Source: Branchiostoma floridae
Lineage: Eukaryota > Chordata > Leptocardii > Amphioxiformes > Branchiostomatidae
NCBI RefSeq assembly: GCF_000003815.2
Contig: NC_049997.1
Coordinates: 1-64,000 of the forward strand
DNA length: 64,000 nt
Direction of reading: 5' to 3'
Positions 1-64,000 of the stretch are shown piece by piece; within the stretch, counting starts at the first letter, position 1, and every line of letters starts with the position of its first letter. Position numbers and translations under genes: made by a program. The notes beneath the pieces were generated by a model. It was given only the letters and a program-made list of their open reading frames with translations, did not search any database and was not told where the DNA came from.

Positions 1-132
1 GATATTGAAGACATATTAAACAAAAAAGACATTGTTTAGCTTCTGTAACAGTTATAAGTTATGAGTGATGACATTATACAATAGATAGAATCTTAAACAG
101 ATCTTAATCATTTAGCAATGTCTATTCCTCAG

Positions 133-183
133 GAACAATCAGGCGGATGGAGAGGATGCAGTTTGCGTTCCCTCAATTCTTAG
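133..183 (+). CDS. Candidate exon, 51 nt, phase 1 to phase 1
   Basis: Acceptor TCTATTCCTCAG ends at 132 and donor GTACAT starts at 184. With two leading bases the frame is open and reads TIRRMERMQFAFPQFL. It leaves phase 1, as the next candidate exon requires. A second frame is also open, so assignment rests on compatibility with 341-412. Confidence 0.3.
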   Translation, partial: EQSGGWRGCSLRSLNS

Positions 184-3100
184 GTACATGATCTTTTCTT
201 GTCTTGCATTTTTCTATCGGATTGTAGCTTTCTGTTGATTAAAGTATAAAAAAATATATGATTGTGAAATCATGGTGCCATATAAGGCATTTAGTACAGT
301 GTCACTATTTAGACATTCCCACTGGCCCAAACCTTTTCAGTGACCCAAAATTTAAAATTCAACATTCTATACTTAATATATTTGTTGGATGAGGAAAGGA
401 CACTTTCCCCAGGTAAGTACATCTATGGGGTGCTAAGGGACTTGCATGTATTTTCTCAAATGAGCATACATTTGTACCATTTGTTCCCCCTGCAGGAGAA
501 GAAAATGTTGTCAGTGTATTAAGTGATGATGATGGGGAGGAGGCAGATGAAGAGGAGGAGGAGGAAGAGGAGGAGGAGAAGATGGAGGATGAAGAAGAGG
601 AGAAAGAGGATGAAGATGAGAAGGAGGATGAAGATGAGGAGAGGGAGGAAGAAGATGAGGAGAAGGAGGATGAAGGTGGGACATTGGTTGTAAATAATTC
701 AAAGTTTATTCTGCATAACATCCTTAGCTATCTTTTGAAGCAGTTGTAAAGATTGCATTTTCCAGGGCTCGATATACTGGGTGCATGTGCGCCCAGGTAC
801 ACCCAATTTTTTTTCTGTGGGTGCACCCAAATAGTTTGTAGGGTTATGTAATATGTAAAGATATCAAAGTATACTGGTATACACCATATTCTTGACATCT
901 AAGTGTTAGAAAGATAATAAAATGTTTCTCGTAGTACTTGTTTAAGAATTTCAAGTTGGAATTTGGGTGCATCAAAATTAGGTTTTTCTGACATTCTACT
1001 TTTAATTATTTTATGTGGTGCACCCAAAAAATTTTGGCACCAAATTTCCTAGGTTGGGTGCAACAGTGCGCCTAATCCCAAAAATGAATGTTGAGCCCTG
1101 ATTTTCACATCCTTGATGAAAGCTGAATGTCTTCATGTTGCTAGTAAAACACAATCCTACAAATTCAGGGCTCGAAATACCACCTACATATGCAGGCTAG
1201 TGCAGGTAAAAAAAAAGATGTGCAGGTATTTCTGGTGCACCTAACCTGCACTGGTCCAAGTACTGTGTTTAGATATACATGTTTCATGATATGGACTTAA
1301 ACCAGCTGCATTCACTGTTACCACCTATTTAAAGCTAATTAGTAGAAACATCTAATGTTTGGTGGAGGAGATGGTCTAGTTATATAATTTATGCAAATGA
1401 TAACAGTGCAAAGATATGGGGTTGTGGAAGTGTGTTACATGTAGTCTTACATAAACATGTTTTGTTCTCTTTTCAACTTACATTTTGACTAGTATGCAAA
1501 CAGTTCCTTCTTACATGTAGGTGTTTTTCTCTGCCCCCCCCCCCCCAATAGAGGGGGGTGATGACAGGACTTACAAGCAGACAGGACTCTTGTTAAAGGG
1601 GGTTGAGAACTAGGTTAGGACATTAAGGCTTAGGTGGATGAAAAAAACTTCAGAACAGAAGGTACTGGTAGAAGTTGTTGGGACTTAAATTACTTTAAGG
1701 ACTTCCGTTAGAGTAGAGTAGAGTAGAGTAGAGTAGACATCTTCGGTTAGGTCCCACTTATTAGGGGGGGAGGGTGAAGCGTTAGGGCTCAGGACTGAGG
1801 GGGTATGACATCACCCCCTTTTTGGAATGCCCCATTGATCAGTTCCTGTTCTGCATTCAGTGGAAACTCTTTCATCATGTGTGAACAGAGTCTGACCCTG
1901 ACACTAATTCGGCCTGAAGGTTAAGAGTTTCAATCCTCCCTACTATGATAATCAAAGATTTAATGTTTCCTCCCAGTCCATTTTAGCCTTCCATTTTTTT
2001 CTTCTTAATGCATTTAGAAAGAACTGTACAGTTGAACTAAATATTTGATAACCAGGGTTACATAATAATGAAAGATTTTATTCTAAATATGATTTATTAA
2101 TTATGGACTACATGTATATGGATGACAAACCAAGCCCCAAATTATTGCCCCAGGCCTAATATTACGTTTTTCTAAATTCTGCACTCAAGTAAAAACCACT
2201 GTACTGAAGCTTTACTTTAATGTGCTTCAAGATCAAACTTAAGCTAATTGACATATGTTCACACATCTTGATATTTGAGTTTGATCGTACTTATTAAAAA
2301 AATTCCTGAAAGAAATAAACAAATAAAAAATGGCCTGAATTTTAAACCCTTCAGTGGCCATGGAGTAGTTGAGTAGACCCAGGTGAGTAGTTACTGTAAT
2401 ACTGTCTATTATTTTTTTTAAGGTACCAACTAGTGGCGGGAAATGGAGTGTTTGCAGTGGTTTTAAGTTTGCGGTAGCACCAAAGAGTAGTAAAAATAAT
2501 ATAATGGAAAAATGTTTGCGTTGGTTTTTATTTCGTGTTAAAGTGGCCACCGTGAAAACTGCAAACATAAAACCACCGCAAATTTATATAGTTCACGGTC
2601 TATTCAAAATTGATCGAGAAGTGGTGCATACGTTATTTGAGTTTTACCATTTTACTCAGCCCCACACATTTGTCTGAGACTTGCCCCAAATCAGGGGTGC
2701 GTACTTTAATTAGGGTGCATACTTTATTTGAGAAAATACGGCAGTGTGTTTTTCAGTGCTATTATTTAAATGAAATTCAGTGTGATCCAGACAACAAAAA
2801 ATTAATCATTGTAATGCTTGAAACTTGCAGCCAAGGTTGAGACGTTCTTTACAAGTTTGTGTTTTTTTTCTCAGCTCTGTTGGATGCAAGCTCGTGTGTA
2901 AACTTTGCATTCACCAACTGTTTCAGTTATTTGAAAAAGGCATGTTAATACGATAGGTTGCTGTGATCCTACACAGGTTTGCACTGTACTTCTGAGTCAA
3001 ATTCGTAGTTTAATCATCATCACTGCACTGCTACATTTTGTATCTTGCTCAAACCACTGTCCTTCATGGCCTTGGAAAAACCTCTGAACACATCCTGGTT

Positions 3101-6100
3101 CCATCCATATCCCATGTTTACTCTGGATCTCCTGGCACTCCCCTCCCTCATGTGACCCCCCCCCCCCCTCAACCCCACATACAGATATCAGGACTTTTAG
3201 TTCCACAGTCAACCAGGGAGAACTTGAGTTTGCAACCATAACAAAAATGGAAATGGATTTTCACCTAATTCACCTTCCACTTTTGCCAAGTGATGCCACA
3301 AACGATAACCCCACAGTTCACAGTGCTTTTGCATTTATTATGACTTGCAAATCCAGATATAAGAAACTGAATTCAAAACCACCTCCCCAGGATGTTCAGG
3401 AACTCTATTCGGAATCCGTTTTGGAGCGCTCATGCATGATGAAAAATTTATCCGTTTTGGCTTACCAAAATGGATAAAATCATTTTTGCTTCATGAAGGG
3501 GTCTGAGTAATAGTAGTAAACTGACAGATAATGAGCAAAAATCAGATCTCAAGACAAAAAGGAGACTAGAAAGTGCAAAATGTTTCCCTCTATCTTTTCT
3601 GACATGTGACTTTACCACTTTATTCTTCAGATCTAGTGGCCAGAAGGAGAGGGAGGCCAAGGGGCCCAACAAGAGCAAGAGGTGAGGAAGAGATCTTGAG
3701 ACTTAAAAGACTCAAAATTCATTTTGTGGATAAGGTGCATCCAACCCAGAATTTACTTGCATAGAAAATTGTGTCCACAACATAAAATGAATGAAAGCAG
3801 AATATTGTTTACTGTCTCAGACTCTGTTTTCTGATGTCTCAGACTCTGTTTTCTGATGATACTTAAAACTAAGTCCATGTCAAGAAATTCCATGTTTCTG
3901 TCTAGTTCTATCTGTCTTCATTATACATACATTACATAACCACATTCACTCACTATCTAGTTTATCGTTTGTTGTTGCCCATTATGATAATTGTCAGATA
4001 TTGACATGCAGCACATGTGCATATGTGGTGGATTAATGGCAACTCTACACTAATATCTGGGTGCACCTGTGCAAACACATTGAAAAATTACTACATGCAC
4101 AATGTAAGTGCAAAAAGCTTTGTCCTAAAGCCACCTTGATAAAGAAAAATTGTTCTATTTCAAACACCTTTAGTGAAAAACAGCGCTTGTCGGATGAAAA
4201 TGGTGTTAATTGTACAGACATGTCTTCGATTTGATTTTCTTGGCCTTTAAAACCCGTCAAAACAGGTAGTACTGCTAAAAGAAAAAGGCCATGCTTTCTT
4301 TGTTGAAGGCTAACATCCGCTGAGTTAAGTTATTTGATGAGGGGGTAGATATAGTTGCGGTAAGAGCAATGTGATTTCAGTGAAAGAACTGGGAGGTGCT
4401 CCATAGCCTTACTCGCTGACAAAGTAACCCAGCAGGGGCTGATATATTCATGACAGGTCTTCCACCTTGTTGGTGGAGTGTATATTAACTATAACAGCTT
4501 CATGCATGCTTAGGATAAAAAAAGATAGCTTTGGGAGGAAGCTTTTTTATTCATTTACCTGATGCCAACTACTGTACAACAGAGTCCCGTTTCCTCCATT
4601 AAGGCCACTGCAAAGCATGCTCTGGGAGGTAATGAAGCTTGTCAACAGTAATTAAGAACAAAATGTCGGGGTTGAAGTTGAATCCGTCAGGTACCTGCAT
4701 GTAAAATAGGAAAAGAGCCCACACATCCAACACAGCTTTTGTTTGTTTGTTAGTTGGTTTGTTTAACCGGTTAAGTGCCTGAAAGGGTCACAAACCTGTC
4801 CAGTTTTGTACTGTAACAGCAAGTACTGTCTGCAGTAGATCAGACTGGTACATTTTTTCCACTCTTACCGGGATGGACCACACTCATCAGTAAGACTTTG
4901 ATGGTTCCCTAACATTCTTGAGGCGTGCCCAAACATGACTCGACTTGACTTTATTTCACTGGATCCAAAATTAGCTTGACATAGCCCGTTGCCAGTTTAC
5001 GGACACTAAAGACGACTCGTCACGGGTACTGTTTAATGCGATCTTTAACCGTGCTCACAATGAAGACAAAGATGGCAGACAAGAAGCATGCCACTGCATG
5101 ACCCGGAGGTCAAGAGTCATAACCTAATCCTAATTAACATAATATGTTGGCTATGTACATTTTATGTCCCATCTGAAGTACATTAATCAAAGCTAAATAA
5201 TTTCATTTGAGACTTAAGTGGGGAAAATGTGGCCTTCCCAAGAGCACAACATTGGAGCCTGGTACTGGGATTTAAACCATGCAACTGTTACACCACTACA
5301 CTTAAATGCCCCTATCACACTCACACAGGATCACACTCATTATGTAAAGCACACTCGGAATCCCTCCTTGACAACATGTAGTTGTATCAAGGATCAAAGA
5401 GGCATTGTTTGAGTAATCCTTTAAGAAAAAATTGAATCTCAGTTTTCCTAGCTGTATGTGAGTGTATTGACAGCGACTACTAGAAATGTAATCTAGTTGT
5501 GCTTTAGCTCACCACAGTCAAGACTGTTAATCTCTCATGACGCATCTTTGCACGAATTGGTCAGAATTGGAAATAATGCAATAGAATGAAAAAAAATTAA
5601 TCTAAAATCATTTACTCTAAATAAGTAGATGGAGTGATAAACATGACTTGTAACACTTGATATACCGGTAAAATCATTTACTCTAATAGATAAATGAATA
5701 AATAAATTTGCTCTGTTGTTAACTAACTATTCACTGTTAACCTGTTTTGCTCTTAATGATGTTGCACACTAGTAAGAGTAAATGAATAAGAGTAACAAGA
5801 CAGATATTGTGTAACCCTCCCAGCAGATTTTGTTTTGGCTGCATGAGTCTACAGCTTTTTTTGCAGCATGTCCAAACTGCTGGTAAGTTGACGTATGAAG
5901 TCATTTTTGATGATCGTTTTCAAAGTTTTGTTTGAAACAAGTTTTTGTCGTCACAGTTGTGACAATATAAACCATATTAACAAACATACTTCTAGTGTTA
6001 TGCTTATACTAACACTGGGTTCATTACTGTTTGACTAATGTGACTAATATTTGCATGGATATAATGGTATTGATGGACTTAAGCTGGCATTTTCAAATTG

Positions 6101-9100
6101 TTATTCCTCCAGACTGAATGTGGGCTCGAAATCCTTTTTGTTTTTACTGTTTCTGCAATAATTCGGGATTCCTGAGGCTGAGTCTGTATCACTTATACCC
6201 TGCCAGACTGCANNNNNNNNNNNNNNNNNNNNNNNNNNNNNNNNNNNNNNNNNNNNNNNNNNNNNNNNNNNNNNNNNNNNNNNNNNNNNNNNNNNNNNNN
6301 NNNNNNNNNNNNNNNNNNNNNNNNNNNNNNNNNNNNNNNNNNNNNNNNNNNNNNNNNNNNNNNNNNNNNNNNNNNNNNNNNNNNNNNNNNNNNNNNNNNN
6401 NNNNNNNNNNNNNNNNNNNNNNNNNNNNNNNNNNNNNNNNNNNNNNNNNNNNNNNNNNNNNNNNNNNNNNNNNNNNNNNNNNNNNNNNNNNNNNNNNNNN
6501 NNNNNNNNNNNNNNNNNNNNNNNNNNNNNNNNNNNNNNNNNNNNNNNNNNNNNNNNNNNNNNNNNNNNNNNNNNNNNNNNNNNNNNNNNNNNNNNNNNNN
6601 NNNNNNNNNNNNNNNNNNNNNNNNNNNNNNNNNNNNNNNNNNNNNNNNNNNNNNNNNNNNNNNNNNNNNNNNNNNNNNNNNNNNNNNNNNNNNNNNNNNN
6701 NNNNNNNNNNNNNNNNNNNNNNNNNNNNNNNNNNNNNNNNNNNNNNNNNNNNNNNNNNNNNNNNNNNNNNNNNNNNNNNNNNNNNNNNNNNNNNNNNNNN
6801 NNNNNNNNNNNNNNNNNNNNNNNNNNNNNNNNNNNNNNNNNNNNNNNNNNNNNNNNNNNNNNNNNNNNNNNNNNNNNNNNNNNNNNNNNNNNNNNNNNNN
6901 NNNNNNNNNNNNNNNNNNNNNNNNNNNNNNNNNNNNNNNNNNNNNNNNNNNNNNNNNNNNNNNNNNNNNNNNNNNNNNNNNNNNNNNNNNNNNNNNNNNN
7001 NNNNNNNNNNNNNNNNNNNNNNNNNNNNNNNNNNNNNNNNNNNNNNNNNNNNNNNNNNNNNNNNNNNNNNNNNNNNNNNNNNNNNNNNNNNNNNNNNNNN
7101 NNNNNNNNNNNNNNNNNNNNNNNNNNNNNNNNNNNNNNNNNNNNNNNNNNNNNNNNNNNNNNNNNNNNNNNNNNNNNNNNNNNNNNATATGTTTTGAATA
7201 AAAACTCAGCATATGATGATTAAAATCTTGTCTCTGCTCTTATTTTTTAACCTTGGACTATTCACTCTGCCTTCTTCTATCAGACTAGCAATTTGTATAA
7301 TATTATATATTTTCATTTATTTTTAGTGCTGCAGCCCTCACTCCTTTACTCACTCACTCCCTCCCTCCCTTACTCCCTGTGTGACATCGCATAGCGTAAC
7401 TGTGAACAGTGAGGTACCACTGTTTACCTCAAAGACCAAAGGTCCTACAGTTGGTTTCAGTCCCCTGATGTGCTACGATGTTGTGCCCTTGGGAAAGGCA
7501 CGTGAAAAAAATAAGTCTCTAGCTTTGGTTAGGGCCATGATCCTTCAGACAGGACATTAAATGGAGGCCCTGTGGTTGAAGAGCCACACCTCAAGCTGTC
7601 ATCTCAGGACGCCCTCTTTTACACCACAGGAAATAATGTTGAAAGTCACTAAAACAGTTATGAGGACCTATCGATTAAGGAATTCTGGTCAAGTTACTTA
7701 ATCTGAGAAAATTTATGGATAGACTAAACTTTAACTAACCAACACTTCAAACAAGTTGGGACTAGTACCCGAAATTTTTGGCTGCCTTGTTCACGGAATG
7801 GACCCATCTACTGTACATGTAGCTTCTGGACCGTGACGTCAGAGACACATGACTGCAGCAGAGGGTCATAAATGTCAGATAACCTATGTCACCCCAATTC
7901 TCCCCATACTTTTTGCAAAATTTGGAGTCCAAACTTATTTGTAGTGTTGATTAGTTAAAGTTGAGTTTGTCCATAATGTCATTTACCATCAGAGATGAAC
8001 TTTCATGCCAAGATCTGAGGAATATCCTATTACACAATATTGATATACATATAAGGTTCCGGTTCGGAATTTCAAGTGACCAGATGACCAAATAGTTCCT
8101 AAGAATAAGACGCAAATCATAGGTTGTCTCATCTATAGTTTTGGCTCTAGATTTTCCGGCTATCGCATTAGCAATGTATAATCTTTTATACTTCTCCAAA
8201 TGCTTGTTGTTCGTAGTGTTTTATGGTGTCGGAGATTTGATCGTGGGGCGACCACTTCCTGGTAGCGCGATAGCGGTAAAGCGTTTCGTCGCCTGATTAC
8301 CCAGATTGTGCGTTCTACGTGCATTTTGGTTGTTTAAGCGCCATTGGAGCTTGCGGAAAATGTATCGGATAACTTTTCTTCCTTTTTGCTCAGTATACAG
8401 AAGAACTCTTGACCGTCATTGCCATATTAGTCATTATCCCAGGAAAATTCATTTTTTCCGTGTAGCGGAACGTAAAAAAAGCCCCAAAATTAGCAATTTC
8501 TGGGTGAAAATTGTATTTTACTGATGGTTTTACCAAATATAACATTTCTACAGAAAATGTCAAATGAGTCTGTCGGTCAGCGACAAGACACCCTTTTCTA
8601 TCGGAAACATTGAATTATCCGAAAAACGATGTTTTGAGAAGCGCTAGTGCTTTTCTCAGAGACAGTCAAATCGGCCCCAAATCGTAAAAAAAACTCCGAA
8701 CCGGAACCTTAAAGCCATTCTAGTCACTGTATACAATACTAAGTAAACTTGTTTGGTTTATGTACTTTGGTGGTGCCAGTACCATGGCAAGATGTCTGCA
8801 TCAAATACTACTAGTAGTCAACCTATGTAGCTAACACAGGGAGAAGCACCAGAAGCTAAACTCATAGTTAGGTTGAGATTTAAACTGCATCCATGAAAAT
8901 CTATATTTCAATCCATTCATAGTATGCAATATGTTGTCTTTTGTCATGTCTTTTCTTCTTCTCCTCCTCTTTCTCCTGACAAATCTTAAAATGGATTCAA
9001 CTTTTTCATATTTGGAATAAGTGAGCTGAAATTTGGCATGGAGATAGAAATAGCAAATACCCCCAGGCGTTTTTTTTTTCACTTTCTTTTGGCAGGGGCC

Positions 9101-10191
9101 TTAAAAATTACTTTCTTTAGGCATTTAGATCATTTTTTAGACTAAAAATATATATTTTGTGCCCTGGTATTACAACCTAATGACCTGAAATGTGGCACAG
9201 AGGTGCATTTGACATATGCCCACAGGACACCGTCAACACTTTTTGAAAACATCACTTCAAAATGAGTTATTTTGGGATTTTGGGCCATTTTTGACAACAA
9301 TGCATATTTTGGGCCAAAATATGCGTTTTTGCCAGAGTACATTTCGAATGGGGATGAAGATGGCTTGAAATATGCTGTATTTGCACAAGAGCAAATGTTG
9401 GCCTTTCTAATATTGTTTATCAGGGAATTGTAACACCTTGCCTATGGTTTTTATTACAATGTGATGAATTGAAAAATACAAATCTCATTACAGGCCCAGC
9501 TTCCTGGAAGAGGGTGGGAGGCAGGATGAGGAGAAAATAGAGGTGCGACATGTACCTTTGTATACTATTGTTAGCTACAGTACTGTGCTTAGACAAGTAG
9601 ACAAAAGTACCACAAAGAATTTGTGTTTATTTCAAAATGAAATGAAGCCATTTTTTATTCTTCAACAGATCTTGAACATGGGCATGTAGCTCTTTAATAC
9701 CTGTAGGTTGCTATCAGAACCAAAAAAACTGATGTGAGCATGTAAAAAAAAAAGTTAAGCATATTGGCATATCGCACAATCATATCTTCTTCTTTGACTT
9801 TGGAATTGACTTTGGCATAATTGTACTATGTTAGTAGTAATCTTTTTTCCTTTCATTAATAATTTATGTCATTTATTTACTTCTTGCTGCTGCTCTGCAT
9901 GATTTACAGTACGGTTGCAATATTTTTTTACTGGAACAATTTATGTGCAAGGCGATGTCGTAGTAAATGAAATGTCAACCTTATAATCAGATGGACCAGA
10001 CCTTAGTGACAGGAGTCTGCATGATTGTGGTGATGTGGTCAACATAAAGTTTCATGTCTACATTTGTACAGGGTCGCCCTGTGTTCCTCACCTCACCCAC
10101 CGTAGGAGCAGCAGGTCTGTCTAGGACTTCCCCGAAGTCTTGCACCTTCCGCCCTCCCTGTGTTACACATAAATGTTTGTACTATATTTGA
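133..10191 (+). CDS. Partial multi-exon gene: acidic, AT-hook-like nuclear protein
   Basis: Gene model built by eye from splice sites and reading phase. Candidate exons are 133-183, 341-412, 496-675, 3631-3681, 5867-5882, 9494-9542 and 10072-10191. The first four junctions are all phase 1; the 16-nt exon converts phase 1 to phase 2; the next exon converts phase 2 to phase 0; the last reads to TGA. The product would carry a roughly 45-residue Asp/Glu-rich run followed by a basic RRRGRPRGP motif of AT-hook type. Both are common in chromatin and nuclear proteins, so a nuclear role is inferred. I do not recognise the family. The 5' end lies outside the window, and further exons could be in the long introns or in the 974-bp gap. 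The acidic and AT-hook exons are the firmest parts. Confidence 0.4.
341..412 (+). CDS. Candidate exon, 72 nt, before the acidic exon
   Basis: Acceptor CCTTTTCAG ends at 340 and a perfect GTAAGT donor starts at 413. Only the frame with two leading bases is open through the whole exon; it ends with DEERTLSP plus one base of a split glycine codon. The donor is excellent. The exon body is A+T-rich, so the true 5' boundary could lie nearer the donor. Confidence 0.35.
496..675 (+). CDS. Acidic exon with Asp/Glu-rich run
   Basis: Acceptor CCCCCTGCAG ends at 495 and donor GTGGGA starts at 676. Only the phase-1 frame is open. It begins GEENVVSVLSDDDGEEAD and continues in almost uninterrupted Glu/Asp with a few Lys, Met and Arg. 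Such acidic tracts are usual in histone-, chromatin- or ribosome-assembly proteins. The purine-rich plus strand makes the opposite strand look like a long serine or proline ORF; that is a shadow. Confidence 0.55.
763..1100. mobile_element. hAT-like MITE with CAGGGCTCGA termini
   Basis: A 338-bp element starts CAGGGCTCGATA and ends TTGAGCCCTG, an imperfect terminal inverted repeat. It is flanked by the 6-bp direct repeat ATTTTC (757-762 and 1101-1106). CAGGG ends are typical of hAT elements, which normally make 8-bp duplications, so the superfamily is tentative. The interior is rich in GGTGCACCCAA motifs and has no coding potential. Inserted in an intron. Confidence 0.6.
1166..1350 (-). mobile_element. 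Truncated copy of the 19872-20172 MITE
   Basis: Begins CAGGGCTCGAAATACC and matches the reverse complement of the 19872-20172 element through the TGCAGGTA-rich part to about GCTGTTACCACCTAT. The other terminus is missing. Relative to that copy it lies in the opposite orientation. Confidence 0.6.
1708..1737. repeat. (GTAGA)n microsatellite
   Basis: About five perfect copies of the pentamer GTAGA in an intron. Confidence 0.85.
2441..2585. repeat. Fold-back MITE, 26-bp arms
   Basis: The arm near 2449-2475 (GTTTGCAGTGGTTTTAAG...) is inverted at 2557-2583 (GCAAACATAAAACCACCGC...) with about three mismatches and a loop near 80 bp. Related sequence (GTGAACATAAAACCACC) recurs near 48795, so this is a dispersed family. 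Confidence 0.55.
3631..3681 (+). CDS. AT-hook-like exon, 51 nt
   Basis: Acceptor TTTATTCTTCAG ends at 3630 and donor GTGAGG starts at 3682. Phase 1 in and out, exactly matching the donor phase of the acidic exon; the junction codon would be GAT (Asp). It reads LVARRRGRPRGPTRAR. The GRP core flanked by Arg is the hallmark of an AT-hook, which binds the minor groove of A/T DNA. No other AT-hook is evident in the window. Confidence 0.5.
5196..5312 (-). repeat. Degenerate tRNA-derived SINE
   Basis: On the minus strand an A-box-like AGTGTAGTGGTGTAA is followed by a B-box-like TTTAAATCCC and then GTGCTCTTGGGAAGGCCAC. This matches the architecture of the better copy at 35253-35427. Heavily mutated. 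Confidence 0.45.
5867..5882 (+). CDS. Candidate 16-nt microexon
   Basis: The strong polypyrimidine tract GCTTTTTTTGCAG ends at 5866 and a consensus donor GTAAGTTG starts at 5883. The 16 nt accept phase 1 and leave phase 2, which joins the AT-hook exon (phase 1 out) to exon 9494-9542 (one leading base). The added residues would be A-C-P-N-C plus a split Trp codon. Support is only splice-site quality and phase arithmetic. Confidence 0.25.
6213..7186. other. Assembly gap, 974 N
   Basis: Run of N. Open frames reported across it are artefacts. Because it lies inside an intron of the left gene, an undetected exon could be here. Confidence 0.99.
7411..7600 (+). repeat. SINE relic
   Basis: Contains GTTGTGCCCTTGGGAAAGGCAC, shared with the SINE at 35253-35427 on the other strand, preceded by a B-box-like GGTTTCAGTCCCC and followed by CAGACAGGACATTAAATGG. 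A tRNA-type head is not intact. Confidence 0.45.
8052..8711. mobile_element. 660-bp TIR element
   Basis: Starts TAAGGTTCCGGTTCGGA and ends TCCGAACCGGAACCTTA: a perfect 17-bp terminal inverted repeat. If the outermost TA is the target duplication, the element proper is 8054-8709, consistent with a mariner- or other TA-inserting family. No transposase reading frame is present, so it is non-autonomous. Confidence 0.65.
8930..9405 (+). repeat. Dispersed repeat, family also at 46275-46690
   Basis: Shares ordered blocks with 46275-46690: TCCTGACAAATCTT, a GACCTGAAATKTGGCACAG block and a GCCCTGGT...ACAA block. It ends in GCTTGAAATATGCTGTATTTGC plus an inverted GCAAATG, a terminal block also found near 22722, 58820 and 58969. 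Non-coding. Confidence 0.5.
9494..9542 (+). CDS. Candidate exon, 49 nt, phase 2 to phase 0
   Basis: Acceptor TCTCATTACAG ends at 9493 and donor GTGCGA starts at 9543. Only the frame with one leading base is open; it reads PSFLEEGGRQDEEKIE. It ends on a codon boundary, as the next exon requires. The charged composition fits the upstream acidic exon. Confidence 0.35.
10072..10191 (+). CDS. Candidate terminal coding exon
   Basis: Acceptor TTTGTACAG ends at 10071. In phase 0 it reads GRPVFLTSPTVGAAG and continues to TGA at 10189-10191, 39 codons. An internal GTCTGT after GCAGCAG could instead act as a donor, in which case the gene would continue. The short basic, Ser/Thr-rich tail matches no family I know. 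Confidence 0.35.
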   Translation, partial: GRPVFLTSPTVGAAGLSRTSPKSCTFRPPCVTHKCLYYI

Positions 10192-10289
10192 ATTATATTC
10201 ACCCATGTTTTGATTGAAGACCAGTTTAGTGTAAATTTATATATACGGAAAGATATCAGAACTTTAAAAATGGCAAATTACAGAGTCTA

Positions 10290-10612
10290 TCCAGATTATT
10301 GAGAAACTGTTATCTTGGGAATTTGTGAAAAAAAATGTAAAATTATTTTTGGAAATTTGTTGAGAAACCGTTATCTTCAGTTGGGAATTTTTGAAAGAAC
10401 GAAGTAAAATATTTTTGGAAATTTGTTGAGAAACTGTTATCTTGGGAATTTGTTGAAAAAATGTAAAATTATTTTTGAAAATTTGTTCAGAAACTGTTAT
10501 CTTGGGAATTTTTGAGAAAGAAAATATAAAATTATTTTTGGAAATTTGTTGAGAAACTGCTATCTTGGGAATTTGTGAAAGAAAATGTAAAATTAGTTTT
10601 GGAAATTTCAAA
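10290..10612. repeat. Tandem repeat, about 61-bp unit, 5 copies
   Basis: Unit core is GAGAAACTGTTATCTTGGG followed by AATTTGT, an A-rich stretch and AATTATTTTTGGAAATTTG. Copies differ by small indels. The minus-strand reading frame across it comes only from the repeat. Confidence 0.85.
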
Positions 10613-10896
10613 ATTTATCTTTTTTGTTGTTCCTTGAGGATAACAAATTCAGACTAGAAAAAGATGCTGCACAATTATGCCTTATCCCATTTCAATTACA
10701 AAAAACTTAACAATGTGATCATTAATGGATTTAATAGTTCTGCCTTCAGTTTAAGTGATGTATGTACATGTAGGTGCACCTTACCACTCAACATATGGAG
10801 GCACAGGACGTCTCATTACCATGATATATGCTGTCTTCCCATTGTTGTATGCATATTTTTCTATACTGAATATTGCTACTTGTTTTATATGCCACT

Positions 10897-11790
10897 GGTC
10901 TTTATACTTCCATGCCCTTTTATGGTGACTGGTGTTTTATATACCAGGTCTTTATACCTTCAGGAATGCCCTTTTATTATGGTGACTGGTGTTTTATATA
11001 TCAGGTCTTTATACTGTCAGGAAATTCAATGTCCTTTTATGGTGACTGGTGTTTTATATACCAGGTCTTTATGCTGTCAGGAATGTCCTTTCATGGTGAC
11101 TGGTGTTTTATATATAAGGTCTTTATACTGTCAGGAATGTCCTTTTATGGTGACTGGTGTATGATATACATGTACCAGGTCTTTATACTGTCAGGAATGT
11201 CCTTTTTTTGGTGACCACGGTTTTATGTGCCTGGTCTTTATACTGTCAGGAATGTCCTTTTATGGTGACTGTTTTTTTATATACCAGGTCTTTATACTGT
11301 CAGGAATGCCCTTTTATGGTGACTGGTGTTTTATATACCAGGTCTTTATGCTGTCAGGAATGTCCTTTTTTTGGTGACCACGGTTTTATATGCCTGGTCT
11401 TTATACTGTCAGGAATGTCCTTTTGTTATGGTGGCTGGTTTTTATATGGCAGGCCTAATTATACTGTCAGGAATGTCCTTTTATGGTGACCACGGTTTTA
11501 TATGCCAGGTCTTCATATTTTAGGAATGTCCTTCTATGGTGACTGGTGTTTAATACATTGTATGCCCGGTCTTTATAATCAAAGATTGCCTGTTTTTGGT
11601 GACGCCCGGTGTTTGATATGACAGGTCTTCATATTTGAGGGACTGGTTTTTTGATACATTGTATGCCAGGTCTTTATATTCGAATTCGAAGATTGCATGT
11701 TGTTTTTGGAGACTGGTGTTTGATATGACACTGTCGGGTCTTCATATTTGAGGAAGTGTCCTTCTTTGCTGACTGTTGTTTTATATGCCA
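10897..11790. repeat. 54-bp minisatellite, about 16 degenerate copies
   Basis: The unit contains GTCTTTATACTGTCAGGAAT, GTCCTTTTATGGTGACTGG and TGTTTTATATACCAG. Because 54 is a multiple of three, long plus-strand frames with an 18-residue period appear (CQECPFMVTGVLY motif). Indels and stops shift frames between copies, so I do not call a gene. Copies decay toward the right end. Confidence 0.9.
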
Positions 11791-11877
11791 TATATTGTTA
11801 TGTACATGTATAATTATGTTCAAATTAATGAGTCAGTTAGGTGTTTAACATATATAATTATGTACAAATCGATGTAT

Positions 11878-11892
11878 ATGTATGTATGTATG

Positions 11893-11923
<31 letters not shown>

Positions 11924-11938
11924 GTATATATACAAATA
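11878..11938. repeat. TATG/TA microsatellite
   Basis: GTATGTATGTATG followed by alternating TA and TATATACATA. It directly abuts the vWA-like fragment at 11941. Confidence 0.9.
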
Positions 11939-11940
11939 TC

Positions 11941-12185
11941 TGATGAAACAGGTTTATCTGAAATGGTTAATGGTCTGCATGATGAAGGTGCTACTGTCGT
12001 CATTGCTGTTGTTGGGATGGCTGCAGATGACAGGAGACAAGCTGTTCTTCCACCATTGTTAGCGCAGGGTTGGGAACATGGGTCATCCGATATCCTTGAC
12101 AGAACAGTTGTGTACAACATAGAAGTGGTGTGCAAGTGTTGGACAGGGAACGATGGCAAGATTGTGTGTATGTTTCCATAAACAT
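11941..12185 (+). pseudogene. vWA-like coding fragment, copy 1
   Basis: Open frame reading GLSEMVNGLHDEGATVVIAV then VGMAADDRRQAVLPPLLAQ. The Leu-x-x-x-Val-x-x-Leu helix followed by GATVVIAVVG resembles the alpha-beta unit late in von Willebrand A domains, but length and homology are unproven. A closely similar copy lies inverted at 23195-23440, and sequence beyond both copies (AGTGAGTCTTTT...GTGAAATGTG) recurs near 20260-20330. This looks like a fragment carried by a dispersed repeat. Confidence 0.4.
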
Positions 12186-12734
12186 TTCAGCTTTTGTTAG
12201 CAGTGACAAGTGAGTCTTTTAAACTTTAAAAAAAGCTGAAAGTCATGAGTGAAATGTGCTGCAAGAGGACTGCTACTGGCTACTGCTACTAGTTGATGGG
12301 TTACGCCTTTGCAGGCAGGAAGTAGATTTGTTTTGGTTGCACCCAGCGGAGATGACTTTGTCGTGAATTTGTCTTTTGTTCTGTGGTTACCACATTTGTT
12401 ATTCCCAAACGTTCATTCCTGTCATCCAAATAATATGATGAAGTTTTGTACTAACACCAGGTGACCGTTTCAGTCCATTTAGATTCTAAATCTTTTCATC
12501 TATCCTGCCATTTAAATGCAAAAACTAAGCCTAAATCAGCAGACAAACCTAGATGCATTGACCACCTGAGGGACAGCGCAGATCCTGCCATACTGCTACA
12601 TTATAAACACAGCCCAGCCTTTCCTTCTGTTTTATCTGTCCATTTTTGTACTTATGTTATTTTATTATTTTAAACATTTCCATGGAAGCTTACCTCCTAC
12701 TGAGACCCAATAATGTAACACTGCAGCTTTTGTC

Positions 12735-14797
12735 CGAATGGCAGCTCGTTCCAGACACTTGTGAGTGGCGCTGAAAGGCAGCTCGCTTCAGACACTTGCG
12801 ACAATCGTATTGAGGTCACCTGAGTGGAATTGATTGACATCTCGCTCCAGACACTTGCGACAATCGTATTGAGGTCACCTGAGTGGCATTGATTGACAGC
12901 TCGCTCAGGACACTGCGACAATCATATTGAGGTCACCTGAGTGGCGCCAAATGGCAGCTCGCTCCAGACACTTGCGACAATCGTATTGAGGTCACCTGAG
13001 TGGAATTGATTGACATCTCGCTCCAGACACTTGCGACAATCGTATTGAGGTCACCTGAGTGGAATTGATTGACATCTCGCTCCAGACACTTGCGACAATC
13101 GTATTGAGGTCACCTGAGTGGAATTGATTGACATCTCGCTCCAGACACTTGCGACAATCGTATTGAGGTCACCTGAGTGGAATTGATTGACAGCTCGCTC
13201 CAGACACTTGCGACAATCTTATTGAGGTCACCTGAGTGGAATTGATTGACAGCTCGCTCCAGACACTTGCGACAATCTTATTGAGGTCACCTGAGTGGCA
13301 TTGATTGACATCTCACTCCAGATACTTGCGACAATCGTATTGAGGTCACCTGAGTGGCATTGATTGACAGCTCGCTCCAGACACTTGCGACAACCGTATT
13401 GAGGTCACCTGAGTGGCGCCAAATGGCAGCTCGCTCCAGACACTAAGTGCGACAATCGTATTGAGGTCACCTGAGTGGCATTGATTGACAGCTCGCTCCA
13501 GACACTTGCGACAATCGTATTGAGGTCACCTGAGTGGCATTGATTGACATCTCACTCCAGATACTTGCGACAATCGTATTGAGGTCACCTGAGTGGCATT
13601 GATTGACATCTCACTCCAGATACTTGCGACAATCGTATTGAGGTCACCTGAGTGGCGCCGAAAGGCAGCTTGCTCCAGATACTTGCGACAATCGTATTGA
13701 GGTCACCTGAGTGGCATTGATTGACAGCTCGCTCCAGACACTTGCGACAATCGTATTGAGGTGACCTGAGTGGCGCCGAAAGGCTGCTTGCTCCAGACAC
13801 TTGCGACAATCATATTGAGGTCACCTGAGTGGCGCCAAATGACAGCTCGCTCCAGACACTTGCGACAATCGTATTGAGGTCACCTGAGTGGCGCCAAAAG
13901 GCAGCTTGCTCCAGATACTTGCGACAATCGTATTGAGGTCACCTGAGTGGCATTGATTGACAGCTCGCTCCAGATACTTGCGACAATCGTATTGAGGTCA
14001 CCTGAGTGGCGCCGAAAGGCAGCTTGCTCCAGATACTTGCGACAATCGTATTGAGGTCACCTGAGTGGCATTGATTGACAGCTCGCTCCAGACACTTGCG
14101 ACAATCATATTGAGGTCACCTGAGTGGCATTGATTGACAGCTCGCTCCAGACACTTACGACATTCATATTGAGGTCACCTGAGTGGAATTGATTGACAGC
14201 TCGCTCCAGACACTTGCAACAATCATATTGAGGTCACCTGAGTGGCATTGATTGACAGCTCGCTCAAGACACTTGCGACAATCGAGGTCACCTGAGTGGA
14301 ATTGATTGACAGCTCGCTCCAGACACTTGCAACAATCGTATTGAGGTCACCTGAGTGGCATTGATTGACAGCTCGCTCCAGACACTTGCAACAATCGTAT
14401 TGAGGTCACCTGAGTGGCATTGATTGACAGCTCGCTCCAGACACTTGCAACAATCGTATTGAGGTCACCTGAGTGGCATTGATTGACAGCTCGCTCAAGA
14501 CACTTGCGACAATCGAGGTCACCTGAGTGGCGCCAAATGGCAGCTTCAGACAGACATTTGCGACAATCATATTAAGGTTACCTGAGTGGCGCCAAATGAC
14601 AGCTCGCTCCAGACACTTGAGACAGTTATATCGAGGTCACCTGAGTGGCGCTGAATGGCACCTCGCTCCAGACACTTGCAACAATCGTATTAAGGTTACC
14701 TGAGCAGCACCGAATGGCAGCTCGCTCCAGAAACTTGCGATAGTTGTATTAAGGTCACCTGAGTGGCGCCAAATTGCAGATCACTCCGACACTTGTG
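12735..14797. repeat. 59-bp minisatellite, about 35 copies
   Basis: The unit contains GACACTTGCGACAATCGTAT, TGAGGTCACCTGAGTGG and a variable AATTGATTGACAGCTCGCTC segment. Three alternatives occupy the variable part (CATTGATTGACAG, AATTGATTGACAT, GCGCCAAATGGCAG) and are interspersed, suggesting unequal exchange. Nearly every unit has AGGTCA and CACCTG. The first and last units are degenerate. No spacer/repeat asymmetry, so not a CRISPR array. Confidence 0.95.
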
Positions 14798-14799
14798 AT

Positions 14800-17694
14800 T
14801 TAGCCCCGCCTATTGAAAGCTTCTTGCAATTCAGCTCCTTGCTGGGATGAGAAAGTTTAAGTCAGCCCACCCAATAACCAACCACATATATGACTTGACA
14901 GTACATTTTATCCCAAGAGGTACAGTTCAAGTGTATACTATTTGAGCAATGTTCAATGTTTCTATCTCACAACTGTGCGGTCAATACAAATTCTCTCAAT
15001 TTCTGGCAGCAACACAAAGTTTTCCCAATGCCTTTCGACGATTGCGTAATATTCACATTGTCAAGCTTTTGGAGCTCCTTTCCGAGTATTGAATAAGAAC
15101 TTATTGCCACGCTTGTTCACATTTAAAAAGTGTAGGAAACTATCTCATTTGGTTGCTCAGAGAATATATACCTAGTACTTAGTATTTCTGACCTATTTGG
15201 CTTATCTTGCTTGCAGTAAGCCAGTGCGATCTCTACCAACAACCTCATTATACATTGTAGTTCCAGGACAATTTCCTTTATTCCATGTGAATTTTCGACC
15301 CTGCCACACAAATAAGATTAAAATACAATCCATCAGGAAGAAAAACAATTTTCTCCCAGTCTTTGAAAAAAAGATGAGTAACTTCAACTGTGCAGCTGTG
15401 GAACCATGGGAGAAAATGCAAATTCGGCAAAATTAGCCAAAAATTTATAGACCCTTACGTTCCTTTACATTTTTCACTGTGTAGCAGGTGTTTTCATCAG
15501 GCCTCAAGGCCTTTGGCTCTGCTTTCCTAGCAGCTTTCTTATTCTAACAGTTTTTACCTGATCTTTTTCAGCACAGTAGGCATGCATGTTTGTGTGCGAT
15601 GTCTCCTTAGCAATGTGCTGGCCAATTAACCATACTTTTTAGTAGGTTGCATCTGTATCCCTCTTCAACACGCGGCTTGTAGATATATGTATGGAGTGCG
15701 AGATGTATTAGGCTTGCTTCTGTAGGCTGGTATTTTGACAGGATTTCAGCAGGAATTAGTATAGTCACAAGCTTTATGGCACTCTTGCTAATAGCCTTTC
15801 CGTCACATTTTGCACACTCATACTGACAATGTTGGATAGGTTCTTCTATGCTGGCAAAGGAAGTTTGCAGAGGAAGGGATCCAGGGTTTGTCGGTGCATT
15901 ATAGGTTGAGGGGCCAAGACGGGATGAGGGGCCAAGAGGTGGGTTGGGAGGTCAGAAACATTGATACAGAGAGAACAGACACACAATGTGAATTGTACTA
16001 AGTCTTGTAGTTTTTTTTTACTTTATTCATATTAAGTGGAACAAATCAATGTGAATTCATGTTAACAAAAATCTGATGTGTGCTTGTTTTTTTTTCAGAC
16101 TCAAAGAATGATACGGATAGGAGTTCTTACCACTAGCATAACAGTACTTGCGCACCGATATCTCTACCATACAGGAGAACATCAAACACATTTCTAACTG
16201 CAAGTTTTACATACATGTTAAATGCCATTTGTACAAGTAACAATGATGTTTGTATCAGTCTGATACGTACATTATGTCATGCAGAGAAAGAAAATTTGGG
16301 TGTTGGAATTAAAGAAGAACATCTTTTGCTGAAATTTCTGAAGGAATCATCAAAGACAAACAAAACTCTACTTGTACTTGAAATAATGAATTTCATTTCT
16401 TAATTTTCAGGCAAGTACTCTGCACTGTACTGTACTGTACAACATATCCAGATGGTAGATATGGTTAGATCAGTGAGTCAGTGACACTGACAGTTGATGA
16501 TCAGGAAAGTACCACATGCCAAAAGCAACTGAGCTATGTCCGTCCGTCTGTAGGACCCTAGTTGCTGTGTGGTTTCCGACTCAGGCTGCCAAATATTTTC
16601 TTTTTACCACACAATTATTTCCCCATGATCATTTACATGATTGTAAGAATTCAAACTCTCTCGACGACAACTGTTTCCCTAATGTCTACAACTTATCAGC
16701 CTTCGAAACAACCGTTATCTCCGTGCACAATTATTTCCAAATTTTTAGTTCATTGCCTTGAAGTGCCACTGGTCCAATGACCTTGCTCTGAGCAATCTCG
16801 TTAAAAATAATGTATAGTTACTGTAATATTCTATAGACAAAGAACAAGATAGAAACCAATATTCATTGAGTACAGGCCAGATTGTCTGCCAAAGCGTAAT
16901 GTAAAATGCTTTGCCGGTTGTACGACTCTTTTTGGTGCCGACATGCCCTGGACGTGTGCGTGGCCAGGATCTCCCGCAAAATCGCTTTATGTTGATAATA
17001 ACAATTTCATACTGTGTGCATTTTACACGCTGGCAGTTTTCAGGTCATTTTTACAGCGTATGCCAATTTTTAGCGTGCACTGCCAATCAATTTGTTGATG
17101 ATGTTTGACAAATTTTGTGCAGTTATCTCATTGTCATGCAATTTTAGTCATGACTAACAAATATTCATGCAGTGATTTCGAACCAGTTTGGGATTTGGGG
17201 ATTCTGTGCAATTGACCGAAATGTGTGGTTATCCGGTGTGCAATTAACTGGCTTCTCTGCACTAAGGGAATGAAAGGGCAGATTCTGAAGTAATATAGCT
17301 AGTATGGCAGACAGCAATCACCCATACTGGAGGACCAATGACTACACATGGCTAAAACCTTATGATTGACAAATTAAATGTTACATGTGGTCATTGGTCA
17401 GTAGGATTGTATGTTTGATGATCTTTCATCATACAACCATGGAGTACTACATTTTTGTATATCCCCTGTGCCATACAATGTTTGTATCACAAGTGTTTAT
17501 GGCTGACTTGCTTGCTTCCTTTTTCTATCGTGACATTATTTAATTTCTATTTTGTGTTGTTTTTAGGCAGCTTTTTTCTTATAATTGTTTAGTTTTTTTT
17601 TAGATTACTCTCATCAGTTTTTTTTATCCACATGCCATTGTATGATGTTGTTCTGTCAAATGTACAGTGTTCAAGTTATGCCTCACAGTCACAG
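14800..17694. other. Intergenic stretch without identified features
   Basis: Checked on both strands. Short reading frames occur (for example 16215-16403 and 16516-16780), but none has flanking splice signals plus a recognisable motif. A GGGGCCAAGA duplication lies near 15911-15940 and a (TGTAC)n near 16425-16440. Confidence 0.4.
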
Positions 17695-19820
17695 CCTCTG
17701 TGAAAATTCAAGCGTCTCAGACGGCGAAACGCCGTTTGCGACAACCGTCCAAGGCGTCTTAAATTATTGGGACGCTTTGGACGGTTACGGCGGCGGACGG
17801 CATGGGACGGGCTTTTGAACGCCCGACGAAACGTCCAAGACGGTCCGAACGGCATAACAAACGCTTGGACGCGTCTAGATTGGCACTTTAGACGCGTCCG
17901 GTCGGACGTTCGGGACGTCCGAGACGGCGTCTGAAAGCGGGCAGCCGGACGCTCCCGCGCTCCGTCGGGCGGGCCCCCCGCTGGGAACAGACGTCTCTGC
18001 GGACGGACCAGACGCCGATTGCGACGGACGTAAATGACGTAATCCAGGCTGCTGGGACGGATCGGACGCCGGTTACGACGGGCATAAACGGCGTAATCCA
18101 GGCCGCTGGTACGGGCGGTTAGCCTCCACCACGCCTTCCCACGGGGGGTACAGATCGTAAAATTCGACAGAAAATGGAATGAAAGGCCAAGAGGCTGTCA
18201 TCGCTATATTATTAAAGGTTAATATCTGGGCCAAACTCCTAGCAAAATATTTTTTCTTCAAGACACAGTTTTAGTTAGTCAGGCAGTACGGTAGAAACTC
18301 ATAACGGGCCGGTGCATTTAATTTGGAACGTGCGTAGACGGCTGCCCGGACGCCGTTTCTGACGCCGTCCGGTCACGGCTATAATTTTATGGCCTGTTGG
18401 GACAAGCGTTGCCACATACCAAACAAACAAATATTCAGCCAGGCATTGAATTGTAGAAGACCACCCACCACCGGGCCGTCAGGTTTAGCTAAAATCAAAC
18501 ACAACTTGAACAAATTTCTTCGTAAATTGTTTACACGTACTCCGCGGTGTTTAATCAACTTTGCTACATGTACGAAATTCAATCCGGCCTTCAATCGTGT
18601 CCGCGGCTTTTTGTGCCGCCGTGCCGACACGTTACATCAGAATGGACGAGCCCACATAACATCAAGGGTAAATACAGGACGTTTGAAATTTTCTATCGTA
18701 AATTTTAATTGCACCAGTATTTGCTAAAGACTGGATATATAAATGTGAAATAACGTTAAATTTTCTACAAAGATCATAAGTCATTTTTTTTATTTCGAGG
18801 TAGCGAAATAAAGTCTTCCGTTTCATAAGTTCCTAACCCCAAGTAGTTGGAAGAGCCGACTAAGATTTTGATTGGCACCGGCAAAATCGGTAGGTGCTAT
18901 CTCATTATCTGTTGTCTAAATCTACATTTTAACAGCATTATCATTCTTAATAGAAACAACAGATATTTTTTACAAGTATTCTACAACGTGTTCATAATTC
19001 TTTTTATTTTGTGGCATCAAAACAAGATCCTAAAATTTATCATTTCTTCGCGTATGTGGGGAGGGCACCCGTAACAACAAGTCGTCGGTAAACTTTGCAA
19101 CAGATGATTGTACAAAAAATTAGAATAAAATGCGAAGTATTCACTTACCGGCGCCTGCAAAGTATCGACAATCAGCTAACGGAAGAACCGCTGCTTCTTT
19201 TGACGTCTGTCACATCTGTGATTTCTGCTGTCCAAGGTTTGCTGCTTCGAGTAAGTAGTATAATTTTTCCCCCTTGTCGGCGCACGACAAATAATTTTTG
19301 TACATTCTTTTTAGTATAAATAACGGATACAGTCATCGCCGTAAACCCAACATCAGCTGCTACGTCTAGACGTGAAGTCCTTGGTCCAAAAGTGCGCAAA
19401 ATTTAACAAACGGACATGAAATCCACAGAAATAGTCACCTTCTGAACATAAGTCCTGCAACCGCCGGAGTGTTCAACGGTCTGAAATTCGAATTCACCCG
19501 CTGAAATTGGCGCATGTGCAGAAGTTAAAACGTCATGTTTCCCGTGGGGATCATAAGAAAAGACGCAGCCGTCTGCCGGCGTCGGGTGACTAAGTATTTT
19601 ATAGCCCCATCAGTGGCCGTCTCCGACGGCAATGGAAGGTCTTTCAGCCGTTCGGGCGTTCACCATAAAAACTGACAGAACGGCACGGACGCTCACGATG
19701 TGTCCGCGGCCGTTTCGGACGGCAATGAACGCGTCCAGAATGTCTGAAACGCGCTCGGACGCCATTGGACGCTTGTAGACGCCGTCCGGGCAGTTTCGGA
19801 CGCTTGAATTTTCACAGAGG
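17695..19820. mobile_element. 2.1-kb TIR transposon with GGACG arrays
   Basis: A perfect 22-bp inverted terminal repeat, CCTCTGTGAAAATTCAAGCG plus TC at 17695-17716, is mirrored at 19799-19820. Several hundred base pairs inside each end are unusually G+C-rich and dense in GGACG/CGTCC motifs with spacings near 10-20 bp, like subterminal transposase-binding arrays. The A+T-rich centre (about 18150-19560) has only short open frames (for example 18389-18727) with no recognisable transposase, so it is probably non-autonomous. No clear target-site duplication was seen. Confidence 0.7.
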
Positions 19821-19871
19821 AGTACCTTGTTTTGTTTGATTCCTGTGTTGTGTGATATGTATACATGTACA

Positions 19872-20172
19872 GGGCTCGAAAATTACCTGCACCAGACCTG
19901 CACACTAAATTTAGAAAGTATTGATCATATTCAAATTGTTCAGGAACCATTGGTATTCTTTCTTTTCCTACTTTATAGGTGGTAACAGCCAATGCAGCTA
20001 ATAACAATCCACATGCACATACAAACTGTACATCAAAGGACATTATTTGAAATGTATAAAACGCAGTACATGGACCAGTGCAGGTAAGGTGCAGGTAGAC
20101 ATCAGAAATACCTGCACAGCTCTTATTTTACCTGCACTAACCTGCATATGCAGCTCACGTATTTCGAGCCCT
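19872..20172 (+). mobile_element. hAT-like MITE with CAGGGCTCGAAA termini
   Basis: Starts CAGGGCTCGAAAATTACCTG and ends CGTATTTCGAGCCCTG, about 301 bp. The subterminal regions are dense in ACCTGCA/TGCAGGT motifs. A truncated inverted copy lies at 1166-1350, and 763-1100 has related ends. The flanks show no perfect duplication. Confidence 0.7.
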
Positions 20173-20334
20173 GGTATATATCATGTACAAATGTACAACT
20201 AAGCCCATCTCCCAGCCCAGGTGACAATCTTCAAAGATGTGATGAGGATTTTACCAAAGTTCAAGCCGTCCTCTTTCATCACATTTCACACATGGTTTTC
20301 AGCTTATAAAGATAAAAAGACTCACTTGTTAATA

Positions 20335-20670
20335 CCTTTGCCAAGAAGGTAAATATGTTTCCAGTGCGGTTTGCTTGAATGTGTGTCTTTATATCTAGGT
20401 GTGTTTGTCACCAGGATAGCTCCAGAAGTAGTGCATGGAGCCTTATGATATTTGGCAGGTGGGCAGCGGTTTAAGAGTGCCTCCTTGTGGCTTTTTAAGC
20501 AGACTCCAGTTTTGACATGATATTTGTGTGGTAGAGAGTAAGTGTAGGTCTTGGACCCCTAGCAGGTTTTTTTTAACTGCAGGGGCCAATTTCGTTTCAG
20601 ATTTTGCAAACTTGAGTAACTCAAGAAGTTGTTGATGAATCATTACCATTTGATTCATAAGGTTAGCTCA
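20335..20670 (+). repeat. Dispersed repeat (GCCAAGAAGG family), partial
   Basis: Begins CTTTGCCAAGAAGG and shares TGATATTTGGCAGGTGGG, GGACCCCTAGC and ACTCAAGAAG blocks with 26222-27525 and 42205-43085. Confidence 0.5.
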
Positions 20671-20859
20671 TAAGTTATGATTTGCAGAATTAGATAAGTC
20701 TAGAAACTTAAGGCACATTTATGCTAGCAAAGACAACATGTTATATAATGCGCAGGTAATGTGGCCTTGGACTTTTCCGGGTCTAATTTAATTAATGTAT
20801 GTAAGGCTAACTGTATGCCACAGACAAATGTACAGAAGACTTCTATTATTCCTCCCTTT

Positions 20860-22545
20860 TTTCACATCATCTTCCATATTATGTCTTCTGGGTCTAGGCA
20901 TTTCTATCATTCTTCCTTGCGTGTAGGCTACTATCATTCCTTATTTCTTGTGCTCTTGTAGTAGATTTATAATCTTGAACATAGGCTACTTAATCATAAT
21001 TCTTTCTTTCTTATGCATATGCTGCTATCATCCTTTCTTGTGGGTGGGATGGTATCTATTAATTCCTTCTTTAAGCAGCTCTTGTCTATCAACCCTTTTC
21101 TTGCGTGAGCATAGGCCTGTATACTATATTGCTTCTGAAGAGTGCTTGGCTTGGTTTGAAGCATGTATAATCATTGTCACTTTTTTCTTGCATGTATATA
21201 GACTTAAGGATAATTCCTGCTTCCTTGTGCAATTAGACTTCTACTATTCCTCCCTTTTTTCACCTTCTCTTCCATATTCTTTCTTCTGGGTAGGTAATTC
21301 TATCATTCTTCTTTGTGCGTAGGCTACTATCATTCCTTATTTCTTGTACACTAGTAGTAGATTTATAATCTTTAACAACATTAGGCTAAGTTAATGAAAA
21401 TTTCTTTCTTTCTTGTGCATATGCTGCTATCGTCCTTTCTTGTGGGTGGGATGCTATTAACCTTTTTTTCTAATAGCACTTAGCAGCTCTTACTTCTATC
21501 TATCATTCCTTATTAATCGGCTTCTATAATTGACCTTCTTTCCTGTGCACAGGTACAGTGTAACATTACCAACCCCTATGGTACATGCATGATATGATAA
21601 ATACATGTAACTGTTACACCATCTTTCAGAGTCTTAATGCCCAGCTTGGTTTGAAGCATCCGATCTGATATCACCACTATTTTCTAGCATGTAGGCTTTA
21701 GAATCTATCATTCCTTCTTCCTCATGAAAAGGCTTGTATTATTCCTTTTTTTCGCATAGACTAATACATTCTTTCTTGTGTGTAGGCAATATATATTTAT
21801 GCTACCATCTTTTTCTTGCATGTAGGCTTCTATCATTCTTCTTTCTTGCACTTAGAATTGCTTCTATGATTCTTCCTTGCGCGTATAGGCTTCTCACTGA
21901 GTATCATTCTTCTTTCTTGCACTTAGAATTGCTTCTATGATTCTTCCTTGCACGTAGGCTTCTATCATTCTTCTTTCTTGCACTTAGAATTGCTTCTATG
22001 ATTCTTCCTTGCGCGTATAGGCTTCTCACTGAGTATCATTCTTCTTTCTTGCACTTAGAATTGCTTCTATGATTCTTCCTTGCGCGTATAGGCTTCTCAC
22101 TGAGTATCATTCTTCTTTCTTGCACTTAGAATTGCTTCTATGATTCTTCCTTGCGCGTAGGCTTCTATCATTCTTCTTTCTTGCACTTAGAATTGCTTCT
22201 ATGATTCTTCCTTGCGCGTATAGGCTTCTCACTGAGTATCATTCTTCTTTCTTGCACTTAGAATTGCTTCTATGATTCTTCCTTGCACGTAGGCTTCTAT
22301 CATTCTTCTTTCTTGCACTTAGAATTGCTTCTATGATTCTTCCTTGCGCGTATAGGCTTCTCACTGAGTATCATTCTTCTTTCTTGCACTTAGAATTGCT
22401 TCTATGATTCTTCCTTGCGCGTAGGCTTCTATCATTCTTCTTTCTTGCACTTAGAATTGCTTCTATGATTCTTCCTTGCGCGTAGGCTTTTATCATTCTT
22501 CTTTCTTGCACATAGAATTGCTCCTACCATTCTTCCTTGTGCGTA
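20860..22545. repeat. Tandem array of alternating 61- and 71-bp units
   Basis: From about 21820 the array is regular. The shared core is TTCTTTCTTGCACTTAGAAT plus TGCTTCTATGATTCTTCCTT, joined by either a short linker (GCRCGTAGGCTTCTATCATTC) or a long one (GCGCGTATAGGCTTCTCACT then GAGTATCATTC). Left of that the same motifs are diverged and irregular. Weak echoes (GGCTTCTATATTCTTTCTTC) continue near 24120-24370. Confidence 0.9.
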
Positions 22546-22721
22546 GTCATTTATCGTTCCTTATTTCTTGTGCATACATTTATTATCCTGCGCATAAATA
22601 GGCTACTTATTGATAATTTCTTTCTTTCATGTGCATATACTACAGTAACTATCATCCTTGCGGATGGAATGCTATTGACATGGGAGTCGCCTTTTTTAGT
22701 TCACTTTTGAAACAGTCATTT

Positions 22722-22795
22722 TTGCATGGGGTGGGAGATGGCTGAAATGTGCTGTATTTGCTCGCAAATGTTGCCTGTCTAGCTCGTATCTGATT
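22722..22795 (+). repeat. Short dispersed repeat terminus
   Basis: GATGGCTGAAATGTGCTGTA followed by TTTGCTCGCAAATG, a small stem-loop. Shared with 9350-9405 and 58969-59031. Confidence 0.45.
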
Positions 22796-23194
22796 TGCTT
22801 ATGAATTTAGAAATTCACTGCATTCGATAATAGAAAAATTTGATATCAATTGATTAGTTATGTAAATGTGGAACTGATTTGCATAATCAATGGAAAATGC
22901 TATAATTATATAGACAATTTGTATAAAGGCAGGAATTTTATATAGACATAAATCATGCAAATCATAACTTAACAAAATCTAATAGAATAACCAATATCTA
23001 GTAGAATAACCATCTTTGCAAGATAAGACTTGCATACTTTAATCTAGCTTTTTTAGCAGAGATGATGATCAGCTGATGTAATGTATGTAAATTTGGACGT
23101 CATTTGCATACTTGAGTCAACCCGACACACCGCACTTGAAAAAGGTTAACTTTTTTTGGCAAAGGTATGAAACGGTCATGTCAGTGAAAAGTTT

Positions 23195-23440
23195 ATGGAA
23201 ACATACACACAATCTTGCCATCGTTCCCTGTCCAACACTTGCACACCACTTCTATGTTGTACACATTACTGTTCTGTCAAGGATGTTGGAAAAGCCCATC
23301 CTCCCGACCATACGCTAACAATGGTGGAAGAACAGCTTGTCTCCTGTCATCTGGAGTCATCCCAACAACAGCAATGACGACAGTAGCACCTTCATCATGC
23401 AGACCATTAACCATTTCAGATAAACTTGTGTCACTAATTG
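23195..23440 (-). pseudogene. vWA-like coding fragment, copy 2 (inverted)
   Basis: Reverse-complement relative of 11941-12185. The minus-strand frame reads SLSEMVNGLHDEGATVVIAV then VGMTPDDRRQAVLPPLLAYG. The two copies differ by substitutions and a few indels. Immediately left of its 5' side (plus 23457) a separate TIR element starts. Confidence 0.4.
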
Positions 23441-23456
23441 GTGAAAACGTCAATAC

Positions 23457-23740
23457 TAGGGGTGGATACCGGTTCAGCAACATATGGTACCTCATGGATA
23501 TCTTGAATGTTTTCTCCTAGCAATTCAACTTTTAACCTATTAAAGTAAACCAACATAGAAGAAAGTAGAATATGAATTAAGACTAGTCTTGTATGATTCA
23601 GGCAAAGAGGTTTAGAAGATACCTATTATGAATATATTTACATTTTGTACTTTGTTCTAAGTCTTGATTTGGACTCAGGTTTTAGATGTTATATACATCG
23701 TAGGACAGAATCCGATGCAGTGAGCCGGTATCCACCCCTA
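23457..23740. mobile_element. 284-bp MITE with TAGGGGTGGATACCGG termini
   Basis: TAGGGGTGGATACCGG at 23457-23472 is inverted as CCGGTATCCACCCCTA at 23725-23740, a perfect 16-bp TIR. No ORF. The termini resemble hAT-type ends, but no 8-bp duplication was found. Confidence 0.7.
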
Positions 23741-25980
23741 TTAAATCAATACTTGCAGGTCATTAACTTATGGTAACCTGATTGTGGGTTCTTACACCAG
23801 GATGCCTATAGTACAGAAAGTCTTACTTATTGTGACTGTAACCAGGTGTTTTTGTCAATGTCAGAGTCTTTTATACTGCGGAAGAACTTAAGGCCTTCGT
23901 TATTTATCAGTGTTTATTTACACCATGATCTTCTATGGATCAAAAAAAGAGTCTTCAAGTGACCAGTGTTTTTTGTGACAAGGTCCTTTATACTAATTAT
24001 ACTAACTATACTATAACTATGCTATACTTATACAGTTCAGTTCAGTTCAGTTATGATTATACTAACTATACTAACTAACTATAGCTATACCTGGTGATAT
24101 TAGCCGGTGTAATGCGCGGAGGCCTTTCTTCATATAGGCTTCTATATTCTTTCTTCTGCATAGGCAATTCAATCATTTTTTTTAGCCTGTAGGCTTGTAT
24201 GATTCCTCTTTGCTTCAGTGTCACTTTTGTGCCAGAATCTGTATATTATGGAAGAAAGTCAGACTTGAGGTAGGTTTTTTTCTGCACCTCAGTATCATTC
24301 CTGCTTCCTTGCGCGGAGGCTTCTATATATTTCTCCCTTTCATATAGGCTTCTATATTCTTTCTTCGCGATAGGCATTCAATAATTTTTTTTGGCCCCTA
24401 GGCTTCTGCATGTTGTGTGTGTGTATGATTCCTCTTTGGTGACCAGTGTTTTTTTCACAAGAATCTTTATGAAATGAAAGAAGTTCCATACTTATGGAGA
24501 CTGTTTTTTGTGCCAGTGTCTTGATGGAAGAAGGTCCATTTTAGTGACATTTTTTTCACGTAATAATGGCATATAACATATATTAATATGCTATTGAGGC
24601 TTTTAGTGTCTCTATTATGTTTACAGGGGTGAGGTGCACCTACATGTATATGTTTAATTATTACAACCTTCTCCTTTCTTTTTGTGTTACTATGGACGTG
24701 GACAAGGCACATGTGCACAATCTACTACTCCTCTGGGTTCGGAAATCTAAAAGGACGATGAAAAAGACTGCAACATGTTTTACATGTTCCAATTAGTTTT
24801 TGAACAGTTATCAATTCTATTAGATTGCAACATATCTTTTTTCCTCGTTTGGAAGTCCATATTGCAGATAATGTTCTGCAATTCAACAATTCAAAAGTTT
24901 TAAAAAAAGCTAAGCACCCAAGCTGCAGTTTCAGAACACATTATAGTTTATTGTAAAGACTGTTGCCTTATGTACAACTGAACATAAAAAATTTTCATAT
25001 TTATACAATGTATTATACACATGTATTTTTTTTCTGTTTCGAAGTTTGGAACTCACTACTTCAGTACCCAAGTTACAGTTATTGCACTTGTTCAAGCAAT
25101 GCTCACTCACACTCACTCACTCCCTGAAATTATATTAATGAAGACTTGTGTTGCTTTGCATTAAAAATCAAGACATATGATTCTTAATAATAATGAAGGA
25201 TTGTACAGTCAAGGGGTGATTATATGTATGTATATATGTAAATATGTTTTTATGTTTATATGATAAAAGCAAAGTTTTGTTTTCATTATGTACATCTTCT
25301 GTTTTGAATTTTGGAACTCGCAGTTTGAGTTCGGATTAGTTAGTACTGCAGTTACAGTAGTAAGTTATGGTTTTTATAATGAAGACATTTGATTCCTAGT
25401 ATTAGTAATGAAGGATTATACAATCAAGGAGTGATTATAATCTATGTTATATAATGTATCTATGTATATATGTAAATAATATGTATATATGTGTATATAT
25501 GACACAAGCGAAGTTTGTACGTTACGATCGTCAGTCGATGAGAATATATATAGATATTTATCAAAACTATGTTCTGTTTACTTTTTATTCAATAAAGTTA
25601 CTAAATGTTATAAAGTTACTCGACTCTAATTCTCTTGGGGTGTGGTTATTTTCTTTAATCAATAATAAAGACAAGGTATAGTGTAGTAGTAGAAGTAGGG
25701 TGTAAATGACTACGGCACTTCCATGCTAAGACTCCATGCTATTAAAGTATAGTCGTGACTTTGAAAGGGAATAACTCAGTATAAGGCCACACCAATTTAA
25801 TTAGTTGCTTCTCGGATTTCCCGTCCCATTTTTTTCCAATTAAAAAAAAAAAAAATTAGTCCCAAGAAAAATAATATAGGTTTTGTTATTGCAGACCTTT
25901 AAAAAACCCCATTCCAGAGGCACATACTGCTGATAAACCAATCAGAGAGCTTCTTTGCAGTCACATGATTAGGGGCATAT
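23741..25980. other. Gene-free A+T-rich stretch
   Basis: Decayed pieces of the arrays to the left (GACCAGTGTTTTTTGTG near 23960 and 24440; CATATAGGCTTCTATATTC near 24130 and 24340), a (TTCAG)n run near 24035-24055, and two diverged copies of a 'GTAATGAAGGATTRTACARTCAAGG' block near 25190 and 25405. No supported gene. Confidence 0.45.
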
Positions 25981-25984
25981 TATT

Positions 25985-26170
25985 TATGGCTGACATCCGC
26001 GCGTGCATCAATTTTCGGCCGTTTCCAAAGACCGTAATGTAAAACGTACAAAGCAGCTGTAAAAGGAGAAAATATTTGCCGTAGATTGTCAACAAATATC
26101 GGAAAACGGATACTGATGTCAAAGAATGCCAAAAAAGTATTTTCAAAAGTCAAAGAAGAAACATGAAAGA
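25985..26170 (+). repeat. Fragment of the 45301-45690 MITE family
   Basis: Blocks TGACATCCGCGCGTGCATCA, AAAGGAGAAAATATTTGCCG and GTCAAAGAAGAAA match the 5' half of 45301-45690 in order. Confidence 0.55.
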
Positions 26171-26221
26171 ACAATGAAGACTATTATTTGTTATACCATA
26201 CTCCGTGTCTTACCTCATTAC

Positions 26222-27525
26222 CTTCGCCAAGAAGGTTTTAATTTTTTTTTCTAATCATAATTATATTTTGGGTAGCGTTTGTTTGTATGTATGTATGTAT
26301 GTATGTATGTATGTAGAAGACAAGCATAACTCAAGAACGCCTGGATGGATTGTATTGGGTAGGTCTTGATGAGACCTGGAAACGATTAGATTTTGCCCCC
26401 TAGCAGCCTGTTACGGTACGGAACTTCCTAGTTTGATGCTGTATGAACTTCCTGGTCTGACAGCTCTTGATGCCGAGCGAGAGTAAGTGGTATCAGGTTG
26501 GGACCCCTAGCGGCGTGTTTTAAAACTGCAGGGCAGGTTTAATGTCAGACTTTGAAAGGGAATAACTCAAGAAGATTGTTATGATTTTAGGTATGTAGAT
26601 AGATTAAGCGATGCTTCATACATTACATACTAATTATGCATATCAGTATCTAATTTGTATAATTAATTAGGCAATCGTGTAAACACAGTTCCATTATAGG
26701 ACCATTGCAACACGTGACATTTGTAACTCAGAAGGAAAAGAATATTGATAGATATATACGATACGATACGATACGATGGTTTATTGCGCAACAATTGCAA
26801 ATTTTTAAAGTAACAATGTATGGCAATGTACATATAACAAAAGGTATGGTCTAATACTACACATATATGGTATATTGCAACAATTTCGGCTAATACAATA
26901 CTAGTGTAATCTACGGTAGGTATTAAAGGGAGCTAAAGCATACATCAGGTTGGGTATTTCTTTGCTACTGGCGACATAATATTTGTCAAAAGTTATTTAG
27001 GAATGGTACAGTTTCTTTTTTGCATGGCGTGATAAATGTATTGACCTATGTACATAGATATAGAGTCATGACATGATAAAAGTACATTGAAGGTGTCATC
27101 ACTTGTGTGTGGTAGAGATACATTTGACTTACATGTGATTGATTTCATTAACTTTTGTCTTTCTTATATATATTATTCAAAATAAAGACCTAATTTGCAT
27201 AATTAATTTTGAAATGCTATAACGTCATTGTAATAAATGACTGAAACTACACATACTTGTAGCATTTGAAACTTATGCACAGGTGAACACCGTCAAACAT
27301 TAATTATGCAAATGAGGACCTCAATTATCAGAAAATGCGATAAAAGCCTTTTTCTTAACATAGATTGTGTACGACCGTTGTTGATGATCAACTAGTATAA
27401 TTCATGCAAATGAGAACATTATTTGCATAATTAATGACACACAATTGATACAGCCGTTGTAAAGGTTATAATTGGGATCATTTGGTGAAGGTATGGGGTC
27501 GTGGAACTCTAGTTCTTCATATCTT
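26222..27525 (+). repeat. Dispersed repeat (TTCGCCAAGAAGG ... GTGGAACTCTAGTTC), interrupted
   Basis: Left part starts CCTTCGCCAAGAAGG, then a (TATG)n run at 26284-26318 and GCATAACTCAAGAACGCCTG, GACCCCTAGCGGCG. The right part (27170-27525) has repeated TTTGCATAATTAAT/ATGCAAATGAGGACC blocks and ends GGTCGTGGAACTCTAGTTC. A LINE 3' end at 26757-27000 interrupts it. A more compact copy is at 42205-43085. Confidence 0.5.
26757..27000 (-). mobile_element. LINE/SINE 3' end fragment, minus orientation
   Basis: Matches the reverse complement of 29577-29830, with the same GCAATAAACCAT end. On the minus strand it ends in a pentameric tail (ATCGT)n, as expected of the microsatellite-like 3' tails of non-LTR retrotransposons. 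No coding sequence. Confidence 0.55.
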
Positions 27526-27569
27526 CCCGACCACTTATATCAAATTCCCCAGTAAAACCAACCTTTTTT

Positions 27570-27655
27570 TATTCTTACGCTCGCGTCAGTTTGGGGTTCC
27601 CAGAGATCGAGGATGTCATCCATACAATCAAATCAACAAGGCATAACGAATGGAT
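27570..27655 (+). repeat. 3' end of a 45301-45690-type MITE
   Basis: TTATTCTTACGCTCGCGTCA, GTTTGGGGTTCCCAGAGA and GATGTCATCCATACAATCAA match the right end of the full element in order. Confidence 0.6.
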
Positions 27656-28156
27656 ACCCTATTTAAGAAGTAGAAATTCGAAAAATAGAAAATACTTTGA
27701 CAAAACAAATGGGTGCCAGGTTTCTCCATAACTGTCTAAAGTAATATTTAAAGGCAATTCCATCGCAACATTTGGATAGAATCGGAGATTTTCTTTCGGA
27801 CGTTCCGAGTGGCATCCATCACTTTTCTTCAGTGATAGAAATAAATCTTCAATTTTTGTCCAGTTATAGACATTGGATTACTTTTAGTTATTACCTAGAT
27901 GTCTAACCGTTTTAAATGTAAGTTTCAAAGTAAATGTACGTTTTCAATTCCTAGGCCTGCTTAACCACCGTTTCACACTCAGACAATTAGGTTGGGACAC
28001 TGCACTAACATAGAGGATATGAAATCGAAAAACGTTCCTGCTCCTAATGAAGCTGTTTTATCTTTACGCCATGCATATTATTGTACGGACGGTAATTGTG
28101 TTTACTCCAGTTGGTGGTATTTTTTTAATAGTACGTCAAAGAATCTGAATCATTTA

Positions 28157-28734
28157 CGAGGGGCGTTCAATTAGTAATAACTCTGACTCATTTCCCATAG
28201 CAGGAGATTAATGAAACTTGGCACAGTTATTAGTCTTTCTCTTCATAGGAACCACCCAGAGTTATGCATTTCTCCCATCGTTTGATGCAGCTCTGGACAC
28301 CGTTTTTGTAGGACACCCCAGGTTGGTCCTCCAACAGATGCCTCATCAATGGCAGAAGAGGAACGACCAGGTCTGGGAGCTGTTTCCACAGACTTCCGGC
28401 CATGTTTGAATTCAGGATGCCAGCGTTTTACAAGGTCATATGATGGGGCATCATCACCATAAGTTTCTTTCATTTCATCAAAAGTCTCCTTTGGTGTGCG
28501 TCCTTTCAAATACAAAAACCGGATCACTGCGCGACACTCAACTGGCTCCATTTCACACCTGGTCCATTTCACACCTAACTCAGTTCAAACACCAGTAAAT
28601 CAGAAACCACAATTAGTTCAGAGCTCTTTTTTGAAACATAAACCATAGAGATATGAATCATTACACATGCAAAATTTTATCCAGATCAGACAACTGGAAG
28701 TTGGTTAGAGTTATTACTTATTGAACGCCCCTCG
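28157..28734 (-). mobile_element. Internally deleted mariner element
   Basis: Flanked by TA dinucleotides (28155-28156 and 28735-28736). Terminal inverted repeats CGAGGGGCGTTCAATTAGTA and the mirrored TACTTATTGAACGCCCCTCG continue into AATAACTCT. The interior encodes on the minus strand only the N-terminal helix-turn-helix part of a mariner transposase. At 578 bp it is about half the usual 1.2-1.3 kb, so it cannot move unaided. Confidence 0.9.
28243..28572 (-). pseudogene. Truncated mariner transposase (N-terminal HTH)
   Basis: 109 codons. Residues about 8-75 match the mariner/SETMAR paired-HTH region: a first helix in VECRAVIRFLYLKGRTPKET, then TYGDDAPSYDLVKRWHPEFK and the linker KSVETAPRPGRSSSA. 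The catalytic DDD domain is absent; the frame passes directly into a short unrelated tail (GGPTWGVLQKRCPEL...). In other systems such truncated proteins can still bind the TIRs; whether this one is expressed is unknown. Confidence 0.85.
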
Positions 28735-28942
28735 TACAACCCAAAAACCCTGGGGCTAACCAGAATAGGGAGGAATAGCTGCAGAAATAACAAGACCAAA
28801 ATTGACAGAAAGGAATTGTGCTGAAAAGGATTTGCAATGGGAAGACGATGAGTTGCACTGATCCGCTGCATAGTTAGAGAAAACAATAAATGAGCAAGGA
28901 GACGTGTCTTCTCTCTCTGTGCACTTCCCCTGGCGTATCATG

Positions 28943-29111
28943 TACACACACACATACACACGCGAGAGCGCGCACACACACACACACACAGACACACACA
29001 CACACAAACGCGCGCGCACACACACACGCACAGACACACACACGCACATACACACACACGCACACAGACACGCGCGCGCGCACACACACACACACACACA
29101 TACACACACAC
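28943..29111. repeat. (CA)n with CG interruptions, running into a gap
   Basis: ACACAC tract with scattered GCGCGC patches up to the N run. The alternating purine-pyrimidine sequence could adopt Z-DNA. Thr-His and Cys-Val frames across it are artefacts. Confidence 0.95.
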
Positions 29112-29558
29112 NNNNNNNNNNNNNNNNNNNNNNNNNNNNNNNNNNNNNNNNNNNNNNNNNNNNNNNNNNNNNNNNNNNNNNNNNNNNNNNNNNNNNNNNN
29201 NNNNNNNNNNNNNNNNNNNNNNNNNNNNNNNNNNNNNNNNNNNNNNNNNNNNNNNNNNNNNNNNNNNNNNNNNNNNNNNNNNNNNNNNNNNNNNNNNNNN
29301 NNNNNNNNNNNNNNNNNNNNNNNNNNNNNNNNNNNNNNNNNNNNNNNNNNNNNNNNNNNNNNNNNNNNNNNNNNNNNNNNNNNNNNNNNNNNNNNNNNNN
29401 NNNNNNNNNNNNNNNNNNNNNNNNNNNNNNNNNNNNNNNNNNNNNNNNNNNNNNNNNNNNNNNNNNNNNNNNNNNNNNNNNNNNNNNNNNNNNNNNNNNN
29501 NNNNNNNNNNNNNNNNNNNNNNNNNNNNNNNNNNNNNNNNNNNNNNNNNNNNNNNNNN
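29112..29558. other. Assembly gap, 447 N
   Basis: Run of N at the end of the CA tract, probably an assembly break in the microsatellite. Confidence 0.99.
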
Positions 29559-29576
29559 TATCACGCCATGCAAAAA

Positions 29577-29830
29577 CGAAACTGTACCATTCCTAAATAA
29601 CCTTTGACAAATATTATGCCGCTAGTAGTATAGAGATACCCGACCTGATATATGTTATAGTTCCCTTTAATACCTACCGTAGATTCCACTAGTATTGTAG
29701 TAACCGAAATTGTTGCAATATAACGTATATGTGTAGTATCAGACCGTACCTTTTGTTGTATATACATTGCCATACATTGTTACTGATGCAATTGTTGCGC
29801 AATAAACCATCTATCTATCTATCTCTCTAT
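29577..29830 (+). mobile_element. LINE/SINE 3' end fragment, plus orientation
   Basis: Inverted relative of 26757-27000. It ends GCGCAATAAACCATCTATCT and a (CTAT)n tail, the form of a non-LTR element 3' terminus. No reading frame belongs to it. Confidence 0.55.
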
Positions 29831-29872
29831 GTTAAAGCCGCCCATAACCAGAATAAAACATAAAGGCTACAC

Positions 29873-29940
29873 TGACTTAATTTTACGGATGACATCCGCG
29901 CGCGCTATTATTTAGTTTTCGCCTGTTTTAAAAAAAATCA
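29873..29940 (+). repeat. Small fragment of the 45301-45690 MITE family
   Basis: Contains ACGGATGACATCCGCGCGCG, followed by the TTTTCGCCTGTTTT block. Confidence 0.4.
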
Positions 29941-30472
29941 CCTCCTCCGAGTCCGAGGCTCCACGCAAGTCCGGAAATTACCGACCCAAAGTGCCAGCAT
30001 ATGTCTGTTTGTTGTAAAACGCCCCAAACGTGCTAAATTTTGTAGTAAATGGTGCTTCTGCACATGCGTTCTGCTTTGCCGCGAATTCGAAATCTGGCAA
30101 TTTGACCATGGTATGACTACTCTCCAAGCAGAGGTAAGGCTCCGGCTGTATTTTTAACGTTTTTTTAGTTGAAAAAACGGACCCTAACTTCTGCTCGACG
30201 GGTAGCAGATGTGTATGGATAAGATCACGTTGTACCCCAAACAAATTCATTTCTTCCAGTTGACCCCAAGTAGTTTAACAACATTCATCTTCTCCTCGTT
30301 GACCCTGACCTTCACACGTGTGTAAAGCTGTAACGCCACCTGGCAACTCTTGTCAATACTGCAGCACTAGACATGGTTTGCCACTCGGGTGTTGCTTGCG
30401 TCAAGGAGGTTATTCAACTGCAGCCGGGAAGATACTCAAACCGGAGTAATTGGGCTGTTTTATGTGCTCCTA

Positions 30473-30592
30473 AAAATACATCGGGGGTCTTCAACCAAGC
30501 AAGGAGGTTAAGGTTTAAACTATAACGTTATAGTTGAAACCTTATCCTCCTTGCTTTCTGGTGAAGACCCCCCCCCCCCAATGTATTTTCTG
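30473..30592. mobile_element. Palindromic fold-back element, about 120 bp
   Basis: The left arm (AATACATCGGGGGTCTTC, AGCAAGGAGG, AAGGTTTAAACTATAACG) is mirrored by TTATAGTTGAAACCTTATCC, CTCCTTGCT and GAAGACCCCC...AATGTATT. There is virtually no loop: the centre is ACTATAACGTTATAGT. It would form a cruciform or long hairpin. Confidence 0.8.
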
Positions 30593-30599
30593 TAGAAAA

Positions 30600-31110
30600 T
30601 ATATAAAAGCATGCATAACGCAGATATTTTACGTATGTTGCCTGACTATATATTGTGTAACGAACACGAAAAATACCAGACGAACAAAAAAAGAATGAAA
30701 ATTGAATCAGGCCCAAGGCCCATAAAAACAAACAAACACAGTACAAAGATTAAAAACTACACAGAAAGAATTTTGTACATAGTGCCGCCAAAACGTGCTA
30801 TGGCGGAAGCCATCTGAGTGGACCAGCAGATAGATTATTGCGCTGTCTGAGGATAACAGCCGGGTAACAAATGAATGACTGAGCTTGCGGAGCTTGGTCT
30901 CAAACGTATCAGTCCGATTCTTTACAAACAAACAGTTGGTGCTTGCATACCTGCCAACAGAAAAGGGCAATTTGAATGCGCTGTGGTATGCTACTCGTAG
31001 TTTGGAAATAGCACCATTGCTGTAGTTACTCTAAATTTGCGCCCCATACATAGGGGAACAATACGCTGAGAACAGCACATTTTGTATACATTTCTCGCAT
31101 ATTATTCCTG
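30600..31110 (-). pseudogene. LINE 3' fragment: end of reverse-transcriptase ORF
   Basis: On the minus strand the frame at 30707-30970, and an upstream stretch with a stop, reads SPMYGAQ...SKLRVAYHSAFKLPFSVGR then NCLFVKNRTDTFETKLRKLS and HSFVTRLLSS. This is the C-terminal region following the RT domain in CR1/jockey-like non-LTR elements (pattern Y-G-x-x, L-x-V-A-Y-N-x-A, F-V-x-x-x-V-x-x-F-x-x-x-L-R-K). Truncated at the 5' side and mutated; the rest is 3' UTR. Confidence 0.7.
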
Positions 31111-31251
31111 CTTCTTTTCATTTTTCAGGACGTCCGGTTCTTTAGGCGACAGGCGGAACTCTCACCACTACTGTACAGCGGCTCTCCCGTCATCCACAGT
31201 AAAACTAACCAGTAAAACGTGAAACATGATTGTTGTATCAATATTCTTTAT

Positions 31252-31430
31252 ACCCCCGTCACATGTAGCAAAAATCGATCGGACGACGAGTCTGCGAGCT
31301 CTAAATTACGAGGAGGCATGACCCTGATGCCGGCGAAGAAATGGTAGAGTTCCACCCCTTCCCATCAGGGTCATGCCTCCTCGTAATTTAGAGCTCGTCG
31401 TCCGATCGATTTTCGCCACATGTGACGGGG
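31252..31430. mobile_element. Fold-back MITE with CCCGTCACATG termini
   Basis: Arms of about 80 bp: CCCCGTCACATGTAGC, AAATCGATCGGACGACGAG, CTCTAAATTACGAGGAGG and CATGACCCTGAT, mirrored with one 7-nt indel, around a loop of about 30 bp. A half copy runs into the gap at 33425-33505 and a diverged copy is at 62422-62616. Confidence 0.85.
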
Positions 31431-32509
31431 ATGTAACACAGAGGACATACTAGTAGCGAATGGGCACCAAAGCAATGAAGCACTAACTGTAGAATGGTAG
31501 TCACGTCTCAGTTTTCATCTTGAGACAATTCACAGATGTTACGTAATAGCGAGGAGTTCTGTCGCTTGAAGAACATTTTGGAAGGCACAGATCATAGTTT
31601 GGCGTTTGATTTTGGGCGTTTCCTAAAAATGCTGAACAGACAGAACCGTGAAACAAAATACAAGCGCTTAAAAATTTAATTCAAAAAGTTACTTAAGACT
31701 TCACTTATAGTTTGACTTCCCTTTATTGTAGTAAATGAAACAAGAAATCTTTTTAAAAAAGCTGTGCCTTGCCGCGTATTTTATGTTATTTTGGTAAGTT
31801 AGACTAGATTCTACGCTTAAAAATCCCGAGTTCCACATGTCGCCCCCCTCCCCCTCATTATCATAATTTATGTCAGATGAATTATTGGCACATTAAACAG
31901 GTTTTGTAAAACTTTTTGACCCACAATGAATATGCATTATTTTTTATTACAAACTAAGTTCCTTCTGATGCAATTTGTGATATATATTTATATGAACATG
32001 GTGAGTTAAAGCGTAGATTTATTACGCTGGACCACATACAGTAACATGCGTCTAGAAGAGCGTTTTAATACTCGTCTGGAATGTACCATTGTCTAACTAA
32101 GCCATGAAACTCGGCAAGGAAAGAAGGGCCTTTGGAAGGGGCTTTGGAAGGGCTGGGTTAAAAGGTCCGTCCATTGATCCATGGAAAAAAGCTGGCGTAA
32201 AGCCTTGCCTGGCGGCAAGGCAAAAACGAAGTGCTTGAAATGGCTGCTTGTATTTATTGGTAAAAGTTCGTTTGTTACAAGCTTTGACCAAGTTATAGCC
32301 GTTCTCTTAAGGTTGTACATATACTGTGTTCATTTGAGACTGGACCACTGTCTCGTTACAATTTAAATAAAGTCAAAGGACCACTGAAGAAGCCACATTG
32401 GCGAAACCGTTCTGTGTGAATAAAAGTTGTAAACGGGAACTATACGGCTCCTGCTGTCTTACTGAGGGGTGACTGTAGTGAGAAAGATATCGGTTAGCGT
32501 GAGGATCAA
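31431..32509. other. Intergenic, no supported feature
   Basis: Short frames at 32093-32366 on both strands overlap one another and show no family motif. A possible 3'-end-like AATTTAAATAAAGTC lies at 32361-32375. Confidence 0.35.
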
Positions 32510-33020
32510 TCCGCTACAACAATCTTTATTGACACGACAAAAGTACAGCGACTTTCGTAAGGTCTACATGTATAACAACTACTTACAGTACAACTAAACA
32601 CATATATATGGATATCTATAGGTGTGGATACATCAACATAAAGGGTCTAGCATGTCATTTACACTATTGGTTCTACGGTATAAACAATCGTGGATATATT
32701 TGCCTACTTGTACACAATGTGGATTATCGCCTCCCAGAATGTACTTGAATTTATCTATCGAACAGAATGTAGCAAAGTCTTTAGAGCAAGTGGAAAGTAA
32801 TGTGAACAGCTCTGTGCGTTTATTATCATATCGAGAACAATCCATAACGAAGTGACATTCGTCTTCGATCTCATTTGGGCAGAATGGACAAAACCTCTGG
32901 TCACGGGGAACTTTAGAATATCATCCGGCTTCTATATTTAGTTTGTGACTACAGATTTTTATCTTTGCTACATACACACCTGTTATCCAACTTATGACAC
33001 TGCCCAATAACACCACACGA
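32510..33020 (-). pseudogene. LINE 3' fragment with Cys/His C-terminal motif
   Basis: Minus strand: KVPRDQRFCPFCPNEIEDEC then HFVMDCSRYD...LFTLLS, ending DMLDPLC and stop near 32633. The Cys-x2-Cys-x7-Cys-His-x4-Cys pattern after an R-V-C-like segment is typical of the C-terminal end of non-LTR retrotransposon ORF2. Upstream (to about 33020) HKLNIEAG is readable but contains a stop. The 3' UTR ends at AATCTTTATTGACAC (plus strand 32520-32534), shared with 36835-36890. Confidence 0.75.
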
Positions 33021-33179
33021 GGCATCAAGCTACGGGGGTTATAAGTGTTTGTGGTTGAGCTGAATGTGAGCTATGGTGGTAGACTTGCAGTACTATATGA
33101 ACGTAAGTTGTGATTAAAGTTTTATATAGGTATGTTATAGTACAGGACGTGTTGTACCCAAAACTATGTTCCCCCCTTT

Positions 33180-33262
33180 GCTGAATTTTTATTTTTTCGC
33201 CCTCTCGCATTAGTTTAGGGGTCTCCAGAGGATGCCATCCATAAAAGCAAGGTGGTGTGGCC
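33180..33262 (+). repeat. 3' end of a 45301-45690-type MITE
   Basis: TTTTTCGCCCTCTCGCATTA, GGGGTCTCCAGAG and GATGCCATCCATAAAAGCAA match its right end with substitutions. Confidence 0.5.
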
Positions 33263-33424
33263 ATAGGTAAAAAAAAAAAGCAAAATGGTCCCACAACCTC
33301 TTTGAAGTGCCGCAGAGACAGTGGGCTGTTATCAGCTGTGTCCGGGGCACAGTATATATTGGAAGGCAGAACCCATCCTTCTCCTTCCACCGCCTTGTAC
33401 CTTCCTACCACTTACATTAGGCGC

Positions 33425-33505
33425 TATTCGATCGGACGACGAGACTGCGAGCTCTAATCTACAGGAAACATGCCCCCGATGCCAAGAAAAAATGGCAAAA
33501 TTCCC
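33425..33505 (+). repeat. Half of a 31252-31430-type fold-back MITE
   Basis: TATTCGATCGGACGACGAGA, CTGCGAGCTCTAATCTACAG and ACATGCCCCCGATGCC match the left arm and loop. The other arm would lie in the adjoining gap. Confidence 0.7.
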
Positions 33506-33605
33506 NNNNNNNNNNNNNNNNNNNNNNNNNNNNNNNNNNNNNNNNNNNNNNNNNNNNNNNNNNNNNNNNNNNNNNNNNNNNNNNNNNNNNNNNNNNNNNN
33601 NNNNN
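33506..33605. other. Assembly gap, 100 N (size unknown)
   Basis: Exactly 100 N, conventionally an unsized gap, between a fold-back arm and a CA microsatellite. Confidence 0.99.
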
Positions 33606-33718
33606 CACACACACAAACACACACATACATACACAAGCACACACACACACACACACACACATACACACACATACACACACACACTCATACACACACACAC
33701 ATACACACACACACACAG
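33606..33718. repeat. (CA)n microsatellite
   Basis: ACACACATAC-type tract ending in a CTCTCTCTCT tail at 33719-33735. Confidence 0.95.
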
Positions 33719-34098
33719 TCTCTTTCTCTCTCTCGCTGTCCCTCTATCAGTCAGTCTCAAAGCAGATACGATACACAAATATTCTAAACTTTTCTCCCTT
33801 TCTATCAGAAATGATAGACTTCCATCAAAGCAGTCGGAAAACATTAGCCTTTTCCCTTTACCTTTGTAGCGTAGTTATGAGAACGAAAATGCTGTTTGTT
33901 TTGGACTGTGTCTGTATTTTCTTTCCATCCGTTATAAATTTCCACAGAAAAGTGGATACAGTCATCTAACCGCTGATCAAGGCAACAAAGAATTTCACTT
34001 GAATGTTTCAACTTTCCGCAACCACATTTGTGAAATAGCACACCGTAGGACCAGGGGAATACGACCTCCTTAGTAGGACTGACGTCTGTAGCGTTGCC

Positions 34099-34250
34099 AT
34101 GGCTACGGACCGTGAGGTTTGGAGTTCTTTATGTTATGAAGAACAGACCTGTAACAAGAAAGTGCAGAGACGACAACTTCCATCTTTACGATCCAAAGAA
34201 CGTAAAGATGCAGTCATGAGAACAAACAGCCGCCGCCGCCTGATCCACCG
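34099..34250 (+). CDS. Exon 1 of the Gly-rich repeat ORF (or receptor 5' leader)
   Basis: ATG at 34099 in GTTGCCATGG; 50 codons plus 2 nt; donor GTAAGTTT at 34251. Upstream, TGACGTC at 34079-34085 resembles a CRE half/core site. No TATA box is evident. Confidence 0.5.
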
Positions 34251-37179
34251 GTAAGTTTCTCTTGTGACACCTCTGGAACTGCTGCCAGTGCTGGGATTTT
34301 CAGCTTGGCTCCGAAAGAACCGACCGCCAACAAGGCTCTACGATTTAACTTTCCCTACGAATAGAAGAATCGTGATTTTGCTCAGGACCCTAGCCTAGTA
34401 GGTCCATGCTGGCTGGACCTGAGTCGCATCTTAATCTCCTTTTTGACATGGATAGATTGAGCTCGGTCCGATGGAGTGAACTAATCTTTGTTCCGACATC
34501 ACTTTCAGCGACTGCCGGTCATTTTCCGGACTGTTCCTGCCGGGCTGCAGCCGCCCTGCCGCACCGGGAAAGGCCGGACGGGACGAGCGGGCCCCTCCGC
34601 CGGTAACTACCTTTCTCACTCCGTACACGTCCTTACTTTCTTACTTTTCGGGTTACTGCCGGGTTACAATCGTCGTGCGGTCGCAATCTGAAGGCATTCT
34701 TGGAATAGTCGTGCTTATGCCTTGCAAAATTTAAATGTCTTAATTGTGCGACTGTCTTAGATTGATATCCTTGTCTCTGTTTTTTTCTGTCACAGCAATT
34801 TTAAAATTCTACGACATCAAAATCGTACCACGGCCGACGACTAATGTGAACGCGTCGTTAGTTGACGTATTACTTGTTGCAGCTCTTTGTGAAATAGAAA
34901 TGTAGTGGCAATTATTGCTGCAGTAGAATTGTTCTTCTTTTCGAAAGTGTTAGATATTAAACAGATAATTGTAACAGTAAGATATCGGGAAACCGTCTAA
35001 TTCTGCGCTAAATGTGCGTTTGAACGATTAGCAGTTGAACAGTCAAGTCTTGTGTGTAGCCTTGTAGCTTTAAAAATTTTACGAAATTTTGTTTTCAAAC
35101 CTTACAAACCGAATAATAATGATCTTTGCCATTTTCGTAATTAAAACAATATGATTTAAATTTTTTTTTTCTATTTTGCTTTTGGACAGACGAGGACAAT
35201 ATTTTGATTAATGTGGCACTGCACTCAAGTTTTTTTTGTAACTTATATTAACAGTGCCACATACACGGTACAGACAGAAGGTACCCATTTTTACACCTGG
35301 GTGAAGTGAGGTAGGTCGTGTAAAGTGCCTTTCCCAAGGGCACAACGTTAGGGCGGGGCATGGTGGGGATCGAACTCAGAACCTCTAGGTTCCGAGCCGA
35401 ACGCTCTACCACTTACGCCGTGCCCGACGCCGATTTAAATTTCTTGCATGACAGATAATTGTAAGAGCTAATTGATATATCATTCGTCTTTCAGCGGGGC
35501 GACGCCCAGCCAGTTGGCCACCCTCAGGTCAAACCTCCCGACGACTGCCAGGGTCGTGGGCGCGGACCGGGGTTCGACGGGCGCGCTGACTACGGTGGGC
35601 GCGGACCGGGGTTCGACGGGCCCGCTGACTACGGTGGGCGCGGACCGGGGTTCGACGGGCCCGCTGACTACGGTGGGTGCGGACCGGGGTTCGACGGGCC
35701 CGCTGACTACGGTGGGCGCGGACCGGGGTTCGCCGGGCCCGCTGACTACGGTAAGACGTACTGCTTGCCCTACGTTCCCAGTCAAGTTGTGCTGCTCTTC
35801 ACACATATAAAAATAACACCCAAACACAGTTAGAGCCCATTCCAAGTCACCATTACGGTTGTGATTGCCACAAATGCTTTGATTTGTTGAAAATATTTGT
35901 CTAAGAGATTTCATATTTTGGGCAATTTTAACGCTATTTTAAGCAAAAAAAACATACTCAAGCAGAAAATAGTGCTGGTTTATCACATACTTTTATGGCA
36001 CAATAAAACCAAATGTACCATTTTGGAAATGTACCAATTATTTTCAGATACTTATTTCTTTTCAGAGAAAGACACACAAAGATATTGAAAATATATCAAA
36101 ATAAAGAGATTTTTTTATACATTCAATTCATAATGAAGTTTCATTTTCATTTTTTTTTACAATCAGAACTATTTTGACTTGATATTCGTTAATTTAAAAT
36201 GATTCAAACTTATTAAACATATTATACAAAAACCATATCGCGATGACTTGGAATGGACTCTACTCCGAACCATTATAGGGTCGGCTCCATAAACGACTAA
36301 CTGAATATCGTACAGAAATTATAACAGCAGCATGGCCAGATAATGATCCATTAATTCCGTTTCTTTTTTCTTTTCAAACGATTAGAATTACCTTCACTTT
36401 TCTGTTTCCTTTGTAATTATGATTTGTCAAACATTCGATGTACATGATTTTTTGTTAAGCTCCCGGAAAACACCTAACGGTATGGTACTATCAAGTAATG
36501 TTTTGTTATCCATAGATGTATTCTGTGATCATAAATCATTTAATAACGAGTATCATTGCATTGACGGTATGTCTGAAAGCTGGGATCTATGATAAGATGT
36601 TACATGACTAGATATAAAGTTACATTTCCGATAGACGATAAGCCGGACTCACAAGCTGGTGTTTGATTGGTTAGTTGCTACTTGGTTGTTTCAATTTGGT
36701 CTCTATCAGACTCTAATGCTCATATAAAAATGAATAGTAGATATTGACCAAATACATTAATATTTGATTGATTGATATCCAGAGGATTTAATCGAATTCA
36801 AGAGTTCCCTTTTGTAACCCACGTTGACTAGCAGATCTTTATTGACACAACCAAAGTTTTCGACTTTTGTAAGGCCTTCTACAACCGCACCTAGCGTACG
36901 TTACGTACAAGCGAAGAAGTGGATAAAAATGGATTAACCCGAGTAACAAGTAATACGAATAGCTGAAGAGTTTTGAGTGTTAATGAACTAGCCAGATAAC
37001 TTCTCTGTTACATTTTTATGCCAATGCGGCCAATTTCTGCTATTTCTCCAGAAACCCTTGGAGTTCGATGTCCACCTGCTCACAGTAATTGATAAAATAG
37101 AAATGTCACAAAGATTTTGCCTCTTTTTTTTTCAGGTGAGACAGCCGGCCGGTTGTTCACCCGTCCCGAAAGCGGATGA
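34099..37179 (+). CDS. Four-exon ORF of 181 codons with Gly-rich repeats
   Basis: Exons 34099-34250, 34509-34602, 35495-35750 and 37136-37179; phases 2, 0 and 1 match at every junction, and all introns are GT-AG with good sites (GTAAGT, GTAACT, GTAAGA donors; TTTCAG acceptors). The start GCCATGG is a good initiation context. Residues 1-51 are basic (MATDREVWSS...RTNSRRRLIHR); about 52-82 Pro/Cys/Arg-rich; about 100-167 five 13-residue repeats GGRGPGFDGPADY; then GETAGRLFTRPESG and stop. I know no family. The stop lies in the same exon as the LRR receptor start 108 nt downstream, so this may instead be the 5' leader of the receptor mRNA containing a long upstream ORF. Confidence 0.45.
34509..34602 (+). 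CDS. Exon 2 of the Gly-rich repeat ORF
   Basis: Acceptor CATCACTTTCAG ends at 34508; donor GTAACT starts at 34603. Phase 2 in, phase 0 out. G+C-rich; reads DCRSFSGLFLPGCSRPAAPG and on to RAPPP. Confidence 0.45.
35253..35427 (-). repeat. tRNA-derived SINE
   Basis: On the minus strand the head starts GGGCACGGCGTAAGTGGTAG (A-box region), then GGTTCTGAGTTCGATCCCC (B box GTTCGATCC) and CATGCCC, forming a tRNA-like block. A tail with GTTGTGCCCTTGGGAAAGGC, shared with 7479-7501, follows. The tRNA part is not a functional tRNA: the arms do not pair properly and the tail continues. It sits in intron 2 of the four-exon ORF. Confidence 0.8.
35495..35750 (+). CDS. Exon 3: five 39-bp coding-length repeats
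   Basis: Acceptor CGTCTTTCAG ends at 35494; donor GTAAGA starts at 35751. Phase 0 in, phase 1 out. Begins RGDAQPVGHPQVKPPDDCQG, then five units of GGRGPGFDGPADY. The repeat leaves three frames open (including ADRGSTGPLTTV on plus and VVSGPVEPRSAPT on minus); splicing phase favours the Gly-rich one. The differences among the units change amino acids in that frame, so there is no sign of purifying selection from them. Confidence 0.5.
36835..36890 (-). mobile_element. LINE 3' terminal fragment
   Basis: CAGATCTTTATTGACACAAC and TTTTGTAAGGCCTTCTACA match the end of the minus-strand LINE at 32510 onward. Only the last tens of bases remain. Confidence 0.55.
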
Positions 37180-37286
37180 AACCTGAACGATCTTCGCAGA
37201 CGCCAGTTAACTTATAACGAGAGAGAAAGGCTTTGTTTTAGGTCATTAGTTGGGTGTTAACGTAGTGATTGTTGACTATATCTGTT
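37136..37286 (+). other. Exon segment linking the upstream ORF and the LRR receptor
   Basis: Acceptor CTTTTTTTTTCAG ends at 37135. The first 44 nt end the upstream 181-codon frame (TGA 37177-37179), and the next 107 nt lead to the receptor ATG at 37287. If used, one mRNA would carry both frames. No promoter signal was recognised in the gap. Confidence 0.5.
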
Positions 37287-39614
37287 ATGTTCAAAGTAGT
37301 ACCGAGGATTGTAACTATTCTCGCTATTGTAGTTGGATGTGTAGGTTTAGACTCGGCATGTTTTCCTGGGTGCAAGTACACAAGTCAGTGGACAGATTGC
37401 GTCCCTTTCCGCAGGTCACACGGTTTGGGTTTGCGTACGCGAGGCACCTGTATGTTATGCACCGCGCAGCTACAGCAACAACCCGCGCGTTTTGTGCAGA
37501 ACTCCTCCCAGCCAACTTCACTGTGCCTTCCCGATGTACAAGATGTGGCGGTTAGGGGGTTCAGATTTGGGGTACTCTTCATTCAGAAACTACGCCCTCC
37601 TCAGAAGTCTTCAGTAAATATCGGTGAGCTTGCTTTGGTGGAATGTGGAATCACAGGTTTAGAGCAGGGCACTTTGGCCGCCTTTCCTTACTTGAGCTCC
37701 TTGCAGCTTGATTCCAACAACTTGACTCACGTCAAGCGAGCCTGGTTCGATGGTTTGAAATATCCAGAGTTGATGCATACCCTGTCATTGTCCCACAATA
37801 ACATAAGCATCATAGATCCAACATGCTTCCAGAACCTTACTGACCTAAATGTATTGCTACTCGACAATAACGCATTACAAAGCATCGACCCATCTTGGTG
37901 TCACAACCTGAAATGGTTAAGCCAACTGTCTTTGAGAGCAAATTCTATCGAAAGCATTCCTCCTCAGGCGTTTAAGTCATTGACAAGGCTCGTCAGGCTA
38001 GATTTGAGCCGAAATGCGTTGACGTGTCTTACATGGGAGACTTTGGACGGGCTACACAAACTAGGAGCGCTAGCACTGAGTGGGAATAGATTGCTTGCTC
38101 TCGATGATTCTGCTCCTTCGGTAATGAACTGGCGTCTTGATTATAATTACTACCGCTTTGCCGGCAAGACCTTTGCAGTTAGGGTTAACCAAGCGCTTTT
38201 CTGCATCACCAAAGGTCCTGGACTACAGCAATATCACGTCCACATACACCACAACAGCACCTCACGCCTAGGTCAGTTGGATCAGGACCATGCCAAGCGA
38301 TGTAGAGCATTGAAATTGAAATCAATGTTGCCCACAACAAACCAGATAAAGTATGACCTTCCATTTGTAGCCATGTCAGTCAACACAGAATCAGACAGAC
38401 ACGTTTCAAACATCAGCCACTCGTGCACACATGCCTGGAAAGCGGTTGCAGGTGTAAAGGTAGTCTTGGGGGGAGACACTACTCTGCAGATTGTTCCCAT
38501 GGGTGTAGACAAGTCCCACCAACCCAAAATCATTGCTGTAGTTGTGTCAGGTATCCTGGCTAATGATGACAGTAAAAACATGTCGTCTGCTGATGGCCAC
38601 AGCAGAAATGTCAGCACCTTTGGTCATGAAGAAATGCTGAATGTGACGTGTCATGTCGACACCGTCCGGGGGGAGACATACCGACATGTCTTCACCACGC
38701 CCGTGTCCAGCACTCCTGATGGAACTGTCTGTGCAGAAGAGATGACCAAGATGGCCACGGAAAAACCCATCACCATGACAACCAAGGTCCCCCTGAATCA
38801 GACGATCCCTACCACAAATGAAACCGTCACTGTGCCGCCGGTAAAGGAGGGGCGCTCGTGCTCTGTATGGACCATCACAGTGATTGCTATAGTAGTTGTA
38901 GTAGGGGTTGAGCATGTAGCAGTGTTAGTGGCATGTATCGTTAGAAAGACGCGTTGTTCCCGGCCGGGCAGCCCACCTGCGCCGGCTGTCGTCTCCCTGA
39001 GTCGCTGGTTGCTAGGCGGGGCAGGCGGCGGTGCCGTCTCGGGCGCTGCGGCGGACTCGGCCTCACAGACCACCGCAGGCCATGAGCATCAGTACAGCGA
39101 AATTCCCGACGACTTCTACAACCCTTGCTACAACTACTGCAACGCAAGGCCGAGGGTACAACCTCCTTACTCGGAGATCCCAGATGAGTACTACAAACAG
39201 TACTACAACACACGGCCTTGGGTAGAACATCCTTTCTGGGAAATTCCCGACGAGTACTACAACAACGAGAACAGACGGCGCCTCTCATACCCCCTGACTC
39301 TCCGGGTGCCCGGTCAAGGCGACGGGGATGACGCTGTGCCTTTCTTCGCCGCTGTAGCTGAGGTGGCCCTTCCTCCCTCCACCCGGCTAGGCGGCAAACA
39401 TCCATCCTACAGCACGGTCCCTCGTACCAGATCAGTCCCACAGATACACGCACGGCAGAGGAAGACAAACATTAGATCGTACGGCGCGCCTGTAGCGGGT
39501 AGGTACAGGGTCAGAGATATGGCCGCCATTGGTAGATATGTCCGAGCACGGGGAGCTCTCATGTCCAGAGCTTGCCAGTATAATAACCCCTCTGCTAACC
39601 GTAACATACATTAG
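37287..39614 (+). CDS. Single-exon LRR transmembrane receptor, 775 aa
   Basis: Start chosen at the first ATG; upstream in-frame TTG codons are not preferred. Residues 1-24 form a hydrophobic signal peptide ending near GLDSA. A Cys cluster (CFPGC...TDC) follows, then about seven leucine-rich repeats at about 113-275 (for example LSSLQLDSNNLTHV, LNVLLLDNNALQSI, LVRLDLSRNAL). No canonical C-terminal LRR cap is evident. Residues about 276-524 are an ectodomain with several N-x-S/T sites and a Thr/Pro-rich stalk; a transmembrane segment lies at about 528-553, stopped by RKTRC. The roughly 220-residue tail has three spaced motifs (YSEIPDDFY 603, YSEIPDEYY 628, FWEIPDEYY 650), which look like phosphotyrosine/SH2-type docking repeats. 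Probably a cell-surface recognition receptor; the ligand is unknown. Intact and intronless in its coding part. Confidence 0.9.
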   Translation: MFKVVPRIVTILAIVVGCVGLDSACFPGCKYTSQWTDCVPFRRSHGLGLRTRGTCMLCTAQLQQQPARFVQNSSQPTSLCLPDVQDVAVRGFRFGVLFIQKLRPPQKSSVNIGELALVECGITGLEQGTLAAFPYLSSLQLDSNNLTHVKRAWFDGLKYPELMHTLSLSHNNISIIDPTCFQNLTDLNVLLLDNNALQSIDPSWCHNLKWLSQLSLRANSIESIPPQAFKSLTRLVRLDLSRNALTCLTWETLDGLHKLGALALSGNRLLALDDSAPSVMNWRLDYNYYRFAGKTFAVRVNQALFCITKGPGLQQYHVHIHHNSTSRLGQLDQDHAKRCRALKLKSMLPTTNQIKYDLPFVAMSVNTESDRHVSNISHSCTHAWKAVAGVKVVLGGDTTLQIVPMGVDKSHQPKIIAVVVSGILANDDSKNMSSADGHSRNVSTFGHEEMLNVTCHVDTVRGETYRHVFTTPVSSTPDGTVCAEEMTKMATEKPITMTTKVPLNQTIPTTNETVTVPPVKEGRSCSVWTITVIAIVVVVGVEHVAVLVACIVRKTRCSRPGSPPAPAVVSLSRWLLGGAGGGAVSGAAADSASQTTAGHEHQYSEIPDDFYNPCYNYCNARPRVQPPYSEIPDEYYKQYYNTRPWVEHPFWEIPDEYYNNENRRRLSYPLTLRVPGQGDGDDAVPFFAAVAEVALPPSTRLGGKHPSYSTVPRTRSVPQIHARQRKTNIRSYGAPVAGRYRVRDMAAIGRYVRARGALMSRACQYNNPSANRNIH

Positions 39615-40110
39615 CAAACAGGCAGCAGACAAAAGTACCAGGCTGCACACTAGCGCAAACCCTCAAGGACACGCCCAAACACGGCATATCCACAGGTCAC
39701 AAGTCCCTGCAATCCCAGATCTGAAGGCGACGTCTTGGTAGAGTATGATGAGGACAACACAGACCACATTCACATGTCACAAACCTGTAGCTTGTGGGCT
39801 ATCAAAGCCGGTAAAAAATCTACAATGGGGGCAAATCATAGCCGACAGAGGTTCTAGGGAATGTATGATATTGAGCAAGCGAGCAATCTATTCCAGAGAA
39901 AGTAACATTCAATGTTTTCAACCCACAAAAATGCATGTTGAGACGACTTTAAGCACTCACATGCAGTTTGTTACATCTTTGAACTCCCAGATTTAATTTT
40001 CCCAGCACTTGAATCAGAACAGGTCCGAAATGTGCCCCTGTATCAAATCATATTAAAGTTACTAGGGATGTCCCTAAAATTCTGAGGCCCCATGTCTTTC
40101 TAAATCCTCG
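39615..40110 (+). other. Probable 3' UTR of the LRR receptor
   Basis: Follows the TAG at 39612-39614. An ATTAAA poly(A)-signal variant is at 40052-40057. The in-frame-looking ORFs here lack support. Confidence 0.35.
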
Positions 40111-40253
40111 CATCTCTTGTGTCACAACGTTAATGTACCTCCACCTGGACTAAGGGAAGGTATCAGTGCGCACACTTTTAGCTGACAAAACGCTGCGCAA
40201 TACATGCAAAAAATTACACACAAAAACATATACAGTCTCTCTCTCTATATATA

Positions 40254-40255
<2 letters not shown>

Positions 40256-40301
<46 letters not shown>
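40256..40301. repeat. (CA)n microsatellite
   Basis: Uninterrupted ACAC tract of about 44 bp preceded by CTCTCTCTCTATATATAA. Confidence 0.95.
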
Positions 40302-40878
40302 CCATGCTCACAAACAGACGAGCATCTTCCTGCCTTTCCTACAAGACTCACCTGGCATAGAGCTTAAACTACAAGTTTTTTTCAAATCAATACTGGCTTG
40401 TGGCTTAGTGGCAAGCTGTACTGCACATTTTGCATGGTGGCTGTGATAAAAGTTTAGAAATCCAATGCTTCTTAATCCTGCGCCCAGGAAAATTGCCGAG
40501 ATTAGTAGTTGTTTTTTTGACGAAGAAAGTGTCATCTTGTGACTGTAAGTCTAAACAATGTTTAATTAGAGAATAGCTTCAGTCAGCAGTTTAAACGTAA
40601 GGTTAAGTTTGTGATGTTTAACACATTAGAATTGTGAGTTGCGCATCTGGAAAAAACGTCAAGATGAACAATGTAACACATCATCCACTCAGATCTGTCT
40701 TTTAAAAATGTGTGAAAATGAATAATGAAAAAAAATGAATATGGAAAAAATCTTTTAAAAAGTATATTTACTTGCTTAAATTGTAACAAATAATCTCACG
40801 CAATATGTCTACCAAAATTCACTTTTCAAAAGCAGCGCTGCGTGGTAAAAGGTAAACTGGTACCCAGTCTACCGTGGC

Positions 40879-41066
40879 TTGGGCGGGATCTCTTCGGGGC
40901 TGTACCGTGGGGCTCTCCGCCGCCCGAATCAACTGTCTCGCTTGGTAGTAGTTTTATGTACACGTTCGGTGTTCATTAGTGCACCAAACAGCTTGAAACT
41001 GCACCGAGCGCAATCGTTGACTCGGGCGGCGGAGAGCCCACACAGCCCCGAAGAGATCCCGCCCAA
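40879..41066. mobile_element. Fold-back MITE with TTGGGCGGGATC arms
   Basis: TTGGGCGGGATCTCTTCGGG, GCTGT, GGGCTCTCCGCCGCCCGA and a short TCAAC are mirrored at 41012-41066. The arms are about 50 bp and nearly perfect apart from a small indel; the loop is about 80 bp. No ORF. Confidence 0.8.
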
Positions 41067-41515
41067 TTCACGATACTAATTAGATACCTGGTTAGGTAAA
41101 AGGGACTTTCCAGAAACAGCCTTGAGAGGGGCGCTAGCAACATCATCGTTGTTATGCATTGATCATAACCAACAATGGATCATCCCTGCATCCCAGCAAT
41201 GGATTATCCCTGGCTACCAGTGAAAAATACACCATAACGTTTCTCATTTAGTGTTTCACCAATGTTTTACAAATATTGACAACATTACCAATCAGGCGGT
41301 TTTGAGCCAGAAATGCCCAGCCGTTTACTTTACTACCTGAAATGAAATGAAGCAAACGCATTTATGAAACTCAGAGGTTTAGTACAAAACATTACACAGT
41401 GTGTGTTCATCAAACAGAGAGTTTATTTACTGGTCCCTCCCCATTGAAGCATCTCCACGGCTGGCCGCCAGGGTAGCACACCTGTCTTGTATGACGCGTT
41501 TTGTGTCCCTGTCAG

Positions 41516-41532
41516 CCGCGCCCCCTAGCGGC
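41516..41532 (-). promoter_or_regulatory. CTCF-like site
   Basis: On the minus strand GCCGCTAGGGGGCGCGG fits the vertebrate/insect CTCF core CCRSYAGRKGGCRC closely. A weaker CCGCCAGGGTAGC lies at 41466-41478. It sits between the LRR receptor and the convergent dioxygenase gene, where a domain boundary would be plausible. Motif match only. Confidence 0.35.
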
Positions 41533-42204
41533 GACAGTGCAGGACAGATGACGTGAAAAATGAAAACAACTGAAATCTTTGTGAAACCAGTTCACAGACT
41601 GACTGGAGACGACTTGCTTGTAGCTGGACTACTGAGCATGGGAGATGTAAACCGATGGTAGGAAATCAATAAACATTGAACCGTCTGGCCACGTGTTTTT
41701 AATTATGTATATATGTGTATGATGGTCATGAATGATATCGAATGTTACCATGTATATTATAATCATGGGTGGTGACATGGCACACTTTTACAGGAAACGC
41801 CGCAATTCGTGAAGTTGAAAAAACATAGAAGGAAATGGCGATACCTGGAAGGATGATTCTTAAGGCCTTGTTGTTCGCTGGCATAATGACCTTATTGAAA
41901 AGCGGCCATGATTAAAATATATAATAAACGAACAGCCATAGGGAATTAATAAAGGCATTGACTTCACTATAATCTCCAATTAGGTTATCTATCCATATAT
42001 AAATGTAGGTAAAAAAGAGAAATTGAATGAAACTATATAGCTAGTAAATACAATGATGTTTATATGTCATAGCTTCATATGTCATAAAAAGGAGGTGGTA
42101 ATAACCATAAACTTCTATTCGATGAAACTAAAAAATGTCACGCAACTGATCTCAACTGTCCAAGGTGTCCCTGTACTAAGTTTAAGATTAGCTGGTTTGA
42201 AGTC

Positions 42205-43085
42205 TAGGGCACAGGAACATATTTATTACTTTCGCCAGAAACTTCGCCAGAATGTGTGAGTCTGTCTGTCTGTCTGTCTGTGTGTTTACAGCATAACTCG
42301 AGAAGCCTTGGTTGGATCTTAATGATATTTGGTAGGTGGGTAGGGTTCAGGAAAACGAAGGTCAAGTTCGATAATGGACCCCTAGCGGCTTCCTAAGATG
42401 CTGCAGCAGAATCTCAATTTTTGATATCTCGTGTTCTGGACATGCTGTGGTCATGATTTTTATGTGGTAGATAGTCCCTTGGGTCAGAGAGTAAGTGCTG
42501 TGAGTTTGGACCCCCTAGCGTTTTTTTGGAACTGCAGGCGCCGGTTTCCTGTCAAACTTTGGTCGAGGACAACTCGAGAACGCGTTGACAGATCGTTATG
42601 ATTTTTGGTGTGTAGATAGAAGTAATGTATTACATAATGGTATACTAATTATGCAAATCAATAGCTATTTTGCATAATTAATGAGGAAAGTTTATAAATC
42701 CACTGCATTCTACGATAGAACTTTCAAACTTGTCACATATGTAGCTGGGAAAGAGGGAAATGTCGATAGATGGCAATTATGCAAATGAGGACCTGATTTG
42801 CACAATTTATGAGGAAATATGAACGTGTTGACGGATCGTCATCATTTTTGGTATGCAGATAGCTTAAGGGAAGGCTTACACAATGAGACACTAATTATGC
42901 AACTTAACAGCTAATTGGCATAATTAATGAGGAAAGTTCATAAATCCACTGCATTCATGATATGACTTTCAAAGTTCACATATATAACAGAGTTTGTGTG
43001 ACTTTATCAAATAACACATAGACATCATTCTACATAACAAACCTGATTTATTTGGCGAAGGTATGTGTTCGTGGAACTCTAGTTC
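42205..43085 (+). repeat. Dispersed repeat (TTCGCC ... GTGGAACTCTAGTTC), nearly full
   Basis: Starts near CAGGAACATATTTATTACTT and TTCGCCAGAA, with (TGTC)n at 42262-42281, ATAACTCGAGAAGCCTTGG, TGGACCCCTAGCGG, repeated ATTATGCAAAT/TTTGCATAATTAAT blocks, and ends TTGGCGAAGGTATGTGTTCG then TGGAACTCTAGTTC. Relatives at 20335 and 26222. The short inverted TTCGCC/GGCGAA ends suggest a non-autonomous DNA element. Confidence 0.55.
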
Positions 43086-43285
43086 ACATATGATGCAGCT
43101 ACTAATAGATATATTATAGAAAAGATGAGTGCGTCTGGTAATTCTAGTTCAGAAATTATACCACGTGAAAATCGGCACAAGGCTTACTGGGCAACACTTG
43201 AGGTTAGATCTCTATGTACATGAGATACATAAAATGGCCTGCATGCAAACCCGTTATATAGTGAGTGCAATACAAGTTAAACTTC

Positions 43286-43502
43286 TCAGTTCAGAACGAT
43301 GTCCCACTCCGCCACCTCACTGATGGTGTATGACGTCCCTCCCACGGTGTAACTCCCTTCGTCACCGCTAGGGGCGCGAGGCTCCGCCACCTGGCTGGGA
43401 TTCTCCGACCCACAGAACCCACATGGGTCGTGGACACCCAGACTGCTGTCCCCGGAGAAATACATCTGAGTGACCAGGGTCCGCCGACCTGGGGCGGTCA
43501 CC
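43286..43502 (-). CDS. Dioxygenase-like, last coding exon
   Basis: Minus-strand acceptor TTTGTTCCAG precedes 43502. Reads VTAPGRRTLVTQMYFSGDSS, then a Cys/Pro-rich DPCGFCGSENP and a hydrophilic tail to TGA at 43288-43286. The LVTQMYFxGD block is a conserved core strand of the family. The Cys-containing tail appears to be an addition. Confidence 0.85.
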
Positions 43503-45227
43503 CTGGAACAAAGACAGACAAGAGTTCGGAGACCTTGTATCTCCATTAAAACAGCCTGATTATGCAAATGACTTCCACATCTAAATAAACTATGCCTGGT
43601 TATACACACCTTTAACTAACTTACACAGGTCACAATGCCAACAGTCCAATCTTTTACTAGTTAGTTAAGAATTATAGCACTATTGCAATAATCTAAGACC
43701 CTATTTACATAATTGGCACCTGGCCAGCGGCCATAAACTACACATGTAGCATGTATTTGAGTCCTGTAATGGATTTTCCTCATTAATCATGCAAATTAAG
43801 TTCTAATTTACATAAGTTGCAATTCTTTATGTTATTTCTATCAAAGCTAAATACATACGAAATATCATGGAAATCCGTTGTTCCTTTCTTCAGTTATTCT
43901 CCTCGGAAAATTCTGACAAAAGAGCAGCTACTGTTCCGGAGCAAGCTACTCGGGGCCCAAACCTACACATGTACAGTTTCTTTACCACATCACAACCTAC
44001 CCACCACCAAAATACCAAGATGATAGCACGTCCATGTCGAAAGATACAGAAATCGGACGTTTTGCTGCAGTACCGAGGTCAAATACCAGGAGGCTAAAAT
44101 TGACAATATTGACTTTCGTATTCCCAACCTCTATCAACTTACTAAATACATTACAATCCATCCAGCGGTTGTATCCGGAAACACAATCAGTGGTAAGACA
44201 TGATGATTGGATTGTGACCTGTGTATTATCTAAGCAAGTTAAAGGTGTATGTAACCAAGTATAGATTATGCAGATGTGAAAGTCATTTGCAAGATCAGAA
44301 TATTTCATGGAGTTTCATGGAGTTCGAAATTCTAAACGATTTGTTTTGATTGGATGGGAGCTACAATGTGGTAAAATCAATATAAGTTAGATTAAGTTTC
44401 CAACCTGAAGTGCACATGCGCAGGACGGGTGTACCAGCCCCAGCCGTACTTTCCCGGCATGATGGTGATGAAGCTGTACCTCCCCTGGGGGTCCGTGATG
44501 ACCTTACCACGGCAGAAGTTCAGCCTCCGGGTGTCCATGAAGTAACTGGGAGGGGTACGGTTGGGGGTGGGGGTGGGGTGGTGTCGATTTCAACAGAAGT
44601 TAATCCTGTTCATGTAGTACGTACTAGTAATTGAAACGGGGAGGCGGAAAACAAAAGTTCCCAGAGTGTTCATGTAGTAATTATAACGGGGAGGAGAGGG
44701 GAACAGAAGTTGAAAGAGTGTTCATGAAGTAACTGAGTTTCAAGAAGTTCAACCTCTGAGGGTTCATGTAGTGTAAGTAAGATTTGACGCAAGTTTTAAC
44801 TTGTAACAAATTCAAACGTCTGCAGTCAGTCACACACTTCCAGCCAGCACAACAAAGTCAGTCGTAATTACGTATAGAATGTACTTTTGCGTCTTTCCCT
44901 CTTATCAATTTTATTGACAGTCGCGGTTACATGGCAGACAATGAGCACGGGTTTGTATTGAAAACTTTGTATTGAAAGTTCAATTTTACATTCAGCTTAC
45001 TTTCAGTTCTTCTCATGTTATACTTGAAAATTTATGTTTTGACTCATGTTATTTCATTGTTTTGGAATCTCAAATGGACTCCAGGAAGACTAGATTTTAC
45101 GTAACGTCTAACGGAGATCGAAACAAACAAACAAACAAACAAACAAACAAACTCACTGTCCACTCGAGTCGGCCTGCCAAACCTCCAGGGTTGCCCCGGT
45201 AATCACGGAACACGTGGTGTCCCTCAC
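43286..45227 (-). CDS. Intradiol ring-cleavage dioxygenase-like gene, 5' incomplete
   Basis: Three minus-strand exons: 45227-45157, 44545-44405 and 43502-43286, with phase-matched GT-AG introns (phase 2 at both internal junctions). The joined product reads VRDTTCSVITGATLEVWQAD, then SSGHYF, ITDPQGRYSFITIMPGKY, RPAHVHF and APGRRTLVTQMYFSGD, ending AEWDIVLN and stop. This order is diagnostic of the intradiol (catechol/protocatechuate) dioxygenase fold. The four Fe(III) ligands expected for the family can be placed: Tyr in GHY, Tyr in PGKY (or the nearby WYTRP) and both His of AHVH. Such enzymes open catechol rings between the hydroxyls. The N-terminal third is not found; it may lie beyond the MITE at 45301-45690 or in the 46005 gap. 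Substrate and localisation unknown. Confidence 0.85.
44405..44545 (-). CDS. Dioxygenase-like, central exon with His ligands
   Basis: Acceptor CGTACCCCTCCCAG and donor GTTGGA on the minus strand; 141 nt. Reads YFMDTRRLNFCRGKVITDPQ, GRYSFITIMPGKYGWGWYTR and PAHVHF. Contains the second Tyr ligand and both His ligands. Confidence 0.88.
45121..45153. repeat. (CAAA)n microsatellite
   Basis: About eight CAAA units starting a few bases past the dioxygenase exon's donor. Confidence 0.95.
45157..45227 (-). CDS. Dioxygenase-like, upstream exon
   Basis: The minus-strand acceptor is a poly-C tract ending CTCAG; donor GTGAGT after ...AGTGGACA. 71 nt, phase 0 in, phase 2 out. Reads VRDTTCSVITGATLEVWQAD then SSG; LEVWQAD is the family signature preceding the first Tyr ligand. 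Confidence 0.85.
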
Positions 45228-45300
45228 CTGAGGGGGGGGGGGGGGTAGTGTCTGGGTTTGAATCTGAGTGGATTATCTGGATGTAATCCAGCAGCTTTTA

Positions 45301-45690
45301 GGCCATGTTGATTTGATTAAATGGATGACATCCACGAGCGCATCATTTTTCGTCCCTTTCGGAACACGATAAAAAGGGTTTCACCATGCTTTGAATCATA
45401 TAAAGCATCTGCGAAAGGAGCAAATACATGCCGTAGATTATAAAAAATATAGATCAGAAAACATAACTTACATTAATGTCAACGTCAATTCCAAGGTCAA
45501 AGAAGAAGAAAACAAAAATGAAGAATCTATTATTAGGTATTCAATACTTTGTGTCATTTGTTCAATCTTTTAGCCCAGTTAGAATTCATAATGAAGCCAC
45601 CTTTTTGGGGCCAAACATTTTTATTCGCACGCTCGCATCAGTTTTGAGATTCCGAGAGAATGTCATCCATATAATCAAATAAACATGGCC
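45301..45690. mobile_element. 390-bp MITE, TA target duplication
   Basis: GGCCATGTTGATTTGATTAA and ATGGATGACATCC at the left are mirrored by GGATGACAT-like TGTCATCCATATAATCAAAT and AAACATGGCC at the right. Flanked by TA at 45299-45300 and 45691-45692. This is the only complete copy; fragments are at 25985, 27570, 29873 and 33180. Inserted in the dioxygenase gene just upstream of its first recognised exon. Confidence 0.85.
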
Positions 45691-45849
45691 TACTGTCTGT
45701 AGCTAGAGTTTAGGTGACAATAGAGACAGTTTTACCCTCAAGTATCAATATAACTTGGAGCGAGGCAACACGGTTAACGCACTGTCCTTGTTACTGTACT
45801 TGCTCAACTTTACACGTAGGCACTGAAACGACTAGAGGGGCGAGTAGAA

Positions 45850-45965
45850 CAGAAATAAACACTAATACATATATAATATATATTCTCCCGAGAATCGAAC
45901 CCGGGCCGTCAGATCACAAACCTAGCAGCACAACCAATTTGACCAAAAGCCTAACAGGCATTTGG
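45850..45965 (-). repeat. Possible tRNA-derived SINE head
   Basis: The minus strand has CCCGGGTTCGATTCTCGGGA, a strong B box in a T-arm-like hairpin, preceded by TTGGTTGTGCTGCTAGG, which is A-box-like. The acceptor stem does not close, so it is not called as a tRNA. Confidence 0.4.
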
Positions 45966-46004
45966 CATAGTCGGCTGGCGCTACTTGAACCCCCACTGTT
46001 ACAC

Positions 46005-46104
46005 NNNNNNNNNNNNNNNNNNNNNNNNNNNNNNNNNNNNNNNNNNNNNNNNNNNNNNNNNNNNNNNNNNNNNNNNNNNNNNNNNNNNNNNNNNNNNNNN
46101 NNNN
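46005..46104. other. Assembly gap, 100 N (size unknown)
   Basis: Exactly 100 N, upstream of the dioxygenase fragment; its missing first exons could be here. Confidence 0.99.
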
Positions 46105-46274
46105 AACATCATCATTTAGTAGTACTTATTTATACGACAGATAGATCCCCAATGGAACATTTTGCATTTAGGATAGTCCCCGAAAATGCTATGTTTTGAT
46201 TCAAAAGCCAAAACCCAACAACAACAAAGACTAGGTAAGTTAGGCTTATTCACCAACCCCTTAAGGGCCTAATT

Positions 46275-46690
46275 ATATTTCAGCCATACATAGTATGGTG
46301 AAATATGTTGTATTCGTAATGTTTCTTTCTTTCTTTCTTTCTTTCTCCTGTCAAATCTTCAAAGTGATTCATCTCCGCCGTTCCTGGACCGAATGACCTG
46401 AAATTTGGCACAGGGGTAGAATAGGCTAATACCTAGATGTGTTTTTCTCAGTTTTTTCATATCTGCCTCTAAAATGATTTTATTGAGGTTTAAAGGTCAT
46501 GTTTTGACCAAAACGGTATATTTTGGCCCCCTGTACCCTGGTCGTACAATGGAGTGGCCTGAAATTTGGTGTAAATAGGCATTAGATAGTTGGTAAAATG
46601 ATCCAAGTAAAATTTCTGGCATAAACTACTTTAAAATGCTTAATTTCAGCACTTTTCTGAGGGTAAATTGGCTTTCTTTTGGCCTCCTGC
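46275..46690 (+). repeat. Dispersed repeat, family also at 8930-9405
   Basis: A (TTTC)n run at 46321-46346, then CTCCTGTCAAATCTTC, ATGACCTGAAATTTGGCACA and CCCTGGTCGTACAATGG in the same order as the other copy. Non-coding. Confidence 0.5.
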
Positions 46691-46699
46691 CGTGCATGA

Positions 46700-48525
46700 A
46701 CTCCAGTGACCCCAATAACTCCAGCCCTGGGCGACAGGTGACAGGTGTCTGTCTGCTAATTAATTGAATTTTGCCGCCAGCCAATCAGCGAAGAGAAAGA
46801 AACACTTCGTCGGCAATTGGTATCAAAGCAACCAATGACACAACACTTCTCAAGCAAACCGCGAATTTCCAAAACTGAAGCTGATTGGCTAATATTGTCA
46901 CTCGTATATGTAGACGCAACCATTCATGTTTAGGAGGATTTGGAAATCTATGTTACTTAATAAAAGGTACTGCAAAGAATATAAGAAGAGAATATGTACA
47001 TTGTTTTGAAACATATTTATCATACAGTAACACAATGATAGATATACGGAATGAAACCTTCAGGTCTGACATATTTTTACAGAGCTTCTTGAACATTCCA
47101 ACCCAGCTACTTGGACTCGTCCTGCGTCACATGTATGCAAGATTGTGTTGCGTGAACTAGACGGCAAGCGCAGCTTCGGAGTTCCTCGAATTTTCTGCGC
47201 TTTTTTACGTCAGTTTCTACCCAATTTTGGTTGTCATCGGTGGCAGAACATCATAAGGTAAGAAATGGCTATCCTTCCATTGTCCACTCCGTTGTTATTG
47301 TACTTTGAAAGGTGTTTTCGTTTGTGAAATTCGTCAGTACGTCCTTGGTACGTGCAAAACCGCGGGCAAGTGCTAACGAGCACTGGCGCGCTGTCGTCAT
47401 TGTGTAAACCTCTCCGTTTGCTGTCAAAAACAATTGACAAAAAAAATATTCCTAGACGTTACTTGCGTCTTTCCATATTTCTGTTGAATAATGATTTACT
47501 TGCGAGTTTGTTTATTTCCGTGGAAACATCTCTTAACTCTTACGTTTTGATGTAGTCAGGACGATTAGGTGCCGTCCTTCGGATTATGTGTAAATAATTT
47601 TCACGTAAAATTACGAGCAGCTATACTTGCAAACTCTGCTCCAATAATTTCACACGAGATGTTATGGTGTTTTGTGCATAATTCTGTTTGTTGACGGTAA
47701 CTGAATATTTTATTTTGGTCGTGAGGACGTCCACATATTTTTCTGTGGGGAGGGGGGGCAAATAGTTTCACAAGTTTAACCGAATAATAATTTTTCGTTC
47801 GTTCATTATATGCTGCTTACTGCATGGTTGATGTAAGAAGTGAAATGCCGTACACATATCTATGCCATGTTTTGGGGCATTTAGCAAAACTGCAAGCAAG
47901 AATGTTATACTTTGCCACCAATGTTGGTTGGTTGAAGTTGGTTTGTGAAACCTATGTTATTCCAGCCCATAGTTATGCCAGGGGTCATCATAGCCATAAT
48001 TTGTTTCATGTTGAATGTTGTATACTATAAACCTGACACTGGCACAGTGTGGTCGTCTTTGAGTCAGTGCACACTTGTAACATAAATGGCGCTGTTGTTA
48101 CAATAAGCCATTTGCACAAAAGCCCTCTCACACAGAGATCAGAACGCATGTGCGGCAAGCCGGCAACAGAAATTCTACTTTGTAGATAATATGTGAAAGG
48201 TAAGGTCGCTGTTTGCGTGGACTTAATGTTGCAGTAGCGGGAAAATGGATTGTTTGTATAGCGCCATCCCACAACTAAAATGCATTCACAGTACTGTACT
48301 TACATAGTCATACTGTAATGGAAAAGCCACCTCCTCTATAAACCACCAGTCAGTACCATTTACTGGTTACTCGGCAACGGTTCTACAAATGGACAGAAAA
48401 GTCTGCTTTTGATTTTGACAGTGCTAGCATGCTCAACTCTCACTGATCTAACCATATCTATACTTTGAATAATGCAGCACAGTATACTTTTCTACCATGG
48501 TGTTATACAGTACATTGTATGGACT
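46700..48525. other. Intergenic region left of the Helentron
   Basis: No supported coding exon. A consensus donor AAGGTAAGAA at 47257-47266 could end a 5' UTR exon spliced to the acceptor at 49073, but nothing else supports this. GCGGGAAAATGGATTGTTTG near 48235 echoes the 2441 MITE family. Confidence 0.35.
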
Positions 48526-48527
48526 CC

Positions 48528-48752
48528 AATGGAGAAATGAATGAATGCAAACTAAAATAAAATTGTCTTGTAAGTATTCATGTTTCTCCACTGTATCAAG
48601 TATCTCAAACATTTTACTGTGGTATTGAGACATGGAGAAATGAATGAATGCGAACTAAAATAAAATAAAATTGTGTCTTGTACATATTCATGTTTCTTCA
48701 CCATTATTATAACGAGTACCTCAAACATGTCATTGTGGTACTGAGACAATAT
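48528..48752. repeat. Two-copy tandem repeat, about 110 bp
   Basis: GGAGAAATGAATGAATGC, ACTAAAATAAAATTG, TATTCATGTTTCT and CTCAAACAT...TGTGGTA followed by CTGAGACA occur twice (48528-48635 and 48636-48752) with indels. Confidence 0.7.
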
Positions 48753-49078
48753 GATACTGAGAGTAGCGAAGTGGTCACCATGAAAACTGTGAACATAAAA
48801 CCACCATTTAGTTTCTGTATTTACAGTATTACCCAGAATTTTTGTCGCCCGCACATGTGTACTCTAATAGAGGGTAAGCAAAACTCCATTTCAAGCATAC
48901 TGGTTATATTTTTCATCTTTTTTTTCAGTCAACCATCATATGATATGCAACCTTTATTTTTTTTTCTTTAAAGTTGAAGGCTTCATAATTGTTGACCCAA
49001 TGTCTAGTAACTAAATATAAGTACTAATGTCTCAAAGAACTGCTGCTACACTCTCATATTTGTAATATTTCAGGAGGA

Positions 49079-49880
49079 ATGCCACGTCGACGTAAGAATA
49101 AGACTTCTGCTGAATTGATGAGGCTGAATGCCTGGAAGGGACAACAGGAAACAAAGACAGCTGGTAAGCAGGAATTGGAGGTAAGACTAAGAGGGCAGAA
49201 GCCAGCTGATGAGCAGGAAGTGGAGGTAAGAGGTCAGGTGCCAGCTAATGAGCAGGAAGTGGAGGTAAGAGGACAGGAGCCAGCTAATGAGCAGGAAGTG
49301 GAGGTAAGAGGACAGGAGCCAGCTAATGAACAGGAAATAGAAGTAGCAGGACAGGACCTAGATGACAAGCAGCAATTACAGGTAACTGGGCTGGAGCCAG
49401 CTGATCCAAAGGAAGTAGAGGTAACAGGGGAGTGGAAGGATAGCGAGTTCACATTCAATCCCTTCACACAAAATGATCAATTGCAACTAGCAGGCCAGTT
49501 GAACCTTTCTGTTCATCGATATCTCAATATTCAGGAAAGGAATGTTCCTTTGGAGGCACCAATCAGTCCCATCAGAATTATTGGGGATGGTAATTGTTTC
49601 TATAGAGCTATTAGTTACCTTATCTGTGGCACCCAAGAGTATCATGATGTATTAAGGCAGCTTACAGTAGAATATATGTCAACATTGTCTGAAGATGTTT
49701 ACAGGCCTTGGTTGGCATTCGAGCACCCTGAAAAAACCATGGACCAGTACCTGTCTCGTGATGGTCGAAGCATGCAGAATCGTCATCCAGCAGATCTTGA
49801 AACATGGGCCACACAAGTAGAAATAAATGCGATGTCTACACTACTGGGAAGACGCATCTTTGTGTACGTGTACGGTAAAG
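49079..49880 (+). CDS. Helentron part 1: OTU-like cysteine protease
   Basis: ATG at 49079 in GGAGGAATGCC. Residues about 20-115 are imperfect 14-residue acidic repeats (EVEVRGQEPANEQ). From about 160 an OTU domain: GDGNCFYRAISYLICGTQEY with Asp170 and Cys173 as expected catalytic residues. The frame runs off at 49891, and the domain continues in another frame with the catalytic-His region NGNHFDVV (His codon 49983-49985), so a one-base shift lies near 49875. OTU domains are known in some animal Helitrons; their role is unclear, perhaps deubiquitination or polyprotein cutting. Confidence 0.8.
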
Positions 49881-51440
49881 CATGGCTATAAGTGGGAATG
49901 GATGAAGCACCCATGGTGTGAGAGTAATACAAGCATGTTAGATGGTAGAAATGCTATATACATGCAACATACGAATGGTAACCATTTTGATGTTGTCACA
50001 GCAACAGTTTTCAACAAAAGACAGACAAGGAGTATGTCACGGCGCCACAGAGAGGAAACTACAGAAGCCTCACAAGTTGCCTGCATCAAGAGAAAGACTG
50101 TGCTGAATGCCAATAATGATGACGACGACCGGAAAAGGGTCAGACGAGACCGAGAAAGGAAACGGTACCAGGAGGATCCGGAATATGCCAAGGCCCAACG
50201 GGATGGAAAGAAGACTCGATATAGCACAGATAAACAGCACGCCCAGGAGAAGCGCGAAAGGGAACGGGAGCGAGCACTGGAGCGCTATTACACTGATGAT
50301 GACTATGCCAAGCAGAAGCGCGAAAGGGAACAGGAGCGAGCGCTGGAGCGCTATCACACTGATGATGACTATGCCAAGCAGAAGCGCGAAAGGGAGCAGG
50401 AGCGCTATCACACTGATGATGACTATGCCCAGCAGAAGCGCGAAAGGGAGCAGGAGCGCTATCACACTGATGATGACTATGCCCAGCAGAAGCGCGAAAG
50501 GGAGCAGGGGCGAGCGCTGGAGCGCTATCACACTGATGATGACTATGCCCAGCAGAAAAAAAGAAATGTGCAGATTAACAGACAGAAGAAGCAGAATTTA
50601 GCAGATGTCAATAAGGACATTGAACAGTTCCAGATGGAATGCAAAGAGGGACCAGAATATGTTTGCACTGTATGTCACAGGCTTTTGTTTCGCAATCAAG
50701 TCGTAATCTGTCATCGTGATGGTAAAAAATCAAGGTATGTTCGGGCTGTTAAGCACTGTCTTACAGGTACGTATGTACATCAATGCAACGTGGACTGCAG
50801 CCCACATGCGTGTCCCATAGCTAAGTCATCTAGGGGCAAAGAGTGGATATGTCACTGTTGTCATAGGCACATGATAGATAAAAAGACAATTCCATACGAG
50901 GCTCAGAGTAATAAGATGAAGCTCCCAGAAATACCCCCTGAGCTGAAAAGTCTCAATACTCTGGAGTCCCAACTGATAGCCAAGAGAATACCATTCATGA
51001 AAGTTGCAGCTCTCCCGAAAGGGGGTCAGAAAGGTGTTGTTGGCCCAGTAGTGTGTGTCCCAGCAGATGTGAGTGAAACACATGCAATCCTTCCCAGAAT
51101 GCCTTCAGAAGCTCAGTTAATCAAGGTGAAACTTAAGAGGAAGCTACAGTACAGTGGGCATCACATGTATAGACAAATCAGTCCATTGAAGGTTGATGTT
51201 GCTTTGAAGTATCTTGTTGAAAATAATGAACATTACAGCGGTACGTCTATCGATGCAGACTGGGCTACTTCTTGGAATGAAGAAGGAGGCCTTGTTGAAC
51301 CATCTGATGCTGAACAAGGAGGGAATGGCGCCTTAGAAGTTCATACAGCTCCTGAGCACCGCAAGTCTGTCACTGAAGAGGGGGATCATATGGAAGGGCC
51401 AACTAGGAATGATATGGAAGATGATGAAACAGACAACTAG
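49870..51440 (+). CDS. Helentron part 2: OTU end, charged repeats, Cys/His region
   Basis: Starts inside the OTU domain (frame shifted against part 1). Then a run of near-identical units, RYHTDDDYAQQKREREQ with an optional ERALE insert, at about 50230-50560, probably helical and highly charged. A Cys/His cluster follows (CTVCHR, CH, CNVDC, C, CHCCH at about 50660-50870), then LESQLIAKRIPFMKV and a PKGGQKGVVG block typical of the segment before the Helitron N-domain. Ends at a premature TAG created by the 34-bp duplication at 51401-51468. Confidence 0.75.
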
Positions 51441-51468
51441 GAATGATATGGAAGATGATGAAACAGAC
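51401..51468. repeat. Exact 34-bp tandem duplication (frame-breaking)
   Basis: AACTAGGAATGATATGGAAG plus ATGATGAAACAGAC occurs twice in succession without mismatch (51401-51434 and 51435-51468). As 34 is not a multiple of three, the second copy ends part 2 with an in-frame TAG and moves the following part to another frame. Confidence 0.95.
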
Positions 51469-52405
51469 AACGTTATTCGACAGGTAAATGAGGAAGAAGC
51501 CATGGAAGTAGCAGCTCTTAGTGAGGAAGAAACTGTGGAAGAAGCAGCTCTGAGCAAGGAAGAAACCATGGAAGAAGCAGCTCTGAGCAAGGAAGAAACT
51601 GTGGAAGAAGCAGCTCTGAGCGAGGAAGAAACCATGGAAGAAGCAGCTCTGAGTGAGGAAGAAACTGTGGAAGAAGCAGCTCTGAGCAAGGAAGAAACTG
51701 TGGAAGAAGCAGCTCTGAGCGAGGAAGAAACCATGGAAGAAGCAGCTCTGAGCAAGGAAGAAACTGTGGAAGAAGCAACTCTGAGCGAGGAAGAAACCAT
51801 GGAAGAAGCAGCTCTGAGCGAGGAAGAGGAACTAGACAGCCGCTTGCGGGGACTGCCACATGACACTTGCCTCCAGCCAGTAGATATAGGACAGGATTTT
51901 CTTGACCACCACGATGAACGCGTCATGTGTGTGGCTCCAGGAGAGGGGAGCAAACCAATTTCTGTGTTCCAGGAGGTTGGGGGAGAGGCAATGTCCTTCC
52001 CTGTTCAATTCCCTACTGGAAAGTTTTCTTTTAATGTTGATCGTGATGTACGTATTACGCCCAGCAAGTACTTCAAGGCACGCCTTATGGGTGCAGATAC
52101 GCGGTTTGCAAGCGACACTAACTACATATTCTTTGCACAATACGTAACAGAGTTGCGCTTCATACAGTCGAATATTTCCATATCTATGCGCAAAGGTTCG
52201 CCGACGACAAGTGGCGGCCGTAAAATATCTGCTGGTATGTTGTCAAACAAAGAGGACTTACAGGCTATACTTAAGTCAGATGAAGGCTATCGCTTCCTTC
52301 AGCCAGTCAGGGGTACTCCGCAGTTCTGGGACAAGGCGCTAAATGAATTGTATGCAATGATAAGACAGCTGGGAATTCCCACGTGGTTTGCTACGTTTTC
52401 TGCTG
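51436..52405 (+). CDS. Helentron part 3: Glu-rich repeats and Helitron N-domain
   Basis: About ten 33-nt units encode EEETMEEAALS-type acidic repeats (51510-51830), then a conserved segment PISVFQEVGGEAMSFPVQFP, RITPSKYFKARLMGADTRFA and LGIPTWFATFSAAL, matching the Helitron-like N region (Helitron_like_N). The frame is lost near 52405, just where RWPE of the next frame should follow, implying a small indel. Confidence 0.8.
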
Positions 52406-55400
52406 CGCTGGCCAGAAGTGTTAGAGGCGATTCGACAAGATCATGGCACAGTACCAGTAAGCGACTTGTCGTGGGAAGAGCGTTGTGACATTTTGAAGAG
52501 TAATCCTGTCACAGCTGCTCGCGTGTTTGATCGCAGAGTCAAGCTGTTTTTCAAACACCTCATTAAATCTCCATCGCAGCCAATTGGCGAGGTCATAGAC
52601 ACGTTCACGAGGACTGAATTCCAGCAAAGGGGCTCACCCCATATCCATTGTTTGTTTTGGGTGAAAGATGCACCAAAATTGGGTGTAAATTCTGAAGAAG
52701 AGATCTGCTCTTTTGTGGACAGATATGTGTGCTGTCAGCTGCCAAACTCAGAAACAGATAAGGAGTTATTTGACATAGTTAGCCAGGTTCAAATGCACCG
52801 AAAGGGTCATACATCGTCATGCAAGAAAGGTGGCAAGATCTGTAGGTTTGGATTCCCTAAGCCTCCAGTGAATCAGACATTTCTGTGCAGCCCTGTCTCC
52901 CTACAGGACCTGACCGATGAAGAATCAGCATCCATTGCTGGAAGGAAGAAGCAAGCCGAATCTGACCTGAAAAAATTCTGGGATGTGTTGGACAAGAAAA
53001 CAGAGCCAGAGAAGTGCTCCACTGAGGACGTTCTCAAGGAGGCCAATCTCACCACTGCACAGGTCTGTGACGCTTTGAACTTGATTGCAAACAGGAAGCA
53101 AGTATTCCTCAGACGCGAGCCAAAGGACATGTGGGTGAACAATTTCAATCCACATCTGCTCCGAGCTTGGAATGCGAACATGGACATCCAATATGTTCTC
53201 GATGCATACAGTTGTGTCAAGTACATAGTATCATACATCAGCAAAGCAGAAAGAGAAATGGGAAAGCTGCTCAAACAGGCTCAGAAAGAGGCAAGGGAAG
53301 GCAACGAGGATGTACTGACAGAAATGAGAAAAGTTGGCAATGCCTACCTTCACCACAGGGAAGTGAGTGCCCAGGAGGCTGTCTATCGTGTCTGTAGCCT
53401 GAACTTGAAGGAGTGCTCAAGACAAGTCACATTCATTCCAACAGATGAACAAGCTAATCGCTTGTCAAAACCTTTGGCCGACATTCAGAAGCTTGCAAGC
53501 GAGGGAAACGGTGATGAAGAAAACATCTGGATGCCGAACATTATGGATCGGTACAAGGCGAGGCCACAAGAAGAACCTTTCCGATCAATGTGTGCTGCAG
53601 AATTTGTCTCCGAGTATCGCGTCGTTTCTTGTTCAGGCCAGCAAGAAAATGCTCAGCAGTCTTCCAGAGGGGAAGCAAGGCATGTGTTGAGGGATAATTA
53701 CGGGGCTGTACAAAAACGTACAAGATCTGATCCAGCCGTCATCCGCTTTGCCAAATTTAATAAAAAGAAAGAGCCAGAGCGATTCTACTTGACATTGCTC
53801 AAGTTGTACTTGCCACACTACCATGATGCACAGTTGAAACCACCACAATATGCCAAGTATGAAGAGTTCTACTCGAATGGCTTTGCTCCCATATCAGACA
53901 GGGAGGATAGAGTAAATGTCATTGTGAATGGGAATAGGCGTAAATTTGAGCAAAATGTTGAGGAACTTGAGCAGGCTCGTAAAGACGCGGAAGATGGTAA
54001 TCTAGAAGATGTTTGGGCCCAGATCTTCCCCGAAGTGGAACAAGAAAGACTTGATTGTCTAGATAAGAGGGGAGAAAATGAAGTGGATGGGGTTATTGAG
54101 GGCACTGAGGATGACATTCCTGACCTAGCGACAACTGACAAATCAAAAGAAAGAAGCTTTACCCTAGAAGCCTGCCAGACAAAGATCCAGTATAAAACTG
54201 CGGTCCCCATGATGCAGTCACTCAACCCAATGCAACAGGGGGTCTTCTATTTTGTAAGGAATTGGTGTATGGAAACTGCACAGGGAAAGCGACCAGATCC
54301 CTTTCATATTTTTGTGACGGGTGGTGCGGGGACTGGAAAGAGCCATCTCATAAAATGCATATATTATGAGGCTACCAGGTTACTAGGAAAGGCACAAGAA
54401 AACCCTGACAAGGTCTCTGTCCTTCTTACGGCACCCACAGGAACTGCTGCATTCAATATCGGTGGGAGCACTGTCCACCATGCCTTTCATCTGATGTGTG
54501 TTACGAAGACGTATCAGCCCTTGTCTGAAAGTACCCTTAACACTTTGCGTGCGCAATATGAAAGCCTCAAAATTGTGATTGTAGATGAAGTATCGATGGT
54601 CGACATGAAGCTCATGTCTTCCATTCATGGTAGATTGGGTCAGCTGACCCAGTCAAGGTCAAGTGCAAACTTTGGAAATGTGAGCATCTTGGCAGTAGGT
54701 GACATGTATCAGATCCCTCCAGTCAGGGGACAAAGTCTCTACAGGGGAAAAGATTTCATTGACTTGTGGAATCCAATCTTTGAAGTTGTTGAACTTCAGG
54801 AAATCATGAGACAGAAGGATGATGCTGCCTTTGCAAACCTTTTGAATAGAATGAGGGTAAAGAGAAAAAAAGACAAACTTTCTGATGAAGATGACAAAAC
54901 TCTATCATCAAGGGTGTTATCTACAGACTTTGCATCAAATGATTATCCTAAGGATGCACTTCACATCTTTTCCACCAATAAAGCTGTTGTAGATTATAAT
55001 GACAAGATGTTGAATCTCAGGTGTTCAGATGTTACATGTTTTGAAGCCTCCGATTTTGTCAAAGATCCCACAACAGGTTCAATGACAAGACGACCTCATG
55101 CACAAGGAGATAAAGACGACCTCCTTGATGTGGTCAAAGTTGGGATTGGTGCTCGTGTCATGCTTTGTAGAAATGTCAATGTTGAGGATGGTCTAGTTAA
55201 CGGTGCATTTGGAACAGTGACAGGTGTAACAGGTGGCCAGCAAGATGCAAGTGATGGTGCAACTGTCTTTGTGAAGTTTGATAATCCAAAGGCAGGTGTG
55301 CTTGAAAGAGAAAAAAGTGCAGTTCCCAGTAGTCTACCAGAGAATTCAGTTCCGATTCGTCAGATTGAGGACAACTTGAAGAAATTAAGTAAAGTCAAAC

Positions 55401-56368
55401 GCTACCAAATTCCTATCAAGCTAGCCTGGGCCTGCACAGTACACAAAGTACAGGGCATGACAGTTCCTGAAGTAGTTGTCTCCATGAAAAATATTTTTGC
55501 ATCAGGTATGGCGTATGTGGCCTTGAGTAGGGTATGTTCCATAGGCGGTCTTCACATTACAGACTATAAACAGGAGTCCATCTACTGTGATGAGGCAGTG
55601 CAGGAGGCAGTTAATAAGATGAAGCATTTCGAATATGTATCCAACCCATTTACAAATGTTGGTGACAGATCTGTCGGTGAAGTGTTGAACATTGTCCATC
55701 ACAATACTGAAGGACTTGAAAAGAAATTTGAAAGTCTGAAGTCAACTTGTTTGGTTGAAGCTGATATCATATGCCTGACTGAGACATGGCTGTCAGAAAA
55801 TGTGCAGTCCTCCCAGTTTCAGTTGGAGAGTTTTAACATGTTTCGTAAAGACAGATCAAGTGGGCATGCTTGCGAGGAAGCTTGTAATGCGACAAGGAAT
55901 TCCAGTCGTGGAGGCGTGGCAATATATGTACGTGACATATACAAGTGTTCTGAAATTCCCATCCCAAATGATATCAGTCTAGAATGTGTGGTTACGCAAG
56001 TTTCTGCTGACTGCATGCCTGTGAAACATCTAATTGTAGCCATTTATAGACCCCCAAATGTTCGCAAAGACTCATTCATATCCAGTTTGGAGAAACTCTT
56101 GGGGCACTTGTCTGCAGTGGAAAGAAGTAACACAGTGATTCTTGGTGACTTTAATGAAAATTTGATGTCAAGTGAAAACAAAATGATCCTTTCTTTCTTG
56201 ATGCAAAATGGCTTCAAACAGTTGATAGAGTCTCCTACAACTGAAAGATGTACTCTCATTGACCATGTGTACATTTCACAACTGTCAGCTGTTGTTAATC
56301 ATGGTGTAATACAAACATTCTATAGCTACCATGATGCTGTATACTGTACGTTGTGTAATGAGAGATAA
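52405..56368 (+). CDS. Helentron part 4: Rep, PIF1 helicase, AP-like endonuclease
   Basis: About 1320 codons in one frame. Numbering counts the first in-frame codon at 52388 as 1. HUH motif SPHIHCLFW with His85/His87; replication-initiator Tyr candidates 279 and 283 in KYIVSYISK. PIF1-like superfamily-1 helicase: Walker A GGAGTGKS at 645-652, Walker B IVDEVSMV near 731, GDMYQIPPV, and final motif AYVALSRV near 1040. C-terminal endonuclease/exonuclease/phosphatase domain about 1108-1326: DIICLTETW, IYRPP, LGDFNEN (about 1253) and the terminal YHDAVY His. Ends TAA at 56366-56368. The Rep nicks and joins a strand while the helicase unwinds; the EEP domain's role is debated. This part appears intact. 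Confidence 0.92.
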
Positions 56369-56590
56369 AACAGAAATCAGAGTCAAAGGAAGGGAGTGTG
56401 TGTATTGTACCAGCTTGGGCCTTGTCGAGCTGAGTGGAAGGTTGACAATCTCTATTGTCACCATGATGCTGTGATGCTGTATACGTTGTGTAATGATGAG
56501 ATAAAACAGAAATCAGAATCAAAGGAATGGAGTGTGTGTGTATTGTACCAGCTCAGGACTTGTCGAGATGAGTGGATGAGAAATGGGAGT
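56300..56590. repeat. Two-copy duplication across the Helentron stop codon
   Basis: ACCATGATGCTGTATAC, GTTGTGTAATGA, GATAAAACAGAAATCAGA, GTGTGTATTGTACCAGCT and TGTCGAG(C/A)TGAGTGGA occur twice about 125 bp apart. The first copy includes the last codons and stop of the transposase. Confidence 0.8.
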
Positions 56591-56599
56591 CTATGGTGC

Positions 56600-57285
56600 T
56601 CCATAATTGAGAAATACTTGGCGCCAGCTTCCACCCTTGCCACACGGCACATTCAGTGGTGGCAAGGGGGATGGGGAATGACAAAGGTTCCCGCTCTGGC
56701 TCTTGCCAAAATTGGTAAGAGGGAGCCTGGTGGATGCCTGTGAATGAAGTACTTGGCGCCAGCTTCCGGCCCTTGCCACACGGCACATTCAGTGGTGGCA
56801 AGGAGGATGGGGAATGACAAAGGTTCCCGCTCTGGCTCTTGCCAAAATTGGTAAGAGGGAGCCTGGTGGATGCCTGTGAATGAAGTACTTGGCGCCAGCT
56901 TCCGGCCCTTGCCACACGGCACATTCAGTGGTGGCAAGGGGGATGGGGAATGACAAAGGTTCCCGCTCTGGCTCTTGCCAAAATTGGTAAGAGGGAGCCT
57001 GGTGGATGCCTGTGAATGAAGTACTTGGCGCCAGCTTCCGGCCCTTGCCACACAGCATATTCAGTGGTGGCAAGGGGGATGGGGAATGACAAAGGTTCCC
57101 GCTCTGGCTCTTGCCAAAACTGGTAAGAGGGAGCCTGGTGGATGCCTGTGAATGAAATATTTGTTGCCAGCTTCCGGCCCTTGCCACACGGCACATTCAG
57201 TGGTGGCAAGGGGGATGGGGAATGACAAAGGTTCCCGCTCCGGCTCTTGCCAAAGGACAAGAGGGAGCCTGGTGGAGGCTCAGTG
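56600..57285. repeat. 136-bp minisatellite, about 5 copies, with hairpins
   Basis: Unit blocks: CTTGCCACACGGCACATTCA, GTGGTGGCAAGGGGGATGGG, GAATGACAAAGGTTCCCGCT, CTGGCTCTTGCCAAAATTGG and GAAGTACTTGGCGCCAGCTT. Each unit holds two small inverted repeats (CTTGCCAC/GTGGCAAG and CTTGCCA/TGGTAAG). Because 136 = 1 mod 3, all minus frames stay open for long stretches; these are not genes. Position next to the transposase stop fits the tandem repeats seen near Helentron ends. Confidence 0.9.
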
Positions 57286-57289
57286 ATTG

Positions 57290-58074
57290 GGAGCCATGTG
57301 GATTTATGAATCATTTTTGTTAATATTAATTCATCCTTTGGACTTGTTTTTAGAATTTGTGTAGATGTTATACCAAATGTCACTGGTTTGACTTCTATAT
57401 GATGGCTTTAATTTCATTCATGTCAATCCTTTTTGATCCTGTCAGTTGTACCTTTTCATTTGCAAGTACAAGTTGTGTATATGTATTTATTATACCTCTG
57501 TTGCAATATTCCTTTATCATTCAAAAGCATTGTGCATTAACATTTTGAAGTGTCCACAAATGTGTAAAACAAAGATTGACATGTCTCTGTTTTTTTTTCA
57601 GCAGTAAGAACATTGTGCTCATGACACACAGCAGGTAGGGCCTGTTTTCTTGTCGCTAGACTTGCATGTACATGTAGGTGTAGACTGTAGAGACAGGTGC
57701 AGAATTGGGATCGAAGAGAAGATTTATGTGTAACACAAACACATTGTTATCTTCTGGCAACAATATGTATACTTTCCAAATCAATGGTATAATTATTTCA
57801 TCAAATATTTGATTGATGTCTGCCTTGAAATGCCAAATCTCACTCTCCTGTTTGCATTGTTAAGATGTGACCTCTAGAGAAGAAAACAATTGGTCCATGA
57901 GAAGCTGTATTTGGAGGAGGCACACAGATTTTGTCCCAGGCAGCAACAGATTGATGGAAGATTGCAAATAGTTGTGGAAATGTGTACTGTTTCCAAATCT
58001 GCCTATAGTTTGATATTTCTGCTTTGCATTGAAATTCTAACCTCCCTGTTTCTGTCCTCCATACCCCTCTACAG
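57290..58074. other. Non-coding stretch right of the Helentron
   Basis: A pyrimidine tract and acceptor TTTTTTTTCAG at 57591-57601 and a GCAGGTAGGG donor near 57632 suggest a short exon, but its frames do not clearly join 58075-58163. Confidence 0.3.
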
Positions 58075-58163
58075 AAGAGAAGCAGAGCTTGGCCTTTGAC
58101 TGTATGTGGAAGAAGCAGACTGACTTGATTCCAACCAGCCAGAAAAGGACACGTAGATATTGA
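58075..58163 (+). CDS. Possible terminal exon of an unknown gene
   Basis: Acceptor CATACCCCTCTACAG ends at 58074. The only long open frame (two leading bases) reads EKQSLAFDCMWKKQTDLIPT then SQKRTRRY and TGA at 58161-58163. Basic C-terminus. No upstream partner exon was identified, possibly because the Helentron separates them. Low support. Confidence 0.25.
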
Positions 58164-58814
58164 TCGCAACCGATTCTGAAAAGATATATTTTGACGGAAT
58201 TGTAATTTTCTGCGAATAAGATCTAGTATGTAGTTTGCTATTTTTCCAGATTAACTTTTAACAATGTAAAAACTTAAGCTCAAATTACATTGTATTTACA
58301 TTAAGTCAATCAGATTGTGAGAGCAGACAAGTGTAAAATTGCAATTTTGTGAAAGTAAAACTGTAAAAATTGAAAGTTTTTTTTTTCATTCTTACTGTTT
58401 GCTGTCTGTGTGTGTGTATGTGTGTGTGTTTGTAAGAGAGAGAAGAGATAATCATTCTGAACTTCATCCCACTTGCTATCCAACATGCCATCACCATTTT
58501 TTTTAATACAAGAAGACCAGAGACTTCATCATTGTCAAGACATGAATACCAAAATTGCAAAGGCCCTGGAGGTATATATCACAGGCATTTCCATACAAAA
58601 TTTTGTTCCAATACCATGGCAATACAGAGGGGCCAAAAATGATACTAAAAATGGCCAAAAATTAATCCTCTTGAAGTGATGTATGCCAAAAATGTTTCGT
58701 TCTACCGTGCATATGTCGAGGGCACCCTTATACCAAATTCCATGTTATTCTGTTGTAATACCAGACCACAGATATCTCCATTTTGGAATGTTGATTTTTT
58801 TCCATATGTGTGAT

Positions 58815-59031
58815 TGTGGAAGAACATTGTTGCATCGGCAGAGGGGCGGAGTGAAAATGGTGCATTTGCTCATAAGTAAATGTCGGCCTTTCTTGTCGTT
58901 CATTTCGAGAAGTTACTGTTAGAATGTTCGATTTCCGCACAGGGGTGATTTGGAACAGTTCAATTTTGCATGGGAACGGGTATGGCTGAAATATGCTGTA
59001 TTTGCTCTGAAGCAAATGTCGGCCTTTCTAG
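58815..59031 (+). repeat. Two dispersed-repeat termini
   Basis: AAATGGTGCATTTGCTCATA...AAATGTCGGCCTTTCTTG and GGGTATGGCTGAAATATGCT then GTATTTGCTCTGAAGCAAAT and GTCGGCCTTTCTAG. Same family as 9350-9405 and 22722-22795. Confidence 0.5.
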
Positions 59032-59231
59032 TAACATCAGGCAGTGTGTACATAGTTTTCCCCATAGCTTTACTGCCACAATGCACCAGATCTATTTGCT
59101 ATAGGATGTATAGAATTCAAAATTTGTTTCTTGTATATTAAAGTTTTGAATAAAAGTTGCTTGGGTGATTGCACCGCTTCAATTAATAACTAATATAGAC
59201 ATTATGTGTCATCTTACCTGTCCTGTTTCAG

Positions 59232-59302
59232 AGTTGAACTGTGGAGACCACAATAATGGTGACAGATGGCAGCAAGACCCCTGCACCACCTGTACATGTC
59301 TG
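59232..59302 (+). CDS. VWC exon a (first half of domain 1)
   Basis: Acceptor TCCTGTTTCAG ends at 59231, donor GTAAGC at 59303; phase 1 to 0. Reads [20 protein letters not shown] then TCL. Confidence 0.88.
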
Positions 59303-62300
59303 GTAAGCTTAGTGTCATTAACATAGGGTCTGAGTATAGATAATTGTTAACCAGAAGTTTATATGCAAAGTCATGCCAGAAGGCTAATTGCAGCAACATT
59401 CTCAAGGGAAACAAAATACAATGTGGTACATAGTAGTACTGTCTATTCAGCTGAAGTTGCATCTTATTATTGGATTTGACTTCTTCTTAGAAGGCAGTGG
59501 TTAATGAACTGTCCCACACCCTGCAAAATAAGTGGGTTTTGTGACTTCAGTAAAAATGTAGTCTTTTGGCGATGTCCTATTATCTAATAATGTCCTATTA
59601 TTTAATAATTATTAAATGATTATTATTTTAAAATGTAGTCTTTTGGCGATGTCCTATTATATAGCAGCATTAACAGTAACAACCTATTGTCAATACCATC
59701 AAATGGCAGTCATCATTATCACCATCGTCAGCTTCGTCGCATGTCAGTAGTGGTATAAATGTGCCTAATGGTTGTTCAGCACCAAGGACAGGAGCAACAT
59801 AGTGTAAATGTCATTCAGTAACAATTACAGTTGTTAAGGTTATCATTCAGCACCAAGGACAGGGATGACAAAGTATTCATCATTGAATAATGCCAACAGA
59901 TCTTTGGGTTAGCATTTAGTACCAAGGACAGGAGTGACAAAGTGTTAATGTCATTCAATAATCGATTGATACTAGCAGTTGTTTTAGGAAGATTTTATTC
60001 AGCACCAAGGATAGGGCCAACACAGTGTAAACTTTGGTTGCATGTTGACACAAAATAAGAGGTTGCTATGACCACTTCCTAAAGCTGCCTTAGAGATGGG
60101 AGAAATGATATGTTTTGTTTATGATATAAATGACAGATAACACAGATAACTACACAAATGTGAATCTGATACTTGTATGTGAATTTAATAAGATATTTTC
60201 CTGATTCATTATCTTATATGTTATTTTGATATTTGTTTACTTTAGTCAGGTGTAGAGGACTGTGTGACCCAAAGGTGCCCTCCTGCTCCATGTCAGTATC
60301 CCAGAATTCCTGCTGGCAGGTGCTGCCCAGAGTGCAAAGGTCAGGGTCATCATTGACTCTCTTGATGTCTAGTCTATAAATTTAAGAAAAAAACAGCTGT
60401 TCAGAGATCCTTCTTATGTCCTTGAAAACTAATCTATGCCTGCATTTTTTACCAATAGTCACTTTTTTCTTGTTACTCAATTTTGTTTAGTAGAGTTTTT
60501 CGGTTGGATTTAGGGAGTTTCCTCCAGTTGGAACTACTAGTCATCAGAGTTTTCTTTCAGCTTTTTAGTGGATTTTCCAGTGATCTTTGATCTATAATTG
60601 TTCAATTGGGGTGGTGTTCCCTTCCAAAAATAATTTTTATCAGGTTTGTAGATAATAGAATATAGGAGAATTTGTTCTCACTTTTCTTACGTTTTGATAT
60701 CAATCTGACACCTTCGTCTTGATGACTTCTTGTTCGATCCTGTACCCCAGGTTGTGAGTATGAGGGCAGGAAACTGAGGAATGGGCAGATCTTTGATGCC
60801 GACAGATGCACCAGCTGCACCTGTCTGAGGGGGCAGGTGGAGTGCCGCAGGAGGGAATGTCCTGTCCTGCTGTGCCAGGAACAGTACACACCCCCTGGGG
60901 ATTGCTGCCCACGCTGTGAAGGAGGTTGGTACAACATTACAATATACATATGTTACTAGATGTAAATTATAAAGATGCAAGCTGTTAATAAGTCATTCTC
61001 AAGCTTATCTATAATCAAGAATTTGCCCCAGAATCATGTTGGATTAAAGTTGGAACGAGTGCAATACCATGCAGGACGCATCACATTTAGTGGATCTAGA
61101 GATTGATCCTCAGCCTTGTTATGCCAAAGACTTCTGAAAATGGTATTTGGGAAAGAGTATGGCAGTTAAACACACACTGTGGACCAGTCCCCTGTTATAG
61201 TGATCCCACAAAGCTCTGTGTCTCTTAAAACTTATAACACTGCAGAGGCGGCGGCACCAAATTTCGTTTGGGGGGGCAAACTTTTACTGACTGAATTTTG
61301 CAACACCAGTAGCGCCGAAGGCACTACCCGTCGCGCCAGAGGCGCGACCATCCTAGGGGGGTCAGGGGGCATGCTCCCCCGGGAAAATTTGAAATCTTGA
61401 CCCTCCAAAACGCCATTTCCTGCGTTTTGACGGGCAAATTTTGCTGCCAGACTGAGCTAACTTCTATGACAATTCTGTTAGAAAGACACATGGTTTTAGC
61501 GAGGGCGATGCCCCCAAAATATATTCACGATTTTGAGTGTCGAAGGTGCATTAGCTGTCGCAAGGTTGGTCTGGGGAAATCTTAAAATCTGCATCCTCTG
61601 AAACGCCATTTTATGTATTTTGAGGGACAAATTTTGCTGAGGGACTATGCTAAATCTAATGCCATTTTTGTGAATGAAAGATATGTTTGAGGGCGATTAC
61701 CACGCCTCAACAAATTTTTACCATGTCGTTGTGAGTCATCGCTAGGGAGGTCCGGAGAAAATTTTGAAATCTTGACCGCATAAAACGTCATTTCCTGCAT
61801 TTGAGGCCCACATTCTGCTTGTAAACTAAGCTAAGTACGATAGTAAAATTTCTATTAATTTAAAAGGTTTTTGAGAGCGACGCTCCGGCAACATATGGTC
61901 CTGCGCCGACATGGCCGAAGACGCGAGCCGTCACAAGGGAACACTGACGAAATTTTGAAATCGGGACTCTCTGAAACGTCATTTCTTGCGTTTTCAGGCG
62001 TAAATTTTGCCGTTAGACTAGCTTGATTTAATGAAATTTCCATCATCAAAAAAATACACAAGGTTTCAGCTTGATTTTCTGGGGGGGGGCGACGCCCCCC
62101 CAACATATTTTTCGGGGGGGCAGCCGCCCCCCCTGCCCCCCCGGTGCCGCCGCCACTGCACTGTTAGATCCTTTATGAAAAAGCCAATAGAGGAAGGCAT
62201 AACAAACAGTTTTGTCAATTTCTGATTCAGGTTGTGAGTATGAGATGATGACATTTGACGACGGCACCTACTTCACACCCATGTCCAACCCCTGCCTCAA

Positions 62301-64000
62301 CTGTTCCTGTCTGGTAAAGCAATTCTTTTTCTTCTGCACTGGTAGTTCTTTGTTTAACTTCTTGACAGCTACAGTTACATTACTGACTTCCATCTTCTGT
62401 AGTGACAGCTAGTGTGGTTATACCCCTGTCACATTATCCATGATCTTCGGTCGTATCGATGGAATGTCGGCTATATTTAAGATAAGGGGGTTGCGCATTT
62501 TTTCCACCTGAAAACCGTCCCTGTCACATAAGCCAGACTTTGTACCTTGCACAATTGTTGTGCAATAAAGTTATAAGCGAATCTCGGCCGATTGATTTTC
62601 ACAAAATGTGACAGGAGCCAGCGGTCACTACAGAGGATGGTATTTAAAGGCCCAAAGTTAAGTACATACTGGAATATTATCTTCATAGTTTAATGTTAGG
62701 AATGTCTATTTCAATTGAGCTTCTTTTTCACTGTAAACCAAAGCTCCTGGGAGACTACAATGGCCTGCTTGCTCCAAAACAGTCTCCTTGCCAGTAACAA
62801 AAGGGACTGGAAGAAACTTACAGTTGCCTGCATAGTAGGAAATTGATGATGATGAAGTAGTCAAACTTGAAACTCATGTTAGATGTATACATTTTTCCTG
62901 ATAGCAAGGCCTGGTGAGATGTAACCCCGTCCCCTGCCCTCCGGCTCCATGTGCTAACCCTGTCAAGCCTCTGGGAAGGTGCTGCCCCATCTGTCCTGGT
63001 AAGACTTTGAAATATACTTAAAAGTTTATGAACTAAAGGTGATTCTGAACGATGCATCAATTTCTTGTTTAAGTGTCCTTCATTGTAACATACATAGACA
63101 TGGATTACTCTTTAATCATTTCCTACATTTGTATGTCCTGCAAAGTGTTCTGTCTTGTATATGTGTATCTGTGTGTTGTACATTTAGATCCAATTGTGAC
63201 TGTTGCTTGTTATGTGTGTTTAAGGCTCCTACAGTGTGGTCTTTCCTTTGTGTCCATGTCATGGCAGGGACAGGTACATGTCTATCAATTCTCAGTGCTA
63301 TTACGTCCTGTTGGAAGAAAATCCTCTCCCTCTCTCAATGCCTCAGTGTATTTTCTGTTGTCTAACATGTACTTTATTCACAATTCCATTGTTTCTAATA
63401 TATAGTTGCTGTAATTATTAACTCTCTTTTTCCAACCAACTTGGCTGTACTTAAGCTGACTGCTGCGTAACACTGTGTCAGGGATGCCAGCAGCAGTATA
63501 ATCAAATACTACTATAATGATGATCACTACAACTAACGTTAACTGTATGTAATCTGTCAGTTTTACATGTAAACTGAGCTAGTTTTGGTACCTAACAATT
63601 AGGTTTAATTTGATTATCCTTCTTTTAAGAAAATGAAAAAATGTCTTTAAGAAAATGGAAAAAAGTCTTTCCTTTAGGCTATTTAATGCCATTTGCTTCA
63701 TCAAAGTAGGTTAGACATTCAGGTAATAAGATACACCATAAAGTAGTTTCTCAAGCATCTGGATATGGTTTTGGAAACGGTCAGTGTCACTGATGAAAAC
63801 TACTGGATAGTAGTTGAAACGTCTGACCATTTCCATAACCATATCCAGTTGCTTGAGTAACAACTTTTTGGCGTGTCATTTGCTTCATTGCTGATATTTT
63901 CTGACACTGACAATACTAACGTTACCATGTCACCAGCCTGCACCCACGACGGTGCAGCATACAGTGAGGGACAGACATGGAGAACACCAGACAACTGTCA
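59232..64000 (+). CDS. Kielin/chordin-like protein: tandem VWC domains (partial)
   Basis: Six plus-strand exons (59232-59302, 60246-60339, 60751-60924, 62231-62313, 62905-62998, 63937 to past 64000) encode at least three complete von Willebrand factor C domains plus the start of a fourth. Each has the CxxCxC, C...CP...C and CCPxC signature. All junctions match in phase: domain starts are phase 1, the mid-domain intron phase 0. VWC arrays occur in secreted BMP regulators (chordin, kielin/KCP, CRIM1) and in mucin/vWF-like proteins. The uniform short domains point to a KCP-like extracellular protein, but the signal peptide and other domains are outside the window. First exons must lie left of 59232. 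Confidence 0.9.
59690..60020. repeat. Degenerate tandem repeat, about 4 copies
   Basis: CAGCACCAAGGACAGGAG followed by CAACATAGTGTAAATGTCAT and TCAATAA recur at about 80-bp spacing in the intron. The nearby AAAATGTAGTCTTTTGGCGA block is duplicated at 59555 and 59630. Confidence 0.7.
60246..60339 (+). CDS. VWC exon b (second half of domain 1)
   Basis: Acceptor TTACTTTAG ends at 60245, donor GTCAGG at 60340; 94 nt, phase 0 to 1. Reads [32 protein letters not shown]. Confidence 0.88.
60751..60924 (+). CDS. VWC exon c (complete domain 2)
   Basis: Acceptor CCTGTACCCCAG ends at 60750, donor GTTGGT at 60925; 174 nt, phase 1 to 1. A whole VWC domain in one exon: [45 protein letters not shown]. Domains 1 and 3 have an intron after CxCL; this one does not. 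Confidence 0.92.
61238..62163. mobile_element. 0.9-kb TIR element with CACTG duplication
   Basis: CAGAGGCGGCGGCACC at 61243-61258 is inverted as GGTGCCGCCGCCACTG at 62143-62158 (one mismatch). CACTG flanks both ends (61238-61242, 62159-62163), a likely 5-bp target duplication. The interior has several degenerate repeats of a 'GAAATCTTGACC...AAACGCCATTTCCTGCGTTTT' block about 180 bp apart and no transposase. In the intron after VWC exon c. Confidence 0.75.
62231..62313 (+). CDS. VWC exon d (first half of domain 3)
   Basis: Acceptor TTTCTGATTCAG ends at 62230, donor GTAAAG at 62314; phase 1 to 0. Reads [20 protein letters not shown] then CLNCSCL. Confidence 0.9.
62422..62616. mobile_element. 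Diverged fold-back MITE (CCCCTGTCACAT family)
   Basis: ACCCCTGTCACATTATCC and TTCGGTCGTATCGAT are mirrored by TCGGCCGATTGATTTTCACA then AAATGTGACAGG. Same terminal pattern as 31252-31430. Confidence 0.6.
62905..62998 (+). CDS. VWC exon e (second half of domain 3)
   Basis: Acceptor TTTTTCCTGATAG ends at 62904, donor GTAAGA at 62999; 94 nt like exon b, phase 0 to 1. Reads [32 protein letters not shown]. Confidence 0.9.
63740..63870 (+). ncRNA. Hammerhead-like core inside a fold-back
   Basis: CTGATGA (63790-63796), a perfect 7-bp stem with GGAT loop (AACTACT/AGTAGTT, 63798-63815), then GAAAC (63816-63820) and GTC (63821-63823), the arrangement of a hammerhead ribozyme core around stem II. An outer helix pairs CTCAAGCATCTGGATATGG...GGTCAG with CTGACC...CCATATCCAGTTGCTTGAG. 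A proper stem I is not evident, so self-cleavage is doubtful. Hammerheads of this look occur in Penelope-like and related retroelements. Confidence 0.35.
63937..64000 (+). CDS. VWC exon f (start of domain 4), cut by window end
   Basis: Acceptor ACCATGTCACCAG ends at 63936; phase 1. Reads [20 protein letters not shown] then C, the N-terminal half of a further VWC domain. Confidence 0.85.

What the first reader, a model, noticed from the sequence alone, without database searches (positions are those of the whole stretch)
43286..45227. Intradiol dioxygenase-like gene with all metal ligands in an animal genome
Three spliced minus-strand exons give the order LEVWQAD, GHY, ITDPQGRYSFITIMPGKY, RPAHVHF, LVTQMYFSGD, as in protocatechuate/catechol 1,2-type dioxygenases, with both Tyr and both His ligands placeable. 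The family is mainly bacterial and fungal, and in animals is known from few lineages, where transfer has been proposed (for example spider mites). Here it has animal-type introns and a transposon in its upstream intron, so it is resident rather than contamination. A chordate-grade member with a Cys-rich C-terminal extension (DPCGFCGSENP) would be worth describing.
Basis: partly seen in the sequence, partly recalled or inferred. Interest (0 to 1): 0.8.

Follow-up and report, generated by a model that had tools for sequence, protein, structure and literature searches.

The report
Amphioxus-type secreted catechol-ring-cleaving enzyme gene
This stretch holds the last three exons of a gene for a secreted-looking, iron-dependent enzyme of a family best known from bacteria and fungi, and the same animal genome carries related copies with the same intron layout, so it is a long-resident animal gene, although its activity is untested.

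Summary
Confirmed and extended. The three minus-strand exons (45227-45157, 44545-44405, 43502-43286) join to 142 residues matching PF00775 at E=2.8e-22. The four presumed iron ligands align with Tyr134, Tyr169, His194, His196 of chlorocatechol dioxygenase 1s9a. The window lacks the first two exons. A near-identical inverted copy about 1.18 Mb away has a signal-peptide-like exon and a GPYY exon, but a gap lies where its exon 3 should be. Diverged paralogues on C18 (69% identity) and C4 (47%) share the intron positions; the C4 gene is complete, 199 aa. Bacterial relatives found are 29-39% identical. Best reading: an old, resident, secreted intradiol dioxygenase family of this animal (probably Branchiostoma floridae; inferred), cleaving dietary or endogenous catechols. 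HGT is possible but untested; no fungal or other animal genome was searchable. No held paper pairs intradiol with amphioxus, Branchiostoma or deuterostom-. Activity, expression and fold were not tested.

The parts
45157..45227 (-). Exon 3 (71 nt, phase 0 in, phase 2 out): VRDTTCSVITGATLEVWQADSSG(H); Tyr ligand 1 (GHY) begins exon 4 just across the junction
   Evidence: same length (71 nt) in the C18 and C4 paralogues
44405..44545 (-). Exon 4 (141 nt): Tyr ligand 1, Tyr ligand 2 (PGKY), Arg and both His ligands (RPAHVHF)
   Evidence: also found by the PF00775 search of the genome
43286..43502 (-). Exon 5 (217 nt incl. stop): VTAPGRRTLVTQMYF... Cys-containing C-terminus ending EWDIVLN
   Evidence: 72% identical exon on C18 and 42% on C4
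46005..46104 (.). Run of N (assembly gap) upstream of exon 3; exon 2 is expected within or beyond it
   Evidence: window 46004 corresponds to L003 8312, about 180 bp downstream of the end of exon 2 in the second copy (L003 8027-8133, read by hand)
12439..46004 (.). Stretch with an inverted counterpart at C19 about 1.219-1.251 Mb, in pieces: the main ones 95-99% identical, others 85-94%, with unmatched intervals (uncollapsed allele or duplication)

Best explanation
The exons are the last three of five of a resident animal gene for a secreted, single-domain intradiol ring-cleavage dioxygenase. Shown: exon layout (signal-peptide-like exon; GPYY exon; VWQAD exon; ligand exon; Cys-containing end), with exons 1-2 read only in the second copy. 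Inferred from established family chemistry (recalled): Tyr, Tyr, His, His hold a non-haem Fe(III); a catechol chelates the iron, displacing the second Tyr; the activated substrate reacts with O2; the ring opens between the two hydroxyls to a cis,cis-muconate-type acid. Six cysteines probably form disulfides suited to an extracellular enzyme (inference). The most likely role is extracellular removal of catechols and polyphenols from the diet, as proposed for gut enzymes of spider mites. The confidence below is for a resident, secreted, working intradiol dioxygenase; the dietary role alone I put near 0.5.
For: PF00775 E=2.8e-22, 5.5e-25 with exon 2 added, 3 of 3 paralogues matching. Y25, Y57, H67, H69 align with Y134, Y169, H194, H196 of 1s9a, and R64/Q83 with R191/Q210 (that these are the 1s9a ligands is recalled). 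Ligand columns are kept in 24, 24, 24 and 23 of 24 non-amphioxus rows (3 duplicate and 3 further bacterial hits were dropped beforehand). Paralogues on C18 and C4 with the same exon boundaries. Exons 4-5 differ from the near-identical copy at 3 of 358 bases, while the aligned pieces holding them are 89.8% and 95.5% identical overall. dN/dS against C18 0.37 over 140 codons, one pair. Signal-peptide-like first exons in copy 2 and C4 (by eye). Mite enzymes are secreted, found mainly in the gut and cleave catechols and polyphenols (PMC9167512, abstract and passages).
Against: No expression, fold or activity data. The window copy alone lacks exons 1-2; the full C19 protein is a composite of two near-identical copies. 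Two of the three differences between the copies change an amino acid. The nearest solved relative by profile, 9yh9, is a distant match. No member passes a catechol or protocatechuate dioxygenase equivalog cut-off.
Confidence: 0.72

Rival explanations
1. Active intradiol dioxygenase, but acting on endogenous catechols (DOPA, dopamine, tanning or defence catechols) or microbial catechols rather than on diet. (A rival only to the dietary role.)
For: Same sequence evidence; the mite paper reports activity on dopamine too (PMC9167512 passage).
Against: No expression site known; the mite precedent favours gut and diet.
Confidence: 0.2
2. A catalytically silent secreted protein that keeps the fold and perhaps the iron site but has another use (binding, matrix).
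For: Bacterial relatives found are only 29-39% identical; the C18 paralogue has Val for Ala in RPAHVH; no activity data.
Against: All four ligands plus the Arg and Gln are kept in 3 of 3 paralogues.
Confidence: 0.12
3. The window copy (not the family) is dead or truncated: exons 1-2 really missing and replaced by Helitron-bearing sequence.
For: No exon 1-2 match in the window; sequence beyond the gap gave no match to the upstream part of copy 2 (hits over 150 bases shown).
Against: An assembly gap lies exactly there; an orphan exon 2 (1 of 107 bases different) sits between gaps at C19:13549781-13549887, as expected of a misplaced piece of a second allele; no stop or frameshift in exons 3-5.
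Confidence: 0.2
4. Bacterial or fungal contamination of the assembly.
For: The family is mainly bacterial and fungal.
Against: Spliceosomal-type introns at shared positions in family members on three large contigs; no close bacterial sequence found (fungi not searched).
Confidence: 0.01

Closest known systems
Spider-mite intradiol ring-cleavage dioxygenases (DOGs; Tetur07g02040, PDB 6bdj/5vg2)
   Same: Animal, secreted, same PF00775-type domain; one mite enzyme shown active as a monomer (PMC9167512 abstract and passages)
   Different: Profile match weaker than to bacterial-type chains (6bdj 46.5 and 5vg2 46.8 bits against 77.8 for 9yh9); mite genes are reported as a single transfer from fungi; no sign here of a shared transfer, but no tree with mites could be made
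Catechol / chlorocatechol 1,2-dioxygenases (1s9a, 2xsu, 3hgi)
   Same: Tyr, Tyr, His, His plus Arg and Gln align with 1s9a
   Different: The match to 2xsu starts only at its residue 102 of 312, so the N-terminal part is missing here; Tyr 2 to His 1 spacing is 10-11 residues here against 24 in 2xsu, though 11 of the 22 bacterial rows also have spacings of 14 or less; signal-peptide-like start and six shared Cys
Short intradiol dioxygenases (L021/L032 of a Verrucomicrobia MAG; PDB 9yh9, 182 aa; 4ilt/4ilv)
   Same: Short catalytic domain; short Tyr 2-His 1 spacing in L032 (7); TAT-like start in L021 by eye; L032 is the nearest row in the tree (81/76)
   Different: 39% identity at best segment for L021; long branches; amphioxus cysteines not seen; organisms of 9yh9 and 4ilt/4ilv were not shown by any search
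Tardigrade intradiol dioxygenases
   Same: Named among tandem clusters of HGT candidates in tardigrade genomes (PMC5531438 passage)
   Different: Sequences not available here; relation untested

Membership tests
Intradiol ring-cleavage dioxygenase (PF00775) | Match to the Dioxygenase_C profile above its gathering score | tested here: met
   79.5 bits against 27.3; 3 of 3 paralogues matched
Intradiol ring-cleavage dioxygenase (PF00775) | Two Tyr and two His iron ligands in order Y-Y-H-x-H | tested here: met
   Alignment to 1s9a Y134, Y169, H194, H196; invariant in A1
Intradiol ring-cleavage dioxygenase (PF00775) | Active-site Arg and Gln after Tyr 2 | tested here: met
   R64/Q83 align with R191/Q210; kept in 3 of 3 paralogues
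Intradiol ring-cleavage dioxygenase (PF00775) | Beta-sandwich fold with convergent ligands | not tested
Intradiol ring-cleavage dioxygenase (PF00775) | Bound Fe(III) and ortho cleavage of catechols | not testable with these tools
   Needs protein
Catechol 1,2-dioxygenase equivalogs (TIGR02439, TIGR02438, TIGR02465) | Score above the curated equivalog cut-off | tested here: not met
   C19 composite: 72.2, 59.8 and 81.8 bits against 392, 404.4 and 359.25; for the other two members only best E-values are shown, which imply the same
Protocatechuate 3,4-dioxygenase subunits (TIGR02422, TIGR02423) | Score above the curated equivalog cut-off | tested here: not met
   C19 composite: 74.5 and 43.1 bits against 296.4 and 126.25
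Spider-mite DOG clade | Shared origin with mite/fungal sequences | tested here: inconclusive
   Weaker match to mite chains than to bacterial-type ones; no tree with mites or fungi possible

The most novel reading that the evidence does not exclude
A chordate has kept, for long enough to duplicate and diverge to 47% identity with intron positions intact, a family of secreted Cys-stabilised enzymes that open catechol rings between the hydroxyls, a chemistry described in a 2022 mite paper as unique in animals, and acquired it independently of the mites.
Probability: 0.45. Interest if true: 0.68.

Novelty: new member of a known kind. Interest (0 to 1): 0.52.

Why it matters
A 2022 paper on mite enzymes says intradiol dioxygenases were formerly considered restricted to bacteria and fungi and calls the activity unique in animals (PMC9167512 passages); tardigrade genes of this name were already reported as HGT candidates (PMC5531438 passage). 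A resident multi-copy family in an amphioxus-type genome would extend the animal range to deuterostomes, give a further lineage in which to study catechol detoxification, and offer a test case for ancient transfer against ancient inheritance with loss.

Tried and rejected
Upstream exons inside the window: a motif scan of both strands and blastn against the second copy found none. The Helitron as proof of residence was rejected because of the gap at 46005-46104. Contamination was rejected (introns, family members on three contigs). A close bacterial donor was sought and not found: 12 loci at 29-39% identity from genome contigs (two short patterns only, so not exhaustive), and 11 of 194 genomes of one phylum with a match, the starting genome G001 included. 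Tree (27 rows): the three amphioxus proteins form one group (93/94); the Verrucomicrobia row beside them has a very long branch and weak support (81/76), so no donor is named. Six of the 28 bacterial hits were left out before the tree and the ligand counts: three duplicates (L021, L033, L034) and three second or weaker genes (L036-2, L038+1, L044); by eye L036-2 lacks the usual ligand pattern, so the near-complete ligand conservation is for the rows kept. Rfam scan of the window: 0 matches. Species identification by a GFP-family search did not complete.

Cysteines: in A1 all six are invariant; in the 27-row alignment two of the six are out of register in the C4 row, so their equivalence in C4 depends on the alignment. 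Also, at C1 23 of 24 and at C136 12 of 24 other rows have a gap, so absence there says little.

Weak side matches: PF13620 (CarboxypepD_reg) matches 3 of 3 paralogues below its cut-off (23.5 against 32.3 bits for the first) and was set aside as overlapping the stronger PF00775 match. Stops reported inside some exon matches lie where the match runs past an exon end, in the two that I checked by eye (45153 on C19 and 9853088 on C4).

Full report
Observation. On the minus strand at 45227-45157, 44545-44405 and 43502-43286 lie three open exons with canonical donors and acceptors. Joined they give 142 residues: VRDTTCSVITGATLEVWQADSSGHY...RPAHVHF...LVTQMYFSGD...DPCGFCG...EWDIVLN. The Pfam match is PF00775 (Dioxygenase_C), E=2.8e-22. 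Solved relatives by sequence include chlorocatechol, catechol and hydroxyquinol 1,2-dioxygenases, protocatechuate 3,4-dioxygenase and the spider-mite enzyme (38 distinct sequences at E up to 1).

Active site. In the alignment with 1s9a the query's Y25, Y57, H67 and H69 fall on Y134, Y169, H194 and H196, and R64 and Q83 on R191 and Q210. That these are the iron ligands of 1s9a is recalled, not taken from a call. Among 24 non-amphioxus rows (22 bacterial, 2 PDB fragments) the four ligand columns are kept in 24, 24, 24 and 23 rows, the Arg in 23 and the Gln in 14; three duplicate and three further bacterial hits had been left out.

Whole gene. The window sits at the start of contig C19 (17.1 Mb) of a 513,431,437-base, 431-contig genome. 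A PF00775 search found two places: the window's exon 4 and C19:1220723-1220857. At the second, exon 1 (L003 6562-6628, MFPFVSILLVGLIVLPEVFAQS) and exon 2 (L003 8027-8133, CGATHRDVLGPYYLHGVPYQRLVCSGGPYLLVTGT) are present, a gap (L003 8458-9622) lies where exon 3 should be, and exons 4 and 5 follow (exact ends of exons 1-2 read by hand). In the window the reverse holds: exons 3-5 are present, and a run of N at 46005-46104 begins about 180 bases short of where exon 2 would end. The two places match inverted, in pieces, from window 12439 to 46004: the main pieces at 95-99%, others at 85-94%, one of 146 bases at 100%, with unmatched intervals. An orphan exon 2 with one difference in 107 bases lies between gaps at C19:13549781-13549887. 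The simplest reading is two alleles of one locus, each incompletely assembled and partly misplaced; a true inverted duplication is not excluded.

Paralogues. A protein search of the genome gave 10 matches: both C19 places, C18:16404535-16406276 and C4:9852969-9853825. A search with the C4 protein gave 14 matches and no further place except the orphan exon 2. The C4 gene is complete: five exons, 199 aa, signal-peptide-like start. On C18, exons 2-5 are read (exon 2 by hand) and an 8.2 kb gap lies upstream. Exon 3 is 71 nt in all three; the exon 2/3, 3/4 and 4/5 boundaries agree in phase in all three, and the exon 1/2 boundary in the two where exon 1 is known. Mature proteins are 69% and 47% identical to the C19 composite. 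Six cysteines are invariant in that three-sequence alignment; in a wider alignment two of them are out of register in C4, and of 24 other rows only one (L023, at C1, where the other 23 have a gap) has a Cys in these columns.

Selection. Window against second copy, exons 4-5: 3 differences in 358 bases, two of them amino-acid changes, while the aligned pieces that hold these exons are 89.8% and 95.5% identical overall. Window exons 3-5 against C18: dN/dS 0.37 with dS 0.65 over 140 codons, one pair, simple counting method: moderate purifying selection.

Relatives. In the genome collection 12 bacterial loci encode relatives, 29-39% identical (found by two short patterns, so closer ones could be missed). 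In 194 genomes of the phylum of the Verrucomicrobia hit, 11, that genome included, had a match. In a tree of 27 rows the three amphioxus proteins form one group (93/94); their neighbour is a long-branched Verrucomicrobia row with weak support (81/76). By profile the nearest solved chain is 9yh9 (77.8 bits), with the mite chains at 46.5 and 46.8 bits. This does not suggest a shared origin with the mite genes, but no tree with mite or fungal sequences could be made. The C19 composite is far below all five NCBIfam equivalog cut-offs it touches, and the best E-values of the other two members imply the same, so they should not be named catechol 1,2- or protocatechuate 3,4-dioxygenase.

Literature. 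PMC9167512 (abstract and passages seen) says the enzymes were considered restricted to bacteria and fungi before mites, that mite genes came from fungi, and calls the activity unique in animals; it reports iron content, catechol and polyphenol cleavage, and expression mainly in the gut. PMC5531438 (one passage) mentions tandem intradiol dioxygenase clusters among tardigrade HGT candidates. PMC12105342 holds the word only in its reference list. Searches pairing intradiol with amphioxus, Branchiostoma and deuterostom- found 0 papers each; with metazoan and mollus- 1, the tardigrade paper; with horizontal gene transfer and invertebrate 6 (listing, two of them looked into). A broad six-term search was uninformative. 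Branchiostoma + horizontal gene transfer + dioxygenase gave 11 and dioxygenase + amphioxus + catechol 2 (listings only), none with a title on this subject. Only open-licence papers are held, and database annotations of amphioxus were not searchable, so the gene may well carry an automatic family label already.

Species. Amphioxus is an inference: contigs C4, C18 and C19 of 34.2, 18.6 and 17.1 Mb fit the 19 chromosomes of B. floridae (PMC12373286 passage), though I did not see the size of the next contig, and the assembly size fits what I recall. A confirming GFP-family search did not complete.

Verdict. A real, resident, multi-copy animal intradiol dioxygenase family with all presumed metal ligands, secreted by its look. 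Function by family mechanism is likely but untested; origin by transfer is plausible but untested.

Noticed in passing
37269-39614 (+): Long ORF (781 aa, stop to stop) with leucine-rich repeats and, by eye, a transmembrane-like stretch; its inverted counterpart near C19 1.23 Mb is about 97% identical.
   Followed up: partly
49028-56368 (+): Large Helitron with OTU, DUF6570, Helitron_like_N, PIF1 helicase and endonuclease-type domains in long open frames.
   Followed up: partly
C19:13549781-13549887 (L049): Orphan exon 2 of the dioxygenase gene between assembly gaps, 1 of 107 bases different from the second copy: probably a misplaced contig of the other allele.
   Followed up: partly
C18 about 16406481 (L015): Partial repeat of exon 2 (CVVCRGGPYLLVKGA) just downstream of the real exon 2 of the C18 paralogue.
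   Followed up: no
about 12762-14799: Apparent tandem array with a period of about 59 bases inside the inverted duplicate, seen as many shifted matches; no tandem-repeat tool was run.
   Followed up: no
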